64,000 nt of DNA. It comes from Desulfobaculum xiamenense (GTDB lineage: Bacteria > Desulfobacterota > Desulfovibrionia > Desulfovibrionales > Desulfovibrionaceae). The position numbers were made by a program, and so were the translations under genes. The notes under the pieces are model-generated. The model saw only the letters and a program-made list of their open reading frames with translations, made no database searches and was not told the origin of the DNA. Of the stretch, positions 1 to 64,000 are shown piece after piece. Location: contig NZ_JAATJA010000004.1 in assembly GCF_011927665.1 (NCBI RefSeq), forward strand, positions 1 to 64,000, in the 5' to 3' direction. The number at the start of each line of letters is the position of its first letter. Positions within the stretch are counted from its first letter, which is position 1.

Positions 1-81
1 CCATTCCGAACACGGAAGTTAAGCACCTCATCGGCGATGATACTGCAGAGTTGTCTGTGGGAAAGTAGCCCGTCGCCAGGA
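1..81 (+). rRNA. rrf: 5S rRNA, 3' part (cut by window edge)
   Basis: The first 81 bases match the 3' two thirds of the complete 5S gene at 411-526, including the conserved CCGAACACGG loop and the GGGAAAGTAG segment. The 5' end lies outside the window. It is followed by a T8 run at about 83-90, which probably ends transcription of an rRNA operon lying upstream. Confidence 0.9.
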
Positions 82-410
82 CTTTTTTTTCGCCTCGCCA
101 TGTCGGTGCTGCCACTCTAGCCATATCGGCGGTTGTGCGGTGCTGAGGCGGGCAGTGAAGCCGGGTCGAATTGCCACCGTGACGGATGGTTGGCAAAACG
201 GCCGCAAGACGCGGTTTGACGGCTTTAAGCAGTCTGTCCTGCGTCTTTGGCTTCTGAAGGCCTTAAAACGGCCTGTGCGGCGCACAACGCCGTTGCCCCG
301 GATTCGGGATGTCGGCCGCAACATCGGTCGCCCCGCGTGAGGCATGTGAACCGCTACTGCGGTTCAATTCGGCGAAAGCCCGGTCGGTCGTTCCGCATAC
401 GGCCCGAATT
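82..410. other. Spacer between two 5S rRNA genes
   Basis: 329 bases with no convincing gene; the short reading frames here have no recognisable product. After the T-run there is no 16S, 23S or tRNA sequence before the second 5S gene. It is either an internal spacer of the rRNA transcript or carries a promoter I cannot identify. Confidence 0.5.
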
Positions 411-526
411 TCCCGGCGGCCATGGAGAGGTGGTCATACCCGTTCCCATTCCGAACACGGAAGTCAAGCACCTCATCGGCGATGATACTGCGGAGTTGTC
501 CGTGGGAAAGTAGCCCGCCGCCGGGT
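411..526 (+). rRNA. rrf: 5S rRNA, complete
   Basis: About 116 nt. The 5' end CCCGGCGGC (412-420) pairs with GCCGCCGGG (517-525) to form helix I. The internal loop CCGAACACGG and the typical GGGAAAGTAG 3' arm are present. It differs from the copy at 1-81 at several positions, including one compensated base pair. It is followed by a strong terminator. Confidence 0.93.
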
Positions 527-552
527 TCACATATTCGCCTGAAGGCGAAACC

Positions 553-590
553 AGAGCGCCCCGGATTCTTACGAATCCGGGGCGCTTTTG
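553..590 (+). terminator. Rho-independent terminator after 5S
   Basis: GCGCCCCGGATTC and GAATCCGGGGCGC form a 13-bp stem with a 4-nt loop, followed by TTTTGCGTTTT. It ends the 5S transcript. Confidence 0.85.
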
Positions 591-597
591 CGTTTTG

Positions 598-742
598 AGC
601 CATCTACGTTGCCAGCGGTAGAAGATATTCTCCCCAATCCCGGGGCTCTGCGCACCCCGGACGCTGCCCGTCCCGATTCCTCGACCATCCGAACGGCATT
701 CCGCTTGAACTGTGCATCGTATGTCCTGCGATTCCGGCTCAT
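598..742 (-). pseudogene. Remnant of IS3-family transposase OrfA
   Basis: Reading the minus strand from ATG at 742 gives a start MSRNRRTYDAQFKRNAVRMV, typical of the N-terminus of IS3-family OrfA (the helix-turn-helix protein InsE-like). After about 30 codons the similarity continues in another frame as GENIFYRWQRRWLK, which is the expected continuation of the HTH region, so there is at least one frameshift. The reading frame then runs into the 5S terminator and no OrfB (DDE integrase) follows. This is a dead fragment, not a working element. Confidence 0.75.
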
Positions 743-1031
743 CCACATCCTCTGTTTGCTCGTCAGGATAGTGGCTTAACTTCGTGTCCAGAACTTCGTA
801 GCAGGACCACGCCGACGCAGGATTGCCTGTACACCTTGGTCTTGGGGTATTCGTTAGCACTATCTCTGGCAAGACCTCCAGCACTACCTCCTAGGTTGGC
901 TGGGGTGTCCGGTCAAAAAGGGGCTACTTCACTCCAGCTCTTCCCCCAATTCATTGACATCATGCGGTGAAAAACCTACCCAAGTGGTCGATTGTGCACG
1001 CATATAGCCTGATTTCAGGTCGGGAGACATT
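743..1031. other. Non-coding stretch with possible IS left end and ALDH promoter
   Basis: No gene seen. The segment around 903-922 (TGTCCGGTCAAAAAGGGGCT) could be the outer end of the IS3-type remnant, because it lies upstream of the orfA start in the correct orientation, but no matching right end is present. The last 100 bases should carry the promoter of the aldehyde dehydrogenase; I see no convincing -35/-10 pair. A GGGAG Shine-Dalgarno lies at about 1021-1025. Confidence 0.4.
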
Positions 1032-2654
1032 ATGAATATGGAACGAACCTTACTTTCCGCCTTTCCCGCCACCCATGACATTCCGGAAGAATACCGACGT
1101 TTCATACCCAAGGTGTATCCCTACTCCCTGATCGGCGGCGAACTGTTGGAATGGAAAGGGAAAATGCAGGACATTTACTCCCCCATCGAGACGCGTGATG
1201 GCGAGGTGTTCTCTCCGCTGCTCATCGGTCGTTGCCCGGTGGTGGACGAGTCGGTGGGGACGTTGGCCCTTGAGGCTGCCGTTCGTGCGTATGACAACGG
1301 GATGGGGCTCTGGCCGACCATGGCTGTTGCCGACCGTATCCGCCATGTCGAGACGTTCGTTGATCGGCTGGCCGGGGTGCGGGACGAGGTCGTCCATCTG
1401 ATGACGCTTGAAATCTGCAAGCCGCGTAGCGAGTCCGAGGTCGAGTTCGACCGCACGCTCGACTATATTCACGATACCATTCGCGCGCTCAAGGATTTGG
1501 ATCGGGACAGTTCGCGCATTGCCATCGAGGGCGGCATCTATGCGCAGATCCGTCGTGCGCCGCTCGGGCCGGTCCTGTGCATGGGGCCATACAATTTCCC
1601 GTTAAACGAGACGCTCGCCACGCTGATTCCCGCCCTGCTCATGGGCAACACAGCCATCGTGAAGACCCCGCGCATGGGCAAACTCCTGCTTGCTCCGGTC
1701 ATGGAGCTCCTGTGTGAGTGTTTTCCTCGTGGCGTAGTCAACGTGCTTTTCGGCGACCGGCGCGTGGTCAGGCCAATCCTCGAATCCGGGAAGGTAAGTG
1801 TTCTGGCGTTCATCGGCTCGTCCAGCGCGGCCGACGCGCTTCGGCGGCTGCATCCTCATCCGCATCGGTTGCGCTGCGTGCTTGGCCTTGACGCCAAGAA
1901 CCCCGCGTTCGTTCTGGAAAGCGCGGACATGGACGTCACCGCCCGCGAGATTTTGTCGGGGAGCCTCGGGTTTAGCGGTCAGCGGTGCACCGCGCTCAAG
2001 ATCATCTTCGTGCACCGCAGCCGAGCCGAAGAGCTGCTCGCTCGGCTGTGCGAGGGCATCGCCGGGCTGAACGTGGGCATGCCCTTCGATCCCGGAGTGA
2101 ATATCACGCCCATGCCGGGCTTGGGTAAAATTGCCTACCTGCGCGCGCTGGTGGACGACGCCGTGGCGAAGGGCGCTCGGGTGGTCAATGCCGGCGGCGG
2201 TTTTTCCGTGCGGACGCTCTTCCAGCCCGCGTTGCTCTATGGCGTAACGCCGTCCATGCGTGTCTATCAGGAGGAACAGTTTGGGCCCGTGGTGCCTGTC
2301 GTCCCCTTTGATGATGAACGCACCCCGCTGGCGTATCAGGTGCAGTCCAACTACGGCCAGCAGATGAGCATTTTCGGCAGCGATCCCGAACAGGTGGCCA
2401 GATTCATCGACCCGATGGTCAATCAGGTCTGCCGTGTGAACATCAACAGCAAGTGCCAGCGCGGTCCGGATTCCTTCCCTTTCACCGGTCGCAAGGATTC
2501 GGCCGAGGGAACGCTTTCCGTAGGGGATGGCCTGCGTTGTTTCTCCATTCGTAGTGTCGTTGCGGCCAAGGGCACCGAGGCCAACAAGGATCTGATTGGC
2601 AGCATTCTGCGCCAAGGCAGTTCGAATTTTCTGACGACGGATCATATTCTGTAG
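1032..2654 (+). CDS. Aldehyde dehydrogenase, GapN-like (NADP-dependent glyceraldehyde-3-phosphate dehydrogenase family)
   Basis: 540 residues, a little longer than typical GapN (about 475-500). The ALDH fold is clear: the cofactor-binding PLGPVLCMGPYNFPLNE segment near residue 175, an IGSSSAADALR loop, and the nucleophile motif FSGQRCTALK near residue 320 with the catalytic Cys. The motif that normally holds the general base (ELGGK) reads GLDAKNP, so the usual Glu is not at its normal place. GapN enzymes oxidise glyceraldehyde-3-phosphate to 3-phosphoglycerate irreversibly without phosphate; the substrate here is inferred from overall likeness. ATG at 1032 is preceded by GGGAG. It stands alone, with a terminator downstream. 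Confidence 0.75.
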   Translation: MNMERTLLSAFPATHDIPEEYRRFIPKVYPYSLIGGELLEWKGKMQDIYSPIETRDGEVFSPLLIGRCPVVDESVGTLALEAAVRAYDNGMGLWPTMAVADRIRHVETFVDRLAGVRDEVVHLMTLEICKPRSESEVEFDRTLDYIHDTIRALKDLDRDSSRIAIEGGIYAQIRRAPLGPVLCMGPYNFPLNETLATLIPALLMGNTAIVKTPRMGKLLLAPVMELLCECFPRGVVNVLFGDRRVVRPILESGKVSVLAFIGSSSAADALRRLHPHPHRLRCVLGLDAKNPAFVLESADMDVTAREILSGSLGFSGQRCTALKIIFVHRSRAEELLARLCEGIAGLNVGMPFDPGVNITPMPGLGKIAYLRALVDDAVAKGARVVNAGGGFSVRTLFQPALLYGVTPSMRVYQEEQFGPVVPVVPFDDERTPLAYQVQSNYGQQMSIFGSDPEQVARFIDPMVNQVCRVNINSKCQRGPDSFPFTGRKDSAEGTLSVGDGLRCFSIRSVVAAKGTEANKDLIGSILRQGSSNFLTTDHIL

Positions 2655-2677
2655 CTGAACGTGAGATTTCAGGACCA

Positions 2678-2710
2678 AGGGCTGTCGACGCGTGTCGGCA
2701 GCCCTTTTTT
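2678..2710 (+). terminator. Rho-independent terminator after aldehyde dehydrogenase
   Basis: AAGGGCTG...CAGCCCTT arms flank a GC-rich loop and are followed by T6. It sits 24 bases after the stop of the aldehyde dehydrogenase gene. Confidence 0.8.
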
Positions 2711-2819
2711 GTCGTGACGAGAACACATTGAGCGTTCGGGCTTGCGTTGCCCCAACGTGTGGCGTTGGACTGTGCTTCGTTGAAGGAGCGCTTGGGCGGC
2801 ATCATCGCTCGTCCGTCCC

Positions 2820-4901
2820 CTAAAATTCCACCCGCAATGTCGCGCGCGCGGCGCGGGTTTCGCTGTTGCTGGCGTGGTCCTCGGTGAAGGCCACGGTCAG
2901 GCCGAGGGGGCCTCTGGCCAGTGAGAGCCCAAGCTCCACGCTTATGTGCTCGTCGTCGTTTTCGGTCGTTACCAGCGCCGAATCCGTCGGCAGGTATTGG
3001 CGCATGGTGATGTCGTTGTCGTTGAGTGCGAAGCCGTAGTCGAGCCCTACGAAGGGCGTGATGACTGCGCCGGAATCGGTGTGGAAGGCATGGCGGATCT
3101 GTGCGCCCACCACGCCCTCCCAAAACGTCTTGTCGAAATCGTCGTAACGTACGGCGTTGAGCGCTCCGGTTTCGGAGAAGCCCTCGCGCGAAAGGTGAGT
3201 CGTATTGAGGCCCACATGCGGCGTTATCTCCCATTTTTGCGGAGTCCAGACATGGGCGAGCCGGAACTGATTCCCCAGTATCCAGCTTGTGGAGTCGCCC
3301 TCGGCGGTTTGGCCCAGCCCGGCGTTGCGTCTGGAATCGTGCTCCACCCGCGCGACGCTCAATACGTCGGTGATGCGCCAGTTGCCCGGTCCCCACGCGC
3401 CGTAGACGCCGAGGGTGCACGTTTCCTGCTCCTCGGTGTCGTTCGCCACGAAGGCGGAGCCGGTGAAGTCGATGTCCGTGGTCGCGTATCCGCCCATGAT
3501 GCCGAGGAGCAATTCCGGCGTCAGCAGGTAGTCCAGCCCGATTTCGAAGCCCATCGTGTCCCAGTCGTAGCCTATTCCGCCCGCCCCTTCGTCTCGCGAC
3601 CCCGAGGCGAAGACAGGTTGCAGGTACATGCCTAGGCGGCTGTCGTCGTCGCGCGGGAGGAGGAGCCCATCCGTGGAGCCGAGTCCCGCGATGAGAATTT
3701 CGCGCTCGGGCGCTGGGGCCTGCGACAGCATCATGGCCCCGCGTGTGGCGGCGATGGTGGCGAAGCCGCGTGCGGTGGTAAGGGTGGATGCTAGGCCGAG
3801 TGCGGACGAATCCCATTGCGGGGTGTAGTTCTGCGTTACGGTGACGTCGTTGCTCCCGTAGTCCACGCGCAGGGTGAAGTTCGGGTTCGTATCCATACTG
3901 CGTACGGAGTCGAAGGTGCCGCTCACGCCCGACCCCGCGTGAAGCACCGTGGCGGTGGTGCCGATGGCTGTGGAGACGGCCTGCACCAGTAGGGCGCCGT
4001 CCAGATTCGCCGCGTTCGTCACCGTGAGCGGCGTGGTTGTTCCGTCCGGTGCGACGAGGAGTGTGGTCCCGGCGTTTTGGGTGTAGCTGTCGCCGCGTAG
4101 CCCCACCCCGCGCGCGATGGCGAGGGTTCCGCCCTCAAGGCGCAGGGATTGCGGCGTGGCGCTGATGTCGCGGGTAAAGCTCCACGTGCCCGCTCCGGTC
4201 TTTGTCAGCGCATTCCACGTCCCGCCGATGTCGAAATCGACAGTTCCCAAACCATCAAGGGTGAGTGTGCTGCTGGTGCCCCACACGTCGCCTGCCAGAA
4301 TGCGGGTCCCCGTAAGCAGGTGCACGGTGCTGGAATAGGCGAGGATGGCGTGTGCGCCGTTGCCCGAGGCCGCGATGCTCCCTGAGTTGAGGACGGTGTC
4401 TGTCGGGCCATTGAGAAAGACGCCGTGGGCATTTTCGCCAGTCGTGGTGATGTGTCCGGAATTGGTGACGGTGCAGGCGCCATAGACGTTGATGCCGTGG
4501 GCGCGTTGTCCGGTGGTGGAGATGGTGCCGTGATTGGACACGGTGGAGTAAATCCCCGTCATGATTCCCGAGGCGAACTCCCCCGATGTTGTGATGGTGC
4601 CATGGTTCTGTCCCTCTGAATAGTTGTGGATGGACATGCCATGGCCGGCTTTTCCGGAGGTGGTCAGCGTTCCGGAAGCCGCATTGGTGCTCGTTGTGAG
4701 TCCGTAGGAGGCCATGGCGCTGGTGTCTGTGGCGTAGGTCGTGACCGCGCCGTAGTTGGCCCAGTCTCCGATTAGGGTGGTGGTGATATCGTCGTAGTTG
4801 TCCGCGGCGTGGGCGGAGTGGTGGTGCAGAGCGAGGGGAAGCGTCAGAAAAAGAAGAATCGTGGCGGCAGCGCATGCATTTCGTGTCGGTATCTGTCGCA
4901 T
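2820..4901 (-). CDS. Autotransporter (type Va secretion) outer membrane protein
   Basis: 693 residues. An N-terminal signal peptide (charged MRQIPTRN, then a hydrophobic run AATILLFLTLPLAL) exports it. Residues about 35-260 form a passenger made of short repeats of the form NxGxIxTTGxxAHGI, as in beta-helical adhesin passengers. A linker leads to a C-terminal autotransporter beta-barrel from about residue 420, ending LRVEF with the terminal Phe needed for outer-membrane insertion. The passenger is short and has no protease triad that I can see, so adhesion or a surface role is likelier than enzymatic activity. GGAGG precedes the ATG. It is a single gene with no operon partner. Confidence 0.85.
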   Translation of the reverse strand: MRQIPTRNACAAATILLFLTLPLALHHHSAHAADNYDDITTTLIGDWANYGAVTTYATDTSAMASYGLTTSTNAASGTLTTSGKAGHGMSIHNYSEGQNHGTITTSGEFASGIMTGIYSTVSNHGTISTTGQRAHGINVYGACTVTNSGHITTTGENAHGVFLNGPTDTVLNSGSIAASGNGAHAILAYSSTVHLLTGTRILAGDVWGTSSTLTLDGLGTVDFDIGGTWNALTKTGAGTWSFTRDISATPQSLRLEGGTLAIARGVGLRGDSYTQNAGTTLLVAPDGTTTPLTVTNAANLDGALLVQAVSTAIGTTATVLHAGSGVSGTFDSVRSMDTNPNFTLRVDYGSNDVTVTQNYTPQWDSSALGLASTLTTARGFATIAATRGAMMLSQAPAPEREILIAGLGSTDGLLLPRDDDSRLGMYLQPVFASGSRDEGAGGIGYDWDTMGFEIGLDYLLTPELLLGIMGGYATTDIDFTGSAFVANDTEEQETCTLGVYGAWGPGNWRITDVLSVARVEHDSRRNAGLGQTAEGDSTSWILGNQFRLAHVWTPQKWEITPHVGLNTTHLSREGFSETGALNAVRYDDFDKTFWEGVVGAQIRHAFHTDSGAVITPFVGLDYGFALNDNDITMRQYLPTDSALVTTENDDEHISVELGLSLARGPLGLTVAFTEDHASNSETRAARATLRVEF

Positions 4902-5083
4902 TGGGGTAGCCTCCGCGTTGCATGTGGTGTGCGCTTTTGTGCTTCGTTATGTGATGGAATTTTTTTTGTAAATAGATTTGAATTTGTGCTGTAGTGGTGT
5001 TTTTGTGGCGAGCATCCACAGCGTGCGGCGGGGTGGCGCTGTGCATGCCGTTGGTCTGTATTTGAGACAACGTGTATGTGCCG
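4902..5083. promoter_or_regulatory. AT-rich upstream region of the autotransporter gene
   Basis: The stretch 4930-5000 is markedly AT-rich (long T and A runs) compared with its surroundings and lies directly upstream of the minus-strand autotransporter gene. It most likely holds its promoter. No exact promoter elements can be assigned. Confidence 0.4.
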
Positions 5084-5134
5084 CCAACGCAAAAGCGCCC
5101 CGCATCAATGAGGAGCGGGGCGCTTTTGCGTTGG
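5084..5134. terminator. Bidirectional terminator with 20-bp perfect stem
   Basis: CCAACGCAAAAGCGCCCCGC pairs perfectly over 20 bp with the mirror sequence ending GCTTTTGCGTTGG, leaving an 11-nt loop. A and T runs lie inside the stem on both sides, so it can stop transcription in either direction. It ends the NYN-domain gene on the minus strand. Confidence 0.85.
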
Positions 5135-5178
5135 TGCCGGTCGTAGTCGTTCGTGGGCTGGTGTTTTGCGCGTCGTCT

Positions 5179-6426
5179 CTAGCGCTCGCGGGTCGCAAGC
5201 TCACGCTGGTGGAGCGCCTCGTCGATGAGGAGCCACTTGAAGAGCTTGTTGGCGTTCTCGCCCATGTTCATCTGCGAGGAGGTGCACAGGTTGAAGATGT
5301 TCTCGCAGAATTTGCGCGAGATCTCGGCGGGCGCGGTGCATTCGCCGAAGCCGAGTCGGCATCCCACCTTGCCAAGCCCGATGAGGACGAAGTTGATCTG
5401 CTGGCGCGAGACGGAGAGCTTCTTGTCCTTGCAGGTGTCGCGGATGTTTCGCGAGGTGGAGCTGAGCTGGTAGCCGTTGCGCCGGATTTCGTCGCTCATG
5501 ATCTCGTAGAGCTGGCGGTAGGTGTCGCGCCCGAGAAGAGGTGCGCCGGTGAGCTTGCTCACCAGTCGCGCGAATTCGAGGAGTTCGCGGTCCTCGCCAA
5601 AGCCGAGGTCGATCTCGGTGCGCTCCTTGGGCGGGGTGTGGATTTCTGGATCGTACACGTAGCCCGGTACGACCTCGGACAGCTTTAGCCCGTTGAGATC
5701 AAGGAGTTTTAGGAAGTCGATGAATTTGCCGCCGCCGCACCAGTCCTCGAACACGGCATCCGAGTATTTCTTGCGGATGTTGTGGGCCAGATTGGCCATG
5801 ACGATGGGGGTTGCGGAATTGCGAACCATTTGTATTACGAATTGAGATACATCCTGTCGCGACTCGTCGTTGAGTTCGCCATCCTGTCCGTTTCTGGAGA
5901 ATTCGCAGTAGGACAGGGCAGATTCGGTGAAGTCATGTTCGCTTATGACTTGCGTGGCTGCTGCGCGGTAGGCCGGGGACGATGCGCCAACGGAAAGGAT
6001 GCTGGTCATCTTGTCCTTCTCGCGCAGCTTGATGAGCACGGGGGTGAAGTCCGCGTCGCCGGAGAAGATGATGAATTCGTCATAGCCCGGATTTGCTTCG
6101 AGGGCCTCGACGATGTCGAGCACCATGTGGATGTCGGCGCTGTTCTTGCCTTGCGTGGTCAGCGGCGGACAGTCGACCACGTTGAAGGCCGACTTGACGA
6201 AGAACGGGCGAAACCGGTTGTACGCGTTGGGGTTGAGGTAGCACTTGCGGACCAGAATGCGCCTGCGCGAGGCCTCGCCGTCCGGGACGGGGAGCTGGCT
6301 TTCCAGCCACGCCAGCCAGAGGTCCGGCGAGGTGGCGAAGTTTTCCGCGAGGCTGGGCTTCAACTGGCCGAGGCGGGTGTATATGTTGTCGAAGTCGATG
6401 TAGAGGGCGCTTTTGATGCTTGTCAT
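5179..6426 (-). CDS. NYN/PIN-like nuclease domain protein with C-terminal OST-HTH-like region
   Basis: 415 residues. The N-terminus YIDFDNIYTRL and a later FSGDADFTPVL carry the spaced acidic residues of NYN (LabA/PIN-fold) ribonucleases. Between them NSADIHMVLDIVEAL fits the same fold. Residues about 175-260 and 300-385 look like two winged-helix (OST-HTH/LOTUS) modules, with a DVSQFVIQMVRNSATPIVMANLAHNIRKKY-type pattern, as often found behind NYN domains. RNA binding and cleavage are predicted from the family; the target is unknown. It is monocistronic with terminators on both sides. Confidence 0.8.
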   Translation of the reverse strand: MTSIKSALYIDFDNIYTRLGQLKPSLAENFATSPDLWLAWLESQLPVPDGEASRRRILVRKCYLNPNAYNRFRPFFVKSAFNVVDCPPLTTQGKNSADIHMVLDIVEALEANPGYDEFIIFSGDADFTPVLIKLREKDKMTSILSVGASSPAYRAAATQVISEHDFTESALSYCEFSRNGQDGELNDESRQDVSQFVIQMVRNSATPIVMANLAHNIRKKYSDAVFEDWCGGGKFIDFLKLLDLNGLKLSEVVPGYVYDPEIHTPPKERTEIDLGFGEDRELLEFARLVSKLTGAPLLGRDTYRQLYEIMSDEIRRNGYQLSSTSRNIRDTCKDKKLSVSRQQINFVLIGLGKVGCRLGFGECTAPAEISRKFCENIFNLCTSSQMNMGENANKLFKWLLIDEALHQRELATRER

Positions 6427-6530
6427 GCCTGACTGCCTGTTGGGATGAACCGATGATTCCCTCGGGTATCACGGCTGGGGGCGGCGGGCAAGATTGGGGG
6501 GAGGGGGCGTGGGTGGAAAAACACACGCAC

Positions 6531-6570
6531 GAGGGCGTCGGACCGTTCGGTCCGACGCCCTCTTTTGTTT
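6531..6570 (-). terminator. Terminator of the chemotaxis receptor gene
   Basis: GAGGGCGTCGGACC and GGTCCGACGCCCTC form a 14-bp stem with a 4-nt loop. On the minus strand it follows the end of the chemotaxis receptor gene; T-rich flanks on both sides suggest it also works from the other direction. Confidence 0.8.
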
Positions 6571-6594
6571 TGCGTATGTGGGTGATGGTCCGGG

Positions 6595-8685
6595 CTAGGC
6601 CTGTTTCATGCCCTCGATCATGGTGGCCATCTTCTGGGCCTGTTCGGCCAACTGGGCTACGGCGCGGGAGGCTTCGCCCATGGCCTGCGAGGTTTCGTCG
6701 GCGATGGTGTTCACCTGCGTGATGGAGTTTGAGATTTCCTCCGACGCGGCGGACTGTTCCTCGCTTGCCGCTGCGATGGACTGCACCTGATCGGCCGTGG
6801 TGTCGGCCATGGACACGATCTCGCGCAGGGCCTCGCCGCACTGGGCGGCCATGGCGGTCACGTTTCCGACCTTTTCCGCAGCCTCGTCCATCTGGCGGAC
6901 GCTGGCAGAGGAACTGTGCTGGATGGCGCGGATGACTTTCTCCACGTCGCTTGTGGAGGCCATGGTCTTCTCGGCCAGCTTGCGCACCTCGTCGGCGACC
7001 ACGGCGAATCCGCGTCCGGCGTCTCCTGCGCGGGCGGCCTCGATGGCGGCGTTGAGCGCCAAGAGGTTCGTCTGGTCCGCGATGTCGGAGATGACGCCCA
7101 TGATTTCATCAATGGCCTGCGCCTGATTGGCGAGTTCGGAGATGCCGCCCTTGAGGCGTTCGGTCACGTCGCGCACTTCGCCGATGCCGTCGATGCAGCG
7201 CTTGGTGGCGGTCTCGCCGTCCAGCGCCTTCTGCTTGGTGTCGGTGGAGACTTCGGCGGTGGTTCCGGCGTTGCGGGCGATGGACAGAACGGTTTCGTTC
7301 ATTTCGCGCATGGACTTGGTGGTCTCGGACACGCGGCCGACCTGTTCGTTGGCTCCGCGCGAGGATTGCTCAATCTGCGCGGACAGCTCCTCGGACGCCG
7401 AGGCCACGATGGCCACGATGTCCGCCAACTGGTCGGCGGCGGTGAGCATGCCTTCGCGGCGGGCGCGTTCGGCGGCGTGCTTGGCCTCCTCGGCCTCTTG
7501 CATGGCCTTCATGGCCTTGGCGGTTTCCTCTTCGGCTTCGCGGGTCTTGATTGCGGACTGCTTAAACAGGTCGCCGAGCTGCTGGGCCATGACGGCGAGG
7601 CTGTCGCGCAGGGCGAGAATCTCGCCGTAGAAGTGCGTGCCGTCGGGAATGCCGTTGAAGTCGCCCTGTGCCAGCCGGTCCGCTCCGCTCACGAGCATGC
7701 CGAGGGGGCGGGAAATGGTGCTGGTGAGCCACAGCGCGAAGAGGCTGACCGCGACGATGATGCCTGCGGCGAGCATGGCGATGGTCCATAGGGTGTGGCG
7801 CATGACGGCGTGGACCTCGTCCGCCGAGGCGAGGGAGAAGACGCGGAAGCCCGTGGCGCTTTTGATGCTGGAGACCAGCATCTCCTGACCGTTCATGTCG
7901 ATGACCATGGTCGGCTCGTCGGAGGCGAAGATGGTGCGCCATGCTGGTTCGCGCAGTTCGTTGACCATCTTGAAGTTGGCGGCGGAATCCTTGGGATCGC
8001 ACAGCACGCGGCCGCTGGCTTCGATGAGCACGAAGTGCCCGGTCTTGCCGAAGTTCAGGCTGCGGATGAGCTCTTCGAGGGTGTCGAGGTTGGTGTCGAT
8101 GCCCAGCACGCCAGCCAGCTCGCCCGAGGGCGTCCGGATCTTGCTCAACACGGTGGTCACGCTTGCGCCGGAGTTGGCCTTGTAGGCGTTGCCGATGAGC
8201 GTTTCGGTCCGCGCGGCCATGGCGTCCTTGTACCACGGGCGCTGCGCGGTGGTGAACCGGGCGGGCACGTCCACGGTCAGGCTGGTGCCGAAGCTGCCGT
8301 CCGGATGGCCGGTGAAAATTTCGCAGTAGAACGGGTTGTTGTCCTGCATGCGCCGCCACGTGCGAATGATCTCCTGCGCGGTCTCACCGAAGGTGGCGGG
8401 ATCGTAGGCCGAGGAGGACGTGGTGTCCTTGAAGTTCGGGAAGAGCGGCTCCGTGGTCGCAAGCTCCGGCATCTTCGCGAGGTATGCCGCGTTGTGCTGG
8501 TTGATTTCGAAGTACAGGGTCAGATAGCGGTCCACCATGTCCAACTGGACCTTGGCCTTGTCCCAGTAGGACTGCTCGGCGTCGGTGTGCATCTTCCACG
8601 CGACGACGCCGGTGATGCAGACTGTGGCGAGAATGATTGCGGAGATGAAGCTGAGAAGTATGCGCGTCTTGATGGTCAGTCTCAT
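6595..8685 (-). CDS. Methyl-accepting chemotaxis protein (dCache sensor)
   Basis: 696 residues. A membrane helix near residues 9-29 is followed by a periplasmic double-Cache sensor (including the YxxPWYKDAM-type segment [10 protein letters not shown]) up to about residue 290. A second membrane helix (about 300-322) leads to a HAMP domain. The cytoplasmic signalling tip [19 protein letters not shown] is intact. The ligand cannot be read, but dCache domains of this type often bind small carboxylates or amino acids. I chose the ATG at 8685, preceded by GGAGG, rather than the upstream extension, which is arginine-rich and unlike the family. No che genes lie nearby. Confidence 0.92.
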
Positions 8686-8784
8686 GGTTCCGTCCTCCAC
8701 GGCGGAAGTCCTGTCTCTGCGACAGGTGGGGGATATGTGGTATATCGGGCAGTTGGGCGCATGGTCGCTACGCCCAAGGAAGAC

Positions 8785-8826
8785 CGCGGCCGTGCGGCGC
8801 GCGTAACGCACAACCGCACGGCCGCG
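8785..8826 (-). terminator. Hairpin downstream of the EamA transporter gene
   Basis: CGCGGCCGTGCGG (8785-8797) pairs with CCGCACGGCCGCG (8814-8826) over 13 bp. It lies 13 bases after the stop of the EamA gene on the minus strand. There is no clear T-tract, so it may be a weak terminator or an mRNA-stabilising hairpin. Confidence 0.55.
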
Positions 8827-8838
8827 AGGGGTGTGCCA

Positions 8839-9744
8839 TCAGCGTTGCGCCTGCGCTTTCGCTGCCGGAAGCGGAAGCTGCGGGGCAAGGATGAGCAGCA
8901 GTGCGCTGCCGAGGATGCAGGCCATCCCGACGAGGGAATAGGTCGTCATCGGCTCGTGCAGGCACAGAAAACCGAGCGCTGCGGCGCTCAACGGCTCGGC
9001 GAGGCCGAGGGTGGAGGCCGTGGACGCGGGTGTGCGCTTCAGGCCAGCCAGCATCAGACAGAAGGCCAGCGCCGAGGTGACGACGCCGAGGTCCAGCGCC
9101 ACCAGCGAGCCTTTCACGGTCCACAGCCAGTCCGTCGGGTGGAAGTGGAACAGGGGCAGAAGGCACAGTCCGCAGATCAGCAGCAGGACCATCATGATCG
9201 TCTCGGGGGCGTGGTGCCTCGCCAGCGGCTTGCAGAAGATGATGTAGAGCGAATAGGACGCTCCGGCGGCCAGTGAGGGCACGATCTTCATGGGCTGCAT
9301 GGTCTCGGCGCCGGTCCAGTTGAGGAGCACCAGCCCGGCGATGGCCAGTGCGGTGGCCGGATACCACGCAGCCACGGGGCGCTCCTTGAGGAGCACCAGC
9401 GCCAGCACCGCGACGCAGATGGGGGAGAAGCCGATGCTGACCACGGTGCCTACGGCCACACCGACCGCGCGTGCGCCGGTGAAGAAGAAAATTTGGAAGA
9501 GCAGGAGTCCCAGCGCGGAGAGCGCCACGTTCTTCACGGGCCAGTCGTGGGGTTTTGGGAGTATGCCGCGCCATGCGCACCACAGCGTGAGGGCAAGGCC
9601 GCCGATGAGCATGCGCACCGCGCCGATGAGTAGCGGGGACGCGCCGTCCCCGGCGACCAGCGCCTGTGCGAAGCCGGAGGTGCTGAAACACAATGCCCCG
9701 CCGAGAACGAGCAGGGCACCCTTGATTGAGAAATCGTGATTCAT
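8839..9744 (-). CDS. EamA/DMT-family transporter
   Basis: 301 residues with about ten predicted membrane segments arranged as two EamA repeats (residues about 8-140 and 155-290). Typical motifs are LGGALCFSTSGF at the start and a TxASxLxLAEPLSAAxLGFLxLxE pattern in the second half. Members export amino acids or other small metabolites, or import nucleotide-type solutes; the substrate cannot be told. It is separated by a terminator from the amino-acid permease upstream, so it is probably transcribed on its own. Confidence 0.85.
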   Translation of the reverse strand: MNHDFSIKGALLVLGGALCFSTSGFAQALVAGDGASPLLIGAVRMLIGGLALTLWCAWRGILPKPHDWPVKNVALSALGLLLFQIFFFTGARAVGVAVGTVVSIGFSPICVAVLALVLLKERPVAAWYPATALAIAGLVLLNWTGAETMQPMKIVPSLAAGASYSLYIIFCKPLARHHAPETIMMVLLLICGLCLLPLFHFHPTDWLWTVKGSLVALDLGVVTSALAFCLMLAGLKRTPASTASTLGLAEPLSAAALGFLCLHEPMTTYSLVGMACILGSALLLILAPQLPLPAAKAQAQR

Positions 9745-9765
9745 GGCGTTTACAGCCCACCTTTC

Positions 9766-9801
9766 AAAAAAAGGCCCCTGCCCGCAGAGGCAGGCAGGGG
9801 C
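9766..9801 (-). terminator. Terminator of the amino-acid permease gene
   Basis: On the minus strand GCCCCTGCC and GGCAGGGGC form a stem followed by a T7 run. It ends the permease transcript before the EamA gene. Confidence 0.85.
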
Positions 9802-9849
9802 TTCAAGAGATATCCGGCGAGGATGGAGTGAGCCGGACGGTCGTAGTCG

Positions 9850-11364
9850 TTAGCGCGCGGTGCTCTCGGCGGTGGCGCGGCCCTTGGAGCCGTTGCCCTT
9901 GAAGAACACCGGGATGTCGCGGCGGCCGAGGATGCTGGCGCGCAGCTCTTCTTCGGGCAGCTTGGACCACACGGTCTTGTTGGAGAAGTAGAAGAAGAAG
10001 CCCATCACGACCCAGGCCACGAGGCACCAGCGGGAGGCCACGCTGATGTAGGCCGGGGAGCCGGGGATGAGCAGCAGAACGATGCACATGATGGCGGTCA
10101 GCGCACCGACGATGCAGCAGAACAGGCGGTTGGCCTTGTTGGTCACGTCTTCGCTGCCGAGCAGAACGCGGCGGGCGGCGAGGCAGGTGAACAGGTAGCC
10201 GATGCCGGTACCCACGGAGCTCATGTCCACGATCCACACGACCACGGAGCGACCGGCAAAGGGGGTCAGCAGCACGATGGCGACGGTGAACAGAATGGCC
10301 TTGTAGGGGGTGCGGTACTTGGGATGGATGTCACCGAACCATGCGGGCAGGATGCGGCCACGGGCCATGCTCAGGAGCAGGCGGGAGGTGGCGATGTAGA
10401 AGCCGTTGATGCCGGTGCACACTGCGCCCAGAACCGCGCAGGACAGAACCACAGCGCCGAACTTGCCAAAGGCCATGGTGGCGACGGTGCCGGTCGCCCA
10501 GGCGGTGCCGCCGCTGTTGCGCAGGGCGTCCATCTTGGCGAGCATTTCGGGGTAGGGGATCACGATGCCAACGGCCAGCGTCACGAGGCTGTAGAGCACG
10601 ACGCCGCACAGGATGGCGATGATCATGATATTGCGTGCGCGGGCCGGGTCGAAGGAGAATTCCTCGGCGGCCTGGGGCACGGTGTCGAAGCCCACGAAGA
10701 GGAAGGGCGAGATGGCGAAGATCAGGAGCACGCAGGACAGGGCGGAGCGATGCTCTGCGAACGCGGGAACGAGGTTGCCGAAGCTGGCGGTGTCGAGGGC
10801 GGCGGTGCCGGAGAACAGGGCCACGATGCCGATGGTCAGCATGTAGGCCAGGACCACCTGCAGCTTGCCAGCGAAGCTGATGCCGCGGTAGTTCATCCAG
10901 CCAAAGCCGACGGTGCCGGCGGTCATGAGCAGCACTTCACCCATGTAGACCTGCCAGCCCGCTATGGAATACAGCGGTCCGAACTCGAAGACGCCCGGGA
11001 ACAGGAAGCGGAAGATGAGCGCCAGCGCCGCAATGTCGATACAGACGATGGCGATGTAACCCAGAACGAGCGCCCAGCCGCAGATGAATGCCGCCGTGGG
11101 GCCGAAGCCGACGTAGGCATAGGCGAATGCGCCACCGGCGACGGGGGCGTATTTGATCATGTAGCTGTAGCACACGGCCACGAAGCACAGCAGGAATGCG
11201 CCGATAATGAAGCCGGTCAGGGTGCCGAGGGGGCCGGCCTGGGGCAGGAACATGTCGCCGGGGAGGACGAAGCAGCCCCAGCCGACGATAGAACCGAGAG
11301 CCAGCGCCCAGACCTGCGCGGGCGAAAGGGATTTCTCCAACTGTACCTGTTCAACTTGAGCCAT
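9850..11364 (-). CDS. APC-superfamily amino acid/polyamine permease
   Basis: 504 residues with about twelve membrane helices. The first helix carries the family's LALGSIVGWGCFVLPG loop that binds the substrate amino and carboxyl groups. AAEEFSFDPARARN in the middle is the conserved cytoplasmic loop of APC transporters. The start at 11364 (AGAGG upstream) gives a normal length; the longer frame adds an Arg-rich tail. It lies next to, and divergent from, the DUF4125-TauE pair, with a weak sigma-54-like promoter about 70 bases upstream of the start. This suggests that it imports the substrate, or exports the product, of the glycyl radical pathway. The substrate is not readable from sequence. Confidence 0.85.
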   Translation of the reverse strand: MAQVEQVQLEKSLSPAQVWALALGSIVGWGCFVLPGDMFLPQAGPLGTLTGFIIGAFLLCFVAVCYSYMIKYAPVAGGAFAYAYVGFGPTAAFICGWALVLGYIAIVCIDIAALALIFRFLFPGVFEFGPLYSIAGWQVYMGEVLLMTAGTVGFGWMNYRGISFAGKLQVVLAYMLTIGIVALFSGTAALDTASFGNLVPAFAEHRSALSCVLLIFAISPFLFVGFDTVPQAAEEFSFDPARARNIMIIAILCGVVLYSLVTLAVGIVIPYPEMLAKMDALRNSGGTAWATGTVATMAFGKFGAVVLSCAVLGAVCTGINGFYIATSRLLLSMARGRILPAWFGDIHPKYRTPYKAILFTVAIVLLTPFAGRSVVVWIVDMSSVGTGIGYLFTCLAARRVLLGSEDVTNKANRLFCCIVGALTAIMCIVLLLIPGSPAYISVASRWCLVAWVVMGFFFYFSNKTVWSKLPEEELRASILGRRDIPVFFKGNGSKGRATAESTAR

Positions 11365-11435
11365 GACAAACCTCTTCAGTGTAGGGCGTTCGGGGCGATA
11401 TGCCTTTGTCATCGGGGCAGGGCATACGCAGTCGT

Positions 11436-11451
11436 TGCGGGTACGGTGCCG
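11436..11451 (-). promoter_or_regulatory. Possible sigma-54 promoter of the permease gene
   Basis: Read on the minus strand: CGGCACCGTACCCGCA. GG and GC have the required 12-base spacing and the -24 half (GGCAC) is perfect; the -12 half departs from TTGCA at two bases. It shares its first eight bases with the promoter at 11928-11943. The predicted leader is about 60 nt. Confidence 0.45.
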
Positions 11452-11779
11452 GGACCGGTGTCGGGCCGTGTCCTCGGCGCCCTGCCGTGGAACATGAATT
11501 CGTACGTCTTGCCTTGGGTCTGCCATGGTCTTCCAGCGGTCACATGGCTGTCCTTAGGCTGGTGCGGAGAGGAGCGAACGGTTGTCTCCGCATGCGAAAT
11601 CTCTTCTGGGGAAAGCGTATTCGCGAATCGTGACAGAAAGAGCAAAGAGGATGCCAATACGTGAAAATCTTCACCATGTTTGCATATGCCCGAAAGTATT
11701 GGTGAAAAAAATTGCACTTTGCGCGAGGCTCACGGTGGTGCGCAAAGGAAATATCGTTTTCGTAGGAAATTTTTCTTTT

Positions 11780-11797
11780 AGGTAAAATTTTTTACCT
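11780..11797. promoter_or_regulatory. 18-nt perfect palindrome, candidate activator-binding site
   Basis: AGGTAAAA-TT-TTTTACCT is perfectly symmetrical. It lies about 130 bases upstream of the sigma-54 promoter at 11928, a normal distance for an enhancer bound by a sigma-54 activator. Which regulator binds it is inferred only from context. Confidence 0.45.
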
Positions 11798-11927
11798 GTC
11801 AGCGCGGGCGTGGCCAAGTTTCCGTGGAATGGAGCGGGATGCGGGCATGCTACACTTCTCGTGATCTATCAATGACATATGCCGATTGTGACGGGACGAA
11901 CATTCCCGAGGGGCAATCTCCCGGAAA

Positions 11928-11943
11928 CGGCACCGGCCTTGCA
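11928..11943 (+). promoter_or_regulatory. Sigma-54 promoter of the DUF4125-TauE pair
   Basis: CGGCAC-CGGCC-TTGCA agrees with the consensus TGGCAC-N5-TTGCA at all but the first base, with correct GG/GC spacing. The predicted start site is near 11955, giving a leader of about 150 nt before the DUF4125 gene. Confidence 0.75.
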
Positions 11944-12103
11944 CGGGCGCCGCTCGTTATTCTTTTCATAAAGGGTGCCGGTTTCGTCGGCGCGGTCCAG
12001 AGGATGGCATTCGTTAGCGATTGCGGATGGTTGTCATCTGGGATTCGGACGAGCAACGAGCGGACGCCCTGATCGTGCAAACGCTATCGGAGAGGAAGAC
12101 GCT

Positions 12104-12658
12104 ATGACTGAAGAACGCCGCGAGGCTCTTGTTGAGGACATTATTGAACGTGAACTGCGCATGTTTCTGGCCGTGAAAACTCGCGGCGGAAAGTCGCTGT
12201 GCCAGGAGCGGCCCGAGTCCTTCCGTATCATGCGGGAGATGACGCACGGCGTGCTGTCCGAGGCCGTTCTGGAGTCCTATCTCGGCGATCTCGTGCGTGC
12301 CGAGGAGGCCGGGCGCAACTTCATGACTGAGAAGTACGCGCTCATGGACGACCTCATTCCCGCCATCAACACCGACCCGCGCATCCGCGTGATTGTCGAG
12401 GCCGAGGCCGACTGGCGCGACGAGGTGTCCGCGCAGTTCCCGAGAACGGTCCAGCGCGATGGCCGCGAGAGCTTCTGCCTGTATCTGCGCTGCGAATTGC
12501 AGACCTATTCCCCGGCGACGCTCACGGCGTACGCCGCCCTTGTTGATGCCGCGCGGAACGAGGGACGAAACCTCGTGCGTGAACGTTATGAAATTCTCAT
12601 GCGCAAGCTCGGCTACGGCTCCCTCGAAGCCTGCGAAGCGCAGTTGGCGGCGCACTAG
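12104..12658 (+). CDS. DUF4125 family protein
   Basis: 184 residues, soluble and acidic. The pattern ERELRMFLAVKTRGGKSLCQ, then SFRIMREMTHGVLSE and SYLGDLVRAEEAGRNFMTEKY, fits the DUF4125 family, whose function is not known to me. It contains two Cys (in KSLCQ and ESFCLYLRCE, the latter with a second Cys) and conserved Arg/Glu positions that could bind a small molecule. AGAGGAAG precedes the ATG. The TauE/SafE gene starts 24 bases after its stop, so the two form an operon behind a sigma-54 promoter, beside the glycyl radical enzyme block. Confidence 0.75.
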   Translation: MTEERREALVEDIIERELRMFLAVKTRGGKSLCQERPESFRIMREMTHGVLSEAVLESYLGDLVRAEEAGRNFMTEKYALMDDLIPAINTDPRIRVIVEAEADWRDEVSAQFPRTVQRDGRESFCLYLRCELQTYSPATLTAYAALVDAARNEGRNLVRERYEILMRKLGYGSLEACEAQLAAH

Positions 12659-12682
12659 CCGCCAAGGCGGGGAGCCCTTCAC

Positions 12683-13417
12683 ATGCCCGATTCCGTATCC
12701 ATACTGGTTTTCTGTGCGTGGCTCGTCGGTGGCTTCGTCTCCGGCGTCAGCGGCATTGGCGGCGCGATGGTCGCCGTGCCCGTGGCCGCCACGGTCATTC
12801 CGATGCACGAACTGATTCCGTTGAGCTGCATTCTCAACGTGGTCATGGACGGCTGCATCGCTTGCATGCATTTCAGGCATTGCAAGGTCTCCGCCCTGTG
12901 GCCCATGCTGGTCGGCTCCCTGCCCGGAGCCGTCATCGGCCTGTTCATCCTCAAGTTCGTGTCCGGAGCCGTGCTGCAGGGGGCGGTTGGCGCGCTGCTC
13001 CTGTACTATGTCTACTGGCAGCATACCTTCCGCGTCACGCAGGTCCATGCGGAGTCGTGGGGCAAGGGTGGAGCCGCGGGCTTTGGTGCCGGGCTCCTCG
13101 GAACGGCCATTTCTTTTGACGGTCCCCCCGTTGGGGCCTACGGCCTGTACATGGGCTGGAATCCCCGCGTGTTTCTGGGGACGCTTGGTGTGTTCTTCAT
13201 CATCCGCGGAACCATGACCTGCGTGCTGCAGGCCGGGGCCGGGCTGTACACGCCGGACGTCCTGCACTACGCGCTCTACGGCGTGCCCGCCACCATGATC
13301 GGAACGCTCTGCGCGTTTCCGGTCGTCCGCCACATCAACGTCGCCACGTTCAGGCGTGTGCTCATGGCGGTCATCGTCATGGCCGGTCTGGTGTGCCTCG
13401 GACGCTCCTTCCTGTAA
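12683..13417 (+). CDS. TauE/SafE family membrane exporter
   Basis: 244 residues, about eight membrane helices in two repeats. The first repeat begins with GGFVSGVSGIGGAMVAVP, the typical TauE/SafE start; the second carries GFGAGLLGTAISFDGPPVGAY. Characterised relatives export sulfite, sulfoacetate or related anions, although the family is broad. Placed next to a glycyl radical enzyme, a sulfonate-derived anion is an attractive but unproven cargo. It is translated from the DUF4125 transcript. It ends 72 bases from the end of the convergent regulator gene. Confidence 0.85.
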   Translation: MPDSVSILVFCAWLVGGFVSGVSGIGGAMVAVPVAATVIPMHELIPLSCILNVVMDGCIACMHFRHCKVSALWPMLVGSLPGAVIGLFILKFVSGAVLQGAVGALLLYYVYWQHTFRVTQVHAESWGKGGAAGFGAGLLGTAISFDGPPVGAYGLYMGWNPRVFLGTLGVFFIIRGTMTCVLQAGAGLYTPDVLHYALYGVPATMIGTLCAFPVVRHINVATFRRVLMAVIVMAGLVCLGRSFL

Positions 13418-13489
13418 GAGTTCCCACGCGCGCCGTGCCGTCCCGATGGGGCGGCGCGGCGCGATCATCCGGGGGCGCGTCGCCCCTGC

Positions 13490-14995
13490 CTAATCTTCGT
13501 CCTTGATGTCGAGCTGTTTCATCTTGTAGCGCAGGCCCGCGCCGGTGATTTCCATGATGCGCGCCGCCTTGGCCACGTTGCCGCCGGTGACGCGCAGCAC
13601 GTTGCGGATGCACTGTGCCTCGTATTCCTGAAGGCAGGTCTTGAGCGGCACCACGCTGCTGCGTTTGACGTCGGCGTAGTCGTAGTAGTCGCGCTGGAGG
13701 GTGTCCTCGTTCGGTCTGGTTGGCGTGGGCAGGGAGGGGTGGGTGTCGCTGCGCATCTCCATGGAAGCGCACGCCTCGCGGAAGTGGCGGGGTAGTCCCT
13801 CCATTTCGATGGACAAGCGTCCGCCGAGCAGGGCGAGGCTGCCTTCGACCACATGGAGCAGTTCGCGGATGTTTCCCGGCCAGTCGTAGTCCTGAAACAT
13901 CTGCATGACGTCGGCCTCGATGTCGATGCTCGATGCGAGGGGGCGCAACTGCGAGCGGTCGATGAAGGTGCGCGTGAGCAGGGGGATGTCCTGCCTGCGG
14001 CTTCGCAGCGCGGGCACGGAGATGCCGACCACGGCGAGGCGGTAGAACAGGTCGCGGCGTAGGAGGCCTTCTTCCACGGCCTTCAGTGGGTCCTCGTTGA
14101 GGATGCTGATGATGCGCACGTCCACCGGGATTTCCGTGTGGGAGCCGATGCGTCGTACACGCTTTTCCTGAAGCACGCGCAGAAGCTTGGCCTGAAGGCC
14201 CATCGGCATGGAGTTCAGTTCGTCCAGCAGCATGGTGCCGCCGTCGGCCTCCTCGAAGAGGCCGGGCTTGTCTCCCGCGTCGGTGTATGCGCCCTTGGCC
14301 GTACCGAAGAGGATGCCCTCCAGCAGGTTTTCTGGGATGGCCGCGCAGTTCACTGGGATGAGCGGCTGATCGCGGCGTTCGCCGCCCGCATGGATGGCCT
14401 GCGCGAAGAGCTCCTTGCCCGTGCCGCTCTCGCCCCAGATCATGACCGGCGACGAGGTCTGCGCTGCGGTGCGGGCCTCGCGGATGACGTCGAGCAGGGT
14501 CGGGTCTTCTCCGATGAGGCTGTCGAAGGTGTAGAACTCGTAGCTGGTCTTGCCCTTGGGCGGTGCGGCCTTGGGCTGGCGGCGCTTGCGCGCCACCAGC
14601 GACGTGGTGCCTGTCCAGATGGTGAAGGCGATGACGCCGTCCTTCTTTCCGTGGTCGAAGAGGGGGAAGAAGTCGGTGACGGTGCTGGCCAGATAATTGT
14701 TGGTCGTCTTGTAGAAATAGGACTTCTTGAGAAGCGGCTCGCTCTTCTGGAGGCACTCGATGGTGGGGATGCACTCCAGCTCGTGGGGGACATAGAGGCT
14801 GGTGATGTGCTGGCCCACCACGGGCACGCGGTGGAAGCCGTCCACGCGGCGTTGGATGTCGTTCATGTACTCGCAGATGCCGTCGGCATCCACCACGGCC
14901 ACGCCGATGCACATGTCGTCCCAGATGGCGGTCATGGAGGGCGTTAACACGCTCTCCCTGTTGACGTTCAAAAATTTCTTTCTGTCAAAACGCAA
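13490..14995 (-). CDS. PAS-domain sigma-54-dependent transcriptional activator
   Basis: 501 residues. A PAS-like sensor (about 20-135, WDDMCIGVAVVDADGICEYMN) precedes the AAA+ domain: Walker A GESGTGKE at 188-195, Walker B GGTMLLDE at 252-259, and the sigma-54 contact loop reading GAYTDA at 235-240 instead of GAFTGA. A Fis-type helix-turn-helix ends the protein (GNVAKAARIMEITGAGLRYKMKQLDI). The start is a TTG at 14995 with AGAGG upstream. It has no receiver domain, so it should sense a ligand through PAS. It is divergent from the glycyl radical enzyme gene and is the obvious activator of the sigma-54 promoters on both sides. Confidence 0.88.
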   Translation of the reverse strand: MRFDRKKFLNVNRESVLTPSMTAIWDDMCIGVAVVDADGICEYMNDIQRRVDGFHRVPVVGQHITSLYVPHELECIPTIECLQKSEPLLKKSYFYKTTNNYLASTVTDFFPLFDHGKKDGVIAFTIWTGTTSLVARKRRQPKAAPPKGKTSYEFYTFDSLIGEDPTLLDVIREARTAAQTSSPVMIWGESGTGKELFAQAIHAGGERRDQPLIPVNCAAIPENLLEGILFGTAKGAYTDAGDKPGLFEEADGGTMLLDELNSMPMGLQAKLLRVLQEKRVRRIGSHTEIPVDVRIISILNEDPLKAVEEGLLRRDLFYRLAVVGISVPALRSRRQDIPLLTRTFIDRSQLRPLASSIDIEADVMQMFQDYDWPGNIRELLHVVEGSLALLGGRLSIEMEGLPRHFREACASMEMRSDTHPSLPTPTRPNEDTLQRDYYDYADVKRSSVVPLKTCLQEYEAQCIRNVLRVTGGNVAKAARIMEITGAGLRYKMKQLDIKDED

Positions 14996-15296
14996 TTTTC
15001 ACAACCTCTGGGAAATGGGTGCTGGCAAGGTGAATGGCCGAGTGCGTTCCTGCCTGGCGAACCGCAAAATAAAAAATATTTTGGAAAAGGAAAGAAATTT
15101 TTCGAAATCAAAATTTTTTCCAGGGCGCCACGAGTAGGGCATGTTCGCAAGAAAGTGGCGTAATTCCATGGTGTTGGTTCATTTTTCGATCGTGATTTTT
15201 GGTCTGGCATGGCCCGTGCAAGTTATAAAAATAACAAGCGAGCGAACATCGTTTAAAACTTCTTCTGGGAAAATTTCGAACGAACAGGAGACCGAG
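14996..15296. promoter_or_regulatory. Divergent control region of regulator and glycyl radical enzyme
   Basis: 301 AT-rich bases. It holds the sigma-54 promoter at 15205-15220 and AT-rich near-palindromes of the type GAAATTTTTCGAA (15094-15106) and GGGAAAATTTCGAAC (15267-15281). A related GAAATTTTTGAA lies on the minus strand at 14967-14978 inside the start of the regulator gene. These resemble the element at 11766-11775 in the other control region. Confidence 0.55.
15205..15220 (+). promoter_or_regulatory. Sigma-54 promoter of the glycyl radical enzyme operon
   Basis: TGGCAT-GGCCC-GTGCA: the -24 GG and -12 GC have correct spacing, and only two bases depart from TGGCAC-N5-TTGCA. The transcript should begin near 15232, leaving a leader of about 65 nt before the ATG at 15297. 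Confidence 0.7.
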
Positions 15297-17756
15297 ATGA
15301 CCAATACTTCTTGCGAAAACACCTGCTGCTGCGACAACGCCGCCGCGACCCCCAAGGGCTACGGCATCAACTGGGATACCGCCGAAGCGCGCGTCAAGGA
15401 GCTCAAGGACTTCCTCATGTCTGCTCCGCAGATCATGGATCCTGAGCGCCTGCAGTGCATGGAAGAGGTTTATGACGAGTTCGCGGGCGAACCCGTCTTC
15501 TACATCCGCGCCAAGCTTTTCGAGCGCGTTCTGACCAAGAAGAAGATCTTCCTCGACGGCAACCCCCTCGTGGGTACCCTGACCGGCGTGCGCGCCGGCG
15601 TGTACGCCTACCCCGAGTGGAACGTCGCCTGGATCAAGGAAGAGATGCAGATGGCCAAGATGGCCTCCCTCGGCGAGATGAAGATTCCTCAGGAGACTCA
15701 GGATCTTCTGGAGAAGACCTACAAGCGCTGGAAGGGCTGCACCTGCATCGACCTGAACGACAAGATGTTCAAGGACAAGTACGGCTTCAATCCCAAGCCG
15801 TTTGCCAAGGCCGGCATGTACTACGAGAACGTCAGCGTGGCCAGCGGCTCCGGCATCGCCGACTACCCGCTCGTCCTGAACAAGGGCCTGCGCTGGCTCA
15901 TCGACGACGTGAAGGAGCGCTTCCGCAACTGCCCCACCACGCTGGCCAACAAGGAAAAGCATGACCTCTACCGCGCCATGATCGTCGCGATGGAAGCCGT
16001 CATCACCCATTCTCACCGCTACGCAGAGCTGGCCGAGAAGACCGCCGCCGAGGAGACCGATCCCAAGGCCAAGGCCGAGCTGCTCGAGATCGCCGAGATC
16101 TGCCGCCGCGTACCTGAATTTCCGGCCCGCAACTTCCGCGAGGCCATTCAGTCCTTCTGGTTCATCCACCTCGCCATCGAGGTCGAGCAGATGGCCTGCG
16201 CCACCTCGCCCGGCCGCTACGGCCAGTACATGTACCCCTTCTACAAGAAGGACATCGAGGAAGGCAATCTGACCCGCGAGCAGGTGCTCACGCTGCTCAA
16301 GTTCCAGTGGATCAAGCACCTTGAGCTTGGCGAGTACCAGGGCGCTTCCTACGCCATGACCCTGTCCGGCCACACCGGCCAGACCATCACCATCGGCGGC
16401 GTGGACGCCAACGGCAACGACGCCAGCACCGAACTGGAAGAGCTGCTGCTCGAGACCCAGACCACGATGAAGAACATTCAGCCCACGCTGACCCTGCTCT
16501 ATCATCCCAAGATGAAGGATTCCTACCTTCAGAAGGTTGTGGAGTGCGTCCGCGGCGGCTCCGGCCAGCCCCAGATCCTCAACAACAACGTGGTCATCCA
16601 GCGTACGCTCGCCCGCTTTGCCCAGTACGAGGATGGCATCACCCTCGAAGACGCCCGCAACTGCGGCAACTACGGCTGCGTGTCCACCGGCGTCTGCGGC
16701 AAGGGTAGCTTCATCACGCAGGAAGACCAGCCCTGCCTCGCCAAGGTCATTGAGCTGATGCTCAACAACGGCAAGTGCCCCGTGACCAAGAAGCAGGTGG
16801 GTGTGGAGACCGGCGACCCGCGCGAGTTCAAGACCTTTGACGAGCTCTACGAGGCCACCAAGAAGCAGCTGGACCACCTCTTCAGCATGTCCCGCAAGCA
16901 CTCCGACCTGAGCCAGATGGCCCGCGTCCAGGTGGTTCCGAGCATCTTCCGCTCCGCCATGTACGACGGCTGCATCGAGAAGGGCATCTGCGAGGAGGCC
17001 GGTGGTACCCGCTACCCGCAGGTCAACCCCATCATGACCGCCGGTATCGACGCCGCCAACTCCCTGCTGGCCATCAAGCATCTGGTGTTCGACACCAAGA
17101 AGCTGACCATGGAGCAGCTGCTTGAGGCCCTCAAGGCCAACTTCGAGGGCTACGAGGACATCCGCAAGATGTGCTTCGAGGCTCCCAAGCACGGCAACGA
17201 TTACCCCGAAGTGGAAGGACTCGTGCAGCAGTTCTACCGCGACGTGGACGCCATCCATCACGCTCAGGGCCCGGACTGCTTCGGCTACCGCACCCCGCTG
17301 GATGCGTACTCCCTGTCGTACCACAACTACTTCGGTTCGCTCATGGGCGCGCTGCCCACCGGCCGCAAGGCTGGCACGGCACTGACCGACGGTAGCGTCT
17401 CCGCCATGCCCGGTTCCGACCATGAAGGCATCACCGCCCTCATCAAGTCCGGTGCGGAAGCCATCGACACCGTCCGCTACGGCGCGAACCACTTCAACGT
17501 GAAGGTGAACCCGCAGGTGCTGGAAGGCCCGGCCGGCGCACGTACCCTGATCTCCCTGATCAAGACCTACTGCGACTTCGGCGGCTCCCACATCCAGTTC
17601 AACTGCGTCAGCTCCGAGACTCTGAAGGACGCGCAGGCCAACCCGCAGGAATACCCCGATCTGGTCGTCCGCGTGGCAGGCTTCAGCGCCTACTTCACCC
17701 GCCTCGACAAGGGCGTGCAGAACGAGATCATCAAGCGTACCGAGTACAAGAACTAG
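15297..17756 (+). CDS. Glycyl radical enzyme of unassigned reaction (glycerol-dehydratase-like fold, Cys-Val-Ser active site)
   Basis: 819 residues. The glycyl radical motif RVAGFSAYF places the radical at Gly795, 24 residues from the end, and the thiyl Cys lies at Cys461 in NYGCVSTGVCGKG. In B12-independent glycerol dehydratase and its lyase relatives this site reads GCVETG, with a Glu two residues after the Cys acting as base; here Ser463 replaces it. Pyruvate formate-lyase would need Cys-Cys. So the enzyme is neither a typical dehydratase, a choline- or isethionate-type lyase, an arylacetate decarboxylase nor a formate-lyase. X-succinate synthases also lack this Glu. The N-terminus has four Cys within residues 6-12. 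AGGAG precedes the ATG at 15297; upstream codons are unlikely to be used. The activase follows 139 bases later. Confidence 0.9.
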   Translation: MTNTSCENTCCCDNAAATPKGYGINWDTAEARVKELKDFLMSAPQIMDPERLQCMEEVYDEFAGEPVFYIRAKLFERVLTKKKIFLDGNPLVGTLTGVRAGVYAYPEWNVAWIKEEMQMAKMASLGEMKIPQETQDLLEKTYKRWKGCTCIDLNDKMFKDKYGFNPKPFAKAGMYYENVSVASGSGIADYPLVLNKGLRWLIDDVKERFRNCPTTLANKEKHDLYRAMIVAMEAVITHSHRYAELAEKTAAEETDPKAKAELLEIAEICRRVPEFPARNFREAIQSFWFIHLAIEVEQMACATSPGRYGQYMYPFYKKDIEEGNLTREQVLTLLKFQWIKHLELGEYQGASYAMTLSGHTGQTITIGGVDANGNDASTELEELLLETQTTMKNIQPTLTLLYHPKMKDSYLQKVVECVRGGSGQPQILNNNVVIQRTLARFAQYEDGITLEDARNCGNYGCVSTGVCGKGSFITQEDQPCLAKVIELMLNNGKCPVTKKQVGVETGDPREFKTFDELYEATKKQLDHLFSMSRKHSDLSQMARVQVVPSIFRSAMYDGCIEKGICEEAGGTRYPQVNPIMTAGIDAANSLLAIKHLVFDTKKLTMEQLLEALKANFEGYEDIRKMCFEAPKHGNDYPEVEGLVQQFYRDVDAIHHAQGPDCFGYRTPLDAYSLSYHNYFGSLMGALPTGRKAGTALTDGSVSAMPGSDHEGITALIKSGAEAIDTVRYGANHFNVKVNPQVLEGPAGARTLISLIKTYCDFGGSHIQFNCVSSETLKDAQANPQEYPDLVVRVAGFSAYFTRLDKGVQNEIIKRTEYKN

Positions 17757-17829
17757 CGATTGAACAGGCCGCGGGGCGGGAAACGTATCACGTGCCCCTC
17801 CCGTCCCGCACCTCCTCATATCCCTCGCT

Positions 17830-17860
17830 TCCCGCGGGGACGCCCATGGTCCCCGCGGGA
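17830..17860 (+). promoter_or_regulatory. Strong hairpin between glycyl radical enzyme and activase genes
   Basis: TCCCGCGGGGAC and GTCCCCGCGGGA form a 12-bp stem with a 7-nt loop and no T-tract after it. It probably protects the 3' end of the enzyme message or partly attenuates the activase, which is needed only in small amounts. Confidence 0.6.
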
Positions 17861-17895
17861 GCACCCCTCAAAAAGACATATCTGCGGAGCAAACG

Positions 17896-18789
17896 ATGAG
17901 TCAGGGAATGATCTACAATATCCAGCGCATGTCCATCCATGACGGCCCGGGTCTGCGGACCACGGTGTTCCTCAAGGGCTGTCCCCTGCGCTGTCTGTGG
18001 TGCAGCAATCCGGAATCCCAGAAGACCACGCCGCAGATGATGTATTTCGAGAACATGTGCACCGGCTGCGGCACCTGTATGGACGTGTGCCCCAACGGCG
18101 CAGTGGTGCCCGTGGACGGAAAGTTCGGCCGCGACATCGAGAAGTGTACCGATTGCGGCCTGTGCGCCAAGTCCTGCCCCTCCAAGGCCCGTGAGATGTC
18201 CGGTCGGATCATGACCGTGGACGAGGTGATGGAGATCGTGCGCAAGGACATGCTGTTCTACGAGAATTCGGGCGGCGGCGTGACCTTCGGCGGCGGCGAG
18301 CCCACCTCCGGCGGCCAGTTCTTCCTCGACATGCTTCAGGCCGCGCACGACGCTGGCCTCCATGTGACCGTGGACACCTGCGGCTTCTGCCCCGAGGAGC
18401 GCTTCGACAAGACCCTCGAGCTCGCGGACCTTTTCCTGTTCGATTGCAAGCACATGGATCCCGAGGCGCACAAGCTGCTCACCGGGCAGGACAACACCAT
18501 AATTTTGCGCAACATGCGCGCGGCCTTGAATTCCGGAAAGGAAGTGCGTATTCGCATGCCGCTCATGCCCGGCATGAACGACTCCGATGAGAATATCGCC
18601 GCCATGGCCGCATTTTTCGCTGAGTTCGGTCGCAACGAGATCGAAGTCATGCCGTGCCACGCCTTCGGGCGGAACAAGTACGTGGCGCTGGGCAAGCCGC
18701 TTCCGGCCGTCTCCCAGTATGCGCCCGAAGAGTTGAAGGTCGTTTGGGACCGATTTGCCAAGCACGGGCTCACTCCCGTCTTGGTGTAA
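17896..18789 (+). CDS. Glycyl radical enzyme activating enzyme (radical SAM)
   Basis: 297 residues. The radical SAM triad is Cys29-x3-Cys33-x2-Cys36 (GCPLRCLWC). Two ferredoxin-type [4Fe-4S] motifs follow: Cys55/58/61/65 and Cys84/87/90/94. The GGGVTFGGGEPT glycine-rich SAM-binding segment is present. This layout is standard for activases of the non-PFL glycyl radical enzymes, which abstract a hydrogen from the enzyme's Gly using 5'-deoxyadenosyl radical. A GCGGAG Shine-Dalgarno precedes the ATG. It lies in the same operon as the enzyme and is followed 25 bases later by the selenoprotein gene. Confidence 0.93.
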   Translation: MSQGMIYNIQRMSIHDGPGLRTTVFLKGCPLRCLWCSNPESQKTTPQMMYFENMCTGCGTCMDVCPNGAVVPVDGKFGRDIEKCTDCGLCAKSCPSKAREMSGRIMTVDEVMEIVRKDMLFYENSGGGVTFGGGEPTSGGQFFLDMLQAAHDAGLHVTVDTCGFCPEERFDKTLELADLFLFDCKHMDPEAHKLLTGQDNTIILRNMRAALNSGKEVRIRMPLMPGMNDSDENIAAMAAFFAEFGRNEIEVMPCHAFGRNKYVALGKPLPAVSQYAPEELKVVWDRFAKHGLTPVLV

Positions 18790-18814
18790 CAATAACCAGT
18801 CTAGAGGTTTGATC

Positions 18815-19108
18815 ATGTTTACCCTTACCATCCCCGAAGAGATGCTGGAGAAGCTCCGCACCATGCTCGAGGACGAGGACGAGGACACCTGCGTCCGCCT
18901 GCGCGAGTACAAAGTCGGCGGCGGTTGACACGCCAAAATCGTGCTCGGTCTGGGCATGGACGAATTCGATGAGGACGAGGACGCGCGCATTGAGGTGGAC
19001 GGCATGCCGTTCATCGCGGAGAAGGACTACCTTGAGAAGTACGGAACCGCTTTCGCGCTTTCCTTCGGCGAGAACAATGAAGTCGTGTTGAGCCCCGTGG
19101 AGGCCTAG
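18815..19108 (+). CDS. HesB/IscA-like selenoprotein (UGA codon 38 read as selenocysteine)
   Basis: 97 residues when the in-frame TGA at 18926-18928 is read as selenocysteine. The product is very similar over its whole length to the 97-residue protein at 19355, which has Cys at position 38 (GSGC versus GGG-Sec). The layout, a beta-strand CVRLREYK then G-G-Sec, KIVLGLGMDE and DGMPFIAEKDYLEKYG, fits the HesB/IscA (Fe-S_biosyn) fold, but the C-terminal CGC motif of true IscA is absent. A SECIS-like hairpin follows the TGA at 18939-18959. It is very acidic (EDEDEDT). It sits 25 bases behind the activase, in the same operon. HesB-like selenoproteins have been predicted before in related anaerobes. 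A simple nonsense mutation is unlikely because codons after TGA stay conserved. Confidence 0.88.
18939..18959 (+). promoter_or_regulatory. Bacterial SECIS-like hairpin
   Basis: TCGTGCTC and GGGCATGG pair over 8 bp (including G-U pairs) around a 5-nt apical loop GGTCT whose first bases are GG. The loop begins 18 nt after the TGA. Bacterial SECIS elements need exactly this: a short stem with a G in the first two loop positions, about 16-37 nt behind the UGA. Confidence 0.7.
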
Positions 19109-19144
19109 TCTCCGCGCAGGGCACCACGCCCCATGCATTCTCGT

Positions 19145-19185
19145 GCGCCCCTTGTCGGAAACGACAGGGGGCGTTTTCGTTTTTC
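19145..19185 (+). terminator. Terminator after the selenoprotein gene
   Basis: GCGCCCCTTGTCG and CGACAGGGGGCG pair around a GAAA tetraloop and are followed by TTTTCGTTTTT. It ends, or partly ends, the glycyl radical enzyme operon before the Cys-containing paralogue. Confidence 0.85.
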
Positions 19186-19354
19186 GCCGCAGGAAAGTCA
19201 CATGCGCGTGCGAGACCCGGAGCGCGAAGCGCCCGCAGTGGTCGCTGGTTCCCATCGACAGGACGCGTGAGCGGTTACACCGCTGCGCATCCGTCCATCA
19301 TGTTGTCGAACGGATGCATTCATCCGCAATCATAACGAATAAAGGAGAACCCGC

Positions 19355-19648
19355 ATGTTTGAAGTGACCATTCCCGAAGAGATGCTGGAGAAGTTGCGTT
19401 CCATGTTGGAGGACGAGGACGAGGGCACCTGTGTGCGCCTGCGCGAGTACAAGCACGGCTCCGGGTGCAGCTCGAAGATCATCCTCGGTCTTGGCATGGA
19501 GGAACGTGATGAGGACGAAGACGTGAGCGTCGAGGTGCAGGGCGTGCCCTTCATCGCGGACAAGGATTTCCTGGTGAAGTACGGAACGACCTTCACCCTC
19601 GAATTCAATGAGAATGGCGAAGTCGTGATGCACGCCGTGGAGGCCTGA
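19355..19648 (+). CDS. HesB/IscA-like protein, Cys paralogue of the selenoprotein
   Basis: 97 residues, the same length as the selenoprotein at 18815 and aligned with it without gaps. Cys38 stands where the other has selenocysteine. As there, the C-terminal CGC of IscA is missing, so a classical iron-sulfur scaffold role is doubtful. It contains one other Cys (Cys26, shared). AAAGGAG precedes the ATG. It has terminators both before and after, so it may have its own promoter in 19186-19354, where I see no clear elements, or depend on read-through. Confidence 0.82.
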   Translation: MFEVTIPEEMLEKLRSMLEDEDEGTCVRLREYKHGSGCSSKIILGLGMEERDEDEDVSVEVQGVPFIADKDFLVKYGTTFTLEFNENGEVVMHAVEA

Positions 19649-19680
19649 TCCCTCTCGACGTGCCTGGGGCATGCGCATCC

Positions 19681-19719
19681 AAGCGCCCCGTGCCGGTTCG
19701 GCGCGGGGCGCTTTTTTGT
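19681..19719 (+). terminator. Terminator after the Cys HesB-like gene
   Basis: AGCGCCCCG and CGGGGCGCT form the outer stem, with an inner GCCG/CGGC part, followed by T6. It closes the block that began with the glycyl radical enzyme. Confidence 0.88.
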
Positions 19720-19810
19720 TTGCGGCACGTGAAGGCGTGTGTGACGAAGCCCATCGCAGGCGGGTCTGCCATACGGGTGGCGGGTCTTCGTGCGAAAGGG
19801 CCTTCCTGCG

Positions 19811-20824
19811 TCAGCTATCCCGTTGTCCCGCCACGATGAGCCCTTGTGCGCCAGGGCCGGAAAATGCGCAGCGGATATCGGCGAAACCCGCTACCGCAAA
19901 GGCGGATTCCAGTTGTTCTCGCGCGATGAAGTGCGTCGGGTAGCCCGACATGCGCGTGACGAATTCCAGCGAAGCCTTTTCCTGAAGGGCCGTGTCCGAG
20001 TGGCGGTTCATATGCTGGGACACGAACCACCCTCCGGGTTTCAGGGAATCATGCACCTGTCTGGCGAACCCTGCGAGGTCGTCCATGAACGCATAAAGAA
20101 TGTGCGACGCAATCACCAGATCGTACGAGTCGCTCGGGAGCGTGTCGCTGCGCAAATCCAGAACCTGTGCCTTCAGGCTTTGTGTCAGCTCGTGGCGTGC
20201 GATGCGCTCGTTGGCCTTTTCCACCACGCCGGGAAGGTCGAGGATGACCCCGTGGAGCTGAGGATTTCGCTCGATGAGCGCCATGCTGTATTCGCCATGA
20301 TTGCCCCCGATGTCCGCCATGAAGCGCATCTCGGTAAAATTCGGCAACCCGGAAATGACCTTCACCGTGTCCTGTAGCGCGCCCATGCGGGAATGCTGCA
20401 GCGTGGCCCGCATCGTGTCGGTGTCGCTCCAGGCGTCGTCTGGGGCGTGCGCGATGGGGTTGGCTTCGCCCTTGAGAAGGGGGATGAATTGCGTCTTGAT
20501 GGCTGCGGTGAATCGGCTGTTGTGTTCCAGAGCAGCGCCCTGATAAAAATACGAGTCCGACACAAGAAATTCGGCGGCGGTGGCGGTGTTTTCATACCCA
20601 TGCTCTCCAAGCGTCAGCAGGTCGTTGACGGCGAGCAGTTCCAGCAGCGCTTGTGTGGGGCCTAGCTGAAAGCCGAATTTTCGTGCGATTTCCTCGGGTG
20701 TCGCGGGCTGTTCGGATAAGGCGTCGAAAAGTTTCAGTCGCACGCATTGCACGACGGCGTGAAAGATCACTTCTTGCGACATCAAGCGTGACAACGGGCT
20801 GAAATCGCTTTGCGGCGTGTTCAT
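19811..20824 (-). CDS. SAM-dependent O-methyltransferase-type protein (Methyltransf_2 with dimerisation domain)
   Basis: 337 residues. The N-terminus (about 10-90) is a winged-helix dimerisation domain (VVQCVRLKLFDALSEQPATPEEIARKFG). The C-terminal Rossmann domain has motif I as FMADIGGNHGEYS and an acidic residue at VILDLPGVVEKA, as in plant-type and antibiotic O-methyltransferases. DLVIASHILYAFMDD fits the active-site loop. The acceptor is unknown. A near-perfect Fur-box-like sequence lies about 90 bases upstream, so expression may rise when iron is scarce. No biosynthetic partners are adjacent. Confidence 0.82.
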   Translation of the reverse strand: MNTPQSDFSPLSRLMSQEVIFHAVVQCVRLKLFDALSEQPATPEEIARKFGFQLGPTQALLELLAVNDLLTLGEHGYENTATAAEFLVSDSYFYQGAALEHNSRFTAAIKTQFIPLLKGEANPIAHAPDDAWSDTDTMRATLQHSRMGALQDTVKVISGLPNFTEMRFMADIGGNHGEYSMALIERNPQLHGVILDLPGVVEKANERIARHELTQSLKAQVLDLRSDTLPSDSYDLVIASHILYAFMDDLAGFARQVHDSLKPGGWFVSQHMNRHSDTALQEKASLEFVTRMSGYPTHFIAREQLESAFAVAGFADIRCAFSGPGAQGLIVAGQRDS

Positions 20825-20912
20825 GGCATTTCTCCTGTTTGCGGTCCGGTGATCCGCCTTGGACGTGGTGGGTCGGGATCGTTTAGCGTGTAGGGTTATG
20901 CCTATCTGTTTT

Positions 20913-20931
20913 GAAAATGAAAATCAATATC
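20913..20931 (-). promoter_or_regulatory. Fur-box-like operator upstream of the methyltransferase gene
   Basis: The 19 bases GAAAATGAAAATCAATATC match the classical Fur consensus GATAATGATAATCATTATC at 16 positions. It stands in the otherwise empty region upstream of the minus-strand methyltransferase gene, about 90 bases from the start codon. Confidence 0.65.
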
Positions 20932-21149
20932 GCCGCAAAAGAGGCGAGGCGGATGTGGCGTTTCTCTCTCGATCCGCTCGATCATGATCCAGAATCGGTC
21001 AGGGAGACGCATAGCTGAACGGGATGGTGGCTGAGAACTCAAGGGATACGACTGGGTGCGTCGTGTCCGCTTTTCATGGAAATGGTGAGCATTGCGGCAC
21101 GGTCTGGCGGGCGCGGCATGGCCGCGCCCGCCAGAGGGGGCCGCGGTGG
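20932..21149. other. Intergenic stretch with a 14-bp hairpin
   Basis: No gene is seen. CTGGCGGGCGCGGC (21104-21117) and GCCGCGCCCGCCAG (21121-21134) form a perfect 14-bp hairpin with a 3-nt loop 15 bases after the stop of the GyrI-like gene on the minus strand. It is probably that gene's terminator, although no T-tract follows. Confidence 0.55.
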
Positions 21150-21641
21150 CTACTTCAGCGGAATGCGGATTTCTGTGCGCAGTTTGTCGGCGGGGGTGAC
21201 GGTGCAGTCTTCGAGGTAGACCTCGACGCTCGGGCACGAGCATTCACGGCCGAGACGCGGCAGGACGTAGGCGAACAGCCCGACGTAGGTTTCGAACAGC
21301 TCACTGTAGGGACCGTGGTGGATGGCGCAGAGGAAGTCCCCGCCCGCGATGGTTATCTCGTGCACTGGGGCGTCGGCCTCGATGGCGACGTCGTCGGCGA
21401 TGGCGATGCAGGCATCGTAGCGGAGCTGGAACGTCGGTGTCCGCGACGGGTCGTCGTGCGACAAGCCCATGAAGACGGCCTTGGGGCCGAGCAGGCCCTT
21501 GGGACCGGCCCATCCGCACAGGGTCTGCCAGGCAGTTTCGCATGCCTCATAGGGGCCGACGTGGCGGACGGCGGCGACGCGGATGGGGGCGATGGTGCGG
21601 ACTTCGAAGGATGGGGTGGCGCTATGCTGCGTGGTGGTCAT
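21150..21641 (-). CDS. GyrI-like small-molecule-binding domain protein
   Basis: 163 residues forming a single GyrI-like (SbmC/Rob C-terminal) domain: RVAAVRHVGPYEACETAWQ at the start, DPSRTPTFQLRYDACIAI in the middle, GDFLCAIHHGPYSEL and a conserved Glu in SVEVYLED near the end. Such domains bind hydrophobic or cationic drugs or gyrase inhibitors. It is plainly related to the C-terminal half of the AraC regulator directly upstream, so it arose by duplication of that domain. It lies 134 bases behind the regulator on the same strand and is probably controlled by it. Confidence 0.85.
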   Translation of the reverse strand: MTTTQHSATPSFEVRTIAPIRVAAVRHVGPYEACETAWQTLCGWAGPKGLLGPKAVFMGLSHDDPSRTPTFQLRYDACIAIADDVAIEADAPVHEITIAGGDFLCAIHHGPYSELFETYVGLFAYVLPRLGRECSCPSVEVYLEDCTVTPADKLRTEIRIPLK

Positions 21642-21775
21642 GCTCTGTGCTCCTTGTGAAGGCTGTTGACGTTCGGCGCTCGCGGCGGGGATGGGTCGCC
21701 GCTGTTCATGCGTCCGGTCTACAGGGTTTGGCTGGAGGCTTCATGACCGTTTTTGCTTTTCGTGTGCTGGGGGGC

Positions 21776-22666
21776 CTAGTAGGCGATATCCACCACCGGA
21801 ATGCGGATTTCCGTCAGCAGATCCTCGGGGGCCGTGTGTTCTGGCGTGTTGTGGTAGACCTCCACGGCCGGGGCGTTGGCGAAGTCCTTGCCGAGGGCTG
21901 GGATGCCCTGACCGCACAGCAGGGCATAGACGTCTTGCAGATCGGTGTAGGGCCCGCGATACAGGGCGCAGACGTAGTCGCCGCCCTCGATGGTGGTGAT
22001 GGACGCCGGGCCGTCGGCGCATACGTCCGGACCGACGGTGATGCATGCGTCGTAGCGGATGCGCTCCGACGGGGTTACGGCGGGGTCGTCGTGGCTCACG
22101 CCCATGAACTGCGTGTGCGGGGTGAACAGACCCTTCTGGCCCGCCCATGCGCACAGCGTGTCCCATGCCCTGCCGCACTCGAAGTAGGCACCGACGTGGC
22201 GGATGAAGGCCACGCGTTGCGGCGCAAGGTGGCGTATTTCCAAGGTGACGCCGTAGGACTCAAGCGTGCGTCCGGAGCTCGGTTTCTGGTCGTGGCGCAG
22301 GGTGCCGCCACGGGCGAGGAACTCCGGATTGCCCTGCTTGCGGTAGAGGGCCGGGCCTTCGCCGAACAGGGCCTTGAACGCGCGGGAAAAGGCCTCCTGC
22401 GCCTCGTAGCCCGCCTCGAAGGCGATGTCCGCGAGGGGGCGGTCCGAGTACAAGAGGCGCACTGCGGCGCGTTCGAGGCGTAGCCTGCGCATGTGCGCCT
22501 TGACCGATTCGCCCACCATGCCCGTGAACACGCGGTGGAAGTGGTAGGGCGAGAAGTGCGCCTGCGCGGCGATGGCGTCGAGGGACGGCGCGTCGTCCAG
22601 ATGCTCCTCCATGAAGAGCCGGGCCTTGAGGATGCGCTGTTCGAGGATGTGTGCGGCGTCGTGCAT
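21776..22666 (-). CDS. AraC-family regulator with GyrI-like effector domain (Rob-like)
   Basis: 296 residues. Residues about 8-105 are two AraC helix-turn-helix units (SLDAIAAQAHFSPYHFHRVF and IAFEAGYEAQEAFSRAFKALFG). Residues about 140-290 are a GyrI-like ligand domain (RVAFIRHVGAYFECGRAW through AVEVYHNTPEHTAPEDL). This order is that of Rob and related multidrug-responsive activators. It probably controls itself and the stand-alone GyrI-like gene downstream. No efflux pump is next to it. Confidence 0.88.
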   Translation of the reverse strand: MHDAAHILEQRILKARLFMEEHLDDAPSLDAIAAQAHFSPYHFHRVFTGMVGESVKAHMRRLRLERAAVRLLYSDRPLADIAFEAGYEAQEAFSRAFKALFGEGPALYRKQGNPEFLARGGTLRHDQKPSSGRTLESYGVTLEIRHLAPQRVAFIRHVGAYFECGRAWDTLCAWAGQKGLFTPHTQFMGVSHDDPAVTPSERIRYDACITVGPDVCADGPASITTIEGGDYVCALYRGPYTDLQDVYALLCGQGIPALGKDFANAPAVEVYHNTPEHTAPEDLLTEIRIPVVDIAY

Positions 22667-22806
22667 GGCATCTTCTACCCGGCTTTCAAGACGAGGAAAA
22701 GCCTCGGGGAGGGAGTGGCCTTTTTCGTCGCCCCCGCTTGATCGGACGTCGTCGATGACGTATCGTCAGCAGTTAATGGAGAAAATTCCGAAGGTCGGAG
22801 GTTGCC

Positions 22807-23766
22807 ATGGCTGACGATCTGCTTACCCACGCCGAAATTGCCCGCCAGCTCGGCGTTTCGGTCTCGACCATCAAAAACTACCGCAGCAAGTTTCCGGAGT
22901 GTCTGCCAGTGGCCCGGCGCGGGAAGCCCCTGCGCTTCGCTGCCGTGTCCCTTGCCGTGTGCCGGACGGTGCACGAGGGCTTCGGCGAGGGACTGTCCAC
23001 GGAACGCATCCGCGAGACGCTCTACGAGCGCTTTCCGCAGTATGCCAAGGCGCGGCGAGCCCGCGCGGCCTCGCGGGACAATCGGCGCGAGCGTGTGGGG
23101 GAGCCTGCGCTGGAGCGCTCCCTCGCGCGGATGGAGGACGTGTACGCGGCGGTTATCTCGCGCATGAACGAGCTTGAGGGGCGCACGACCGTCGCTCCGA
23201 CGGATGGCGACGGCCCCCTGCGTGACGAGGTGCTTCGCCTGCGCGACGAGGTGGGGCGGTTGCGCCGCGCCATCGAGACCGGCAGCGCTGTTGCCGAACG
23301 CACGACACCGCAGGTGGACGGGCCGGCGTCGCCGCAAGAGTCGCAGGGCGTTGCCGATGGGCCGTCCGTCACGAAGGGAGAGACCCCCCGCGCACGGGAG
23401 CGCGTGGCGGACGACGTGGTGGCCGACATTCTGGGGCTGCCGCTGGTGATTCGCTCTCCGGGTGGCGAGTATCTGGGCGTGACCCTGCCCGGTGGCGGGC
23501 ACCTGGACGTGTCGGCCATGCTGGCGAGGCTTGGCGCGCGGTCCGCCGCGGCGGACTGGACCCGCAGCGCCGGAGGCTGGACGCTGCTCCTAGGCGAAGG
23601 GGTAGCGGCCGGGCGGGAATTTGATTTGCGACCGGTGACCACGCCTCGCGGGAATCGGGTGGCGCTATTGTGCGGGATGCGCGTTGCGGGGCGTCCGGCG
23701 GATGCCGGTCTGCTGCGGTCCTTCCTGCGGACGCTGCGCGGCGGGGCCGAGGCGGGTGGGGCGTGA
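22807..23766 (+). CDS. MerR-like DNA-binding protein with coiled coil
   Basis: 319 residues. The N-terminus HAEIARQLGVSVSTIKNYRSKF and the following PVARRGKPLRFAAVSLA form a winged helix-turn-helix of the MerR type. Residues about 95-165 include charged heptad-like stretches (LRDEVLRLRDEVGRLRRAI) that should form a coiled coil. A low-complexity Pro/Ser/Thr linker leads to a C-terminal domain (about 205-315) that I do not recognise. GGAGG lies before the ATG. Its stop is only 43 bases before the chosen start of the large activase gene, so they are probably co-transcribed and it may regulate that operon. Confidence 0.65.
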   Translation: MADDLLTHAEIARQLGVSVSTIKNYRSKFPECLPVARRGKPLRFAAVSLAVCRTVHEGFGEGLSTERIRETLYERFPQYAKARRARAASRDNRRERVGEPALERSLARMEDVYAAVISRMNELEGRTTVAPTDGDGPLRDEVLRLRDEVGRLRRAIETGSAVAERTTPQVDGPASPQESQGVADGPSVTKGETPRARERVADDVVADILGLPLVIRSPGGEYLGVTLPGGGHLDVSAMLARLGARSAAADWTRSAGGWTLLLGEGVAAGREFDLRPVTTPRGNRVALLCGMRVAGRPADAGLLRSFLRTLRGGAEAGGA

Positions 23767-23809
23767 TCATGGCGGGAGGCGAATTGTTCGGGACGACGGG
23801 GGCAAAGCC

Positions 23810-26800
23810 ATGAATGCTTTGGACCGTGGGGCGCGCGGTGGGCGCGCATGCGCGGGCGGGCTTGATGTCGGCTCGGTGAGCGTGAAGCTCGTGGTGTGCG
23901 ATGGCGATGGCGTGGCGCTTCTACAGCGCTACGAACGGCATCGCGGTCAGCCCGGGCGCGTGGCGCTGGTCATCCTGCGCGAGGCCGCACAGCGTTTCCC
24001 CGGCCTGCCACTGCTGGCCACCGGGACGGCGGGGCGACGCATCGCCGACGCCATGGGCGTTTCGCACATCACCGAACTGACCGCCCACGCCCTTGGCATG
24101 GCCCGGCTGCATCCCGAGGTGCGCTCCATCATCGAGATGGGCGGAGAGGACTCCAAGCTCATCCTGCTCGAAGACGGCCGCGTGGCGGATTTCGCGCTCA
24201 ATTCCGTGTGCGCCGCCGGAACCGGGGCCTTTCTCGACCAGCAGGCCGAGCGCATGCGTCTGTCCATCGAGGACTTCGGCAGACTCGGTCTGGCCTGTGC
24301 GCGGCCGCCGCACATCGCCGGGCGGTGCAGCGTGTTCGCCAAGTCGGACATGATTCACCTTCAGCAGATCGCCTGCCCGGTACAGGACATCGTGGGCGGG
24401 CTGTGCATGGCTGTGGCGCGTAATTTCCGGGGAGCCATTGCCCGTGGGCGCACCCTGTGCCCGCCCGTGGCCTTCATCGGCGGCGTGGCCCTCAATCCGG
24501 CCATGCGTCGGGCCTTTGCCGAGGTCTTTTCCCTGTCCGAACTCATGGTGCCGGACCCGCCGACCACAGTGGGAGCACTGGGCGCGGCGCTGGCCGTGCT
24601 GCGCGATGGCGCAGGCGTGCCCCTGACCGATGCCGCGTGCGAGGCGCTGGAGCGTTCCCTCGACGCGGCCGATGCCGGTGCCGACCGTCGCGGCCCGCTT
24701 CGTGAGGAGGGGGGTGATTTCGACCTGCGGCATCCGTGCGCCGTGTCCGACGAGGGCACCGCCCCTGCCGCGACGGAGCGCATCCCTGCCTACATGGGCA
24801 TCGACGTCGGCTCCATCAGCACCAATCTCGCCGTCATCGACGTCGAGGGCCGCCTGCTGGCCCGGCGCTATCTGCGTACGGCCAGCCGTCCCATCGAGGC
24901 CGTGCGCACCGGGCTTCGCGAGATAGGCGAGGAGCTTGGCGGGCGGGCGGACATTCTCGGCGTGGGCACCACCGGTTCCGGGCGCTACATGATCGCCGAC
25001 TTCACGGGCGCGGACGTGGTGCGAAACGAGATCACCGCGCAGGCCCGCGCCGCTGCGTTCATCGATCCGCAGGTGGACACCATTTTCGAGATAGGCGGGC
25101 AGGATTCCAAGTACATACGCATCGACGACGGCGTCATTACCGGCTTCGAGATGAACCGGGCCTGCGCCGCCGGGACGGGGTCGTTTCTTGAGGAGCAGGC
25201 CGAGCGGCTCGACGTGTCCGTCATCGGCGAATTCGAGGACCGTGCGCTGGAGGCCCCCGCTCCGTGCCGCCTTGGCGAGCGGTGCACGGTGTTTATGGAG
25301 AACAGCCTCATGGCTGGGCTGTCGCGCGGGGCGCAGGTGGATGACCTACTGGCCGGGCTGGCCTATTCCATCGTCGAGAACTACCTCGGGCGGGTGGTCG
25401 GCTCCGGACGCGTGGGGCACAACGTTTTCTTTCAGGGCGGCACGGCTTCGAACCGCGCTGTCGTGGCCGCCTTCGAGCGCCACCTCGGGCGCAGGGTCAC
25501 CGTGCCCCCGAACCACGACGTCACCGGGGCCATCGGCATGGCCCTCATTGCCCGCGACCACATGCGTGCGGCTGGTACGGCCAGCGCGTTTCGCGGGTTC
25601 GACCTCGCCCTGCGCGGCTACGAGCAGGAGTCCTTTACCTGCAAGGGCTGCGACAACCGCTGCGAGATCAACGCGGTACGCATCGAGGGCGTTGATGACA
25701 AAATGTATTACGGAGGGCGCTGCGAAAAGTACGACATGCGCCGGCCAACGTTGCCCGAGGGCGAGGACCTGTTCCGCATGCGTGAGCGCGCCCTGCGCGA
25801 GGAGCATGACCACCGCGCGGCGGCTCACGTCCGGCGCGGTGTCGCGGCCCGTCGGGGGCGCATCGGGCTGCCGTACGCCTTTTTCATGCATGATCAATTG
25901 CCCTACTGGTCCACGCTGTTGTGGGAACTGGGCTTCGAACCCGTCCTGTCCCCGCGCACCGGGGCGGGGGTGGTCCGGCTGGGGAGCGAGGCCGTGCTGG
26001 CCGATGTCTGCCATCCCCTGCGCGCGGCCATCGGGCACGCCCTGCATCTCGCGCTGCCCGTCGAGCGGGGCGGCGAGGGGTGCGAGACGCTGTTCATCCC
26101 GTCCTTCGTGAACATGAACGCTCCGGACGATGCGCAGGGCGACGGCTTGGCCTGTCCGCTGACGCAAAGCTATCCGTTTCAGGTGCGTCAGGCCGCGCCG
26201 ACGTGTACGGTCGTCGTTCCGGCCATCCAATGGCGGCATGGGCGGGATGCGGTACTGCGCGCATTGCGCCGGGCCTTCACGCCGTGGCGGGTGTCCCTGC
26301 TGGAGCTTGGCCGGGCTGAGTCCATCGCCAGCGAGGCGCAGGACGCCTTCGAGGCTCGGTTGCGCCAGCGGGGGCGCGAGGTGCTCGATGCTCTTGATGG
26401 GCGTGCGCTGGTCGTGGTCGGTCGGCCTTATAACGCCTTCGACCCCGGCATGAACCTCGGCCTGCCGGACCGCATCGCGGCTCTCGGCGTGCGGGCCATT
26501 CCTATGGACTTCCTGCCGCTTGAGCCGCTCCCCGAGCGCTGGCGGGGCATGTATTGGCGGTCCGGGCAACGCATGCTCGCGGCGACCCGCGCCATCCGCC
26601 GCGATTCGCGTCTGTATCCCGTGTACATGGGGAGTTTTTCCTGCGGGCCGGACACGTTCATCCACAAGCTCGTGGAGCGCGAGTTGGGCGGAACCCCCGC
26701 CCTGTTCCTTGAAGTGGACGAGCATGGGGCGGATGCCGGACTCGTCACGCGGGTGGAGGCCTTTCTGGATAGCATCGACGCCCGGCGCGCGACGCGCCGC

Positions 26801-28060
26801 GAGGAGCGGGCGTCCTCGCTGTCGCGGCGTGCTCCGGCGGCATTCACCGGACGCGGGCGCACACTCCTTCTGCCGCGCATGTCCGATGGGGCGTACGGTC
26901 TCGAATCCGCGTTTCGGGCCTGCGGGGCCGAAGCGCGCGTTCTGCCCGAGACCACGCCCGAGGCCGTGGCCATGGCCCGCGCGCAGAGTTCCGGCAAGGA
27001 ATGCTACCCCTTCACCGTCACCCTCGGCGACATGCTTAGCGCCTGCGCCGCTCCGGAATTCCGTTCGGACCGTGCGGCCTTCTTCATGCCCGGCGGCACC
27101 GGTCCCTGTCGCTTCGGCCAGTACGGACCTGCCCAGCGCATGGTGCTCGACGACCTTGGCTATGGCGACGTGCCCGTGTATTCCCCGGAGCAGTCCGTGC
27201 GACTCTACGACGACATGGGCATCGTTGGGCGTGATCTCGCGCGTCGCGCATGGCGCGCCATCGTCGCCTTCGACCTGCTTGCCAAGTGCCGAAACGAGGT
27301 CGGTCCCCATGCCTTTGATTCCGCGCAGGTCGCCGCATGTCACGCCGAATCCATGGAGCGCCTGCGCCGCGCGCTACTCGGTTCCGCGGACGACGTGGAC
27401 CGCGCCCTTGCCCGCATCCGTGACGACTTCCGCTCCCTGCGCAACGGTCCGCAGCCCGGCGTGCCGCGCATCGGCATCGTCGGTGAAATCTTCGTGCGTT
27501 CCAACGAGTTCTGCAACGAGCGCCTGTGTCGATCCGTGGAAGCCCTTGGCGGCGAGGCGTGGCTTGCGCCCATCGGCGAGTGGATCGCCTACGTCAACGC
27601 CATGTCCCTGCGCGACGCCGCACGCCTGCGCAGGCCCGGACGCTACCTCGCCCTGCGCCTCACTCGGATGGTGCAGACCGCCATTCACCACCGCTGCGAA
27701 AGCGTCTTCGACGGCATGCTACGGACCACCGGCGAACCCGCGACCTCGGCTACGCTACGCGCCGCCGCTCCCTATCTGGGCGACTGCCTGCGTGGCGAGG
27801 CCGTGCTCAGCGTCGGAACCGCTGTGCACATGATCCGCAGCGGATGCCACGGCATCATCAACGCCATGCCCTTCGGCTGTATGCCCGGAACCGTGGTCAC
27901 GGCGCTCATGCGCGGCGTGACCCGCCACCACGGCGTGCCCTGCATCAGCCTGCCCTTCGACGGCACGCGCTCGTCGTCCAACCGTCTCCAACTCGAAGCG
28001 TTCATGGATCAGGCACGCCAACGCGCCATGGCGCAGGGGGAGGGGGAGGCCCGAGCGTAG
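23810..28060 (+). CDS. Acyl-CoA dehydratase activase, double ASKHA plus DUF2229-type fusion
   Basis: 1416 residues. Two tandem BadF/BadG/BcrA-type ATPase domains: the first from GLDVGSVSVKLVVCDGD (near residue 17) and the second from YMGIDVGSISTNLAVID (near 330). Each has the EMGGEDSK or EIGGQDSKYI loop and the CAAGTGAFL or CAAGTGSFL segment that carries the Cys ligand of the shared [4Fe-4S] cluster. Then comes a Cys-rich stretch (CKGCDNRCEIN) and a long DUF2229-like and HgdB-like C-terminal region. Such giants act as ATP-driven electron injectors for 2-hydroxyacyl-CoA dehydratases or related Fe-S enzymes, here without the dehydratase subunits beside it. ATG at 23810 was chosen by the domain start; the frame is open further upstream. 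Confidence 0.88.
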   Translation: MNALDRGARGGRACAGGLDVGSVSVKLVVCDGDGVALLQRYERHRGQPGRVALVILREAAQRFPGLPLLATGTAGRRIADAMGVSHITELTAHALGMARLHPEVRSIIEMGGEDSKLILLEDGRVADFALNSVCAAGTGAFLDQQAERMRLSIEDFGRLGLACARPPHIAGRCSVFAKSDMIHLQQIACPVQDIVGGLCMAVARNFRGAIARGRTLCPPVAFIGGVALNPAMRRAFAEVFSLSELMVPDPPTTVGALGAALAVLRDGAGVPLTDAACEALERSLDAADAGADRRGPLREEGGDFDLRHPCAVSDEGTAPAATERIPAYMGIDVGSISTNLAVIDVEGRLLARRYLRTASRPIEAVRTGLREIGEELGGRADILGVGTTGSGRYMIADFTGADVVRNEITAQARAAAFIDPQVDTIFEIGGQDSKYIRIDDGVITGFEMNRACAAGTGSFLEEQAERLDVSVIGEFEDRALEAPAPCRLGERCTVFMENSLMAGLSRGAQVDDLLAGLAYSIVENYLGRVVGSGRVGHNVFFQGGTASNRAVVAAFERHLGRRVTVPPNHDVTGAIGMALIARDHMRAAGTASAFRGFDLALRGYEQESFTCKGCDNRCEINAVRIEGVDDKMYYGGRCEKYDMRRPTLPEGEDLFRMRERALREEHDHRAAAHVRRGVAARRGRIGLPYAFFMHDQLPYWSTLLWELGFEPVLSPRTGAGVVRLGSEAVLADVCHPLRAAIGHALHLALPVERGGEGCETLFIPSFVNMNAPDDAQGDGLACPLTQSYPFQVRQAAPTCTVVVPAIQWRHGRDAVLRALRRAFTPWRVSLLELGRAESIASEAQDAFEARLRQRGREVLDALDGRALVVVGRPYNAFDPGMNLGLPDRIAALGVRAIPMDFLPLEPLPERWRGMYWRSGQRMLAATRAIRRDSRLYPVYMGSFSCGPDTFIHKLVERELGGTPALFLEVDEHGADAGLVTRVEAFLDSIDARRATRREERASSLSRRAPAAFTGRGRTLLLPRMSDGAYGLESAFRACGAEARVLPETTPEAVAMARAQSSGKECYPFTVTLGDMLSACAAPEFRSDRAAFFMPGGTGPCRFGQYGPAQRMVLDDLGYGDVPVYSPEQSVRLYDDMGIVGRDLARRAWRAIVAFDLLAKCRNEVGPHAFDSAQVAACHAESMERLRRALLGSADDVDRALARIRDDFRSLRNGPQPGVPRIGIVGEIFVRSNEFCNERLCRSVEALGGEAWLAPIGEWIAYVNAMSLRDAARLRRPGRYLALRLTRMVQTAIHHRCESVFDGMLRTTGEPATSATLRAAAPYLGDCLRGEAVLSVGTAVHMIRSGCHGIINAMPFGCMPGTVVTALMRGVTRHHGVPCISLPFDGTRSSSNRLQLEAFMDQARQRAMAQGEGEARA

Positions 28061-28122
28061 CGGCCGTCGCTGTGGCGAGGCCGTATCGGTCACGGCCGCA
28101 TGCAAGCCGTAGGCTCGGCTGC
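28061..28122. other. Degenerate partial copy of the start of the three-hairpin repeat
   Basis: The words CCCGAGCGTA and ATGCAAG(C/A)CGTAGGCTC occur here and again at 28127-28169, so the first part of the repeat appears to be duplicated in tandem. No gene is seen. Confidence 0.4.
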
Positions 28123-28332
28123 GCGTAGCCCGAGCGTATCGTTCGTTGAGGGATGCAAGACGTAGGCTCCGCCGGCCAAGGGGCCGCTGGCCCCCTGGAC
28201 CCCCGACATGCGATGGACGTGGCTGCCCTTTCGGCTTTTATTCAACAATTCCAATATATAAGGATTCTCAAGGGAATTATTCCCTTGAGCGGGGTCCGGG
28301 GCAGAGCCCCGGCCGCCGGAGGCCTCTCTTCC
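28123..28332 (+). repeat. Three-hairpin intergenic repeat, copy A
   Basis: About 210 bp, inverted relative to the copy at 33336-33550. Three hairpins in order: 28176-28198 (CCAAGGGGCC...), 28267-28289 (CTCAAGGGAA-TTA-TTCCCTTGAG, 10 bp) and 28296-28312 (CCGGGGC-AGA-GCCCCGG, 7 bp). It lies at the meeting point of two convergent genes. Outside the stems the copies are only partly alike; in hairpin 2 three base pairs differ by compensated changes. Confidence 0.8.
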
Positions 28333-28360
28333 TCTCGGGCGGCCGTCTATCGCGTCGAGC

Positions 28361-29731
28361 TTAGCCAGTGATGTTGTATTTCTTGAGCTTGTACTGGAGG
28401 AGGGACTTGGAGATGCCGAGGGCCTCGGCGGCCTTGACCTTGACGAAGTCGTTGCGGGCCAGGGCGCGGCGCACGAGAGCGCCCTCGATCTTTTCGAGGG
28501 TGTCGCCGAGGTTGAGGCGTGCGGGCAGGAGGTCCACGGCGCTCTTGAACTGGGATTCCTCGTCGCGGACCTCGGCGGGCAGGTCGTCGACGGTGATGGA
28601 GGTCCCGGAGGCGAGCACCACGCAGCGTTCTATGACGTTCTGAAGCTGGCGGACGTTGCCGGGCCATTCGTAGCCGGTGATGTAGTTGAGGGCCTCGGAG
28701 GAGAAGCCGTGGATGTCCTTGGCGTTTTCCGTGGCGTACTTGGCGAGAAAGTGCGCGGCCAGAAGGGGGATGTCCTCGCGGCGTTCGCGCAGGGGCGGCA
28801 TGTGGATGCGCACCACATTGAGGCGATAGTAGAGGTCTTCGCGGAAGGAGCCGGCCTGCACGGCCTGTGCGAGATCGACGTTGGTGGCGGTGACCACGCG
28901 GATGTCCACCTCGATCTCGCGGGCGCCGCCCACGCGCTCGAACTTGCGTTCCTGAAGCACGCGAAGGAGCTTGACCTGCAACTCCGGGGTCAGTTCGCCG
29001 ATTTCGTCGAGGAAGAGGGTGCCGCCGTTGGCGAGTTCGAAGCGTCCGCGTCGGCTGGCGACGGCACCGGTGAAGGAGCCTTTCTCGTGGCCGAAGAGTT
29101 CGCTTTCGAGCACGCCGGGGGCGAGGGCCATGCAGTTCACGGAGACGAAGGGCGCGTCCTTTCGCGGTGAGGCGAAATGGATGGCGCGGGCCACGAGCTC
29201 CTTGCCGGTGCCGGAGTCGCCCTCGATGAGCACGGTGCTGCGGCTGGGGGCGGCCTTGTCGACCATTTCGAGCACTTGGCGCATCACCTTGGACTTGCCG
29301 ATGATGTTGTGCAGGCCGTAGCGCTCTTCGAGGTTTTCGCGCAGCAGGCGGTTGCTGCGATGCATGTCGGCGAGCTGGGTGGCCTTGGCGATGGAGAGCA
29401 TGAGCTGTTCGTTGGAGAACGGCTTGGTGATGTAGTCGAACGCGCCGAGGCGCATGGCCTCCACGGCGGACTCGATGCTGCCGAAGGCGGTCATGATGAG
29501 CACGGGGATGTGGGGATAGTTGCGCTGCACGCGCTCCAGAACCTCGCGTCCGGAGAGCTTGGGCATCTTCATGTCCGTGACGAGCACGTCCACTTCGGAC
29601 TCTTCGAGGTAGGCCAGCGCCAGTTCCGGGTCCGAGAGGGCCGTGACGTTGTATCCGGCCTCGTCGAGCATGGCTTCGAGCACCACGAGGTAGTTCCGCT
29701 CGTCGTCGAGCACGAGGATGTTGTGTGCCAT
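28361..29731 (-). CDS. Sigma-54-dependent response regulator (NtrC family)
   Basis: 456 residues. An N-terminal receiver domain (NILVLDDERNYLV, phosphoacceptor Asp in VLVTDMKMP, near residue 53) is followed by the AAA+ domain with Walker A EGDSGTGKE, contact loop GSFTGA and Walker B GGTLFLDE, and a Fis-type helix-turn-helix at the end (KAAEALGISKSLLQYKLKKY). It is the direct partner of the kinase encoded 18 bases upstream, and activates sigma-54 promoters that are not identifiable here. The aminotransferase gene precedes both, so they form one operon. Confidence 0.93.
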   Translation of the reverse strand: MAHNILVLDDERNYLVVLEAMLDEAGYNVTALSDPELALAYLEESEVDVLVTDMKMPKLSGREVLERVQRNYPHIPVLIMTAFGSIESAVEAMRLGAFDYITKPFSNEQLMLSIAKATQLADMHRSNRLLRENLEERYGLHNIIGKSKVMRQVLEMVDKAAPSRSTVLIEGDSGTGKELVARAIHFASPRKDAPFVSVNCMALAPGVLESELFGHEKGSFTGAVASRRGRFELANGGTLFLDEIGELTPELQVKLLRVLQERKFERVGGAREIEVDIRVVTATNVDLAQAVQAGSFREDLYYRLNVVRIHMPPLRERREDIPLLAAHFLAKYATENAKDIHGFSSEALNYITGYEWPGNVRQLQNVIERCVVLASGTSITVDDLPAEVRDEESQFKSAVDLLPARLNLGDTLEKIEGALVRRALARNDFVKVKAAEALGISKSLLQYKLKKYNITG

Positions 29732-29749
29732 GGAAATGCGAACTCCCTG

Positions 29750-31186
29750 CTAATTCGTCGGGAAGACGATGTTGATCTGTGCGCCGCCCTGCTCGGCGTT
29801 GGCCAGTTCCATCCGGGCGTTGTGGCTCGCGATGATGTTGGCAACGATGGCCAGCCCGAGTCCTGTACCGTTGTGCTTGGTCGTGAAGAACGGGTCCGTG
29901 GCCTTGGAAAGCGTCTCCGGGGTGAAGCCGGGGCCGTTGTCCGTGAAGCTCACCCGCACGCATTTCTCGCCGGGACGTGCGGAGATGGTGATGCGTCCGC
30001 CGTCGGGCACGGCCTGCATGGCGTTGGCGATGATGTTGTACATGGCGCGGTAGAGCAGGTCCTTGTCGCCGCGCACGGTGAGGCCTGCGGGATAGTCCTT
30101 GACGATGGCCACGCTGCGGCCCCGGCACTCGTGTTCGAGGAAGGCCACGGCCTGATCGAGTATGCGGCCCACGTCCACGCTGTCCACGCCGGGCTTTTTG
30201 GGCCGGGCGTAGTCGAGGAAGTCGTTGACCGTCTGGCCCAGACGCCTGATCTCGTCGTTCATGACCTCAAGCATGCGGATGCGCGAGGAACTGCCCTCGT
30301 CGCGGGCCTTCTTGAGTAGGAACTCCGCGCTGGACTGGATGATGCCGAGAGGGTTTCTGATCTCGTGGGCGATGCCCGCCACCACACGGCCCATGCTGGC
30401 GAGTTTTTCTGCCTGATGCAGCTCGCGTTCGAGGCGTTCGCGCTCGGCCACGCGCTGGGTGTTCACCTCGTCGGCCTTGTGGATCATAGCCATGAGCACG
30501 AGGAACAGGATCAGCGACGAGGTGAAGGCCGTGAAGATGATGAGCCACTGGAAGCTGATGACGGTCTTGTAGTCGTCGGTGATGTCCTGCGTGAATTCGA
30601 GGATGCCCATGATTTGGCCGGTGGGGCCGCCGGGGAACAGGCTGCGCTCCGTGCGCAGCGGGTACACCGTGCGCAGGACCACGCTCTTGGGCTGCATGTC
30701 GAAGTCGAACATGGCCCGCCACGCGGGCACGCGGCTTATGACCTCGAAGCTGTGGCGCAGCTCCGCCACGGCCTGCCGTACGGCCGTCCCCGCAAGGTCT
30801 CGCCGTCCCACCACATCCTTGTTCAGCGAGAAGGATACGACCTCCTCGTTGTCGTAGATGCGGAATTCGAAGACGTGCTGGCCGTGGATGGTCTCCTTGA
30901 TCACGCGCTCCAACTGCTGGAACTGCTCCGGATTCTGCAACTCGATGTGGCGGAAGCGGAGCAGGGTGGGCACGGTGAAGCGCTGGAAGACCTGATGGTT
31001 GATGTTTTCGGCCAGAAGCATGGCAAACTCCTGCTGCTTGGTGAGCAGGGTCTGCCGCGCGTAGTTGGCCATGACCACGGACAGGAAGAGACCAGACGCC
31101 AGAATGAGCGCCAGTGACCCCCAGGACATGAATTTCGCCAGCTTGAAGGGTGCGCCTTCAGGCATGGAGGTTCGCAGAGCGGTCAA
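29750..31186 (-). CDS. Membrane-bound sensor histidine kinase (NtrB/ZraS type)
   Basis: 478 residues. Membrane helices at about 20-40 and 218-240 enclose a periplasmic sensor of about 175 residues with no motif I recognise. The H-box is GIAHEIRNPLGIIQ (phosphorylated His), followed by the N-box NIIANAMQAV and G-boxes DNGPGF and GTGLGLAIV. All catalytic motifs are intact. It sits between the aminotransferase gene (20 bases upstream) and its response regulator gene (18 bases downstream). Confidence 0.93.
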   Translation of the reverse strand: MTALRTSMPEGAPFKLAKFMSWGSLALILASGLFLSVVMANYARQTLLTKQQEFAMLLAENINHQVFQRFTVPTLLRFRHIELQNPEQFQQLERVIKETIHGQHVFEFRIYDNEEVVSFSLNKDVVGRRDLAGTAVRQAVAELRHSFEVISRVPAWRAMFDFDMQPKSVVLRTVYPLRTERSLFPGGPTGQIMGILEFTQDITDDYKTVISFQWLIIFTAFTSSLILFLVLMAMIHKADEVNTQRVAERERLERELHQAEKLASMGRVVAGIAHEIRNPLGIIQSSAEFLLKKARDEGSSSRIRMLEVMNDEIRRLGQTVNDFLDYARPKKPGVDSVDVGRILDQAVAFLEHECRGRSVAIVKDYPAGLTVRGDKDLLYRAMYNIIANAMQAVPDGGRITISARPGEKCVRVSFTDNGPGFTPETLSKATDPFFTTKHNGTGLGLAIVANIIASHNARMELANAEQGGAQINIVFPTN

Positions 31187-31205
31187 TGTCTCCTCCGTTT
31201 CCGCA

Positions 31206-32381
31206 TCATTTTCCGAAGAGCACGTCGCCGACGCGGGTCAGCGCCGTGACGACGGTCTCGTCGGCAAGGGCGTATGAGAAGCGCACGCAGTTGTCGTCGC
31301 CAAAGGCCGCGCCGGGCACGGCCGCTACACCCGCCTGCTCCAGCAGCAGGGTGCACAGGGCGGTGGAGTCCGCGAAGCGCTCGCCGTAGAGGGCGCTCAC
31401 ATCGGGGAAAATGTAGAACGCGCCGTCGGGCCGCGGGCACACCACGCCCGGCCACGAGGAGACGATCTCCATGGCCTTGTCGCGCCTGCCTGCGAATGCG
31501 TCGCACATCCGGGCCAGCATGTCGCGCGGTCCGGTCAGCGCGGCCAGCGCGGCGCGCTGGGCGATGGAGCAGACGTTGGACGTGCTCTGGCTCTGAATTT
31601 TGGACATGGCCTTCACCAGATCGGGATGCGCAAGGGCGAAGCCCACGCGCCAGCCGGTCATGGCGAAGCTCTTGGATAGTCCGTTGACCACGGCCACATG
31701 CTCGGGGTGGCGCTCCCAGAAGGGTGCAAGGCTCACCGGCTCCGCCGGGGCGTAGACGAGCCTGTCGTAGATTTCGTCGGAAACCACAAAGATGTCGTTG
31801 TCCACGGCCCACTGCGCAAGGGCGAGAAGCTCGGCCTCGGAGTACTGCACGCCAGTGGGATTGGAGGGCGAATTGAGAATGAGCGCCCTCGTGCGCGGAG
31901 TGCGCGCGCGTTCGAGATCCTCGGGCGTGATCTTGAAGCCGCGCGATGCGCGGGCGGCCACCGTCACCGGTACGCCGTCGGCCAGCTCGACCATGGCCGG
32001 GTAGCTCACCCAGTACGGTGCCGGGATGAGCACCTCGTCACCGGGATCGAGGATGGCCAGAAAAAGATTGTAGAGCGCCTGCTTGCCGCCGTTGGTCACG
32101 ATGGTGCTTTCAGCTTTGGCATTCGTTCCGTAATACGAATTGAAATATCCGGCCACGGCGTCGCGCAGCTCCGGGACGCCGGGGACCTGCGTGTAGCGGG
32201 TGAAGCCGCTGTCCAGAGCTGCCTTGGCGGCCTCGCAGATGTGCGCGGGGGTGTCGAAGTCCGGCTCACCCACGGACAGAGAGATGATCTCGCGCCCCTT
32301 TGCGCGCAGTTCCATGGCCTTGGCGCTGACGGCCAGCGTGGCCGACGGCTTGACCTGCGAAATCTTCCGGGAAATTCTCAT
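31206..32381 (-). CDS. Pyridoxal-phosphate aminotransferase, aspartate aminotransferase family (class I)
   Basis: 391 residues, normal length. The PLP lysine is in GLSKSFAMTGWRVGF; the NSPSNPTG motif and the SDEIYDRLVY aspartate that binds the pyridine nitrogen are present. The N-terminal SRKISQVKPSATLAVSAKA and SVGEPDFDTP are typical of the I-gamma subgroup, which acts on aspartate and sometimes prephenate. It is the first gene of an operon with the kinase and response regulator. A link between amino-acid supply and that two-component system is only suggested by position. Confidence 0.9.
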   Translation of the reverse strand: MRISRKISQVKPSATLAVSAKAMELRAKGREIISLSVGEPDFDTPAHICEAAKAALDSGFTRYTQVPGVPELRDAVAGYFNSYYGTNAKAESTIVTNGGKQALYNLFLAILDPGDEVLIPAPYWVSYPAMVELADGVPVTVAARASRGFKITPEDLERARTPRTRALILNSPSNPTGVQYSEAELLALAQWAVDNDIFVVSDEIYDRLVYAPAEPVSLAPFWERHPEHVAVVNGLSKSFAMTGWRVGFALAHPDLVKAMSKIQSQSTSNVCSIAQRAALAALTGPRDMLARMCDAFAGRRDKAMEIVSSWPGVVCPRPDGAFYIFPDVSALYGERFADSTALCTLLLEQAGVAAVPGAAFGDDNCVRFSYALADETVVTALTRVGDVLFGK

Positions 32382-32586
32382 AACCCACCTTTATCACGAC
32401 AGAAGGCAATAGAAATTCACCCCAGCCTCGTTACGTCACCCCGGTTGTAGTGGAAATCGCCACGAAATGAAAGCGGGATGGCCGAGGGACAAGGCGTGGG
32501 GCCAACTGACGCCCCCCAAGCGCAACCTTTCCCGTCGGGAGCCGGACATCTTGAGGTTGACGTCCGCCCGGCTGGCACGCACAACC

Positions 32587-33312
32587 ATGCCCATGAACAA
32601 CGTAACGAACATGCTCCTGCCCTTTCCCTCCGGTTGCGTCGAGGGGCGGTTTCTGCGCAGGGTCAAGCGCTTCAGCGTCGAGGTCGCAATGGACGGCGGC
32701 ACCGTCTGGGCGCACACAAACAATTCCGGCAGCATGCTTGGCCTCACCCGGCCCGGCGCGCCGGTGCTCCTGTCCCCGGCGGCCAACCCCGCCAGAAAGC
32801 TTCCCTACACCCTCGAAACCATAGATTTTCACGGCGTGCGCGTGGGCGTGAACACCCTCACCCCGAATCGCATGCTCAAGGCCGCGTTCCACGCCGGGCG
32901 CATCCCCGGCATGGCGGGCTATTCCACTTTTCGCGCCGAGGCCGTCATCGGCGACTCGCGGCTCGACGCACGCCTCGACGGGCCGCAGGGAACCCTCTAC
33001 ATCGAGGCCAAGAATGTCACCCTCGTCGAGGACGACATCGCCGTCTTCCCCGATGCTGTCACCGAACGCGGGCAGAAGCACCTGCGCGAGCTCATGAGCC
33101 TCGCGGCACAGGGTGTGCGCGTGGCCTCCTTCTACCTCATCCAGCGTTGCGACGCCTCCTGCTTCGGCCCCGCCGACTTCATCGACCCGGAATTCGCACG
33201 CCTGCTCTGGCAGGCCGCCGAGTGCGGCGTCGAAATCTGGCCGTATATGGCCGACGTCACCGCCCACGGCATCGACCTCGGCCCGGCCCTGCCGCTGGTG
33301 CGCAGAGGGTAG
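32587..33312 (+). CDS. sfsA: SfsA family protein (sugar fermentation stimulation homologue)
   Basis: 241 residues, the family's usual length from the ATG at 32587; the longer frame gives a basic tail unlike relatives. Motifs: [15 protein letters not shown] near the start (OB-like part), AHTNNSGSM, then the nuclease-like core [23 protein letters not shown] with the catalytic-type Asp/Glu residues. Work on E. coli SfsA indicates DNA binding and a nuclease fold; the true role is unsettled. It is monocistronic and divergent from the aminotransferase gene. Confidence 0.9.
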
Positions 33313-33335
33313 CCCTCTCGCGATGGAGTGGGGGC

Positions 33336-33550
33336 GAAGAGAGGCCTCCGGCGGCCGGGGCTTTGCCCCGGACCCCAGTCAAGGGGGTGACCCCCTTGAC
33401 AATCCTCACTAGGGCTTCGTCGTGCAAAGCCGTACGTCCCGCCAAGGGCAGACGGCCTATCGCAAATCGGGGTTCCAAGGGGCCAGCGGCCCCTTGGCCG
33501 GCGGAGCCTACGTCTTGCACCTGTAAACGAACGATACGCTCGGGCTACGC
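33336..33550 (-). repeat. Three-hairpin intergenic repeat, copy B
   Basis: Inverted copy of 28123-28332. Hairpins on the plus strand: 33475-33497 (CCAAGGGGCC-AGC-GGCCCCTTGG, 10 bp perfect), 33378-33400 (GTCAAGGGGG-TGA-CCCCCTTGAC, 10 bp), and CCGGGGC...GCCCCGG at about 33355-33371. Like copy A it sits between the ends of two convergent genes (sfsA and the RNB ribonuclease). Confidence 0.8.
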
Positions 33551-33563
33551 GACTGCGACGCGA

Positions 33564-33596
33564 AAAAGGCGCGGGAGCGATGCTCCCGCGCCTTTT
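33564..33596. terminator. Bidirectional terminator between sfsA and ribonuclease genes
   Basis: AAAAGGCGCGGGAGC and GCTCCCGCGCCTTTT form a perfect 15-bp stem with loop GAT; A-runs and T-runs at both ends make it usable in both directions. Confidence 0.85.
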
Positions 33597-33623
33597 CGGT
33601 GCGTGCGGCGAGGGGGGAGGGGG

Positions 33624-35672
33624 TTATTCCTCCAGAGCCTCGACGATGCGGATTTCGTTGAGCAGCGGATTGATCTTGTTGAGTCGGACGGCGAAGCGCT
33701 GGCCGGGGTAGATCTTTTCGCCGAACATTTTCTGCGGCGCGCGCAGGTAGAGTTGCTGCTCGGGCAGGGCCACGGAGACGAGCGGGCCGTCGTCCACGGC
33801 CACGGCGGAGAAGTAGTCGTGCTTGTGCTGGCTGAAGTAGACGAGCTTCCAATAGCGCGGACGGTAGCGCTGGATGCGCGCGGCGGCTTCGTTGCGGGCG
33901 TTGATGAGCGGCATCATGCGCGTAATGCGGTCCGCGTCGAGGCAGGGTTCGCCGTCGAGGAGGTAGCTTAGCACCTGCGCCATGTTGAGCAGGTCCGGGT
34001 AGCGCCGAAGCGGCGAGGTGATGGGGCTGTAGGCCGTCACCGCGAGGGTCGCGTGGCGCTTGGGGACCAGTTCGAGATAGGTGGGGGCCATGAGGCGCAC
34101 CACGCGGTAGGAGTCTTCCGGCGTGGACCACACGCCCGCGGCGTCGCCGGGGAGGGTGATGTCCTGCGTGCGATAGAGCAGGGGAATGCCCTTTTCGCGT
34201 GCCCAGTTGCCCAGCGCCGAGTTGGCGAGGATCATGAATTCGCTGACGAGGAGCTGTGCGCGGGGCGTTTCGGGGCGCTGGCTGATGGTGACCTTGGTGG
34301 CCGCGCCTTCGCCTTCGAGCGCGATGTCCGGGTCCGGGCGATCCACGATGACCGCGCCGTCGGCGATGCGCAGGTCGCGCAGGCGCTCGCCGAGTTCTGC
34401 GGCGAGGGTGATGTTTTCGTCGGCGGTTCCGGCTTCGAGGGCGGTCTCGACGGTTTCGTAGGTGGTGTTTTCGGCAAGGCGCACCCACGCGTGACGCGGG
34501 GTGGCGCGCACGAGGCGTCCCTCGGGGGAGAGGAGGCAGTCCACCACAAGGGCGGGGCGCGGCTCTCCGGCGGCGAGGCTGTACATGCCCAGACCGTAGC
34601 GCTCGGGCAGCATGTGGCTGGTGCCCTCGGGCAGGTAGAGGCTGGAGGCGCGGTCGCGCACGGCGCGGTCGAGGGGGGAGTCGAACTCCCACGTCAGGGA
34701 CGGGCAGGCCAGCGCGATTTGCAGGCGCAGGGTGCCGTCGGCGAGGCGGCGGACGTGGAATGCGTCGTCGATGTCGCGGGTGGTGGCGGAGTCGATGCTG
34801 ACGAAGGGCACGTCCTCGGGTTCGCGGGCCTGCGCGGCGAGCGCCTCGCCCAGCGCGTCGATTTCCGCGTCGTACGCGGCGGACCAGCCGTCACCCCAGT
34901 CGTAGCCTTCCTGCAGGAGCAACTGGTTGAAGTGCTCGGGCACGATGCCCCAGGTCTGCGCCAGGAAGAGCGGCAGGAAGGGATCTTCCGGCAGGCCCTT
35001 GCGCACGGCGTTCCAGATGGTCAGTTCCGAGGAGCCGGAGGTGTCGGCCATGGCGGCGAAGAGCACATCGCGCAGGCGGGCGGCCATGTCGGCGTCCGGC
35101 TGCTTCGGGGCCTTCGTGCCCTTGGTGCGGGCGTCCCAGAGGGCGTGGAAGAAGGACTGGCCCTCGGCCACGACGAGCTCGCGCTCCTTGCGGGCGGCTT
35201 CCTCGGCGAGGCGCTTCTGCACGGTCTCCTCGGGGTATATCTCGAAATCCGGAGGCGAAAATTTGAAATGGCTTTTGTGGTCGAGGAGCATGCGGCCCAT
35301 GGCGGCGATCTGGTCGATGTCCGGGGTGTCCCAGACGAGACCGGCGAACCATTCGGTGGAGGCGTGATCCAGCTCGCCCTGCGCGAAGTCCCAGATGGCG
35401 GCGGGGTCGACCTCGGTCATGAGGGCGTCGCGTCGCTCGTGGTGCTGGCGCAGCTTGTCCATGATGGCCTCGCGGGTCTGGGCGGCGTCGTACGCCGGAC
35501 CGGACCACGGCAGAAGGCGCGCGGCCGGAAGTTTGGTCTCGCGGCTGTTGATGGTCAGAAGCCGATAGCGCCCGGACTGCTCTTCGAGCACCCAGGCGAG
35601 AAGCGGGCGGTTGGCCTGCATGAATTCCACGATGCAGCCGGGAGCGGGGTATCGAACGATGGGTGAACTCAT
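33624..35672 (-). CDS. RNB-domain exoribonuclease (RNase II/R family)
   Basis: 682 residues. The RNB catalytic core is SIDSATTRDIDDAF with the Asp residues that bind Mg, and a later YSPITSPLRRYPDLLN segment typical of the family. An N-terminal part of about 270 residues precedes it that is longer and less conserved than the cold-shock domains of E. coli RNase II/R, and an S1-like region follows at the end (VALPEQQLYLRAPQ). It degrades RNA 3' to 5'. The ATG at 35672 has AAGGA at the proper distance; a second ATG 12 bases upstream lies before it. A large hairpin lies in its leader. Confidence 0.87.
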   Translation of the reverse strand: MSSPIVRYPAPGCIVEFMQANRPLLAWVLEEQSGRYRLLTINSRETKLPAARLLPWSGPAYDAAQTREAIMDKLRQHHERRDALMTEVDPAAIWDFAQGELDHASTEWFAGLVWDTPDIDQIAAMGRMLLDHKSHFKFSPPDFEIYPEETVQKRLAEEAARKERELVVAEGQSFFHALWDARTKGTKAPKQPDADMAARLRDVLFAAMADTSGSSELTIWNAVRKGLPEDPFLPLFLAQTWGIVPEHFNQLLLQEGYDWGDGWSAAYDAEIDALGEALAAQAREPEDVPFVSIDSATTRDIDDAFHVRRLADGTLRLQIALACPSLTWEFDSPLDRAVRDRASSLYLPEGTSHMLPERYGLGMYSLAAGEPRPALVVDCLLSPEGRLVRATPRHAWVRLAENTTYETVETALEAGTADENITLAAELGERLRDLRIADGAVIVDRPDPDIALEGEGAATKVTISQRPETPRAQLLVSEFMILANSALGNWAREKGIPLLYRTQDITLPGDAAGVWSTPEDSYRVVRLMAPTYLELVPKRHATLAVTAYSPITSPLRRYPDLLNMAQVLSYLLDGEPCLDADRITRMMPLINARNEAAARIQRYRPRYWKLVYFSQHKHDYFSAVAVDDGPLVSVALPEQQLYLRAPQKMFGEKIYPGQRFAVRLNKINPLLNEIRIVEALEE

Positions 35673-35691
35673 GGATTCCTTCATACCTTTT

Positions 35692-35755
35692 GAGCCACGA
35701 GAGGGGAATCCCCATTTCTCGCGGTGAGAAAGGGGGGCTTCCCCTCTTGCGGCTC
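35692..35755 (-). promoter_or_regulatory. 64-nt imperfect hairpin in the leader of the ribonuclease gene
   Basis: GAGCC-ACGAGAGGGGAA...TTCCCCTCTTGCGGCTC outer arms and ATTTCTC/GAGAAA inner arms fold into one long stem with a GCGG-type loop. Its base lies about 20 bases upstream of the ribonuclease start codon. It could control ribonuclease translation or be a processing site; no T-tract follows, so it is not a classical terminator. Confidence 0.5.
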
Positions 35756-35841
35756 CTTCTCCGTGCGGATTTTTCCGGACGGAGCGCCACGGGGTGCCGT
35801 GGCGGGAGTGCAGGCCGGACGCGTCCGGCTGATATGGTGAA

Positions 35842-35865
35842 TGCGCCCCGGCGTGGCCGGGGCGC
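35842..35865 (-). terminator. Hairpin downstream of the AICAR transformylase gene
   Basis: GCGCCCCGG and CCGGGGCGC form a 9-bp stem just after the stop of the minus-strand gene. No T-run follows, so its strength is uncertain. Confidence 0.5.
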
Positions 35866-35873
35866 AACATGCC

Positions 35874-37148
35874 CTAGTGCTTGAAGGAGCGCTGGCCGGT
35901 GAAGACCATCGCCACCTGCGGCGTCGCCTCGTTCACGGCGCCGATGATCTCCCAGTCGCGGATGGAGCCGCCGGGCTGGGCAATGGCGGTGACGCCCTGC
36001 GCCAGCGCGACGTCCACGCCGTCGCGGAAGGGGAAGAAGCCGTCGGAGACGAGCACGGAACCGGCAAGGCCGCCGCGGGCCTCGCTGGTGCGCGCCTCGA
36101 TGTCGGCCAGCCGTTTGGCGGCGTCCTCGTCGGTGCGGGCGCGCAGCTTGAATTCGTAGAGGGAGCAGCCTTCCTCGTCGAAGCACAGCAGGTCGGCGTA
36201 CTTGGTGTAGGCCTTGTGGATGGTGAGCTCCACGCAGCCCACGCGGTCCTGCTCGCCGGTGCCGATGGCGGTGGTCACGCCGTCCTTGGCGAAGATGACG
36301 GAGTTGGAGGTCACGCCTGCCTCGACGGCCCACGCGAAGATGAGGTCTTCGGTCTCGCTCTCGTTCGGCTTGCGGGCGATGTAGGTCGCGCCGTCCTTTT
36401 CCGCCTCGGCGGGAATGAAGTCGTCGGCGCAGAGGATGCGGTTGCGGAAGGAAACCTGCGCCACGATGCCGCCATCGTTCAGGGACTTGAGATCGAGGAA
36501 GGGCACGCCGACCAGCTTTTCGAGGTTGGCGAGGCCGGGAATCTGCAGAATGCGCAGGTTCTTGCGCTTCTTGAGGATTTCGAGGCTGTTGCCCTCGTAT
36601 GCCGGGGCGGCCACGACTTCGAAGTACGAGGAGTTGATGAGCTCGGCGGTTGTTTCGTCAACGGGACGGTTGACCACCACGGCTCCGCCGAAGGCTGCGA
36701 TGCGGTCCGAGCGGAAGGCGCGTTCCACGGCCACGGCGATGCCCTCGTCGGTCCATGCCGCGCCGCTGGGATTGTTGTGCTTGAGGATGACGGCAGCGGG
36801 CTTGGCCGTGAGGTACTGGAGAATGTTGATGCCGTTGTCCACGTCGGTGAGGTTGATCTTGCCGGGGTGCTTGCCCGCCTGAAGCATGTGCTCCTCGGTG
36901 AGGGCGGAGACCAGACCTTCGCCGGGTCCGCGCAGGGCCACGCCGTCGAGGGCGATGCCGCCGCCGGTCAGCTCGAAGAGCGCGGCGGGCTGGTCCGGGT
37001 TCTCGCCGTAGCGCAGTCCCTTCTCCTCGCCGTCGATGGTCCACGTGCGCTTGGTGAACGTGAATTCCTGATCACCCAGACGAATGGTCATCTCGCCCGG
37101 AAACGGGTCCTGGGCGAGTGTGCGGTACATCTTTTTCAGATCGCTCAT
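35874..37148 (-). CDS. Stand-alone AICAR transformylase (PurH C-terminal type, without IMP cyclohydrolase domain)
   Basis: 424 residues. From about residue 45 it follows the AICAR formyltransferase part of PurH: LRYGENPDQPAALF, ILKHNNPSGAAW with the catalytic-type Lys-His, AFGGAVVVNRPVD and SDGFFPFRDGVD near the end. The N-terminal MGS-like IMP cyclohydrolase domain (about 200 residues in bifunctional PurH) is missing. The enzyme should formylate AICAR with 10-formyl-THF; a separate cyclohydrolase must finish the pathway. GAGGAGA precedes the ATG at 37148. purA, the next purine gene, lies 2 kb away. Confidence 0.87.
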   Translation of the reverse strand: MSDLKKMYRTLAQDPFPGEMTIRLGDQEFTFTKRTWTIDGEEKGLRYGENPDQPAALFELTGGGIALDGVALRGPGEGLVSALTEEHMLQAGKHPGKINLTDVDNGINILQYLTAKPAAVILKHNNPSGAAWTDEGIAVAVERAFRSDRIAAFGGAVVVNRPVDETTAELINSSYFEVVAAPAYEGNSLEILKKRKNLRILQIPGLANLEKLVGVPFLDLKSLNDGGIVAQVSFRNRILCADDFIPAEAEKDGATYIARKPNESETEDLIFAWAVEAGVTSNSVIFAKDGVTTAIGTGEQDRVGCVELTIHKAYTKYADLLCFDEEGCSLYEFKLRARTDEDAAKRLADIEARTSEARGGLAGSVLVSDGFFPFRDGVDVALAQGVTAIAQPGGSIRDWEIIGAVNEATPQVAMVFTGQRSFKH

Positions 37149-37273
37149 GCTGGTCTCCTCAGATTTACGTGGTGAAGAAGTGCTGTTAGCATACCGCCGC
37201 GCGCGGGGCAATTTCGGCAACAGCCCCTGCCCGGCGCAGGATTCCATACAATACGAAGACTTGGAGACAAACA

Positions 37274-37615
37274 GTGGACAAGGCTCTGTGCAAGCTTGCC
37301 CGTCAGCTTCTGGCCTACGATGAGGCCTCGCTGGTGAACCTTTGGGAAAAATACGCCGAAATCGTGGAGAGCTACGAGCCGACGGCGCGTTGGGAGGAGG
37401 CTGTGGTCGTCCTCGGGATGATCCAGTCCGTGCGCTTCCGCAATCAGCTCATCAATCATCATACCCGCGAGATGTCCGATCCCGGCGACGGACCGGCTCC
37501 CGTGGCTCCCGAGGTGGTGCGCCCCGTGGGCGCGGCGGCCTCAGAGGGGGGACATGGCGGTAAAGGCGGCAAGCTGTTGCGCTTCCGGCCGCGACAGGAC
37601 GACGAGACCGTGTAG
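37274..37615 (+). CDS. Small hypothetical protein (113 aa)
   Basis: Starts with GTG at 37274 with GGAG 8 bases upstream (TTGGAGAC). The N-terminal 70 residues are helical and acidic (KLARQLLAYDEASLVNLWEKYAEIVES), the last 40 are a Gly/Pro-rich basic tail that is probably disordered. I do not recognise the family. Its last 75 bases overlap the 3' end of the convergent MltF-like gene, so one of the two stop positions may be unusual. Confidence 0.55.
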   Translation: MDKALCKLARQLLAYDEASLVNLWEKYAEIVESYEPTARWEEAVVVLGMIQSVRFRNQLINHHTREMSDPGDGPAPVAPEVVRPVGAAASEGGHGGKGGKLLRFRPRQDDETV

Positions 37616-38962
37616 GACGTAGTAGTAGTACCGCACATTGTCCACGTAGTGGACCACTTCCCGCCCGCGCGTGTATCCGTAGCGCGCATTTCTGTAATAC
37701 TTCTCGTAGGACAGCTTCGGGAACGATTCCTTCAGTTCCAGCCATGACGTGCCCGTTCCCCCGAGGGAGCGGGCAAGTTCCATGGCGTCCTCCACGTGTC
37801 CGCGGCCGCGGTTGTAGGCGGCGAGGGTGAAGAACCACCGCTGGTAGGGCGAGAGGCCCGTGTCCTCGAAGGAACGGTAGAGTTCCTTGAGGTAGCGCGC
37901 TCCGCCGTCGATGCTCTGGAAGGGGTCGTTGCGGTTCACGCCGAGGTCGGCGGCCGTGGCCTGCGTGAGCTGCATGAGGCCGCGCACGCCGGTCTTGCTT
38001 TCCGCACGCGGGTTGAAGCGCGACTCCTGATAGATGAGCGCGACCAGTAGCAGCGGGTCGATGCCGTTCTCGCGCGCGGCGGACAGAATCTGTTCCTCGT
38101 AGCGTGGCAGCTTGTTGCGCAGCGTCTTCAACAGGTGGTACAGTTCGTAGTAGTCAGTTTCTTCTGGCAGGAAGCCGAAGTAGCGCTCGCGCATGCTGGC
38201 GAAGGTGTCGCTCTCGATGGTGCGTCCCCAGAAATCGTCGAGGGCGCGGGCCAGTTCGGGCGAGCGTTCGCTCCAGAACCACCGATATTCGATGTCTCCG
38301 GGCAGGCGTCTGTCTGCCTTGACCGTGTGATAGAAGGGCTGAAGCAACTGGAAGCGGCCGGAGTCCACCAGCGCGGCGGAAGGGCCGTCGCTGTCTTCGG
38401 AGTCGAGCGCTTCGAGGATGGGGCGCAGGGAGGACTGGTTGGCCGCCACAGGGGTGGGGGCGCAGCCTTCGCGGGGGGGCATGTTGAGGGCCACCGCGTC
38501 GAGGGCGGGGCCTGCCGCCACGAATACGCTGCCGCAGGTCTTGGCCGGGTCCGGCGCGTCCTGCGCCTTGATGAGGAGCGGTTCGAAACGGGCGTAGGCG
38601 GGGCCTGCCGCGATGGGTACGGCGAGGGAGTCCGGCGGGTTGGAGCCGAGGCCCAGCACCACGTCGGCGCGGCCGTCGCGCAGCATTTCCCATGCGTCAT
38701 CCCACGAGCGGGCCTTCATCCAGACCCACGACATGCCGTTGTCGGCGCAGAAGCGGTCCAAAAGTTCCTGTTCGAATCCGGGACCGTAGGGGGACAGGCC
38801 GCCTTCGACCCACTGGGTGGCGGGTGCGGCGACGCGCAGAACGGGCTGGCCGATCATGCCCTGCCAGCCGATGGTCAGGGCAAGTTCAATGACGACGACG
38901 AGGCCGATGATGGCCGCGACAAGTTCGCCAGGACGTTTGAAAAGTCGTATGTGAACATCCAT
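37541..38962 (-). CDS. MltF-like membrane-bound lytic transglycosylase
   Basis: 473 residues. One membrane helix (about 15-33) anchors it to the inner membrane. A solute-binding-protein-type domain (about 42-265) is followed by a transglycosylase SLT domain: ALIYQESRFNP carries the catalytic Glu, then SKTGVRGLMQLTQATAADLGV and FTLAAYNRGRGHVEDA. This order is that of MltF (YfhD), which cleaves peptidoglycan to 1,6-anhydro-muropeptides. The 3' end overlaps the gene at 37274 on the other strand. It is divergent from purA. Confidence 0.88.
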   Translation of the reverse strand: MDVHIRLFKRPGELVAAIIGLVVVIELALTIGWQGMIGQPVLRVAAPATQWVEGGLSPYGPGFEQELLDRFCADNGMSWVWMKARSWDDAWEMLRDGRADVVLGLGSNPPDSLAVPIAAGPAYARFEPLLIKAQDAPDPAKTCGSVFVAAGPALDAVALNMPPREGCAPTPVAANQSSLRPILEALDSEDSDGPSAALVDSGRFQLLQPFYHTVKADRRLPGDIEYRWFWSERSPELARALDDFWGRTIESDTFASMRERYFGFLPEETDYYELYHLLKTLRNKLPRYEEQILSAARENGIDPLLLVALIYQESRFNPRAESKTGVRGLMQLTQATAADLGVNRNDPFQSIDGGARYLKELYRSFEDTGLSPYQRWFFTLAAYNRGRGHVEDAMELARSLGGTGTSWLELKESFPKLSYEKYYRNARYGYTRGREVVHYVDNVRYYYYVLHGLVVLSRPEAQQLAAFTAMSPL

Positions 38963-39124
38963 TGCTCATATCCTCACGTTGGGAGTACCGGGACGCCTAC
39001 CAAGCAGATACGAGATTGTATTATTGACTTTATCGACAGCGTTTTTTAGGTAGGAATGCCTTTTGCCGTCTGGCACGGCGAAAAAGCGCGCGGAAAGCAG
39101 CGCTTCTTACAGAAGGAGAGAGAA

Positions 39125-40405
39125 ATGTCAAATGTTGTTGTAATGGGCGCCCAGTGGGGAGACGAGGGGAAGGGAAAGATCGTCGACCTGCTCACCGAGA
39201 ACGCCGACATCATCGTGCGTTTTCAGGGCGGAAACAACGCCGGACATACCCTTGTCGTGGGTGGAGAACAGCACATCCTCCACCTCATCCCCTCCGGCAT
39301 CCTGCATCAGGACAAGACCTGCGTCATTGGCAACGGTGTTGTCCTCGACCCCGTCGTTTTTCTTCAGGAAGTAGACAAACTCGCAGCCAAGGGCATCGAC
39401 GTACGCCCCGGCCGGCTGGTCGTGAGCAAGAAGACCCAGGTCATCATGCCCTACCATAAAGCCATCGACGTCGCACGCGAGTCGTACAAGTCCAAGGAAC
39501 ACAAGATCGGCACCACCGGTCGCGGCATCGGTCCCTGCTACGAGGACAAGATGGCCCGCATCGGCATTCGCGCATGCGACTTCGCCGATCCTGAATTGTT
39601 CCGGGCTAAGATCGAACGTGCCCTCGTGGAGAAGAACGCCCTGTTCACCTCCCTGTACGGCATGGAACCGATGGACGCCGAGGCCGTGTTCCAGGAAATG
39701 AAGGCCGTTGCCGAACGCATGATCCCCTACGTGGGCGATGTGTCCAACCTCATCGGCGACGCCATGGATGCCGGACGCAACGTGCTCTTCGAGGGCGCGC
39801 AGGGAACGCATCTGGACATTGACCACGGAACCTATCCGTTCGTCACCTCGTCCAACACCGTGTCGGGTAACGCCGCCGCAGGTAGCGGTTGCGCCCCGAG
39901 CCGTCTGAACGCCATTCAGGCGGTGGTCAAGGCCTACACCACCCGCGTGGGTGCCGGTCCCTTCCCCACGGAATTGACCGACGCCGACGGCGAGCACCTC
40001 CAGAGCACCGGAGCGGAATTCGGCGCGACCACCGGTCGTAAGCGCCGCTGCGGTTGGCTGGACCTCGTGGTCCTGCGCGAGTCCGTGCGCCTCAACGGCC
40101 CCACGGGCATCGCCATGACCAAGCTCGACGTGCTCGGTGGCCTGTCCAAGATCAAGCTGTGCACCCGCTATGGCTACAAGGGTGGCGAGATCCTCTATCC
40201 TCCGCAGGAGGAGAACGGCCTCGCGCTCGTGGAGCCGCTCTACGAGGTGCTGCCCGGCTGGAGCGAGGACATCTCCACCGCCCGCACCTGGGAGGACCTG
40301 CCCGAGGCCGCTCGCACCTACGTGAAGCGCGTCGAGGAGATCCTCGGAGTGCCCGTGTCCATCATTTCGGTGGGCCCGGACCGCGATCAGACTATCATGC
40401 GCTAA
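39125..40405 (+). CDS. purA: Adenylosuccinate synthetase
   Basis: 426 residues, standard length. Conserved motifs: QWGDEGKGK (GTP/IMP-binding P-loop type) at 8-16, [22 protein letters not shown] and the C-terminal GPDRDQT. It joins IMP and aspartate with GTP to make adenylosuccinate, the first step from IMP to AMP. The ATG at 39125 has AGAAGGAGAG before it; the longer frame is unlikely. It is followed by its own terminator. Confidence 0.97.
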
Positions 40406-40432
40406 TTGCGCGCCGCGCCATTGACGAAAGCG

Positions 40433-40463
40433 AAACGCCCCGCCCTGTGCGGGGCGTTTTTTT
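40433..40463 (+). terminator. Terminator after purA
   Basis: AAACGCCCCGC and GCGGGGCGTTT form an 11-bp stem with T7 after it. The A-run on the other side lets it also end the convergent glf gene. Confidence 0.9.
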
Positions 40464-40480
40464 GTTTGCGTGACGGGGGA

Positions 40481-41677
40481 TTACCCCCGCGCCACGGGGC
40501 GCTCCGGTCTGTGGTGGGGCGGGGTCCAGTCTGTGCCGAGGCGTTCGCACAGGCGGTCGTAGGCTTCGAGGGCCTGGAGGATGGTGGTGTCCATATCCAG
40601 ATAGGCATAGGTGCCGAGGCGGCCGCCGAAGATGGTCCGCGTTTCGGCGTGGGCGTCGCGCTGGTAGAGGGCGAGGCGCTCGCGGTCCTCGCGCAGGCGC
40701 ATGGGATAGTAGGGCTCTGGATGCGCTGTGCAAAGTTCGCGGGGGTATTCGCGTGCGATGAGCGTGGCGGCGGCGGGGTGCTCGCGTTCCTCGTGCAGGT
40801 GACGGAATTCGTGGATGCGCGTCCACGGGACGTCGGGGGCGGGGTGGTTGACCACGGCCGCGCCCTGAAAGTCGGGCACGAGGTGGATTTCCTCGTGGAA
40901 TTCAAGGGAGCGCCAGCCGAGGGGGCCGTAGCGGTGGTCGAAGTAGCGGTCCAGCGGCCCGGTGTAGATGACGGTGCAGCCCTCGGGGATGCGCTCGCGG
41001 ATGTCGGCGTGGTCCACGCCGAGGGCGACGTCGATGAGCGGGTGGGCCAGCATGCGGCTGAAGGTGGCGGCGTAGCCGTCCATGGGCAGGCCCTGCCACG
41101 GGTCGTCGAAGTAGTCCGTCTTGCAGGTGGCGCGCACGGGCAGGCGGGTGACGATGGCGGCCGGGAGGCGGCGCGGGTCCACGCCCCACTGCTTGCGCGT
41201 GTAGTCGCGGATGAAGGCTTCGTAGAGTGGGCGGCCGATGAGGGCGATGGCCTGCTCTTCGAGGTTGGCCGGGGTTTTCGTGGCGTCGCGGCCGGCCTCG
41301 GCGGCGAGGAACGCGTGCAGCTCCCACGGGCGCAGGCTGGTGCCGTAGAAGTCGTTGACCGTGAGAAGATTGACGGGCATGTGGTAGGCCCTGCCGTCCA
41401 CCATGGCCAGCACCCGGTGCCGATACGAATTGAACGTGGCGAATCGGTTGATGTATTTCCAGACGCGGGCATGGGCTGTGTGGAAGATGTGGGTGCCGTA
41501 GACATGACGCTCTATGCCGGTTTCCGTGTCGATGGTGGAGTGGCAGTTGCCGCCGGTGTGGTCTCTGCGGTCGATGACGAGCACGCGCTCGCCCATATCC
41601 GCGGCGATGCGTTCGGCCATGACGGCTCCGAAAAGTCCAGCGCCGACAACGAGATACTTGAGTCCCGCCAGTTCCAT
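40481..41677 (-). CDS. glf: UDP-galactopyranose mutase
   Basis: 398 residues. FAD-binding VVGAGLFGAVMAERIA at the N-terminus, HVYGTHIFHT with the conserved His residues, YDDPWQG-type segment FDDPWQGLPMDGY and the C-terminal GRLGTYAYLDMD. It turns UDP-galactopyranose into UDP-galactofuranose using reduced FAD. GGGAGG precedes the ATG at 41677. Galactofuranose would feed a surface glycan; the glycan operon near 52-62 kb is the only other such locus in this window. Confidence 0.95.
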   Translation of the reverse strand: MELAGLKYLVVGAGLFGAVMAERIAADMGERVLVIDRRDHTGGNCHSTIDTETGIERHVYGTHIFHTAHARVWKYINRFATFNSYRHRVLAMVDGRAYHMPVNLLTVNDFYGTSLRPWELHAFLAAEAGRDATKTPANLEEQAIALIGRPLYEAFIRDYTRKQWGVDPRRLPAAIVTRLPVRATCKTDYFDDPWQGLPMDGYAATFSRMLAHPLIDVALGVDHADIRERIPEGCTVIYTGPLDRYFDHRYGPLGWRSLEFHEEIHLVPDFQGAAVVNHPAPDVPWTRIHEFRHLHEEREHPAAATLIAREYPRELCTAHPEPYYPMRLREDRERLALYQRDAHAETRTIFGGRLGTYAYLDMDTTILQALEAYDRLCERLGTDWTPPHHRPERPVARG

Positions 41678-41945
41678 GCGTCCTCCCTGCGCAGAATGCG
41701 CCGCCGCGCCGTTTTGCGTGGTGCGCGGTCTGTGTGGGATTGAGCAAGGAACGTGCCCCGGTCCCACTTCTCCGCACCTTGCAGGACGTTGCGGGAACCG
41801 CTATAGATTCAGGTCCGGCGGGGGTGCCTTGTGTGGCTCCGGACGGATATTCATGCAATAGTACAGCGAAAAGGATTGGTTCCGGGGAAAGGCGATCCCC
41901 CGCGATGTGCGGAGTGTCCCCTTTCCCCGGCTGCCGGAGGCGCAT
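41678..41945. other. Intergenic region between glf and serS
   Basis: 268 bases between two divergent genes. I see no tRNA-like or T-box-like structure upstream of serS and no sure promoter elements. GGAGG precedes the serS start. Confidence 0.4.
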
Positions 41946-43226
41946 ATGCTCGACATCAAGTTCATCCGCAAGAATCTGGATGTGGTGAAGGACGCCCTTG
42001 CCAAGCGCAAGGCCAAGGTGGACGTTGACGCTTTCCTGACGCTCGACGCCAGACGGCGCGAGCTGCTCGCCGAGGTGGAAGGCCTCAAGGCCGAGCGCAA
42101 CGCCACGTCTCGCGAGGTCGGCGATCTCAAGCGCACCGGCGGCGACGCGTCCGCGCTCATGGAACGCATGGGCGAGGTCAACGAGCGCATCAAGGCTCTC
42201 GACGCCGAACTGGTGGGCATCGACGAGGGCGTGAACAAGTGGCTTATGGCCGTGCCGAACATCCCGCACGAGTCCACCCCCGTGGGCGACGGCGAGGAGG
42301 ACAATCCGCAGGTCGCCATCTGGGGCGAGAAGCCGGTCTTCGACTTCACCCCTCGCGAGCACTGGGACATCGGCCAGAGCCTTGGCGGGCTGGATTTCGA
42401 GCGCGCCGCGCGTCTGGCGGGCAGCCGCTTTGCCGTGTATCGCGGCTGGGCCGCACGTCTGGAGCGCGCCCTCGCGCAGTTCATGCTCGACGTGCAGACC
42501 GGCGAGCACGGCTACGAGGAGTGCATCACTCCCTACATGGTCAACCGCGAGACCATGACCGGCACCGGCCAGCTGCCCAAGTTCGAGGAAGATCTCTTCA
42601 AGATCGAGGGACGTGAGGCGTTCATGATCCCCACCGCCGAGGTGCCGTTGACCAACCTCTATGCGGGCGAGGTGCTTTCCGAGGACGATCTGCCCATGCG
42701 CTTCACGGCCTTCACACCGTGCTTCCGCAGCGAGGCCGGTTCCTACGGCAAGGACACCCGAGGCCTCATCCGCCAGCATCAGTTCCACAAGGTGGAGATG
42801 GTGCGCATCGAGAAGCCCGAGGATTCCTACGCCGCCCTTGAGGAAATGCGCGGCCACGCCGAGGCCATTCTGCGCAAGCTGGGCCTGCACTACCGTGTGG
42901 TGTCCCTGTGCACGGCGGACATCGGCTTCTCCGCCGCCAAGACCTACGATCTTGAGGTCTGGCTGCCCGGACAGGACAAGTTCCGCGAGATTTCGTCCTG
43001 CTCCAACTGTGAGGACTTCCAGGCCCGGCGCATGAACATGCGCTTCCGCCGCAAGGGTGCCAAGGCCACCGAGTACGTGCATACGCTCAATGGCTCCGGC
43101 CTTGCCGTTGGCCGTACCTTCGTCGCCGTGCTGGAAAACTACCAGCAGGCCGACGGCTCGCTGGTCATCCCCGAGGCGCTTCGTCCGTACATGGGCGGTC
43201 TGGAGATCGTGCGGCCCTGCAAGTAG
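41946..43226 (+). CDS. serS: Seryl-tRNA synthetase
   Basis: 426 residues. The N-terminal antiparallel coiled coil (about 28-105) that holds the long arm of tRNA-Ser is followed by the class II core: motif 2 around [21 protein letters not shown] and motif 3 [21 protein letters not shown] at 41946 with CCGGAGG upstream is in the expected place. It is followed by tRNA-Lys and tRNA-Glu genes on the same strand, with their own promoter. Confidence 0.97.
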
Positions 43227-43300
43227 CTGTCGCGCCAATCCATAATGGCGGTTTTCCCATGAATCCCTTGACCACTGGCCGGGAAAGCCGCAAAATTTGC

Positions 43301-43327
43301 TTGACAGGAAGGGACTCGGAATTTAAG
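43301..43327 (+). promoter_or_regulatory. Promoter of the tRNA-Lys/tRNA-Glu unit
   Basis: A perfect -35 TTGACA at 43301-43306 lies 39 bases before tRNA-Lys. The -10 is less certain: the AT-rich word around 43320-43327 (TTTAAGAA) is at about the right distance. Confidence 0.55.
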
Positions 43328-43344
43328 AACCACTTCCTTCAAGT

Positions 43345-43420
43345 GGGCCGTTAACTCAGTAGGTAGAGTATCTGCCTTTTAAGCAGAGAGTCACTGGTTC
43401 GATCCCAGTACGGCCCACCA
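43345..43420 (+). tRNA. tRNA-Lys (anticodon TTT)
   Basis: 76 nt including an encoded CCA. Acceptor GGGCCGT/ACGGCCC, TTCGATCC T-loop and a TCTGC-CTTTTAA-GCAGA anticodon arm giving UUU. Confidence 0.97.
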
Positions 43421-43426
43421 TATAGT

Positions 43427-43502
43427 GTCCCCATCGTCTAGTGGCCTAGGACGACGGCCTCTCACGCCGTTAACAGGGGTTCAAATCCCCTTGGGGACGC
43501 CA
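43427..43502 (+). tRNA. tRNA-Glu (anticodon CTC), copy 1
   Basis: 76 nt with encoded CCA. Acceptor GTCCCCA/TGGGGAC, T-loop TTCAAATC, anticodon loop CCTCTCACG giving CUC. It is 6 bases after tRNA-Lys and shares its transcript. An identical copy lies at 46254. Confidence 0.97.
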
Positions 43503-43511
43503 CCGACATTC

Positions 43512-43546
43512 AGGCGGCCTGCGCATTGCGCAGGCCGCCTTTTTTC
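43512..43546 (+). terminator. Terminator after the tRNA pair
   Basis: AGGCGGCCTGCGC and GCGCAGGCCGCCT form a 13-bp stem with loop ATT and T6 after it. Confidence 0.92.
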
Positions 43547-43599
43547 GTTTGTGCCTGTGTGGGCCGTGGGCAGTTTTGAAGCCGGATCTGTTGCGCCCA

Positions 43600-44433
43600 T
43601 CAAATGTTGTGGAAGGGATTGATTCGGCCATCCTCCTTTCTGTCTCCGGGCAGGACGCAAACCTCTTCGACCCCCATGATTGATCTGACGCACTGCTCGA
43701 TCTGTTCGACCTTGCATTCGTTGAGCGCTGGACGCTCCCTTTCTGCCTGCACGGTGACGTGACCGTCCGCGGCTGTGACCACGGCATGCGGCAGTAGTTC
43801 TTCGAGGGCGATTTGGATTTCGGTGGCAAGGAGCATGTCTTTCATCTGGCGCATGACGTCAGGGGTGGTCTGGAAGGCCTCGTTTTGGGCCGCATGGCAG
43901 ATGATGCCCGCCGCATCGTCGATGGAGAGTTGGCCGATGTGGATCGTCATGTCGTACAGCCGGCTGTCCCATGTGTCAGACCCGTAAATCCGCTTGCCCC
44001 ATTTGCGGCGTTCCTCGTCGTCCTGGATCAGTTTGCGGCGCGCCTCGGCCTCGCTGATGTCCAGACGTTTGATCTCTTCGTGTATGCGCAGTTCCATGTT
44101 CGCAGTGATGCGGACCTTGAACACGTTTGGAAGTCCGCAGAGGAAGAAGTGTCCGGCCAGGCCGTGGTACACGAGGTTGTCCCGCATCGCATGCAGCAGG
44201 AAGCATCGGCGGATGCGGTGCATGTTGCGTTCGACTTCGGACGTGAAACGATCCAGAAGCGAGGGCGAGTCGTGGAGGGCCTTGGCGAGCTTGGCTTCGG
44301 AGATTTTGCCCTCCGTGGCGATTTCCAGCAGCCGCTCCTTGGACAGACACTGGTACCCCATGCAAGCGGCAACCTTTTCGGCGACATCCTTGCCCCGGCT
44401 GTACGTTCCTCGCGAAATGGTGACGATGGCCAT
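43600..44433 (-). CDS. Cytidylate-kinase-like family protein
   Basis: 277 residues. It starts MAIVTISRGTYSRGKDVAEKVA, the Cytidylate_kin2 pattern with a modified P-loop, and has conserved RIRR, RITANMELRI and DSRLYDMTIHIGQLSIDDAAGII segments. The last 70 residues (about 205-265) form a small alpha/beta domain (VVTAADGHVTVQAERE and VEQIEQCVRSIMGVEEVCV) like a BON fold. The real substrate of this kinase-like group is not settled. GGGGAGG precedes the ATG at 44433. It sits between two identical tRNA-Glu genes. Confidence 0.75.
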   Translation of the reverse strand: MAIVTISRGTYSRGKDVAEKVAACMGYQCLSKERLLEIATEGKISEAKLAKALHDSPSLLDRFTSEVERNMHRIRRCFLLHAMRDNLVYHGLAGHFFLCGLPNVFKVRITANMELRIHEEIKRLDISEAEARRKLIQDDEERRKWGKRIYGSDTWDSRLYDMTIHIGQLSIDDAAGIICHAAQNEAFQTTPDVMRQMKDMLLATEIQIALEELLPHAVVTAADGHVTVQAERERPALNECKVEQIEQCVRSIMGVEEVCVLPGDRKEDGRINPFHNI

Positions 44434-45037
44434 GCTGTCCTCCCCTGCGTCATGTTGTCTTTCGTGTCGGGCCGTTGGCAACGGGCTTGGTGATGCCCCT
44501 CGCGCGCATGGCGCAGGGGGGAGGCCAGATATGGTCTCTGTCCGTTCGAACGGGTGCCGCAGCAGGTCCGGTTGGGCCAGTCCCACGCTGAACCATGGCT
44601 GGAGGGCGGCGAAAGGTGGATTTCCGATCGTCTCCATTTCTATTCCCGCGGTCGTTTCGCTGTCAAGGCGGCGGGGGTAGCGACGTTGTGGACGGCTGGC
44701 GGTGCGAGATGTGAGTCTGTTTCCTCTGATGGCGTCTCTTATGTAAGGCGCATTGGCTGAAAATGGCCTCGTGTCGGTGATTCTGAAGACTTTTCAGACT
44801 AAGTAACGTTCATGCCGAGTGTGATTGACTTGGATGTGTTGTCTTGACTCATAGACAATACATGCTTAGCACATGAGGTGTTTTTTTTGATGATCAATGC
44901 ATATTTCGAATAATTGTCTGCCACGGTGAGTGTGTGCATACATGTGAATGCAGACTGTTAATTGTGGTGTCGCTGGTTGGTGAGTGTTTCGCACATTCGT
45001 ATGGTATGCGTCGGTTGTGGGTGACCTGGAGGGAGGA
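44434..45037. other. 604-bp intergenic stretch, AT-rich in its second half
   Basis: No gene is seen. From about 44700 to 45000 the DNA is clearly more AT-rich than its surroundings, with runs of T at 44880 and many GTG/TGT words. It should hold the promoters of the two divergent genes. The composition suggests that this stretch came from elsewhere. Confidence 0.45.
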
Positions 45038-46036
45038 ATGATGTTGAAGATGCGTATCGCTATATTGATTCTTGTGTTAGAAACGGTTGCCTTCTTGGCC
45101 ACCAGTCCTTGCGCGGCACAATCTGTGTCTGGGGATGCAGAGGGCTACGTTGATGGTGGCGTTTTTCTCTATCATCTGGACATGCCGGATTATGCGCCGC
45201 TGGCCGCACGTAATGGATCACCCACGCTCACTGCTGTGTCCAGCATTGCCGTCAGTGGGGACGATCCTGAAGGGGCACTCGGTAGTCTGACTATGGGATG
45301 GCGAACAGCCACGCCGCTATTCTTCGAGCTGTCCGGACGGACTTTCTCTGACGATACGCAGACGGAGGCCAACCTGTATCCAGCGGCATACGGAGCGCCT
45401 CGCGTGGGGTATTATTCCTTGACGGGAACCCGGGGAGCCTACGGGACCATAGGTTTTGCCCATGTGAATACGGAGTGCTCCTTTTCGGAGTCGGGGGGGC
45501 GGATTCTGGGCGGATACGCCATCGATCTTGGGGAAGACCTTGTGCTCAGCCCGGTCATCGGTTTCGAGGTCATGGAGATTGGTCAGGAGTATGCGCTGGA
45601 CTATGCGTCGAGCACCGGCAATCGGATGTGGCTCCGGGAAGAGGTTGATGCCGGATACCGGGGTGCGCTGGTTGGACTTCGGCTTCAGGCGCGCAAGGGA
45701 GCATTCCTGGCCGATGTGCGCGGTTTGGTTGGCTGGTACACCGTCCGTGCGGAATACGATGGAACCATGAGGGTGGAGAGTGATTATACGGATGCCCTGT
45801 CCCTTAGCGAGAACGATTGCGCCACCGGGCTGGAGCTCTCCGCCGAGCTGTCCCGGCAGTGGGGAGACTGGACCATTGGCGTGCAGGGAGGGGTGCGCTA
45901 TCTTTCCTATGTTCCCGAGATCGTGGCCAGTACGAAGGGCACCATGGGCGATGCCGTGAACGGAGAACCGACGCATCTGGGCGGGGATGATTCAAAGGCC
46001 TTCAGTCTGGGGCTGAAGCTGGGCTATTCCTTCTAG
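45038..46036 (+). CDS. Outer membrane beta-barrel protein, unassigned
   Basis: 332 residues. A signal peptide (MMLKMRIAILILVLETVAFLA, cleaved near SPCAAQ) is followed by alternating amphipathic strands rich in Gly and Tyr (GGYAIDLGEDLVLSPVIGFEVM, GLRLQARKGAFLADVRGLVGWY). It ends LGLKLGYSF, with the C-terminal Phe of outer-membrane barrels. About ten to twelve strands can be counted. There is no passenger or plug. AGGGAGGA precedes the ATG. A single gene in the segment between the two tRNA-Glu copies. Confidence 0.75.
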   Translation: MMLKMRIAILILVLETVAFLATSPCAAQSVSGDAEGYVDGGVFLYHLDMPDYAPLAARNGSPTLTAVSSIAVSGDDPEGALGSLTMGWRTATPLFFELSGRTFSDDTQTEANLYPAAYGAPRVGYYSLTGTRGAYGTIGFAHVNTECSFSESGGRILGGYAIDLGEDLVLSPVIGFEVMEIGQEYALDYASSTGNRMWLREEVDAGYRGALVGLRLQARKGAFLADVRGLVGWYTVRAEYDGTMRVESDYTDALSLSENDCATGLELSAELSRQWGDWTIGVQGGVRYLSYVPEIVASTKGTMGDAVNGEPTHLGGDDSKAFSLGLKLGYSF

Positions 46037-46187
46037 CGGAAGGCCCGCATGGGCGCACGCGAGGACGCCAAGGCCGACGCGCCCACATCCTGCACCGTGG
46101 AGAACCGTGGCGCAGGCTGCGACTGGCGCCTATCCCGCCGCAATCACGGCAGATCATGAAAAAAAGGGCCACCTCGAAAAAATGCGC

Positions 46188-46216
46188 TTGACTTCGGAAT
46201 GCTCTTCGTACATAAC
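46188..46216 (+). promoter_or_regulatory. Promoter of tRNA-Glu copy 2
   Basis: TTGACT (46188-46193), 17-base spacer, CATAAC (46211-46216). It lies 37 bases before the tRNA, with a GC-rich discriminator as usual for stable RNA promoters. Confidence 0.7.
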
Positions 46217-46253
46217 CACTCGGCCTGCGGGGGAACACCTCGCATTACTGGAC

Positions 46254-46329
46254 GTCCCCATCGTCTAGTGGCCTAGGACGACGGCCTCTCACGCCGTTAA
46301 CAGGGGTTCAAATCCCCTTGGGGACGCCA
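46254..46329 (+). tRNA. tRNA-Glu (anticodon CTC), copy 2
   Basis: 76 nt, identical base for base to copy 1 at 43427 including the encoded CCA. It has its own promoter and terminator. Confidence 0.97.
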
Positions 46330-46342
46330 TCCGAGCACAACG

Positions 46343-46375
46343 GGCTTCGAATCCTCACGGTTCGAAGCCTTTTCT
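46343..46375 (+). terminator. Terminator after tRNA-Glu copy 2
   Basis: GGCTTCGAA and TTCGAAGCC form a 9-bp stem followed by TTTTCTATTTC. Confidence 0.82.
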
Positions 46376-46396
46376 ATTTCTGCGCCGCAGGGCGCA

Positions 46397-46432
46397 AAAG
46401 GGGCCGAAGCGACATGTCGCTTCGGCCCCTTT
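46397..46432. repeat. 36-nt perfect palindrome
   Basis: AAAGGGGCCGAAGCGACA followed by its exact reverse complement, with no spacer. As RNA it would be an 18-bp (in practice about 16-bp) hairpin. It could be a bidirectional terminator, but no T-run longer than three follows. Confidence 0.7.
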
Positions 46433-46555
46433 CGCATTGATGCGGGATAGCGCGGCGCGTGGCGCATCCTTTCGGCCCGTGCGGCCTGTGGACGTGCGCC
46501 GTGGCGATGGTGTAGGTTCGACTTTAAGCGATCAACCCTTTGCGAGGTTCGAAGC

Positions 46556-47362
46556 ATGCAGTTCGAGACGCTCAATCCCGTGGTGCAGGCCCTTCTGGGC
46601 ACCATGTTCACCTGGGGCGTGACGGCCCTTGGCGCGGCGGTGGTCTTCCTTGCGCGCGACATCTCCAAGCGCGTGCTGGATACCATGCTCGGCTTCGCCG
46701 CCGGGGTGATGATCGCGGCGAGCTACTGGTCGCTTTTGGCTCCGGCCATCGACATGTCCGAGCATCTGGGGACGTGGTCCTTCGTGCCCGCGGCCGTGGG
46801 TTTCGTGGGCGGGGCCGTGTTTCTGCGGCTGGTGGACATGTTCTTGCCGCATCTGCATCTCAATGCGCCCATGAGCGAGGCTGAGGGCGTGTCCGTGAGC
46901 TGGAAGCGCAGCACGCTTCTGGTGGTGGCCATCACCCTGCACAACATCCCCGAGGGGCTGGCCGTGGGCGTGGCCTTCGGAGCCGTGGCCGCCAATATCG
47001 AATCCGCCACGCTGGCCGGGGCCATGGCCTTGGCGCTTGGCATCGGCATCCAGAATTTCCCGGAGGGCATGGCCGTGTCCGTGCCGCTGCGCCGGGAGGG
47101 GATGTCCCGCTTCAAGTCCTTCTGGTACGGACAGCTTTCGGGCATGGTGGAGCCGATTGCCGGTGTCATCGGCGCGGCTGCGGTGTTCTATGCCCGGCCC
47201 ATCCTGCCCTATGCGCTGGCCTTCGCCGCCGGAGCCATGATTTTCGTCACCGTGGAGGAGGTCATCCCCGAGTCGCAGAATTCCGATAACGGCGACCTCG
47301 CCACCATGGGCGTCATCTTCGGATTCACGGTCATGATGACCCTCGACGTGGCGCTGGGCTAG
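46556..47362 (+). CDS. ZIP-family divalent metal transporter
   Basis: 268 residues, about eight membrane helices. The metal-binding helices carry VAITLHNIPEGLAVG and GIGIQNFPEGMAVS, the paired HNxPEG/QNxPEG signature of ZupT-like ZIP transporters, and a third VTVEEVIPES. It imports zinc or iron into the cytoplasm. The loop after helix 3 lacks the usual long His-rich stretch and has only HLHLN. GCGAGG lies before the ATG. It appears monocistronic. Confidence 0.9.
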   Translation: MQFETLNPVVQALLGTMFTWGVTALGAAVVFLARDISKRVLDTMLGFAAGVMIAASYWSLLAPAIDMSEHLGTWSFVPAAVGFVGGAVFLRLVDMFLPHLHLNAPMSEAEGVSVSWKRSTLLVVAITLHNIPEGLAVGVAFGAVAANIESATLAGAMALALGIGIQNFPEGMAVSVPLRREGMSRFKSFWYGQLSGMVEPIAGVIGAAAVFYARPILPYALAFAAGAMIFVTVEEVIPESQNSDNGDLATMGVIFGFTVMMTLDVALG

Positions 47363-47477
47363 GGCGCAGCGAGCATCCATCCTTTCCCGAATCAGGGAAA
47401 TTTCCCAGACAGCTTGACCACGGTCCGCCTTCCGTCTTGAATGCGTGGACCGACATTTTACGATGCAAGGATCACGC

Positions 47478-49619
47478 ATGAACGAAAGACATTGCGACCA
47501 GATAGCGAAGGAAACCGGCCTGCCCACAGCCCGCGTGCGCGCGACGGCGGACCTGCTGGACGGCGGGGCCACGGTTCCCTTCATTGCCCGTTACCGCAAG
47601 GAAGTCACCGGCTCCATGGACGAGGTGCAGATCGCCGCCGTGCGCGACGCGCTGACCCGGCTGGCCGAACTGGACCGCCGCCGCGAGGCGATTCTCAAGT
47701 CCCTCGTCGAACGCGAACTGCTCACCGACGAGCTTCGCCGCTCCGTGGACGGGGCGGCCACCCTCGCCGAGTTGGAGGACGTGTACCTGCCCCATCGGCC
47801 CAAGCGCCGCACGCGTGCCGAGGCCGCCCGCGAGAAGGGCCTCGCTCCGTTGGCCAAGGGCATCCTGCTCCAGAAGGGGCTTGATCCCCTCAAGGCCGCC
47901 GAGCGCTTCGTGAATCCCGAAAAGGGCGTGGAGAGCGTGGACGACGCGTTGGCCGGGGCGCGCGACATCATCGCCGAACTGGTGGCCGAAGATCGGCAGA
48001 CCCGCGAGTCCATGCGTCTCGTCTTTGCCCGCGAGGGCGTTGTGCATTCGCAGTTGGTCAAGGGCAAGGAGGCCGAGGCCGCGACCTATCGCGACTATTT
48101 CGACTGGTCCGAGCCGGTGGCCAAGGCACCGGGGCACCGGGTGCTGGCCATTTTGCGCGGCGAGCGCGAGGGCTTTCTGCGCGTTGGCCTGCGTCCGGAC
48201 GAGGAGCGCGCCCTGTCGCGCCTGAAGCGGCGCTTCGTGCGCACGCAGGGCGACGACGGCGCGCAGGTGGCCATGGCCGTTGAGGACGGCTACCGTCGTC
48301 TGCTGGCACCGTCCATGGAGACCGAGACCCGCGCCGCGCTCAAGGAACGCGCCGACGAGGAGGCCATCCGCGTGTTCGCGGACAACCTGCGCGAACTGCT
48401 GCTGGCCCCGCCGCTGGGGCGCAGGCGCGTGCTGGCGCTGGACCCGGGCTTTCGCACCGGGGCCAAGCTCGTGTGCCTCGACGCGCAGGGCGGGCTGGTC
48501 CACAACGACACCATTTACCCCACCCATGGCGGCCGCAAGGCCGACGAGGCGGCGCACACCGTGCGCGAACTGTGCGCACGACACGCCATCGAGGCCGTGG
48601 CCATCGGCAACGGCACCGCCGGGCGCGAGACCGAAACCTTCGTGCGCGCTTTGGACTTGCCGGGCTCGCCGCAGGTGGTGATGGTGGATGAGGCCGGGGC
48701 GTCGGTCTACTCCGCGTCCGAGACGGCGCGGGCGGAATTTCCCGATCATGACGTCACCGTGCGCGGCGCGGTGTCCATCGGGCGAAGGCTCATGGACCCG
48801 CTGGCCGAATTGGTCAAGATCGACCCCAAGGCCATCGGCGTGGGGCAGTATCAGCATGACGTGGACCAGAAGCGCCTTCGCGCCGCGCTGGACGACGTGG
48901 TGGAGCACTGCGTGAACGCGGTGGGCGTGGAGGTCAACACGGCGAGCGCTGAACTGCTGGCCTTCGTGTCTGGCCTCGGCCCCACGCTGGCCCGCAATAT
49001 CGTGGACTGGCGCGCGCAGAACGGCCCCTTCGCCTCGCGTGCGGAACTGAAGAAGGTGCCGCGCCTCGGCCCCAAGGCCTTCGAGCAGTGCGCGGGCTTT
49101 CTGCGTATCGCCGACGGCAGGGAGCCGCTGGACGCCAGCGCCGTGCATCCCGAGCGCTATACGCTGGTGCGGCGCATGGCCACGGACGCCGGATGCGCCG
49201 TGGCGGACCTGCTCCACGGGGCTAACGCGCGGGCGCGGGTGAATCTTTCGGCCTACGTGACCGACGAGGTGGGCATGCCCACGCTGACGGACATCATGGC
49301 CGAGCTGGAAAAGCCGGGACGCGACCCCCGGCGAACCTTCGAGGCCTTTGCCTTCGCGGACGTGCATAGCGTGGCCGATTTGGAGTTGGGCATGGAGCTT
49401 CCCGGCATCGTGACCAACGTGACCAAGTTCGGCGCGTTCGTGGACGTGGGGGTGCATCGCGATGGTCTGGTCCACGTGAGCCAGTTGGCGGACCGCTTTG
49501 TGCGCGACCCTGCCGAGGTGGTGCGCGTGCGCCAGCGGGTGCGCGTGCGCGTGACCGAGGTCGATCGCGAGCGCGAACGCATCGCCTTGAGCATGAAGGG
49601 TGTGCCCCAGCCCAACTAG
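47478..49619 (+). CDS. tex: Tex family transcription accessory/RNA-binding protein
   Basis: 713 residues. The N-terminal helical part (GATVPFIARYRKEVTGSMDE) is the Tex signature. A YqgF-like RNase H-fold domain follows (LALDPGFRTGAKLVCLD), then two helix-hairpin-helix units (LGPTLARNIVDWR), and a C-terminal S1 RNA-binding domain (GIVTNVTKFGAFVDVGVHRDGLVHVSQLA). Tex binds RNA and affects transcription or toxin expression in other bacteria. AAGGA precedes the ATG at 47478. Its stop overlaps the stop of the convergent Mut7-C gene by 4 bases. Confidence 0.95.
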   Translation: MNERHCDQIAKETGLPTARVRATADLLDGGATVPFIARYRKEVTGSMDEVQIAAVRDALTRLAELDRRREAILKSLVERELLTDELRRSVDGAATLAELEDVYLPHRPKRRTRAEAAREKGLAPLAKGILLQKGLDPLKAAERFVNPEKGVESVDDALAGARDIIAELVAEDRQTRESMRLVFAREGVVHSQLVKGKEAEAATYRDYFDWSEPVAKAPGHRVLAILRGEREGFLRVGLRPDEERALSRLKRRFVRTQGDDGAQVAMAVEDGYRRLLAPSMETETRAALKERADEEAIRVFADNLRELLLAPPLGRRRVLALDPGFRTGAKLVCLDAQGGLVHNDTIYPTHGGRKADEAAHTVRELCARHAIEAVAIGNGTAGRETETFVRALDLPGSPQVVMVDEAGASVYSASETARAEFPDHDVTVRGAVSIGRRLMDPLAELVKIDPKAIGVGQYQHDVDQKRLRAALDDVVEHCVNAVGVEVNTASAELLAFVSGLGPTLARNIVDWRAQNGPFASRAELKKVPRLGPKAFEQCAGFLRIADGREPLDASAVHPERYTLVRRMATDAGCAVADLLHGANARARVNLSAYVTDEVGMPTLTDIMAELEKPGRDPRRTFEAFAFADVHSVADLELGMELPGIVTNVTKFGAFVDVGVHRDGLVHVSQLADRFVRDPAEVVRVRQRVRVRVTEVDRERERIALSMKGVPQPN

Positions 49620-50419
49620 TCCTCGGAGCGGAGCAGCCCGAGGCGCGAAAGCCGGGCGAGCATGGCCTCGTGGTGCGAGCCGGGCCAGTATACGCGTTCG
49701 CAGCGCGGGCAGATGTGGAAGCTGTCGTAGTGGATGCGCGTGAGCGGTTCCAGACGGTGGAGCACGTCGGCCTTGGGCACGGGCGCGAGGGGCACGTTGC
49801 AGCGCAGGCAGCGCGAGAAGGGCGCGAAGGGACCATGGATGCCGAAGTGGTCGAGCACCTCCGCAAGCTGGTCCTCTGGCGCGGCTGCGCGCAGCAGGCG
49901 GCCCCGGATGACGGCCTTGCGCTTGAGGAGTGCCGTGTCCCGCGTGAGGACGATGCGCCGCTCCCGTGCGGCCAGTGCGGCGATGGCCGCGTCGTCGCCG
50001 TCTGGCGGTGGAGCTGCGTCGAGACCGAGGAGCCGCAGCAGGGTGCCAAGTCGCGCGACGTTGACGTCCACCACGAAGAGCACGCCTGAGAACGGCTCGG
50101 GCCGCAAGAGGCTTGGCGCGGTCACGTCCTCGGGCATGGGCTGCGCGAAGACGTCGCAGGTCGTCCCGGCGGTCAGGGGGTGGCGAAAGTCCACCTCGAC
50201 GCCGTCGATGCGCAGGGAACCTATCTCGGTGTGCGGGATGCCAAGGGCCTCGATGGCGTCCTTGAGGGACGCGCTGCGCAGGGCCGGATAGCGCACAAGG
50301 CCGGTCTCGCGCGCGCGTAGACGTTCGGCGCGCGGCGTGCGCACACCGTGGCGCGAGCCGGGGTCGAGCAGGCGGCGGATGTCGCCGTGGAAGCGCAGCA
50401 GCGCACAGTGGTCGGTCAC
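49616..50419 (-). CDS. Mut7-C RNase domain protein with N-terminal ubiquitin-like domain
   Basis: 267 residues. The N-terminal 90 residues resemble the Mut7-C-associated ubiquitin fold (ALRSASLKDAIEALGIPHTEIG). The C-terminal part is the Mut7-C (PIN-like) domain: FVVDVNVARLGTLLRLLGLD, ALAARERRIVLTRDTALLKR, and a zinc ribbon with CLRC and CPRC motifs near the end (RVYWPGSHH). Predicted to be an RNA-active protein; no substrate is known. It overlaps tex by 4 bases tail to tail. Confidence 0.87.
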   Translation of the reverse strand: MTDHCALLRFHGDIRRLLDPGSRHGVRTPRAERLRARETGLVRYPALRSASLKDAIEALGIPHTEIGSLRIDGVEVDFRHPLTAGTTCDVFAQPMPEDVTAPSLLRPEPFSGVLFVVDVNVARLGTLLRLLGLDAAPPPDGDDAAIAALAARERRIVLTRDTALLKRKAVIRGRLLRAAAPEDQLAEVLDHFGIHGPFAPFSRCLRCNVPLAPVPKADVLHRLEPLTRIHYDSFHICPRCERVYWPGSHHEAMLARLSRLGLLRSED

Positions 50420-50461
50420 CGGATTTCCACCTGTTGAGCATTCAACCGATCAGGGCATGTT

Positions 50462-51757
50462 ATGAATATCTACCTCGCTATCGTTCTCGGGTCCATGATC
50501 GCCGCGTGGGCGGTGAACACCGTGGTCGCGGTCCTCAACGTGAAGGCTCTCGATCCGCGCCTGCCGCAGGAGTTCGCGGGCGTGTATGACGCGCAGGCCT
50601 ACGCCGCGTCGCAGCGCTACACGCGCGATGTGGCGCGTTTCGACGTGGTGGCCGAAACCGTGGGGCTGGCCGTGGGCGTGGCCTTCATCCTCTGCGGAGG
50701 ATTTCCCTTCGTGGATGGCCTCGCCCGCAGCGTGGGCTTCGGTCCGGTGGGCACGGGCGTCGTCTTCGCGGCCATTCTGCTGTTGATCAACGACGTCCTG
50801 AATCTGCCTTTCTCGGTCCATAGGACCTTCGTCATCGAGGAGCGCTACGGCTTCAACCGCACCACGGCGCGGACTTTCGTGCTGGACCGGTTGCGCGGGT
50901 GGCTTCTGACCGGGGTCATCGGCGGGCCGCTTCTGGCGGCGCTACTGTGGTTCTTCAACGCCGCCGGGCCGCTGGCATGGGTGTGGGCGTGGCTGGCCAC
51001 GGTGACGGTCATGGCCGTCATGCACTACCTCGCGCCGTCGCTCATCCTGCCTCTGTTCAACACGTTCACGCCTCTCGAACCCGGCCCCCTGCGCGACGCC
51101 ATCGAGGACTACGCAAGGCGCGTGGGCTTCGCGCTGTCCGGGCTGTACGTGATGGACGGCTCGCGGCGCTCCGCGCGGTCCAACGCCTTTTTCACCGGCT
51201 TTGGCAAGCGCAGGCGCATCGCGCTGTTTGACACGCTGGTGGCCGCGCATTCGCCGGAGGAGATCGTGGCCGTGGTGGCGCACGAGGTGGGGCACTACCG
51301 CAAGGGCCACGTACTGCGGCACCTCGCGCTTGGCGTGGCGCGCATGGGCGCGGTGTTCCTCGTCATGTCCTTCTTCCTGACCAGTCCGGGACTGCACGCC
51401 GCCTTCGGCATGGACGGGGTGAGCGCGTATGCGGGGCTGGTGTTCTTCCTGCTGCTGTTTGCGCCGGTGAGCATGGTCCTCTCCGTGGGACAAAATGTCA
51501 TCTCGCGCCGCCACGAGTACGAGGCCGACCGCTTCGCCGCGCAGACCACCGGACGGCCCGAGGCGTTGGTGAGCGCCCTGCGTTGCCTGTCCGTGGATAA
51601 TCTTTCGAATCTGACCCCCCATCCGGCCCATGTGTTCCTGAACCATTCGCATCCGCCGGTGTTGGCCCGCATCCGCGCCTTGCGCGCCCTCGGCGCGGCC
51701 GACGCCACGGCGCGGGACGCGGACCTCGCCTCCGCGGTGGAACATCGGGCCGGTTGA
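50462..51757 (+). CDS. M48 family membrane metallopeptidase (Ste24/CAAX protease type)
   Basis: 431 residues with about seven membrane helices. The zinc motif is VVAHEVGHYRKGH (HExxH), with the third ligand Glu in SRRHEYEADRFA. VHRTFVIEERYGFNRTT is the conserved loop of CAAX prenyl protease 1. In bacteria such proteins cleave membrane proteins or peptides. It probably stands alone; GATCAGGGCATGTT before the ATG contains only a weak ribosome-binding site (AGGG). Confidence 0.9.
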   Translation: MNIYLAIVLGSMIAAWAVNTVVAVLNVKALDPRLPQEFAGVYDAQAYAASQRYTRDVARFDVVAETVGLAVGVAFILCGGFPFVDGLARSVGFGPVGTGVVFAAILLLINDVLNLPFSVHRTFVIEERYGFNRTTARTFVLDRLRGWLLTGVIGGPLLAALLWFFNAAGPLAWVWAWLATVTVMAVMHYLAPSLILPLFNTFTPLEPGPLRDAIEDYARRVGFALSGLYVMDGSRRSARSNAFFTGFGKRRRIALFDTLVAAHSPEEIVAVVAHEVGHYRKGHVLRHLALGVARMGAVFLVMSFFLTSPGLHAAFGMDGVSAYAGLVFFLLLFAPVSMVLSVGQNVISRRHEYEADRFAAQTTGRPEALVSALRCLSVDNLSNLTPHPAHVFLNHSHPPVLARIRALRALGAADATARDADLASAVEHRAG

Positions 51758-51885
51758 TCTGCCCCAACACCCCATGATCGCGGCGCATTTTTGGTGTGTG
51801 GCGCGAAGTGCCCGCGCCTGCCGCGCATCGCGACGTTGACAAGGCGTATACATTTCGTATTTCATGGGAGGTGGAGGAAGTCGTC

Positions 51886-52143
51886 ATGACGCGCAAGGTT
51901 CGATCCGTACGTGTTCCCGAGGAGCTTGGCTCGCTCGATCTTTCCGGTCTTGTCCGCGAGTGCGAGAAGTATCTTCGCGACCTCGAATCCGCGACCATGC
52001 TCAAGATAGAGGGCAATCGCGAGGCCGCCGAGGCGCTCATCCGTTCCCGGCAGGCCGACCTCGGCCGCCGCATCGGCCTCAAGGTCTGGGAGGCCCGCGT
52101 GGCCTATGGCAAGACCCGCTCCGGGCGCGGCGAGGACGAATAG
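51886..52143 (+). CDS. Small hypothetical protein (85 aa)
   Basis: A short, charged, helical protein: LDLSGLVRECEKYLRDLESATMLK then EAAEALIRSRQADLGRRIGLKVWEARVAY. GGTGGAGGAAG lies before the ATG at 51886, which supports this start rather than the longer frame. No domain recognised. Followed 24 bases later by a strong terminator. Confidence 0.6.
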   Translation: MTRKVRSVRVPEELGSLDLSGLVRECEKYLRDLESATMLKIEGNREAAEALIRSRQADLGRRIGLKVWEARVAYGKTRSGRGEDE

Positions 52144-52167
52144 CCCCGTCACTCCTGCGTGCTGTAC

Positions 52168-52207
52168 GCGAAACGGCCCCCGTTCTTTGGAACGGGGGCC
52201 GTTTCGC
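52168..52207. terminator. Terminator between the small hypothetical gene and asnB operon
   Basis: GCGAAACGGCCCCCGTTC and GAACGGGGGCCGTTTCGC form an 18-bp stem with a TTTG-type loop. The A and T runs within the stem make it bidirectional; it also ends the long glycan operon. Confidence 0.88.
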
Positions 52208-52210
52208 GTT

Positions 52211-54136
52211 TCAGGGCCTGAAGTGGCGCGACAGCCACCATTGGAAGCAGACCAGCGTCCACAGCTCCTTGCGGTGGTCGCTTCGTCCACTCATGTGCGC
52301 GTCGACGAGGCGGCGGACCTCTGTGGCGTCGAAGAATCCGTCGCTTCGGATGCGCGAGGCGTCGAGGCAGTCCTCCACCAGCGGGCGTAGCGGTCCGCGC
52401 AGCCACGCGGCCAGCGGGATGCCGAAGCCCTTCTTGCCGCGTCCGGCGATGGCGGCGGGCAGGTGCTTGGCCACGAGCCGCCGCAGCAGGTACTTGCGCA
52501 CCCCCCGGCGCAGGCGCAGACGTAGCGGCAGGGCGCACAGGAACGTCGCCAGTTCCGTGTCGAGAAAGGGCGCGCGCACTTCGAGGGCGTTGGACATGGA
52601 GGCCTGATCGACCTTGGCGAGGATGTGCCCGGCCATGTAGTAGCGCAGGTAGAAATACGAGGCGCGGTCGTAGTCGTTGGCGAAACGTCGCGCCATGCAG
52701 TCGGCGTCCACGTCGGCCAGCGGGTCGAGATCGCGCGTGGTGGCGAGGATGTCCGGATGCAGGAGCGGGCGCTGCTCCGCCGGGGTGAACGCGGCGAGCC
52801 ATGCCTGCTGACGGGCGCAGCCCGAGTGCGCCAGTCCCTTTAGGAAGCGCTGGACGCGGAAGACGAGGCCCATGTTGCGCTCCGAGGCCGGAATGGCGAA
52901 CGCCGCGCGGGTGGCGAGCCGCACGAGGGTGGGCGGCAGCATGTCCGCCAGACGGGCCGGGCCGAGAGCGAGGAAGGGGTCGTAGCCGAGGAGCAGTTCG
53001 TCCCCGCCGTCGCCGCCGAGCGCCACGGTCACGTGTTCCCGCGTGAAGCGCGAGAGCAGGAAGGTGGGCAGGATGCTCGAATCGGCCATGGGTTCCGAGA
53101 GGGCGTCCAGCGCGTCGGGCAGAATGTCGAGCATGGCCTGCGGGGTCAGGACGCGTTCGCGGTGCGTGGTGCCGAGGTGGCGTGCCACGGCGCGGGCGTG
53201 GTCCGTTTCGTCGAAGCTGCGTTCGCGGAAGCCGATGGAGAAGGTGCGGATGTCGGCGGCGGGCACGATGTCGGCCATGATGGCGGTGATGGCGCTGGAG
53301 TCCAGCCCGCCGGAGAGAAACACGCCAAGGGGCACGTCGCTCATCAGGCGCTTTTCCACCGCGCGGCGCAGCAGGTCCTCCAGCCGGGCCAGCGCCTCGG
53401 CTTCCGGCATGTCCGCGCCGCCGTGTTCAGGGAACGGGATGTCCCAGTAGCGTTCCACGCTGGCCGTACCGTCTTGCCAGACGAGGCGGTGCGCCGCCGG
53501 GAGCTTGGCTGCTCCGGCCACGATGGAGTGGGGCGCGGGAACGTATTCGTGGAGCAGGAAGCGCGAGAGGCCGCGCGGGTCCACAGCGCGGGGAACCTCC
53601 GGATGGCGCAGGAGCGAGCCGAGTTCCGAGGCGAAATAGAGCGAGTCCCCCACGAGGGCGTAGTGCAGGGGCTTCTTGCCGAAGCGGTCCCGGCAGAGCA
53701 TGGCCGTGCCGTCGCGCGTGTCGAAGAGGGCGAAGGCGAACATGCCGTCGAGGCGCTCGGCGCAGGCCGGTCCCCATTCCTCGTAGGCATGCAGGGCGAC
53801 TTCGGAGTCCGAGTCCGACGAGAAGGCGTGCCCCTGGTCCTCCAGTTGGGCGCGAAGGGAGCGGAAGTTGTAGATTTCTCCGTTCATGACCAGCCACAGC
53901 GTGCCGTCCTCGTTACGCATGGGCTGCGCCCCGCGTTCGGAGAGGTCCACGATGGCCAGCCGACGGTGCCCTAGGCCCGCCGAGGCGCGGGTGCCATCGC
54001 CGCGTCCGTTTCCGTTCATGACGCGCACGCCGCGTCCGTCCGGTCCGCGATGGGCCAGTGCGTCGGTCATGGCGTCCAGCGCCGCCGTGTCGGGCGGTCG
54101 GCCGTCGGCGTGGATGATTCCGGCGATGCCGCACAT
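52211..54136 (-). CDS. asnB: Asparagine synthetase (glutamine-hydrolysing)
   Basis: 641 residues. The N-terminal MCGIAGII gives the catalytic Cys2 of the class II glutaminase; RHRGPDG-type AHRGPDGRGV and LGHRRLAIVDL follow. The synthetase domain has SGGLDSSAITAIM (ATP-PPase loop) near residue 275. Such enzymes make asparagine, but close relatives within polysaccharide operons amidate sugars or other acids. Here it is the last gene of the glycan operon, 3 bases after the glycosyltransferase gene, which argues for such a role. Confidence 0.9.
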   Translation of the reverse strand: MCGIAGIIHADGRPPDTAALDAMTDALAHRGPDGRGVRVMNGNGRGDGTRASAGLGHRRLAIVDLSERGAQPMRNEDGTLWLVMNGEIYNFRSLRAQLEDQGHAFSSDSDSEVALHAYEEWGPACAERLDGMFAFALFDTRDGTAMLCRDRFGKKPLHYALVGDSLYFASELGSLLRHPEVPRAVDPRGLSRFLLHEYVPAPHSIVAGAAKLPAAHRLVWQDGTASVERYWDIPFPEHGGADMPEAEALARLEDLLRRAVEKRLMSDVPLGVFLSGGLDSSAITAIMADIVPAADIRTFSIGFRERSFDETDHARAVARHLGTTHRERVLTPQAMLDILPDALDALSEPMADSSILPTFLLSRFTREHVTVALGGDGGDELLLGYDPFLALGPARLADMLPPTLVRLATRAAFAIPASERNMGLVFRVQRFLKGLAHSGCARQQAWLAAFTPAEQRPLLHPDILATTRDLDPLADVDADCMARRFANDYDRASYFYLRYYMAGHILAKVDQASMSNALEVRAPFLDTELATFLCALPLRLRLRRGVRKYLLRRLVAKHLPAAIAGRGKKGFGIPLAAWLRGPLRPLVEDCLDASRIRSDGFFDATEVRRLVDAHMSGRSDHRKELWTLVCFQWWLSRHFRP

Positions 54137-54139
54137 CCC

Positions 54140-55210
54140 CTAGCCCCCCATCACCCGCCGGACCACGAACTGGTCCTTGTGCTGGCCCTCGAAGTACGAG
54201 CGCACGAGCAGTTCGCCCGTGAGTCCCATGAACACGATCTGAAGCCCGGAGATGCACGCCAGCGCGGCGAGGATGAACAGCGCCCCGAGGGAGACGGGAA
54301 GCCCTGCGAAGACCCGAAGGAGCCATAGACCGGCCACTCCCGCAAGCCCCGCCCCGGTGGTCAGCGCGGCGATGCGCCCGAAGAACTGGATGGGCCGCGT
54401 GGAATAGTCCGCGAAGAAACGCACCACGATGAGGTCGAGGATGACGCGCATCACGCGCGAGAGGCCGTATTTCGCCTCGCCGTGCGTGCGGGGGCGGTGG
54501 TTGACGGGTATTTCGGCCACGGACACCCCAAGCCACGCCGCGAACACCGGGATGAAGCGGTGCATCTCGCCATAGAGGCGGATGTTTTTGACGATGCCGC
54601 GCTTGTAGGCCTTGAGCGTGCAGCCAAAGTCGTGGAGCTGCACACCGGTGCCCTCGATGAGCTTGTTGATGATGCGGTTGGCCAACCACGAGGGCAGGCG
54701 GCGGGAGAGGGCCGCATCGCAGCGGTTGACGCGCCAACCGTTCACGAGGTCGTGCCCCTCGGCCATTGTGTCGAGCAGGCGCGGGATGTCGCGCGGATCG
54801 TTCTGGAGGTCGCCATCGAGGGTGACGACGATCTCGCCCCGGCACAGCTTGAAGCCCGCGCTCAGTGCGGCGGTCTGCCCGTAGTTGCGGCGAAATTCGA
54901 TGACGCGCACGTGTGGGTCCGCATCCACGGCGGCGGCGAGGGCGCGGTCGCTGCCGTCGGTGCTGCCGTCGTCCACAAAGATGATCTCGTGGGACTGGTC
55001 GATGCCCGAGAGGACCTCGCGCAGTTCCGCATGCAGGATGGGGATGTTTTCCGCCTCGTTCAGGATGGGCACGATGACCGACAGCGTGGGCGGCGCGGCA
55101 TCGGTCGTCTCGTCGAGGTCGCCGACCATGCGCATGGGTTCGATGCTCCCGATGCGGTCGTGCAGGTCCTGCGGGGCGGGGCGGATGTCGTCGTCTCGGC
55201 GTTTCGTCAT
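54140..55210 (-). CDS. Family 2 glycosyltransferase with two C-terminal membrane helices (DPM/ArnC-like)
   Basis: 356 residues. GT-A domain with LSVIVPILNEAENIP, IIFVDDGSTDGSD, VVTLDGDLQNDP (DxD) and the GWRVNRCDAALSRRLPSWLANRIIN loop. Two membrane helices near the C-terminus (about 270-330) place it at the inner membrane, as in dolichyl-phosphate-mannose-type or undecaprenyl-phosphate sugar transferases. Its ATG overlaps the TGA of the preceding methyltransferase gene (ATGA), so they are translationally coupled. It probably makes a lipid-linked sugar donor. Confidence 0.88.
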   Translation of the reverse strand: MTKRRDDDIRPAPQDLHDRIGSIEPMRMVGDLDETTDAAPPTLSVIVPILNEAENIPILHAELREVLSGIDQSHEIIFVDDGSTDGSDRALAAAVDADPHVRVIEFRRNYGQTAALSAGFKLCRGEIVVTLDGDLQNDPRDIPRLLDTMAEGHDLVNGWRVNRCDAALSRRLPSWLANRIINKLIEGTGVQLHDFGCTLKAYKRGIVKNIRLYGEMHRFIPVFAAWLGVSVAEIPVNHRPRTHGEAKYGLSRVMRVILDLIVVRFFADYSTRPIQFFGRIAALTTGAGLAGVAGLWLLRVFAGLPVSLGALFILAALACISGLQIVFMGLTGELLVRSYFEGQHKDQFVVRRVMGG

Positions 55211-56199
55211 GGGCGTTCTCCCACGGCCACGATTTGCGTTCCCCGGCCGATGGCGTCGAAGAATTCCATGGTGGCGCGAAATTCCCGGACGCGATCCTCG
55301 TTGGCGACGGACCAGAACTCCTCGGCGGCGCGTCTGGTCGCCTCTGGTGCGTCGTTGAGCCACTCTACCGCCCGCAGCGCGAGATAGGAATAGATGCTGT
55401 GCGGATGCGGCGTTTCGGTGTGCAGCGTGAGCCTGCGCAACCCTGCGCGGTCCATGGCCTGTCCGAGCGTATCTGGCGTGAAGGCGTAGAGGTGGTAGGG
55501 CACGTCCTCGCTATGGCGGAAGACCTGCCGCGCCACGCCCGCGTGGTTGGGCACCGTGACCACGCAGCGCCCGCCGGGGGCGAGGATGCGGGCCGCCTCG
55601 GTCAGCGCGCGCACGGGGTGGTGCAGGTGCTCCAGCACATGATGGAAGCGCACCACGGCGAAGTGCCCGTCCGGATAGGCGGCGGATTCGAGGCTGCCAT
55701 GGTGTGCGGCGAGTCCGGCGGTGCGGGCGGCCTCGGCGCTTTCGGCGGCGGTGTCCACGCCGTGGCAGTCGAAGCCGAAGCGGCGCATGCCCGCCAGCCA
55801 TGCCCCATGGCCGCAACCCACGTCGAGGATGCGGGCGAATGGTGCGGTGCCCTGCATGTGGTTTCGCGCCAGCATGCGCTGCCATCTGCGCTCCAGCGGC
55901 AGGGCCGCGAGCCGCCCCGGTCCGCCGCGCTGGCGCAGACGCAACAGGGCGCGGACCATGCGGAATTTTACCTCGCGAAGCGGGTTTGGGCACCAGTCGC
56001 GGTGGCGGGTGCCGTAGGCGCGGTCGTACCACTCGGGCATGGCCGCCTCGGTCGGTCGGCGGTTCAGGTAGCCCAGCCCGCAACCCTCGCATTCCACGAG
56101 GGGGAAGTGCTCCCCGAAGCGCTCGTAGACCTCGAAGATGCGCTGGCGGGTGTCGCCGCACAGCTCGCATGTGCGGACCTCTTCCAGCGGGGCGGTCAT
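55207..56199 (-). CDS. Class I SAM methyltransferase with N-terminal zinc-ribbon-like CxxC pairs
   Basis: 330 residues. N-terminal CELCGD and CEGCG pairs may bind zinc, as in sugar C-methyltransferases. The Rossmann core has ILDVGCGHGAWLAGM (motif I) and VVRFHHVLEHLHHP. The HHVLEH stretch and the following HPVRALTEAARILAPGG are typical of the Methyltransf_11/23 group. The acceptor is probably a nucleotide sugar or glycan. Both ends overlap the neighbouring genes by 4 bases. Confidence 0.85.
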   Translation of the reverse strand: MTAPLEEVRTCELCGDTRQRIFEVYERFGEHFPLVECEGCGLGYLNRRPTEAAMPEWYDRAYGTRHRDWCPNPLREVKFRMVRALLRLRQRGGPGRLAALPLERRWQRMLARNHMQGTAPFARILDVGCGHGAWLAGMRRFGFDCHGVDTAAESAEAARTAGLAAHHGSLESAAYPDGHFAVVRFHHVLEHLHHPVRALTEAARILAPGGRCVVTVPNHAGVARQVFRHSEDVPYHLYAFTPDTLGQAMDRAGLRRLTLHTETPHPHSIYSYLALRAVEWLNDAPEATRRAAEEFWSVANEDRVREFRATMEFFDAIGRGTQIVAVGERP

Positions 56200-56960
56200 G
56201 GCCGGTCCTCCGTAATCTCGCGCGTCGTCCCGCAGATGGCGATGATGGCGGAGCAGGACGAATCCGGCATGAGTACGGGCGATTCGGGGCGGGTGGCGAG
56301 GAATTCGTCAACCGCCTGTCGGACGCCGGGCCAGCGGGTGCCCGCGTAGTCGTGCACGATGATCAGGCCCCCCGGCGACATGCGCGGATAAAAGAATTCG
56401 AGGCCAGCACGGGTGGGCGGCAGCAGGTCGCAATCCAGATGGACGAGGGCGAAGCGCTCGCCGTCCGGCACGGCCGCTGCGGTTTCGGGAAAGTGGCCGG
56501 GGCAGCAGACCACCCCCTCGCGCCCAACGCGCGCGAGCACGAGGTCCATGGACGTGTTGGCGCATTCCCCGGCCCCGAGCCCTGTAGGGTCGCCCTGCGC
56601 GTCCTGCGCGGGGAGTCCTTCGAAGGTGTCGAAGAGATACAGGGTGCGCTGCGGGGCCAACTGGCGCAGCAGCCGCGCCGTGACGCCCCTGTAGACGCCG
56701 AGTTCCGCGAAGGCTCCGGGGATGGCCTCGGCAAGCAGACGCTCCACGTTGAAGGCGAGCATATACAGGCGCATGAGGTCCGCGCCGCGTGGATCGTCCA
56801 GTCGGATCGTGCCGTGCAGGTCGTCGAAGTTGCGCATGAGCCAGTGCCGGGTTGGGCGGCTGACGAGGTGATTCAATCCGCCCGGGCGGTTGACGGCGGT
56901 GAAGAGCGCTGTGACCGCGCGCTTGCGCAGGGCGTTTCGTAGACGTCGCAGCGCTCTCAT
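56196..56960 (-). CDS. TylF/MycF-type O-methyltransferase
   Basis: 254 residues. AELGVYRGVTARLLRQLAP with LYLFDTFEGLPAQD and later FALVHLDCDLLPPTRAGLEFFYPRMSPGG is the characteristic pattern of macrocin O-methyltransferase relatives, with metal-binding Asp residues. They methylate sugar hydroxyls in antibiotics or surface glycans. It begins with a basic helix (RALRRLRNALRKRAV). Overlaps of 4 bases on both sides show translational coupling. Confidence 0.88.
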   Translation of the reverse strand: MRALRRLRNALRKRAVTALFTAVNRPGGLNHLVSRPTRHWLMRNFDDLHGTIRLDDPRGADLMRLYMLAFNVERLLAEAIPGAFAELGVYRGVTARLLRQLAPQRTLYLFDTFEGLPAQDAQGDPTGLGAGECANTSMDLVLARVGREGVVCCPGHFPETAAAVPDGERFALVHLDCDLLPPTRAGLEFFYPRMSPGGLIIVHDYAGTRWPGVRQAVDEFLATRPESPVLMPDSSCSAIIAICGTTREITEDRP

Positions 56961-58210
56961 TTTCGACCTCCGTTCGGCCCCACGGCGCGGAGCGATTCGA
57001 GGGCGCGGGCGAAATCGAGGGCGCGGTGCAGTGTGGTGTGGCGGGCGAAGACGTTGCGCATGGCGTTTAGCGCACGTTCGCGGGCCTCCTCTGGCCGTTT
57101 GAGGATGCGATTGAACATGGCCTCGTATTCGGCGGGGGAGGTGGCCACGTAGAGGGTGTTCGGGTCGAATCGGCTGTGCAGGAGCGCTGGAGCGTCCACG
57201 AGTTGCGGCACGCCGCAGGCTGCGAGGATGTAGGTGCGCTCGTTGAGTTCTGTGGGTGCGGCCAGTTGCGATTCAATGTGCAAATTCAGGCCCACGCGGG
57301 CGCGGGCGTAGACGTGGCGTTGCGCGGCCTGCGGCGCGTCGGTCATGAGGCAGCGCCGGGCATGCCGCCAGCCGGGGCCGTCCACGAAACCGACGTGCCC
57401 GCGCAGGATGGGCGCGAGCCACGTCACGTAGCGCTCCCACTTGGAGCGGTTGGACGAGGCCAGAAGCGCGAAGTCGATGTCCCGCGCGATGCCGGGCTCG
57501 GGATGGTAGGCGAGGACGTTGGCGCCGAATTCCACGGAGACGAGCGGCAGGCCCGTTTCGCGTAGAGCGTCGTATTGCGGCTGTTCCAGCGCCTGCGGCG
57601 CGTGCCATGCGTAGAGGAAACTTGCGCCGATGCGTTTGGCGCGTTCGATGCGCGCGGCGAGCGGCGCGTCGGCCTGTCCCTCTGGGGCGGCGGTCAGCCC
57701 GACGAGGACCGGGTGCTCGCGCGCGCAGGTGTCCACCGTGGGCCAGTGGATGCGGTCAAGATAGGCCGCGTGGTCGGCGGTGACGAGCACCGTGGGCCGG
57801 AAGTCCGCGATGGCGTCCGGCGTGTCGTCCCAGCCCTGTATGCGAGTGGGCACGCCGAGAACATCGAGGCTCCGGGCGAGGTTCGAATAGGCGGAGTGCC
57901 CCGCCGGGGACAGCGTTGCCGGGGGGACGTGCACCAGCACCCGTAGCCGAGTGCCGGAGAGACACCCGGAGAATTGCGCGAGGGTGTCGCGCAGCAGGTG
58001 TGCGCCTTCGATGGTGATGGGATCGTTCGTGGGCTGTGCGGTGTCGTCCGCGTTGCGCGCGCGTTCGGCGGCCCAGTCGAGGATGGCGTCGTGCGAGCGT
58101 AGCGTCTCCGGGTGGATGCGCCGTTGCAGGGTGCGAAAGCGCGCCCCGGAGTCCGCCGACCCGGCGAGGGTGAGGGCGGCGTCGCGCAGATTTCGCAGGA
58201 AATCACGCAT
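56957..58210 (-). CDS. CgeB-like glycosyltransferase family protein
   Basis: 417 residues. The C-terminal half carries the Glyco_trans_1_2-like ending: RVGLNLHIESQLAAPTELNERTYILAACGVPQLVDAP, then FDPNTLYVATSPAEYEAMFNRIL. The middle has LVSVEFGANVLAYHP and DIDFALLASSNRSKWERYV. It is GT-B-like with an unusual N-terminal 90 residues. The sugar donor is not readable. It overlaps the upstream glycosyltransferase gene by 8 bases. Confidence 0.8.
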   Translation of the reverse strand: MRDFLRNLRDAALTLAGSADSGARFRTLQRRIHPETLRSHDAILDWAAERARNADDTAQPTNDPITIEGAHLLRDTLAQFSGCLSGTRLRVLVHVPPATLSPAGHSAYSNLARSLDVLGVPTRIQGWDDTPDAIADFRPTVLVTADHAAYLDRIHWPTVDTCAREHPVLVGLTAAPEGQADAPLAARIERAKRIGASFLYAWHAPQALEQPQYDALRETGLPLVSVEFGANVLAYHPEPGIARDIDFALLASSNRSKWERYVTWLAPILRGHVGFVDGPGWRHARRCLMTDAPQAAQRHVYARARVGLNLHIESQLAAPTELNERTYILAACGVPQLVDAPALLHSRFDPNTLYVATSPAEYEAMFNRILKRPEEARERALNAMRNVFARHTTLHRALDFARALESLRAVGPNGGRK

Positions 58211-59072
58211 GGTGGCGCGCTCCCCGGTCGAAGGCCTTGCGCATGCGGGAGGCGGCTCGCCGCAGGACGAGCGAGGCGACGTCGTACGGTGGGAAGCGCA
58301 GGGCTGTGCGATGCGGATCGTCGAAGGCCTTGATCAGCGCCCCGCCCTCGAAGGGGTCGTTTTCGAGGAGATGCGCCCAGCGCGTGCGGTAGGCGTCCCA
58401 GTCCGCATGGGCGCGGGCGAGGTTGTCGCGGCGGACCTCCCGCGTGGCGTGGGGGAAGTGCTCCACATAGGAATCCGGCGCGTCTGTGACCTCCCAGCCA
58501 CGTTCACGCATGCGCAGGCACAGGTCTCCGTCGGCGTGGTAGAAGGCGTAGTGCTCCTCGTCGCAGTAGCCGACGTCCGCGAGGGCGTCGCGCTGGAACA
58601 GCCCGTGGTTCACGAAGATGTGGCGTCCGAAGGTCAGCCCCACCACGTATTCGCGGCGGCGGAAGGTGTCGCGCCAGTAGAAGGCCATGGCCCCGATGCG
58701 GCGGCCCTCGGCTTCGAGCGCCTCGAAGCGGGCCAGTGCGGCGGGAACGCCGCCCGGAACGAGAAGGCAGTCGTCGCTGACCATGAGCACGTGGCGGCCC
58801 GAGGCGCAGCGGAAGCCGAGGTTCATGAAATAGCCCCACGAGCGTCGCGGCAGTTGGACGCCGCGCCATGTTCCCCGGTTGTGCTGGATGATGGTCAGCA
58901 CGTCGCGCTGGCGGGTCAGCCAGCGCAGTGCGCCGTCGGTGGAGCCGCCGTCCACAACGATGATCTCGTGCGCGAATCCGGACAGCTCGCGGCGCAGGCT
59001 CTCCACCGTCCGCGCGAGGAAGCGGCGGCGGTTGTACGAGCCGAGCACGGCGGAGATGAGGGGCGCGGTCAT
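58203..59072 (-). CDS. Family 2 glycosyltransferase
   Basis: 289 residues. GT-A core: ISAVLGSYNRRRFLARTVESL at the start, IIVVDGGSTDGALRWL, and VLMVSDDCLLVPGGV holding the metal-binding DD. FFMNLGFRCASGRH-like YFMNLGFRCASGR precedes it. It has no membrane helix. It probably adds a sugar to a growing surface glycan. Overlaps of 8 and 4 bases with its neighbours. Confidence 0.88.
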   Translation of the reverse strand: MTAPLISAVLGSYNRRRFLARTVESLRRELSGFAHEIIVVDGGSTDGALRWLTRQRDVLTIIQHNRGTWRGVQLPRRSWGYFMNLGFRCASGRHVLMVSDDCLLVPGGVPAALARFEALEAEGRRIGAMAFYWRDTFRRREYVVGLTFGRHIFVNHGLFQRDALADVGYCDEEHYAFYHADGDLCLRMRERGWEVTDAPDSYVEHFPHATREVRRDNLARAHADWDAYRTRWAHLLENDPFEGGALIKAFDDPHRTALRFPPYDVASLVLRRAASRMRKAFDRGARHHA

Positions 59073-60250
59073 GGTCTTTTCTCCGGGTGGCAGAGTTCCT
59101 CGATCCGGGCGCAGAAGCGTTCGATGCCGTCCGAGGGGTCGAGGCGCTGGTCGTAGAAGCGTCGGGCTTCCAGACTATGAAAGTCGTAGTCGCGGTCCAG
59201 CGCGTCGAGCAGTTCGCCGGTCTGCGCGGCGCGCTCGTAGACGGCTCCGCAACCGAAGCGCTCGAACTCCCGGCGGAACACGGGCAGGTTGCCCGCCAGC
59301 ATGGGCAGTCCGCACATGGCGTACCAGCCCACCTTTCCCGACGAGAGGCCCAGATGGTACACGTTCAGCCCGCTGGTCCAGTCGTCCGGTACGGGCATGT
59401 ACGAGGCCAACCCGAAGTCCGCCGAGGCGAAGAGTGACGCTAGCGACGCGGCGGGTAGCGGGCCGTGGGTTACGTATAGCCGTCCCCCCCGGCCGAGCCG
59501 CGCCAGATGCGCGCGCGTGCGCGGGCCGATGTCCGCGCGGCAGTGCACCACCAGCGCGAAGCGCTCGGGCCATGTGGCCAGCATGTCCGGCCACAGGTGT
59601 AGCCCGCTCCAGCCCGCCGGGGTCCCCGCGTGGAGCACGATGCGCCTGTCGTCGCGAAGCCCGAGGCGGTCCCGCAGCCAGCGCGATTCCGGTATGGGTT
59701 CCGGGGCCGGAGCATTGGGGACCAGCACCATTCGCTCACGCGCAAGGCCGGTTTCGCGCTCCAGCGCCTCGGCTCGTCGCGAATCCTGCACGAGGGCGAG
59801 GTCCACGTGGGCGCAGGCCTCGCGTTCGGCCGCGTGCATGGCCTGCTCTGCGGCCGTCAATTCTTCCTCGAACATGATCTCGAAGGACGCGTAGGCCAGC
59901 GGCAGACGGGCCACGCGGTTCAGCCTGTGGGCCATGGCGATGCCGCGCGGGTCCACCCCGATGACGGCCGCGTGTTCCCCCCGCGCGAAGAGGTGCGGGC
60001 GGATGCGCCGCAGCACGGCGTTGGCGATTTTGCCGCGCAGGCCGGGCCGCACGGGGGCGGCTGGGTTCATCGCGGAGGCCCGCTCCTGTAGCTGGAGTGA
60101 TCCGCCGGAGAGCGTCGCGGCGAAGTCACCCTGCGGGCACAGCACGTCCACCCCGGCGAAGCGTCCCGACAGTTCGCGGATGAGATTGACGATGGTCGGG
60201 TTCAGCTCGGGGTTCGGATGTGGGGAGACGATGCATATCCTGTCCCTCAT
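59069..60250 (-). CDS. GT-B glycosyltransferase (family 4-like)
   Basis: 393 residues. N-terminal RICIVSPHPNPELNPTIVNLI, a central LVQDSRRAEALERETGL, and the C-terminal ILVLHAGT-like RIVLHAGTPAGWSGLHLWPDM with FADADFG-like FASADFGLASYMPV. The start at 60250 gives a clean Rossmann beginning; the upstream frame is Arg-rich. The conserved E-x7-E of GT4 is blurred, so donor specificity is not predictable. It overlaps the preceding methyltransferase gene by 4 bases. Confidence 0.82.
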   Translation of the reverse strand: MRDRICIVSPHPNPELNPTIVNLIRELSGRFAGVDVLCPQGDFAATLSGGSLQLQERASAMNPAAPVRPGLRGKIANAVLRRIRPHLFARGEHAAVIGVDPRGIAMAHRLNRVARLPLAYASFEIMFEEELTAAEQAMHAAEREACAHVDLALVQDSRRAEALERETGLARERMVLVPNAPAPEPIPESRWLRDRLGLRDDRRIVLHAGTPAGWSGLHLWPDMLATWPERFALVVHCRADIGPRTRAHLARLGRGGRLYVTHGPLPAASLASLFASADFGLASYMPVPDDWTSGLNVYHLGLSSGKVGWYAMCGLPMLAGNLPVFRREFERFGCGAVYERAAQTGELLDALDRDYDFHSLEARRFYDQRLDPSDGIERFCARIEELCHPEKRP

Positions 60251-61041
60251 CCTCGGAGCACCCCCACGAAGTACACGCCGAAGGTGTCGCGGTCCGCAGC
60301 GCGTCCGGTCATCCACTCTCCGCTTTCGGCCAGCGCGAGGCCCGCTTCCTCCATGAATCCTTCCACCTCGGGCGAGAACAGATAGCGCATGCGGTGCGTC
60401 TCGCGGATGGTGCGCGGCGGCTCGTCCTCGCGGTCCACGGTCAGCTCGAAATGCACAGACACCGCGTTGGCGCGCACGTCCAGTTCCGGCCGCGTCATGC
60501 GTTCGAGGCGGATTCCATCCGCCTGCGCCGTGCGCCGCGCTTCGCGCGGGGGCTCTGCCAGCACGCAGGGACCATACCAGCAGTCGAACACGAAGACGCC
60601 ACCCGGACGCAAATGGCGGGCGGCCGCGCCGAAGGCTGCGCGCAGGTCTGCGTTGGTCGTCATGTAGCTCATGACGTGGAACAGCGAGACCACGGCGTCG
60701 AAGCGGTGTCCGAGGTCAAGGTCGAGGATGTCGCCCTCGCGCAGGTCGATGCGTGCGGCGGTGGCCGCGTCGAGGGTCGCCCTGCGGGCGCGTGCGGCGT
60801 CGAGCATTGCGGGGCTACGCTCCACCCCGCATACCGAAAATCCCGCCCGAGCCAGATGCTCCGCATGCCGTCCGCTGCCGCAGCCGAGCTCCAGTACCTC
60901 GCGCGCGTTCGGGCAGTGGGCGGTGACGAGGCGCGCGGCAAAGGCCGCTTCCTCTGCGTATGGCTTGTCGTCGTATAACAAATCGTAATACTTCGCGTAA
61001 TCATCGAAGACGTCGTGAGTCGTCCTGTTCTCGTCATGCAT
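60247..61041 (-). CDS. Class I SAM-dependent methyltransferase
   Basis: 264 residues beginning MHDENRTTHDVFDDYAKYYDLLY; that DDYAKYYDLLY start is typical of small N/C-methyltransferases of the Methyltransf_25 group. Motif I is VLELGCGSGRHAEHLA, with acidic VERSPAMLDAA and FDAVVSLFHVMSYM. It overlaps the DegT aminotransferase gene by 8 bases. Methylation of an amino sugar made by that enzyme is a reasonable guess. Confidence 0.87.
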   Translation of the reverse strand: MHDENRTTHDVFDDYAKYYDLLYDDKPYAEEAAFAARLVTAHCPNAREVLELGCGSGRHAEHLARAGFSVCGVERSPAMLDAARARRATLDAATAARIDLREGDILDLDLGHRFDAVVSLFHVMSYMTTNADLRAAFGAAARHLRPGGVFVFDCWYGPCVLAEPPREARRTAQADGIRLERMTRPELDVRANAVSVHFELTVDREDEPPRTIRETHRMRYLFSPEVEGFMEEAGLALAESGEWMTGRAADRDTFGVYFVGVLRG

Positions 61042-62158
61042 GGACCAGCACCTCCCGCAGTGCGGCGGCCACGCGTTCCTGCTGCTCCTCGGTGAGGCCG
61101 AGGCCGCTTGGGATGTAGAAGCCCCGGCGGGCGATGCGTTCGGACACGGGGCAGTGCGTGTCGGCGAATAGGCCCATGCGCCGGAACACCGGCTGCTCGT
61201 GCATGGGCCAGAAGAACGGGCGCGTGCCGATGCCGCGCTCCGCGAGGCGGCGCATGGCCTGCACCGCGTCGAGGGGGACCTCGTCGGCGAGGACCACGCC
61301 GTAGACCCAGTATGCGTTGTCGGCGAAGGGCGTGGATGGGAGCGGACGTTCGAGGCCCGGGATGTCGGCCAAGAGGGCGTCGTAGCGTCGGCCCATGGTG
61401 CGCTTGCGTTCCACGAAGGTGTCGAGCAGGTCCAGCTGCGCCACTCCGATGGCCGCCTGCACGTTGGACATGCGCCAGTTCCAGCCCAGTTCGTCGTGCA
61501 CGAAGCGCCGCTGCGGCTCGAAGCACAGATTGCGCATGGAGCGAAGGCGCATGGCCAGCGCCTCGTCGTCGGTGAGGACCATGCCACCCTCGCCGGTGGT
61601 GATGAGCTTGTTGGGGTAGAAGCTGAACACGCTCATGGTTCCGAAGCCCCCGCAGGGGTGGCTGTCGCACTGTTGGCCGTGGGCCTCGGCGGCGTCCTCC
61701 ACCATGGCGAGACCGTATTCTGCCGTGAGGACGTCGAGGCGCGTCATGTCTACGGTCAGCCCATAGATGTGCACGGGCATCACGGCGCGGGTGCGGGGGG
61801 TCACGGCCTGTCGGACGAGGTCCACGTCCATGCACCAGGTGCGCGGGTCGCAGTCCACGGCTACGGGGGTGGCCCCGCTGCGGATGACGGCGGCCGCGCA
61901 GGAGATGATGGTGAAGGAGGGGATGATGACCTCGTCGCCGGGGTGCAGGTTCAGCGCGCCCACGGCGGCCTGAAGGGCGCACGAGCCGCTGGACATGGCC
62001 ACGCCGTGCGCGCGTCCCGTGCGCTTGGCCATGCCGCGCTCAAGGGCCTCGACGAACGGCCCCTCGGAGGAAATCCAGCCCGTTTCGATGCATTGGGCCA
62101 GAAGCTCGCGCTCGCGCCCCTCGAAGACAGGGGTGCTGACGGGAATGAAGTCGTCCAT
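61034..62158 (-). CDS. DegT/DnrJ/EryC1/StrS aminotransferase (sugar aminotransferase)
   Basis: 374 residues. PLP-binding lysine in FSFYPNKLITTGEGG; MVEDAAEAHGQ carries the Asp for the pyridine nitrogen; GWNWRMSNVQAAIGVAQL is typical of perosamine-synthase-like members. It transfers an amino group from glutamate to a 4-keto sugar nucleotide. It follows the cupin gene by 11 bases. Confidence 0.92.
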   Translation of the reverse strand: MDDFIPVSTPVFEGRERELLAQCIETGWISSEGPFVEALERGMAKRTGRAHGVAMSSGSCALQAAVGALNLHPGDEVIIPSFTIISCAAAVIRSGATPVAVDCDPRTWCMDVDLVRQAVTPRTRAVMPVHIYGLTVDMTRLDVLTAEYGLAMVEDAAEAHGQQCDSHPCGGFGTMSVFSFYPNKLITTGEGGMVLTDDEALAMRLRSMRNLCFEPQRRFVHDELGWNWRMSNVQAAIGVAQLDLLDTFVERKRTMGRRYDALLADIPGLERPLPSTPFADNAYWVYGVVLADEVPLDAVQAMRRLAERGIGTRPFFWPMHEQPVFRRMGLFADTHCPVSERIARRGFYIPSGLGLTEEQQERVAAALREVLVHA

Positions 62159-62169
62159 GCCGCCTCCGT

Positions 62170-62616
62170 TCAGGAACAGGGGTCGGGATCGCGAAGGATC
62201 GCCTCGTTTGGCGCTATGCCCGCGTAGCGCGTCTTGTCTTCCTCGCCGGCGTAGGGACCCTGCTTCACCTCGATGAGCACGGTCTCTTCGAGCATGTGGA
62301 AGCCGTGTCCGCCCTCGGCCAGCAGGATCACGTCTCCCGTGGCGAGGATGCGGCTTTCCCGGTAGACGCGCTCGTCGTCGTAGAAGTCCACCCGCATGCG
62401 CCCGCGCTTCACAAACAGCACTTCCTGCGTGAGGTGGACCTCGCGCGGGACGGGGTTGTGCACGTGTGGTTCGATGACGTGCCCGGCCGGGCGGCGCATG
62501 GCGGCCAACTGCTGGGAGAAGCTGTCCGGCGTGAAGAATTCGATACCCTCGGCCTCGTGCCCGGCGCGGACGATGATGGCCAGTATCCGGTTGGCGTGCA
62601 TGACGCGTTCGACCAT
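62170..62616 (-). CDS. Cupin-domain protein
   Basis: 148 residues. A single cupin fold: HVIEPHVHNPVPREVHLTQEVLFVKRGRMRVDFYDDE with metal-type His residues, and a second motif GDVILLAEGGHGFHML. The FxxE-H pattern resembles WbuC-type cupins found in O-antigen loci. It could be a sugar isomerase or a binding protein. It is the first gene of the glycan operon; GGGAGG precedes the ATG. Confidence 0.85.
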   Translation of the reverse strand: MVERVMHANRILAIIVRAGHEAEGIEFFTPDSFSQQLAAMRRPAGHVIEPHVHNPVPREVHLTQEVLFVKRGRMRVDFYDDERVYRESRILATGDVILLAEGGHGFHMLEETVLIEVKQGPYAGEEDKTRYAGIAPNEAILRDPDPCS

Positions 62617-62962
62617 TGGGGCCTCCCGGCTTCGGGCTTTAGATTTTTATGGGTAGAAAAATAAAATGCTCCATTCCACCAAAAATACGCGAATCGGGGG
62701 GAAGCGCAAGCATGGCGGCGCATTGCGCGACGCATGTCATGCGGTGGTGGCGACTGTGGCGATGCGGTGACGGCACGCTGTATGGCGTGTTTGGCGCTCT
62801 GGCCCGCGCCGTGTGGATGCCGTGCTCCGGGTGGCGCGGTGGGAATGCATCGAGCAAGGCGTGCATCATCGCGGATTCCTTGTACCGTTTCGTGCACTGC
62901 GATACGATGGCGGCAAACCGTGATCGACGCCCGGCACGGCGTCGTAGGACAAGGGAGGCAGG
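62617..62962. promoter_or_regulatory. Divergent intergenic region upstream of the glycan operon
   Basis: 346 bases with no gene. The first 60 bases (62640-62690) are AT-rich (TTTTTATGGG, AAAAATAAAATG) and should hold the promoter of the minus-strand operon. The rest is GC-rich and without recognisable structure. Confidence 0.45.
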
Positions 62963-63754
62963 ATGACCAAGATTCTGAATTATCTGACGGATGATCTGAT
63001 GCAGGAGGCCATGGTCGAGGCGGCGGCGACTTTCTTTGGCACCCGGCGGCAGATCGAGGTGGAGAAGGAGGCCTTCGCGCAGAAGCTGGAGGAGCTGCGC
63101 GGCGTGCACGAGCGCGTGTTGGAGCGGGCGTCCGTGTTCAACGAATTGCTCATGGCGCCGGAGTACGTGGGGGCGTTCTATGCGGCCATTGGCGTGGAGA
63201 ATCCGGGGCGGCTCTTGCGTCCTGAACGCACGATGCCCGAGAAGTTCCTCGAACGCTGGATCAAGCGCCCGCTGACGCTCACCCGCCACGGCGCCTACGA
63301 GAAGATCGTGCACCTCGTCTACGCGGGATTGCAGGACCGTATCGACGAGTTTCACAACGGTCGGTTCTACGACGATCCCAAGGGCACCGGACGCAAGCTC
63401 GTCAAGGCTTACATGCTCCAGATGCGCAACTGGGTGGAGCGGCTCAACACAAAGATTACGCGCCTCAACACCGAGGCCCCGCCCTCGGAGACGCGTCGGT
63501 TCATCAAGAGCCTCGATCCGGATATGCTACGCAAGGAGTTCGTCATGGACGCCCCGCTGGACGGCCTGACCATGGACATGGACAAGACCATGGAGGTGGA
63601 GTGCGTGGATGCCTCGGTGCTCGACGGATTGGCCCTGCCCGTGCTGCCGCGTCCCCATGAGGTTCGGCAGGTGATCCGCGAGCAGTCGCGGGTGATCTTC
63701 GACGCGCACGAGGACCGCATTCGGGAGATGCTTGACGGCTGGGCCACGTGGTGA
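62963..63754 (+). CDS. Hypothetical protein (263 aa)
   Basis: I do not recognise the family. It is soluble, helical and rich in charged residues: EAAATFFGTRRQIEVEKEAFAQKLEEL near the start looks like a coiled coil, and VKAYMLQMRNWVERLNTKITRLNTEAPPSET in the middle is also helical. FVMDAPLDGLTMDMDKTMEVE separates it from a C-terminal helix. GGGAGGCAGG precedes the ATG. No operon partner within the window. Confidence 0.7.
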   Translation: MTKILNYLTDDLMQEAMVEAAATFFGTRRQIEVEKEAFAQKLEELRGVHERVLERASVFNELLMAPEYVGAFYAAIGVENPGRLLRPERTMPEKFLERWIKRPLTLTRHGAYEKIVHLVYAGLQDRIDEFHNGRFYDDPKGTGRKLVKAYMLQMRNWVERLNTKITRLNTEAPPSETRRFIKSLDPDMLRKEFVMDAPLDGLTMDMDKTMEVECVDASVLDGLALPVLPRPHEVRQVIREQSRVIFDAHEDRIREMLDGWATW

Positions 63755-64000
63755 TGGTGGCACGCATGGATTCGTGATGGTCCACAGATGACGTTTGATG
63801 GTGTCTGCATGCATGGCGCGGCATGGAACGTGCAGAATTGCGTGCATGGCAGGCATTACGGGCGTTGCCCAAGTGTTTTAGCTGCGAAAGAGTCTGGCTG
63901 CGTTGTGAAAAACATGCGCTTTTGTGTAGAGTTGCATGAAGACCGTCGGCGTCGCGTGATGGTCCGTCGCGGCGTCGGGGAATCGACATCGGGCCGTTGG
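63755..64000. other. Intergenic end of the window
   Basis: No gene or strong hairpin seen after the hypothetical gene. The words TGATGG and GCATG recur several times (63755-63850), but without a regular period. Confidence 0.4.

Follow-up and report, generated by a model that had tools for sequence, protein, structure and literature searches.

Does an in-frame TGA in a small gene behind a glycyl radical enzyme (GRE) activase specify selenocysteine (Sec), and what might the product be doing beside such an enzyme? The locus that raises this question lies in a window of 64,000 nucleotides from Desulfobaculum xiamenense, by which we mean the whole stretch of DNA that was analysed, and its features are collected in Table 1. 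The frame has 97 codons, of which the 38th is TGA and 59 lie beyond it, and it starts 25 bases past the activase stop at 18789. The first-pass annotation of this DNA had called it a HesB-like selenoprotein gene, pointing to the agreement between the frame past the TGA and a neighbouring paralogue that has Cys38. This agreement was borne out: the two sequences align without a gap over 97 positions at 72% identity, with cysteine in the paralogue at the place of the TGA.

Table 1. Coordinates of the features of the window, with the evidence for each.
Feature	Coordinates	Strand	Evidence or remark
APC-type amino acid permease, start uncertain	9850..11526	-	relative at 22/36 clade A loci
DUF4125 protein, start uncertain	11975..12658	+	relative at 19/36 clade A loci
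TauE/SafE-family exporter	12683..13417	+	relative at 26/36 clade A loci
Sigma-54 activator, divergent to GRE	13490..14995	-	relative at 36/36 clade A loci
Sigma-54 (-24/-12) promoter-like site upstream of GRE	15205..15220	+	similar sites at 33/36 loci
Glycyl radical enzyme, uncharacterised class	15297..17756	+	frame open from 15141 on; probable start ATG 15297
GRE activase (radical SAM, ferredoxin-type domain)	17896..18789	+	TIGR02494 368 bits, cut-off 174
Sec-containing A-type-fold (ErpA-related) protein gene, predicted	18815..19108	+	97 residues, Sec38; NF033940 135.5 bits (cut-off 65)
In-frame TGA, codon 38, predicted selenocysteine	18926..18928	+	frame reading and TGA alignment column
Bacterial SECIS-like hairpin	18939..18959	+	8 bp; loop GGUCU 18947-18951; support from comparison
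Intrinsic terminator-like hairpin after Sec gene	19145..19174	+	terminator scan
Cys38 paralogue of the selenoprotein	19355..19648	+	NF033940 138.9 bits
Intrinsic terminator-like hairpin after Cys gene	19681..19713	+	terminator scan

We searched 348 genomes of the order with the profile of NF033940 (ErpA_rel), the family whose cut-off the window protein exceeds twofold (Table 1). The search gave a match in 81 genomes, and one over the cut-off in 52. For comparison we took 87 members, 80 of them over the NF033940 cut-off, made up of the two in the window and 85 typed places in other genomes. Outside this set stand a TGA-bearing member of locus L110 (G330:C5:114303, 47.8 bits; G-numbers denote genomes and L-numbers loci of the comparison set), a match at G148:C31 (39.7 bits), the lower matches and the two members of G361, a genome that is counted in the survey of selA below. 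Residue 38 is encoded by TGA in 47 members and is Cys in 38 and Asp in two, and all 47 TGAs fall in a single alignment column. The alternation of TGA and Cys that the first-pass annotation had proposed to look for among homologues is therefore seen, and relatives keep the frame past the TGA, a point on which the same annotation had staked its reading. The differences at codon positions 1, 2 and 3 past the TGA and the SECIS, taken from 25 of the 47 Sec genes (all from clade A, that is, loci whose GRE is at least 75% identical to the window's), were 0.256, 0.217 and 0.578, respectively, indicating that the part downstream of the TGA is under protein-coding constraint.

On a tree of the 87 members built from 98 columns, in which many forks are weak, the Sec/Cys label changes at least 15 times, with 10 changes forced by well-supported branches. 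That several tandem pairs cluster by locus suggests that duplication occurred repeatedly and that the residue changed afterwards. On the simplest reading, the tandem Cys copy probably stands in for the Sec protein without need of selenium; in M. maripaludis, Sec and Cys isoforms are described as being switched by selenium (PMC11097638). The two Asp38 members, at L093:3441-3755 and L095:6405-6740, are third tandem members in which Asp replaces Sec/Cys38, and they enter neither the Sec nor the Cys count.

Bacterial decoding of UGA as Sec calls on a hairpin, and the earlier annotation had placed one of 8 bp, with a 5-nt loop starting in GG, 18 nt after the TGA. The stem and loop are indeed there, the arms at 18939-18946 and 18952-18959 being able to pair round the loop; the 18 nt, however, is the distance from the TGA to the loop, and the stem itself begins at 10 nt. 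Folded singly, the window hairpin is not significant (7 of 8 pairs, -9.2 kcal/mol, z -0.58, with 57 of 200 shuffles folding equally well). Its position relative to the TGA is fixed across the Sec genes, and comparison among these gave a much clearer result. The mean number of stem pairs in the Sec genes (n=47) is 7.57 of 8, compared with 6.07 after shuffling of synonymous codons (500 rounds with pooled codon usage; s.d. 0.13, highest 6.40) and 5.58 in the Cys genes, and a complete stem of eight pairs is found in 30 of 47 Sec genes as against none of 38 Cys genes. In the 47-row alignment, which has 41 distinct rows, 94.2% of cells are paired (88.2% in shuffles) and 17 cells have changed on both sides of a pair (4.0 in shuffles), neither value being reached in any of the 500 rounds. 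A weaker measure, which counts the pairs showing at least one double change, gave 4 compared with 2.1 and was reached in 26 of 500 rounds. When the partners were slid out of register, the paired cells fell to 26-49%. Since related sequences can beat shuffles, the codon control weighs more here than the counting of pairs. These data demonstrate that the SECIS stem is conserved past what protein coding requires, the comparison being the decisive evidence.

The genome of the window also has the means to decode the codon. The first-pass annotation had proposed a search for selA, selB, selC and selD, and had counted a lack of selenocysteine machinery against itself; every one of these genes is present over its cut-off (selB 394 bits, selA 599, selD 337 and a best tRNA-Sec match of 80.5). 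The selD gene (G000:C5:132442-133365) itself has one in-frame TGA, so that the selenophosphate synthetase is probably a selenoprotein too. We looked for selA in 56 genomes, of which 47 are Sec-bearing (46 among the 87 members, and G361). It was over the cut-off in 44 of the 47, compared with two of the eight genomes with Cys members only; in the other six Cys-only genomes all selB matches were below the cut-off. Two of the three Sec-bearing genomes without selA (G070 and G074, 83-84% complete) have selB over the cut-off. In the third, G329 (96% complete, in about 220 contigs), whose TGA-bearing member lies at L098:8012-8302, no selA or selB reaches the cut-off. Taken together, it is close to certain that UGA codon 38 is decoded as Sec, the product being predicted from the sequence. 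Genes of this kind would be cut short or overlooked if annotation takes the TGA as a stop.

What kind of protein is it? It scores over the cut-off of NF033940 and stays far below the cut-offs of its better-known relatives, with 27.2 bits against NF038090 (IscA_HesB_Se; cut-off 85) and 21.5 against ErpA (cut-off 117); at E 0.001, TIGR01911 gave no match. The Cys copy falls narrowly short of Pfam Fe-S_biosyn (25.7 bits, cut-off 26.3), which the Sec copy does not match. The AlphaFold2 model, made with the 52-row alignment drawn from the 87 members and with Cys standing in for Sec, has a pLDDT of 92, and the best PDB match found for it by Foldseek is IscA (1s98, E 1.6e-4, TM 0.71). Six PDB chains lie below E 0.001, namely 1s98, 1r94, 9a4q (a chain of an integrative model), 2apn (hi1723), 2d2a (SufA, TM 0.68) and 1nwb (Aquifex AQ_1857). 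The model thus gives the Sec protein the A-type fold of IscA, ErpA and SufA.

IscA has three cluster-binding cysteines, two of them in a C-terminal CxC. No such C-terminal pair was found in the aligned NF033940 members, leaving Sec/Cys38 as the only near-invariant chalcogen; R28, G35 and C/U38 are the sole invariant positions in the 52-row alignment, and Cys26 is present in 50 of 54 members of the LREY type compared with 5 of 33 others. With one conserved chalcogen, the window protein cannot bind a cluster in the manner described for IscA. It differs from IscA, ErpA and SufA in having no CxC, in placing Sec at the single conserved chalcogen and in standing with a GRE.

The first-pass annotation had added that the family itself was not new, HesB-like selenoproteins having been predicted in Desulfovibrio-type bacteria. 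Such proteins are known in the same order: they were listed earlier in Desulfovibrio (PMC1794560), DVU_1382 is given under this name in another paper (PMC1914089), and Table 1 of a 2026 review enters them as TIGR01911 with the motif UxGP, naming NF033940 in none of its rows (PMC13188914). They are small and IscA-related and have a single Sec in the N-terminal half, as the window protein does, but they carry UxGP and a Cys-rich C-terminal tail, whereas the window protein has GGGUHAK round Sec38 and no such tail. UxGP is found in none of the 47 Sec members of the alignment. TIGR01911-type matches at E 1e-6 occur in 234 of the 348 genomes of the order, the window's own included, none of them over the cut-off. 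We inspected 12 loci of this type. Each encodes a protein that carries UxGP or CxGP and has a Cys-rich tail, at least four have a Cys paralogue nearby, and the 1.9-3.2 kb examined round each showed neither GRE nor activase. In some genomes (for example, G088) the two kinds of match lie at different places, and the order thus seems to harbour two distinct IscA-fold families side by side. The scores against NF038090 and TIGR01911, the motif and the separate loci rule out the known UxGP family as the home of the window gene, which belongs to NF033940. The UxGP family, too, is seen as adjoining Sec/Cys pairs with Cys-rich tails, at L131, L132, L135 and L137.

The neighbourhood of NF033940 genes is nearly constant. 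Of the 80 members over the cut-off, tandem copies counted singly, 77 have a same-strand GRE of one superclade (GREs at least 45% identical to the window's) upstream within 3 kb. The three misses are a member at a contig start (L061), one with no GRE nearby (L097) and one in G088 (L058) with a CutC-type GRE next to it on the opposite strand and a GRE of the class about 12 kb away. A separate search starting from the enzyme found 62 GRE places in 54 of the 348 genomes. At 56 of these a member follows no more than 3 kb downstream; 50 of these matches pass the cut-off of 65, and the other six, from clade C, are weak, with 33.7 to 50.7 bits. Of the six GRE places without a member, four run into a contig end within 0.8 kb, and two, at 48-49% identity, do not. 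(Our table of downstream members has 66 rows, four of which fall outside the 62: fragments in L056, L092 and L093, and L117 of G361.) In G361, which belongs to another family of the phylum, the same Sec/Cys tandem stands beside a GRE 58% identical to the window's, and a locus of this kind is present in Desulfovibrio piger ATCC 29098.

As a control we examined the 91 GREs (Pfam PF02901) of 28 member-carrying genomes. Every one of the 32 GREs of the class has a same-strand member downstream, compared with 1 of the 59 others; as these genomes were picked for carrying a member, the first figure is partly a matter of choice and only the second is informative. A general role for all GREs is ruled out by this second figure. 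The sole exception among the 59 is L110:13435-17266 in G330. Here the GRE shares about 29% identity with that of the window and is accompanied by an activase and a small Sec protein (17000-17266) of 55.8 bits (cut-off 65), so that a comparable partner may exist for a second type of GRE. A further two of the 59 are near a member that is not downstream of them: the CutC-type GRE of G088, with the member on the opposite strand, and an HpsG of G265, with the member upstream, behind a clade A GRE. The almost constant position of members beside one GRE class suggests that the selenoprotein is its dedicated partner.

The activase, 25 bases upstream, had been singled out in the earlier annotation as what seemed new in the gene's company. 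The spacing is as described and the company holds across the order, but the GRE is part of it at least as much as the activase. At clade A loci the activase stands between GRE and member in 35 of 35 cases, compared with 3 of 16 loci at 57-74% identity, at several of which it is on the other strand; the small gene therefore follows the GRE more closely than it follows the activase. At the clade B GRE locus L102 of G330, a weak member (17064-17342) comes right after an activase (16139-17029), separate from the two that adjoin the GRE.

The GRE has both domains expected of such an enzyme, PF02901 (PFL-like, 527.5 bits) and PF01228 (Gly_radical, 103.5 bits), with a Cys loop GCVS and a radical loop RVAGFSAYFT. 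It shares these domains, a catalytic Cys, the radical loop and an activase with ferredoxin-type domains with the characterised enzymes HypD, CutC, IslA, HpsG and indoleacetate decarboxylase, yet it falls below every NCBIfam equivalog cut-off listed. The highest score is against HypD (501 bits, cut-off 1100), followed by indoleacetate decarboxylase (487, cut-off 1100), HpsG (470, cut-off 1000) and CutC (429, cut-off 1050), so that it attains at most half of each of these four cut-offs; IslA was compared through the PDB only. A further difference lies in the Cys loop. The CXE motif is the mark of GRE eliminases (PMC8473560), and it is absent from all 63 GREs at 48% identity or more, which have CVS, CVG, CVA or CVT, none of them showing Glu; the alignment includes three other GREs, with CVE, CAE and CVE. 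The missing CXE makes this probably a GRE class of different chemistry. An AlphaFold model of the GRE made without an alignment had a pLDDT of 35. The GRE of L060 (G250, about 4516-6928), in a draft genome, has one in-frame TGA.

The locus has regulatory features of its own. Four terminator-like sites were found in the stretch, compared with a mean of 1.6 in shuffles, and those behind the two small genes (Table 1) suggest that the Sec gene ends the transcription unit of the GRE, with the Cys gene probably transcribed separately. Sigma-54 pattern matches in the window alone are not above chance (8, with 12.2 expected). A sigma-54-like site upstream of the GRE is present at 33 of the 36 clade A loci, compared with 9% of mononucleotide shuffles, by a looser pattern that was picked after the window's site had been seen; about three of the 33 (L080, L083 and L087) look poor. 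One of the 36 loci (L126) has a GRE fragment at the end of a contig, and neighbours were counted as present anywhere up to about 8 kb either side of a locus. At the 17 loci of 57-71% identity, DUF4125 occurs seven times and TauE and the APC permease not at all. Together the TauE exporter, the amino acid permease, DUF4125 and the TRAP and ABC transporters point in several substrate directions. At L064:7402-7929, a putative redox protein with a C-GCAxxG-C-C pattern lies between the activase and the Sec gene.

We propose, with a probability of roughly two in three, that the window gene encodes a Sec/Cys accessory protein dedicated to this uncharacterised GRE without CXE, its decoding as a selenoprotein included. 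An accessory role is what the gene neighbourhood makes most likely, and how the protein might dock and act is an inference. On very strong sequence evidence, the SECIS hairpin just past the UGA helps the cell's own SelA, SelB, SelC and SelD to insert Sec at position 38; the small protein would dock on the GRE or on its activase. The selenolate or thiolate of residue 38 could there be a ligand to iron or to an Fe-S cluster shared between the subunits; alternatively, it could be a donor of electrons or hydrogen that keeps the radical machinery working. A bolder version makes the Sec-bearing IscA-fold protein the obligate partner of a new functional class of GRE without CXE, with the selenolate as iron ligand or radical-site reductant; we put this forward tentatively, as something that would more probably fail than hold. 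To our knowledge no selenoprotein has been known in a GRE system before, and the bolder version, if true, would provide the first, together with a new fold of GRE accessory protein.

The main rival reading makes the protein a dedicated Fe-S carrier, one that supplies the activase with its clusters, as ErpA and IscA do for their clients elsewhere. The IscA fold and the NCBIfam name ErpA_rel speak for it, as does the activase immediately upstream, which matches several Fe-S domains and lies between GRE and member throughout clade A. A carrier would, however, have to do without the C-terminal CxC pair, with nothing invariant besides R28, G35 and C/U38, and at 13 of the 16 loci at 57-74% identity no activase stands between GRE and member. 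Moreover, other GREs need an activase too, and those of the same genomes have a downstream member in only 1 of 59 cases. We therefore consider a carrier unlikely, if still a serious competitor.

A role on the substrate or product side, for example, in binding sulfite, persulfide or a metal with no contact to the GRE, would suit the strong nucleophilicity of Sec and the presence of the TauE/SafE exporter at 26 of 36 clade A loci and of the C-GCAxxG-C-C protein at 10 of 36. The transporters vary by clade, however, TauE being lost from view at 57-71% identity (0 of 17), whereas the small protein stays with the GRE, and we regard such a role as quite improbable. That the TGA is a true stop, or that the gene is decaying with a relic frame downstream, is a reading we reject as scarcely credible: the insignificant fold of the single hairpin and the TGA of G329 could be cited for it, but it would have to account for the 47 aligned TGAs, a SECIS conserved past coding constraint, the codon-position signal and the complete machinery in the window's genome. 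The accessory protein dedicated to the GRE, decoded with Sec, is the reading we retain.

Small proteins that accompany a GRE have precedents in the beta and gamma subunits of BSS, the gamma subunit of HPAD and the beta, gamma and delta subunits of MASS; for the window protein such a role is proposed from gene neighbourhood. The small accessory subunits of BSS and HPAD are described as proteins of 7-10 kDa that bind [4Fe-4S] clusters, the beta subunit of BSS as governing thiyl radical formation, with the suggestion that its cluster quenches unproductive radicals (PMC12590467, PMC12358834). The BSS, HPAD and MASS subunits have HiPIP-like or rubredoxin-like folds and hold metal via Cys, whereas the window protein has a predicted IscA fold and one Sec or Cys; the precedent set by BSS and HPAD is functional, not homologous. 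One of the two papers, from 2025, remarks that further GRE accessory subunits may await identification (PMC12590467), and the NF033940 Sec/Cys protein is a concrete candidate for one.

The function of HesB-like selenoproteins has been called unclear despite selenium labelling in M. maripaludis (PMC11097638). The window protein is predicted to share their fold, and the strong hint that its genomic setting gives of a partner makes a function testable. Selenoproteins, the IscA fold and GREs are all known kinds; what is new, as far as the literature was searched, is the assignment of Sec to the NF033940 group and the link between this group and a class of GREs that lack CXE, and among open-licence PMC papers, judged by title and the start of the abstract, we found none describing an NF033940 Sec subfamily. 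Elsewhere in the window, at 23684-28060, an open frame of 1458 amino acids resembles, as judged by eye, a fused 2-hydroxyacyl-CoA dehydratase activase protein.
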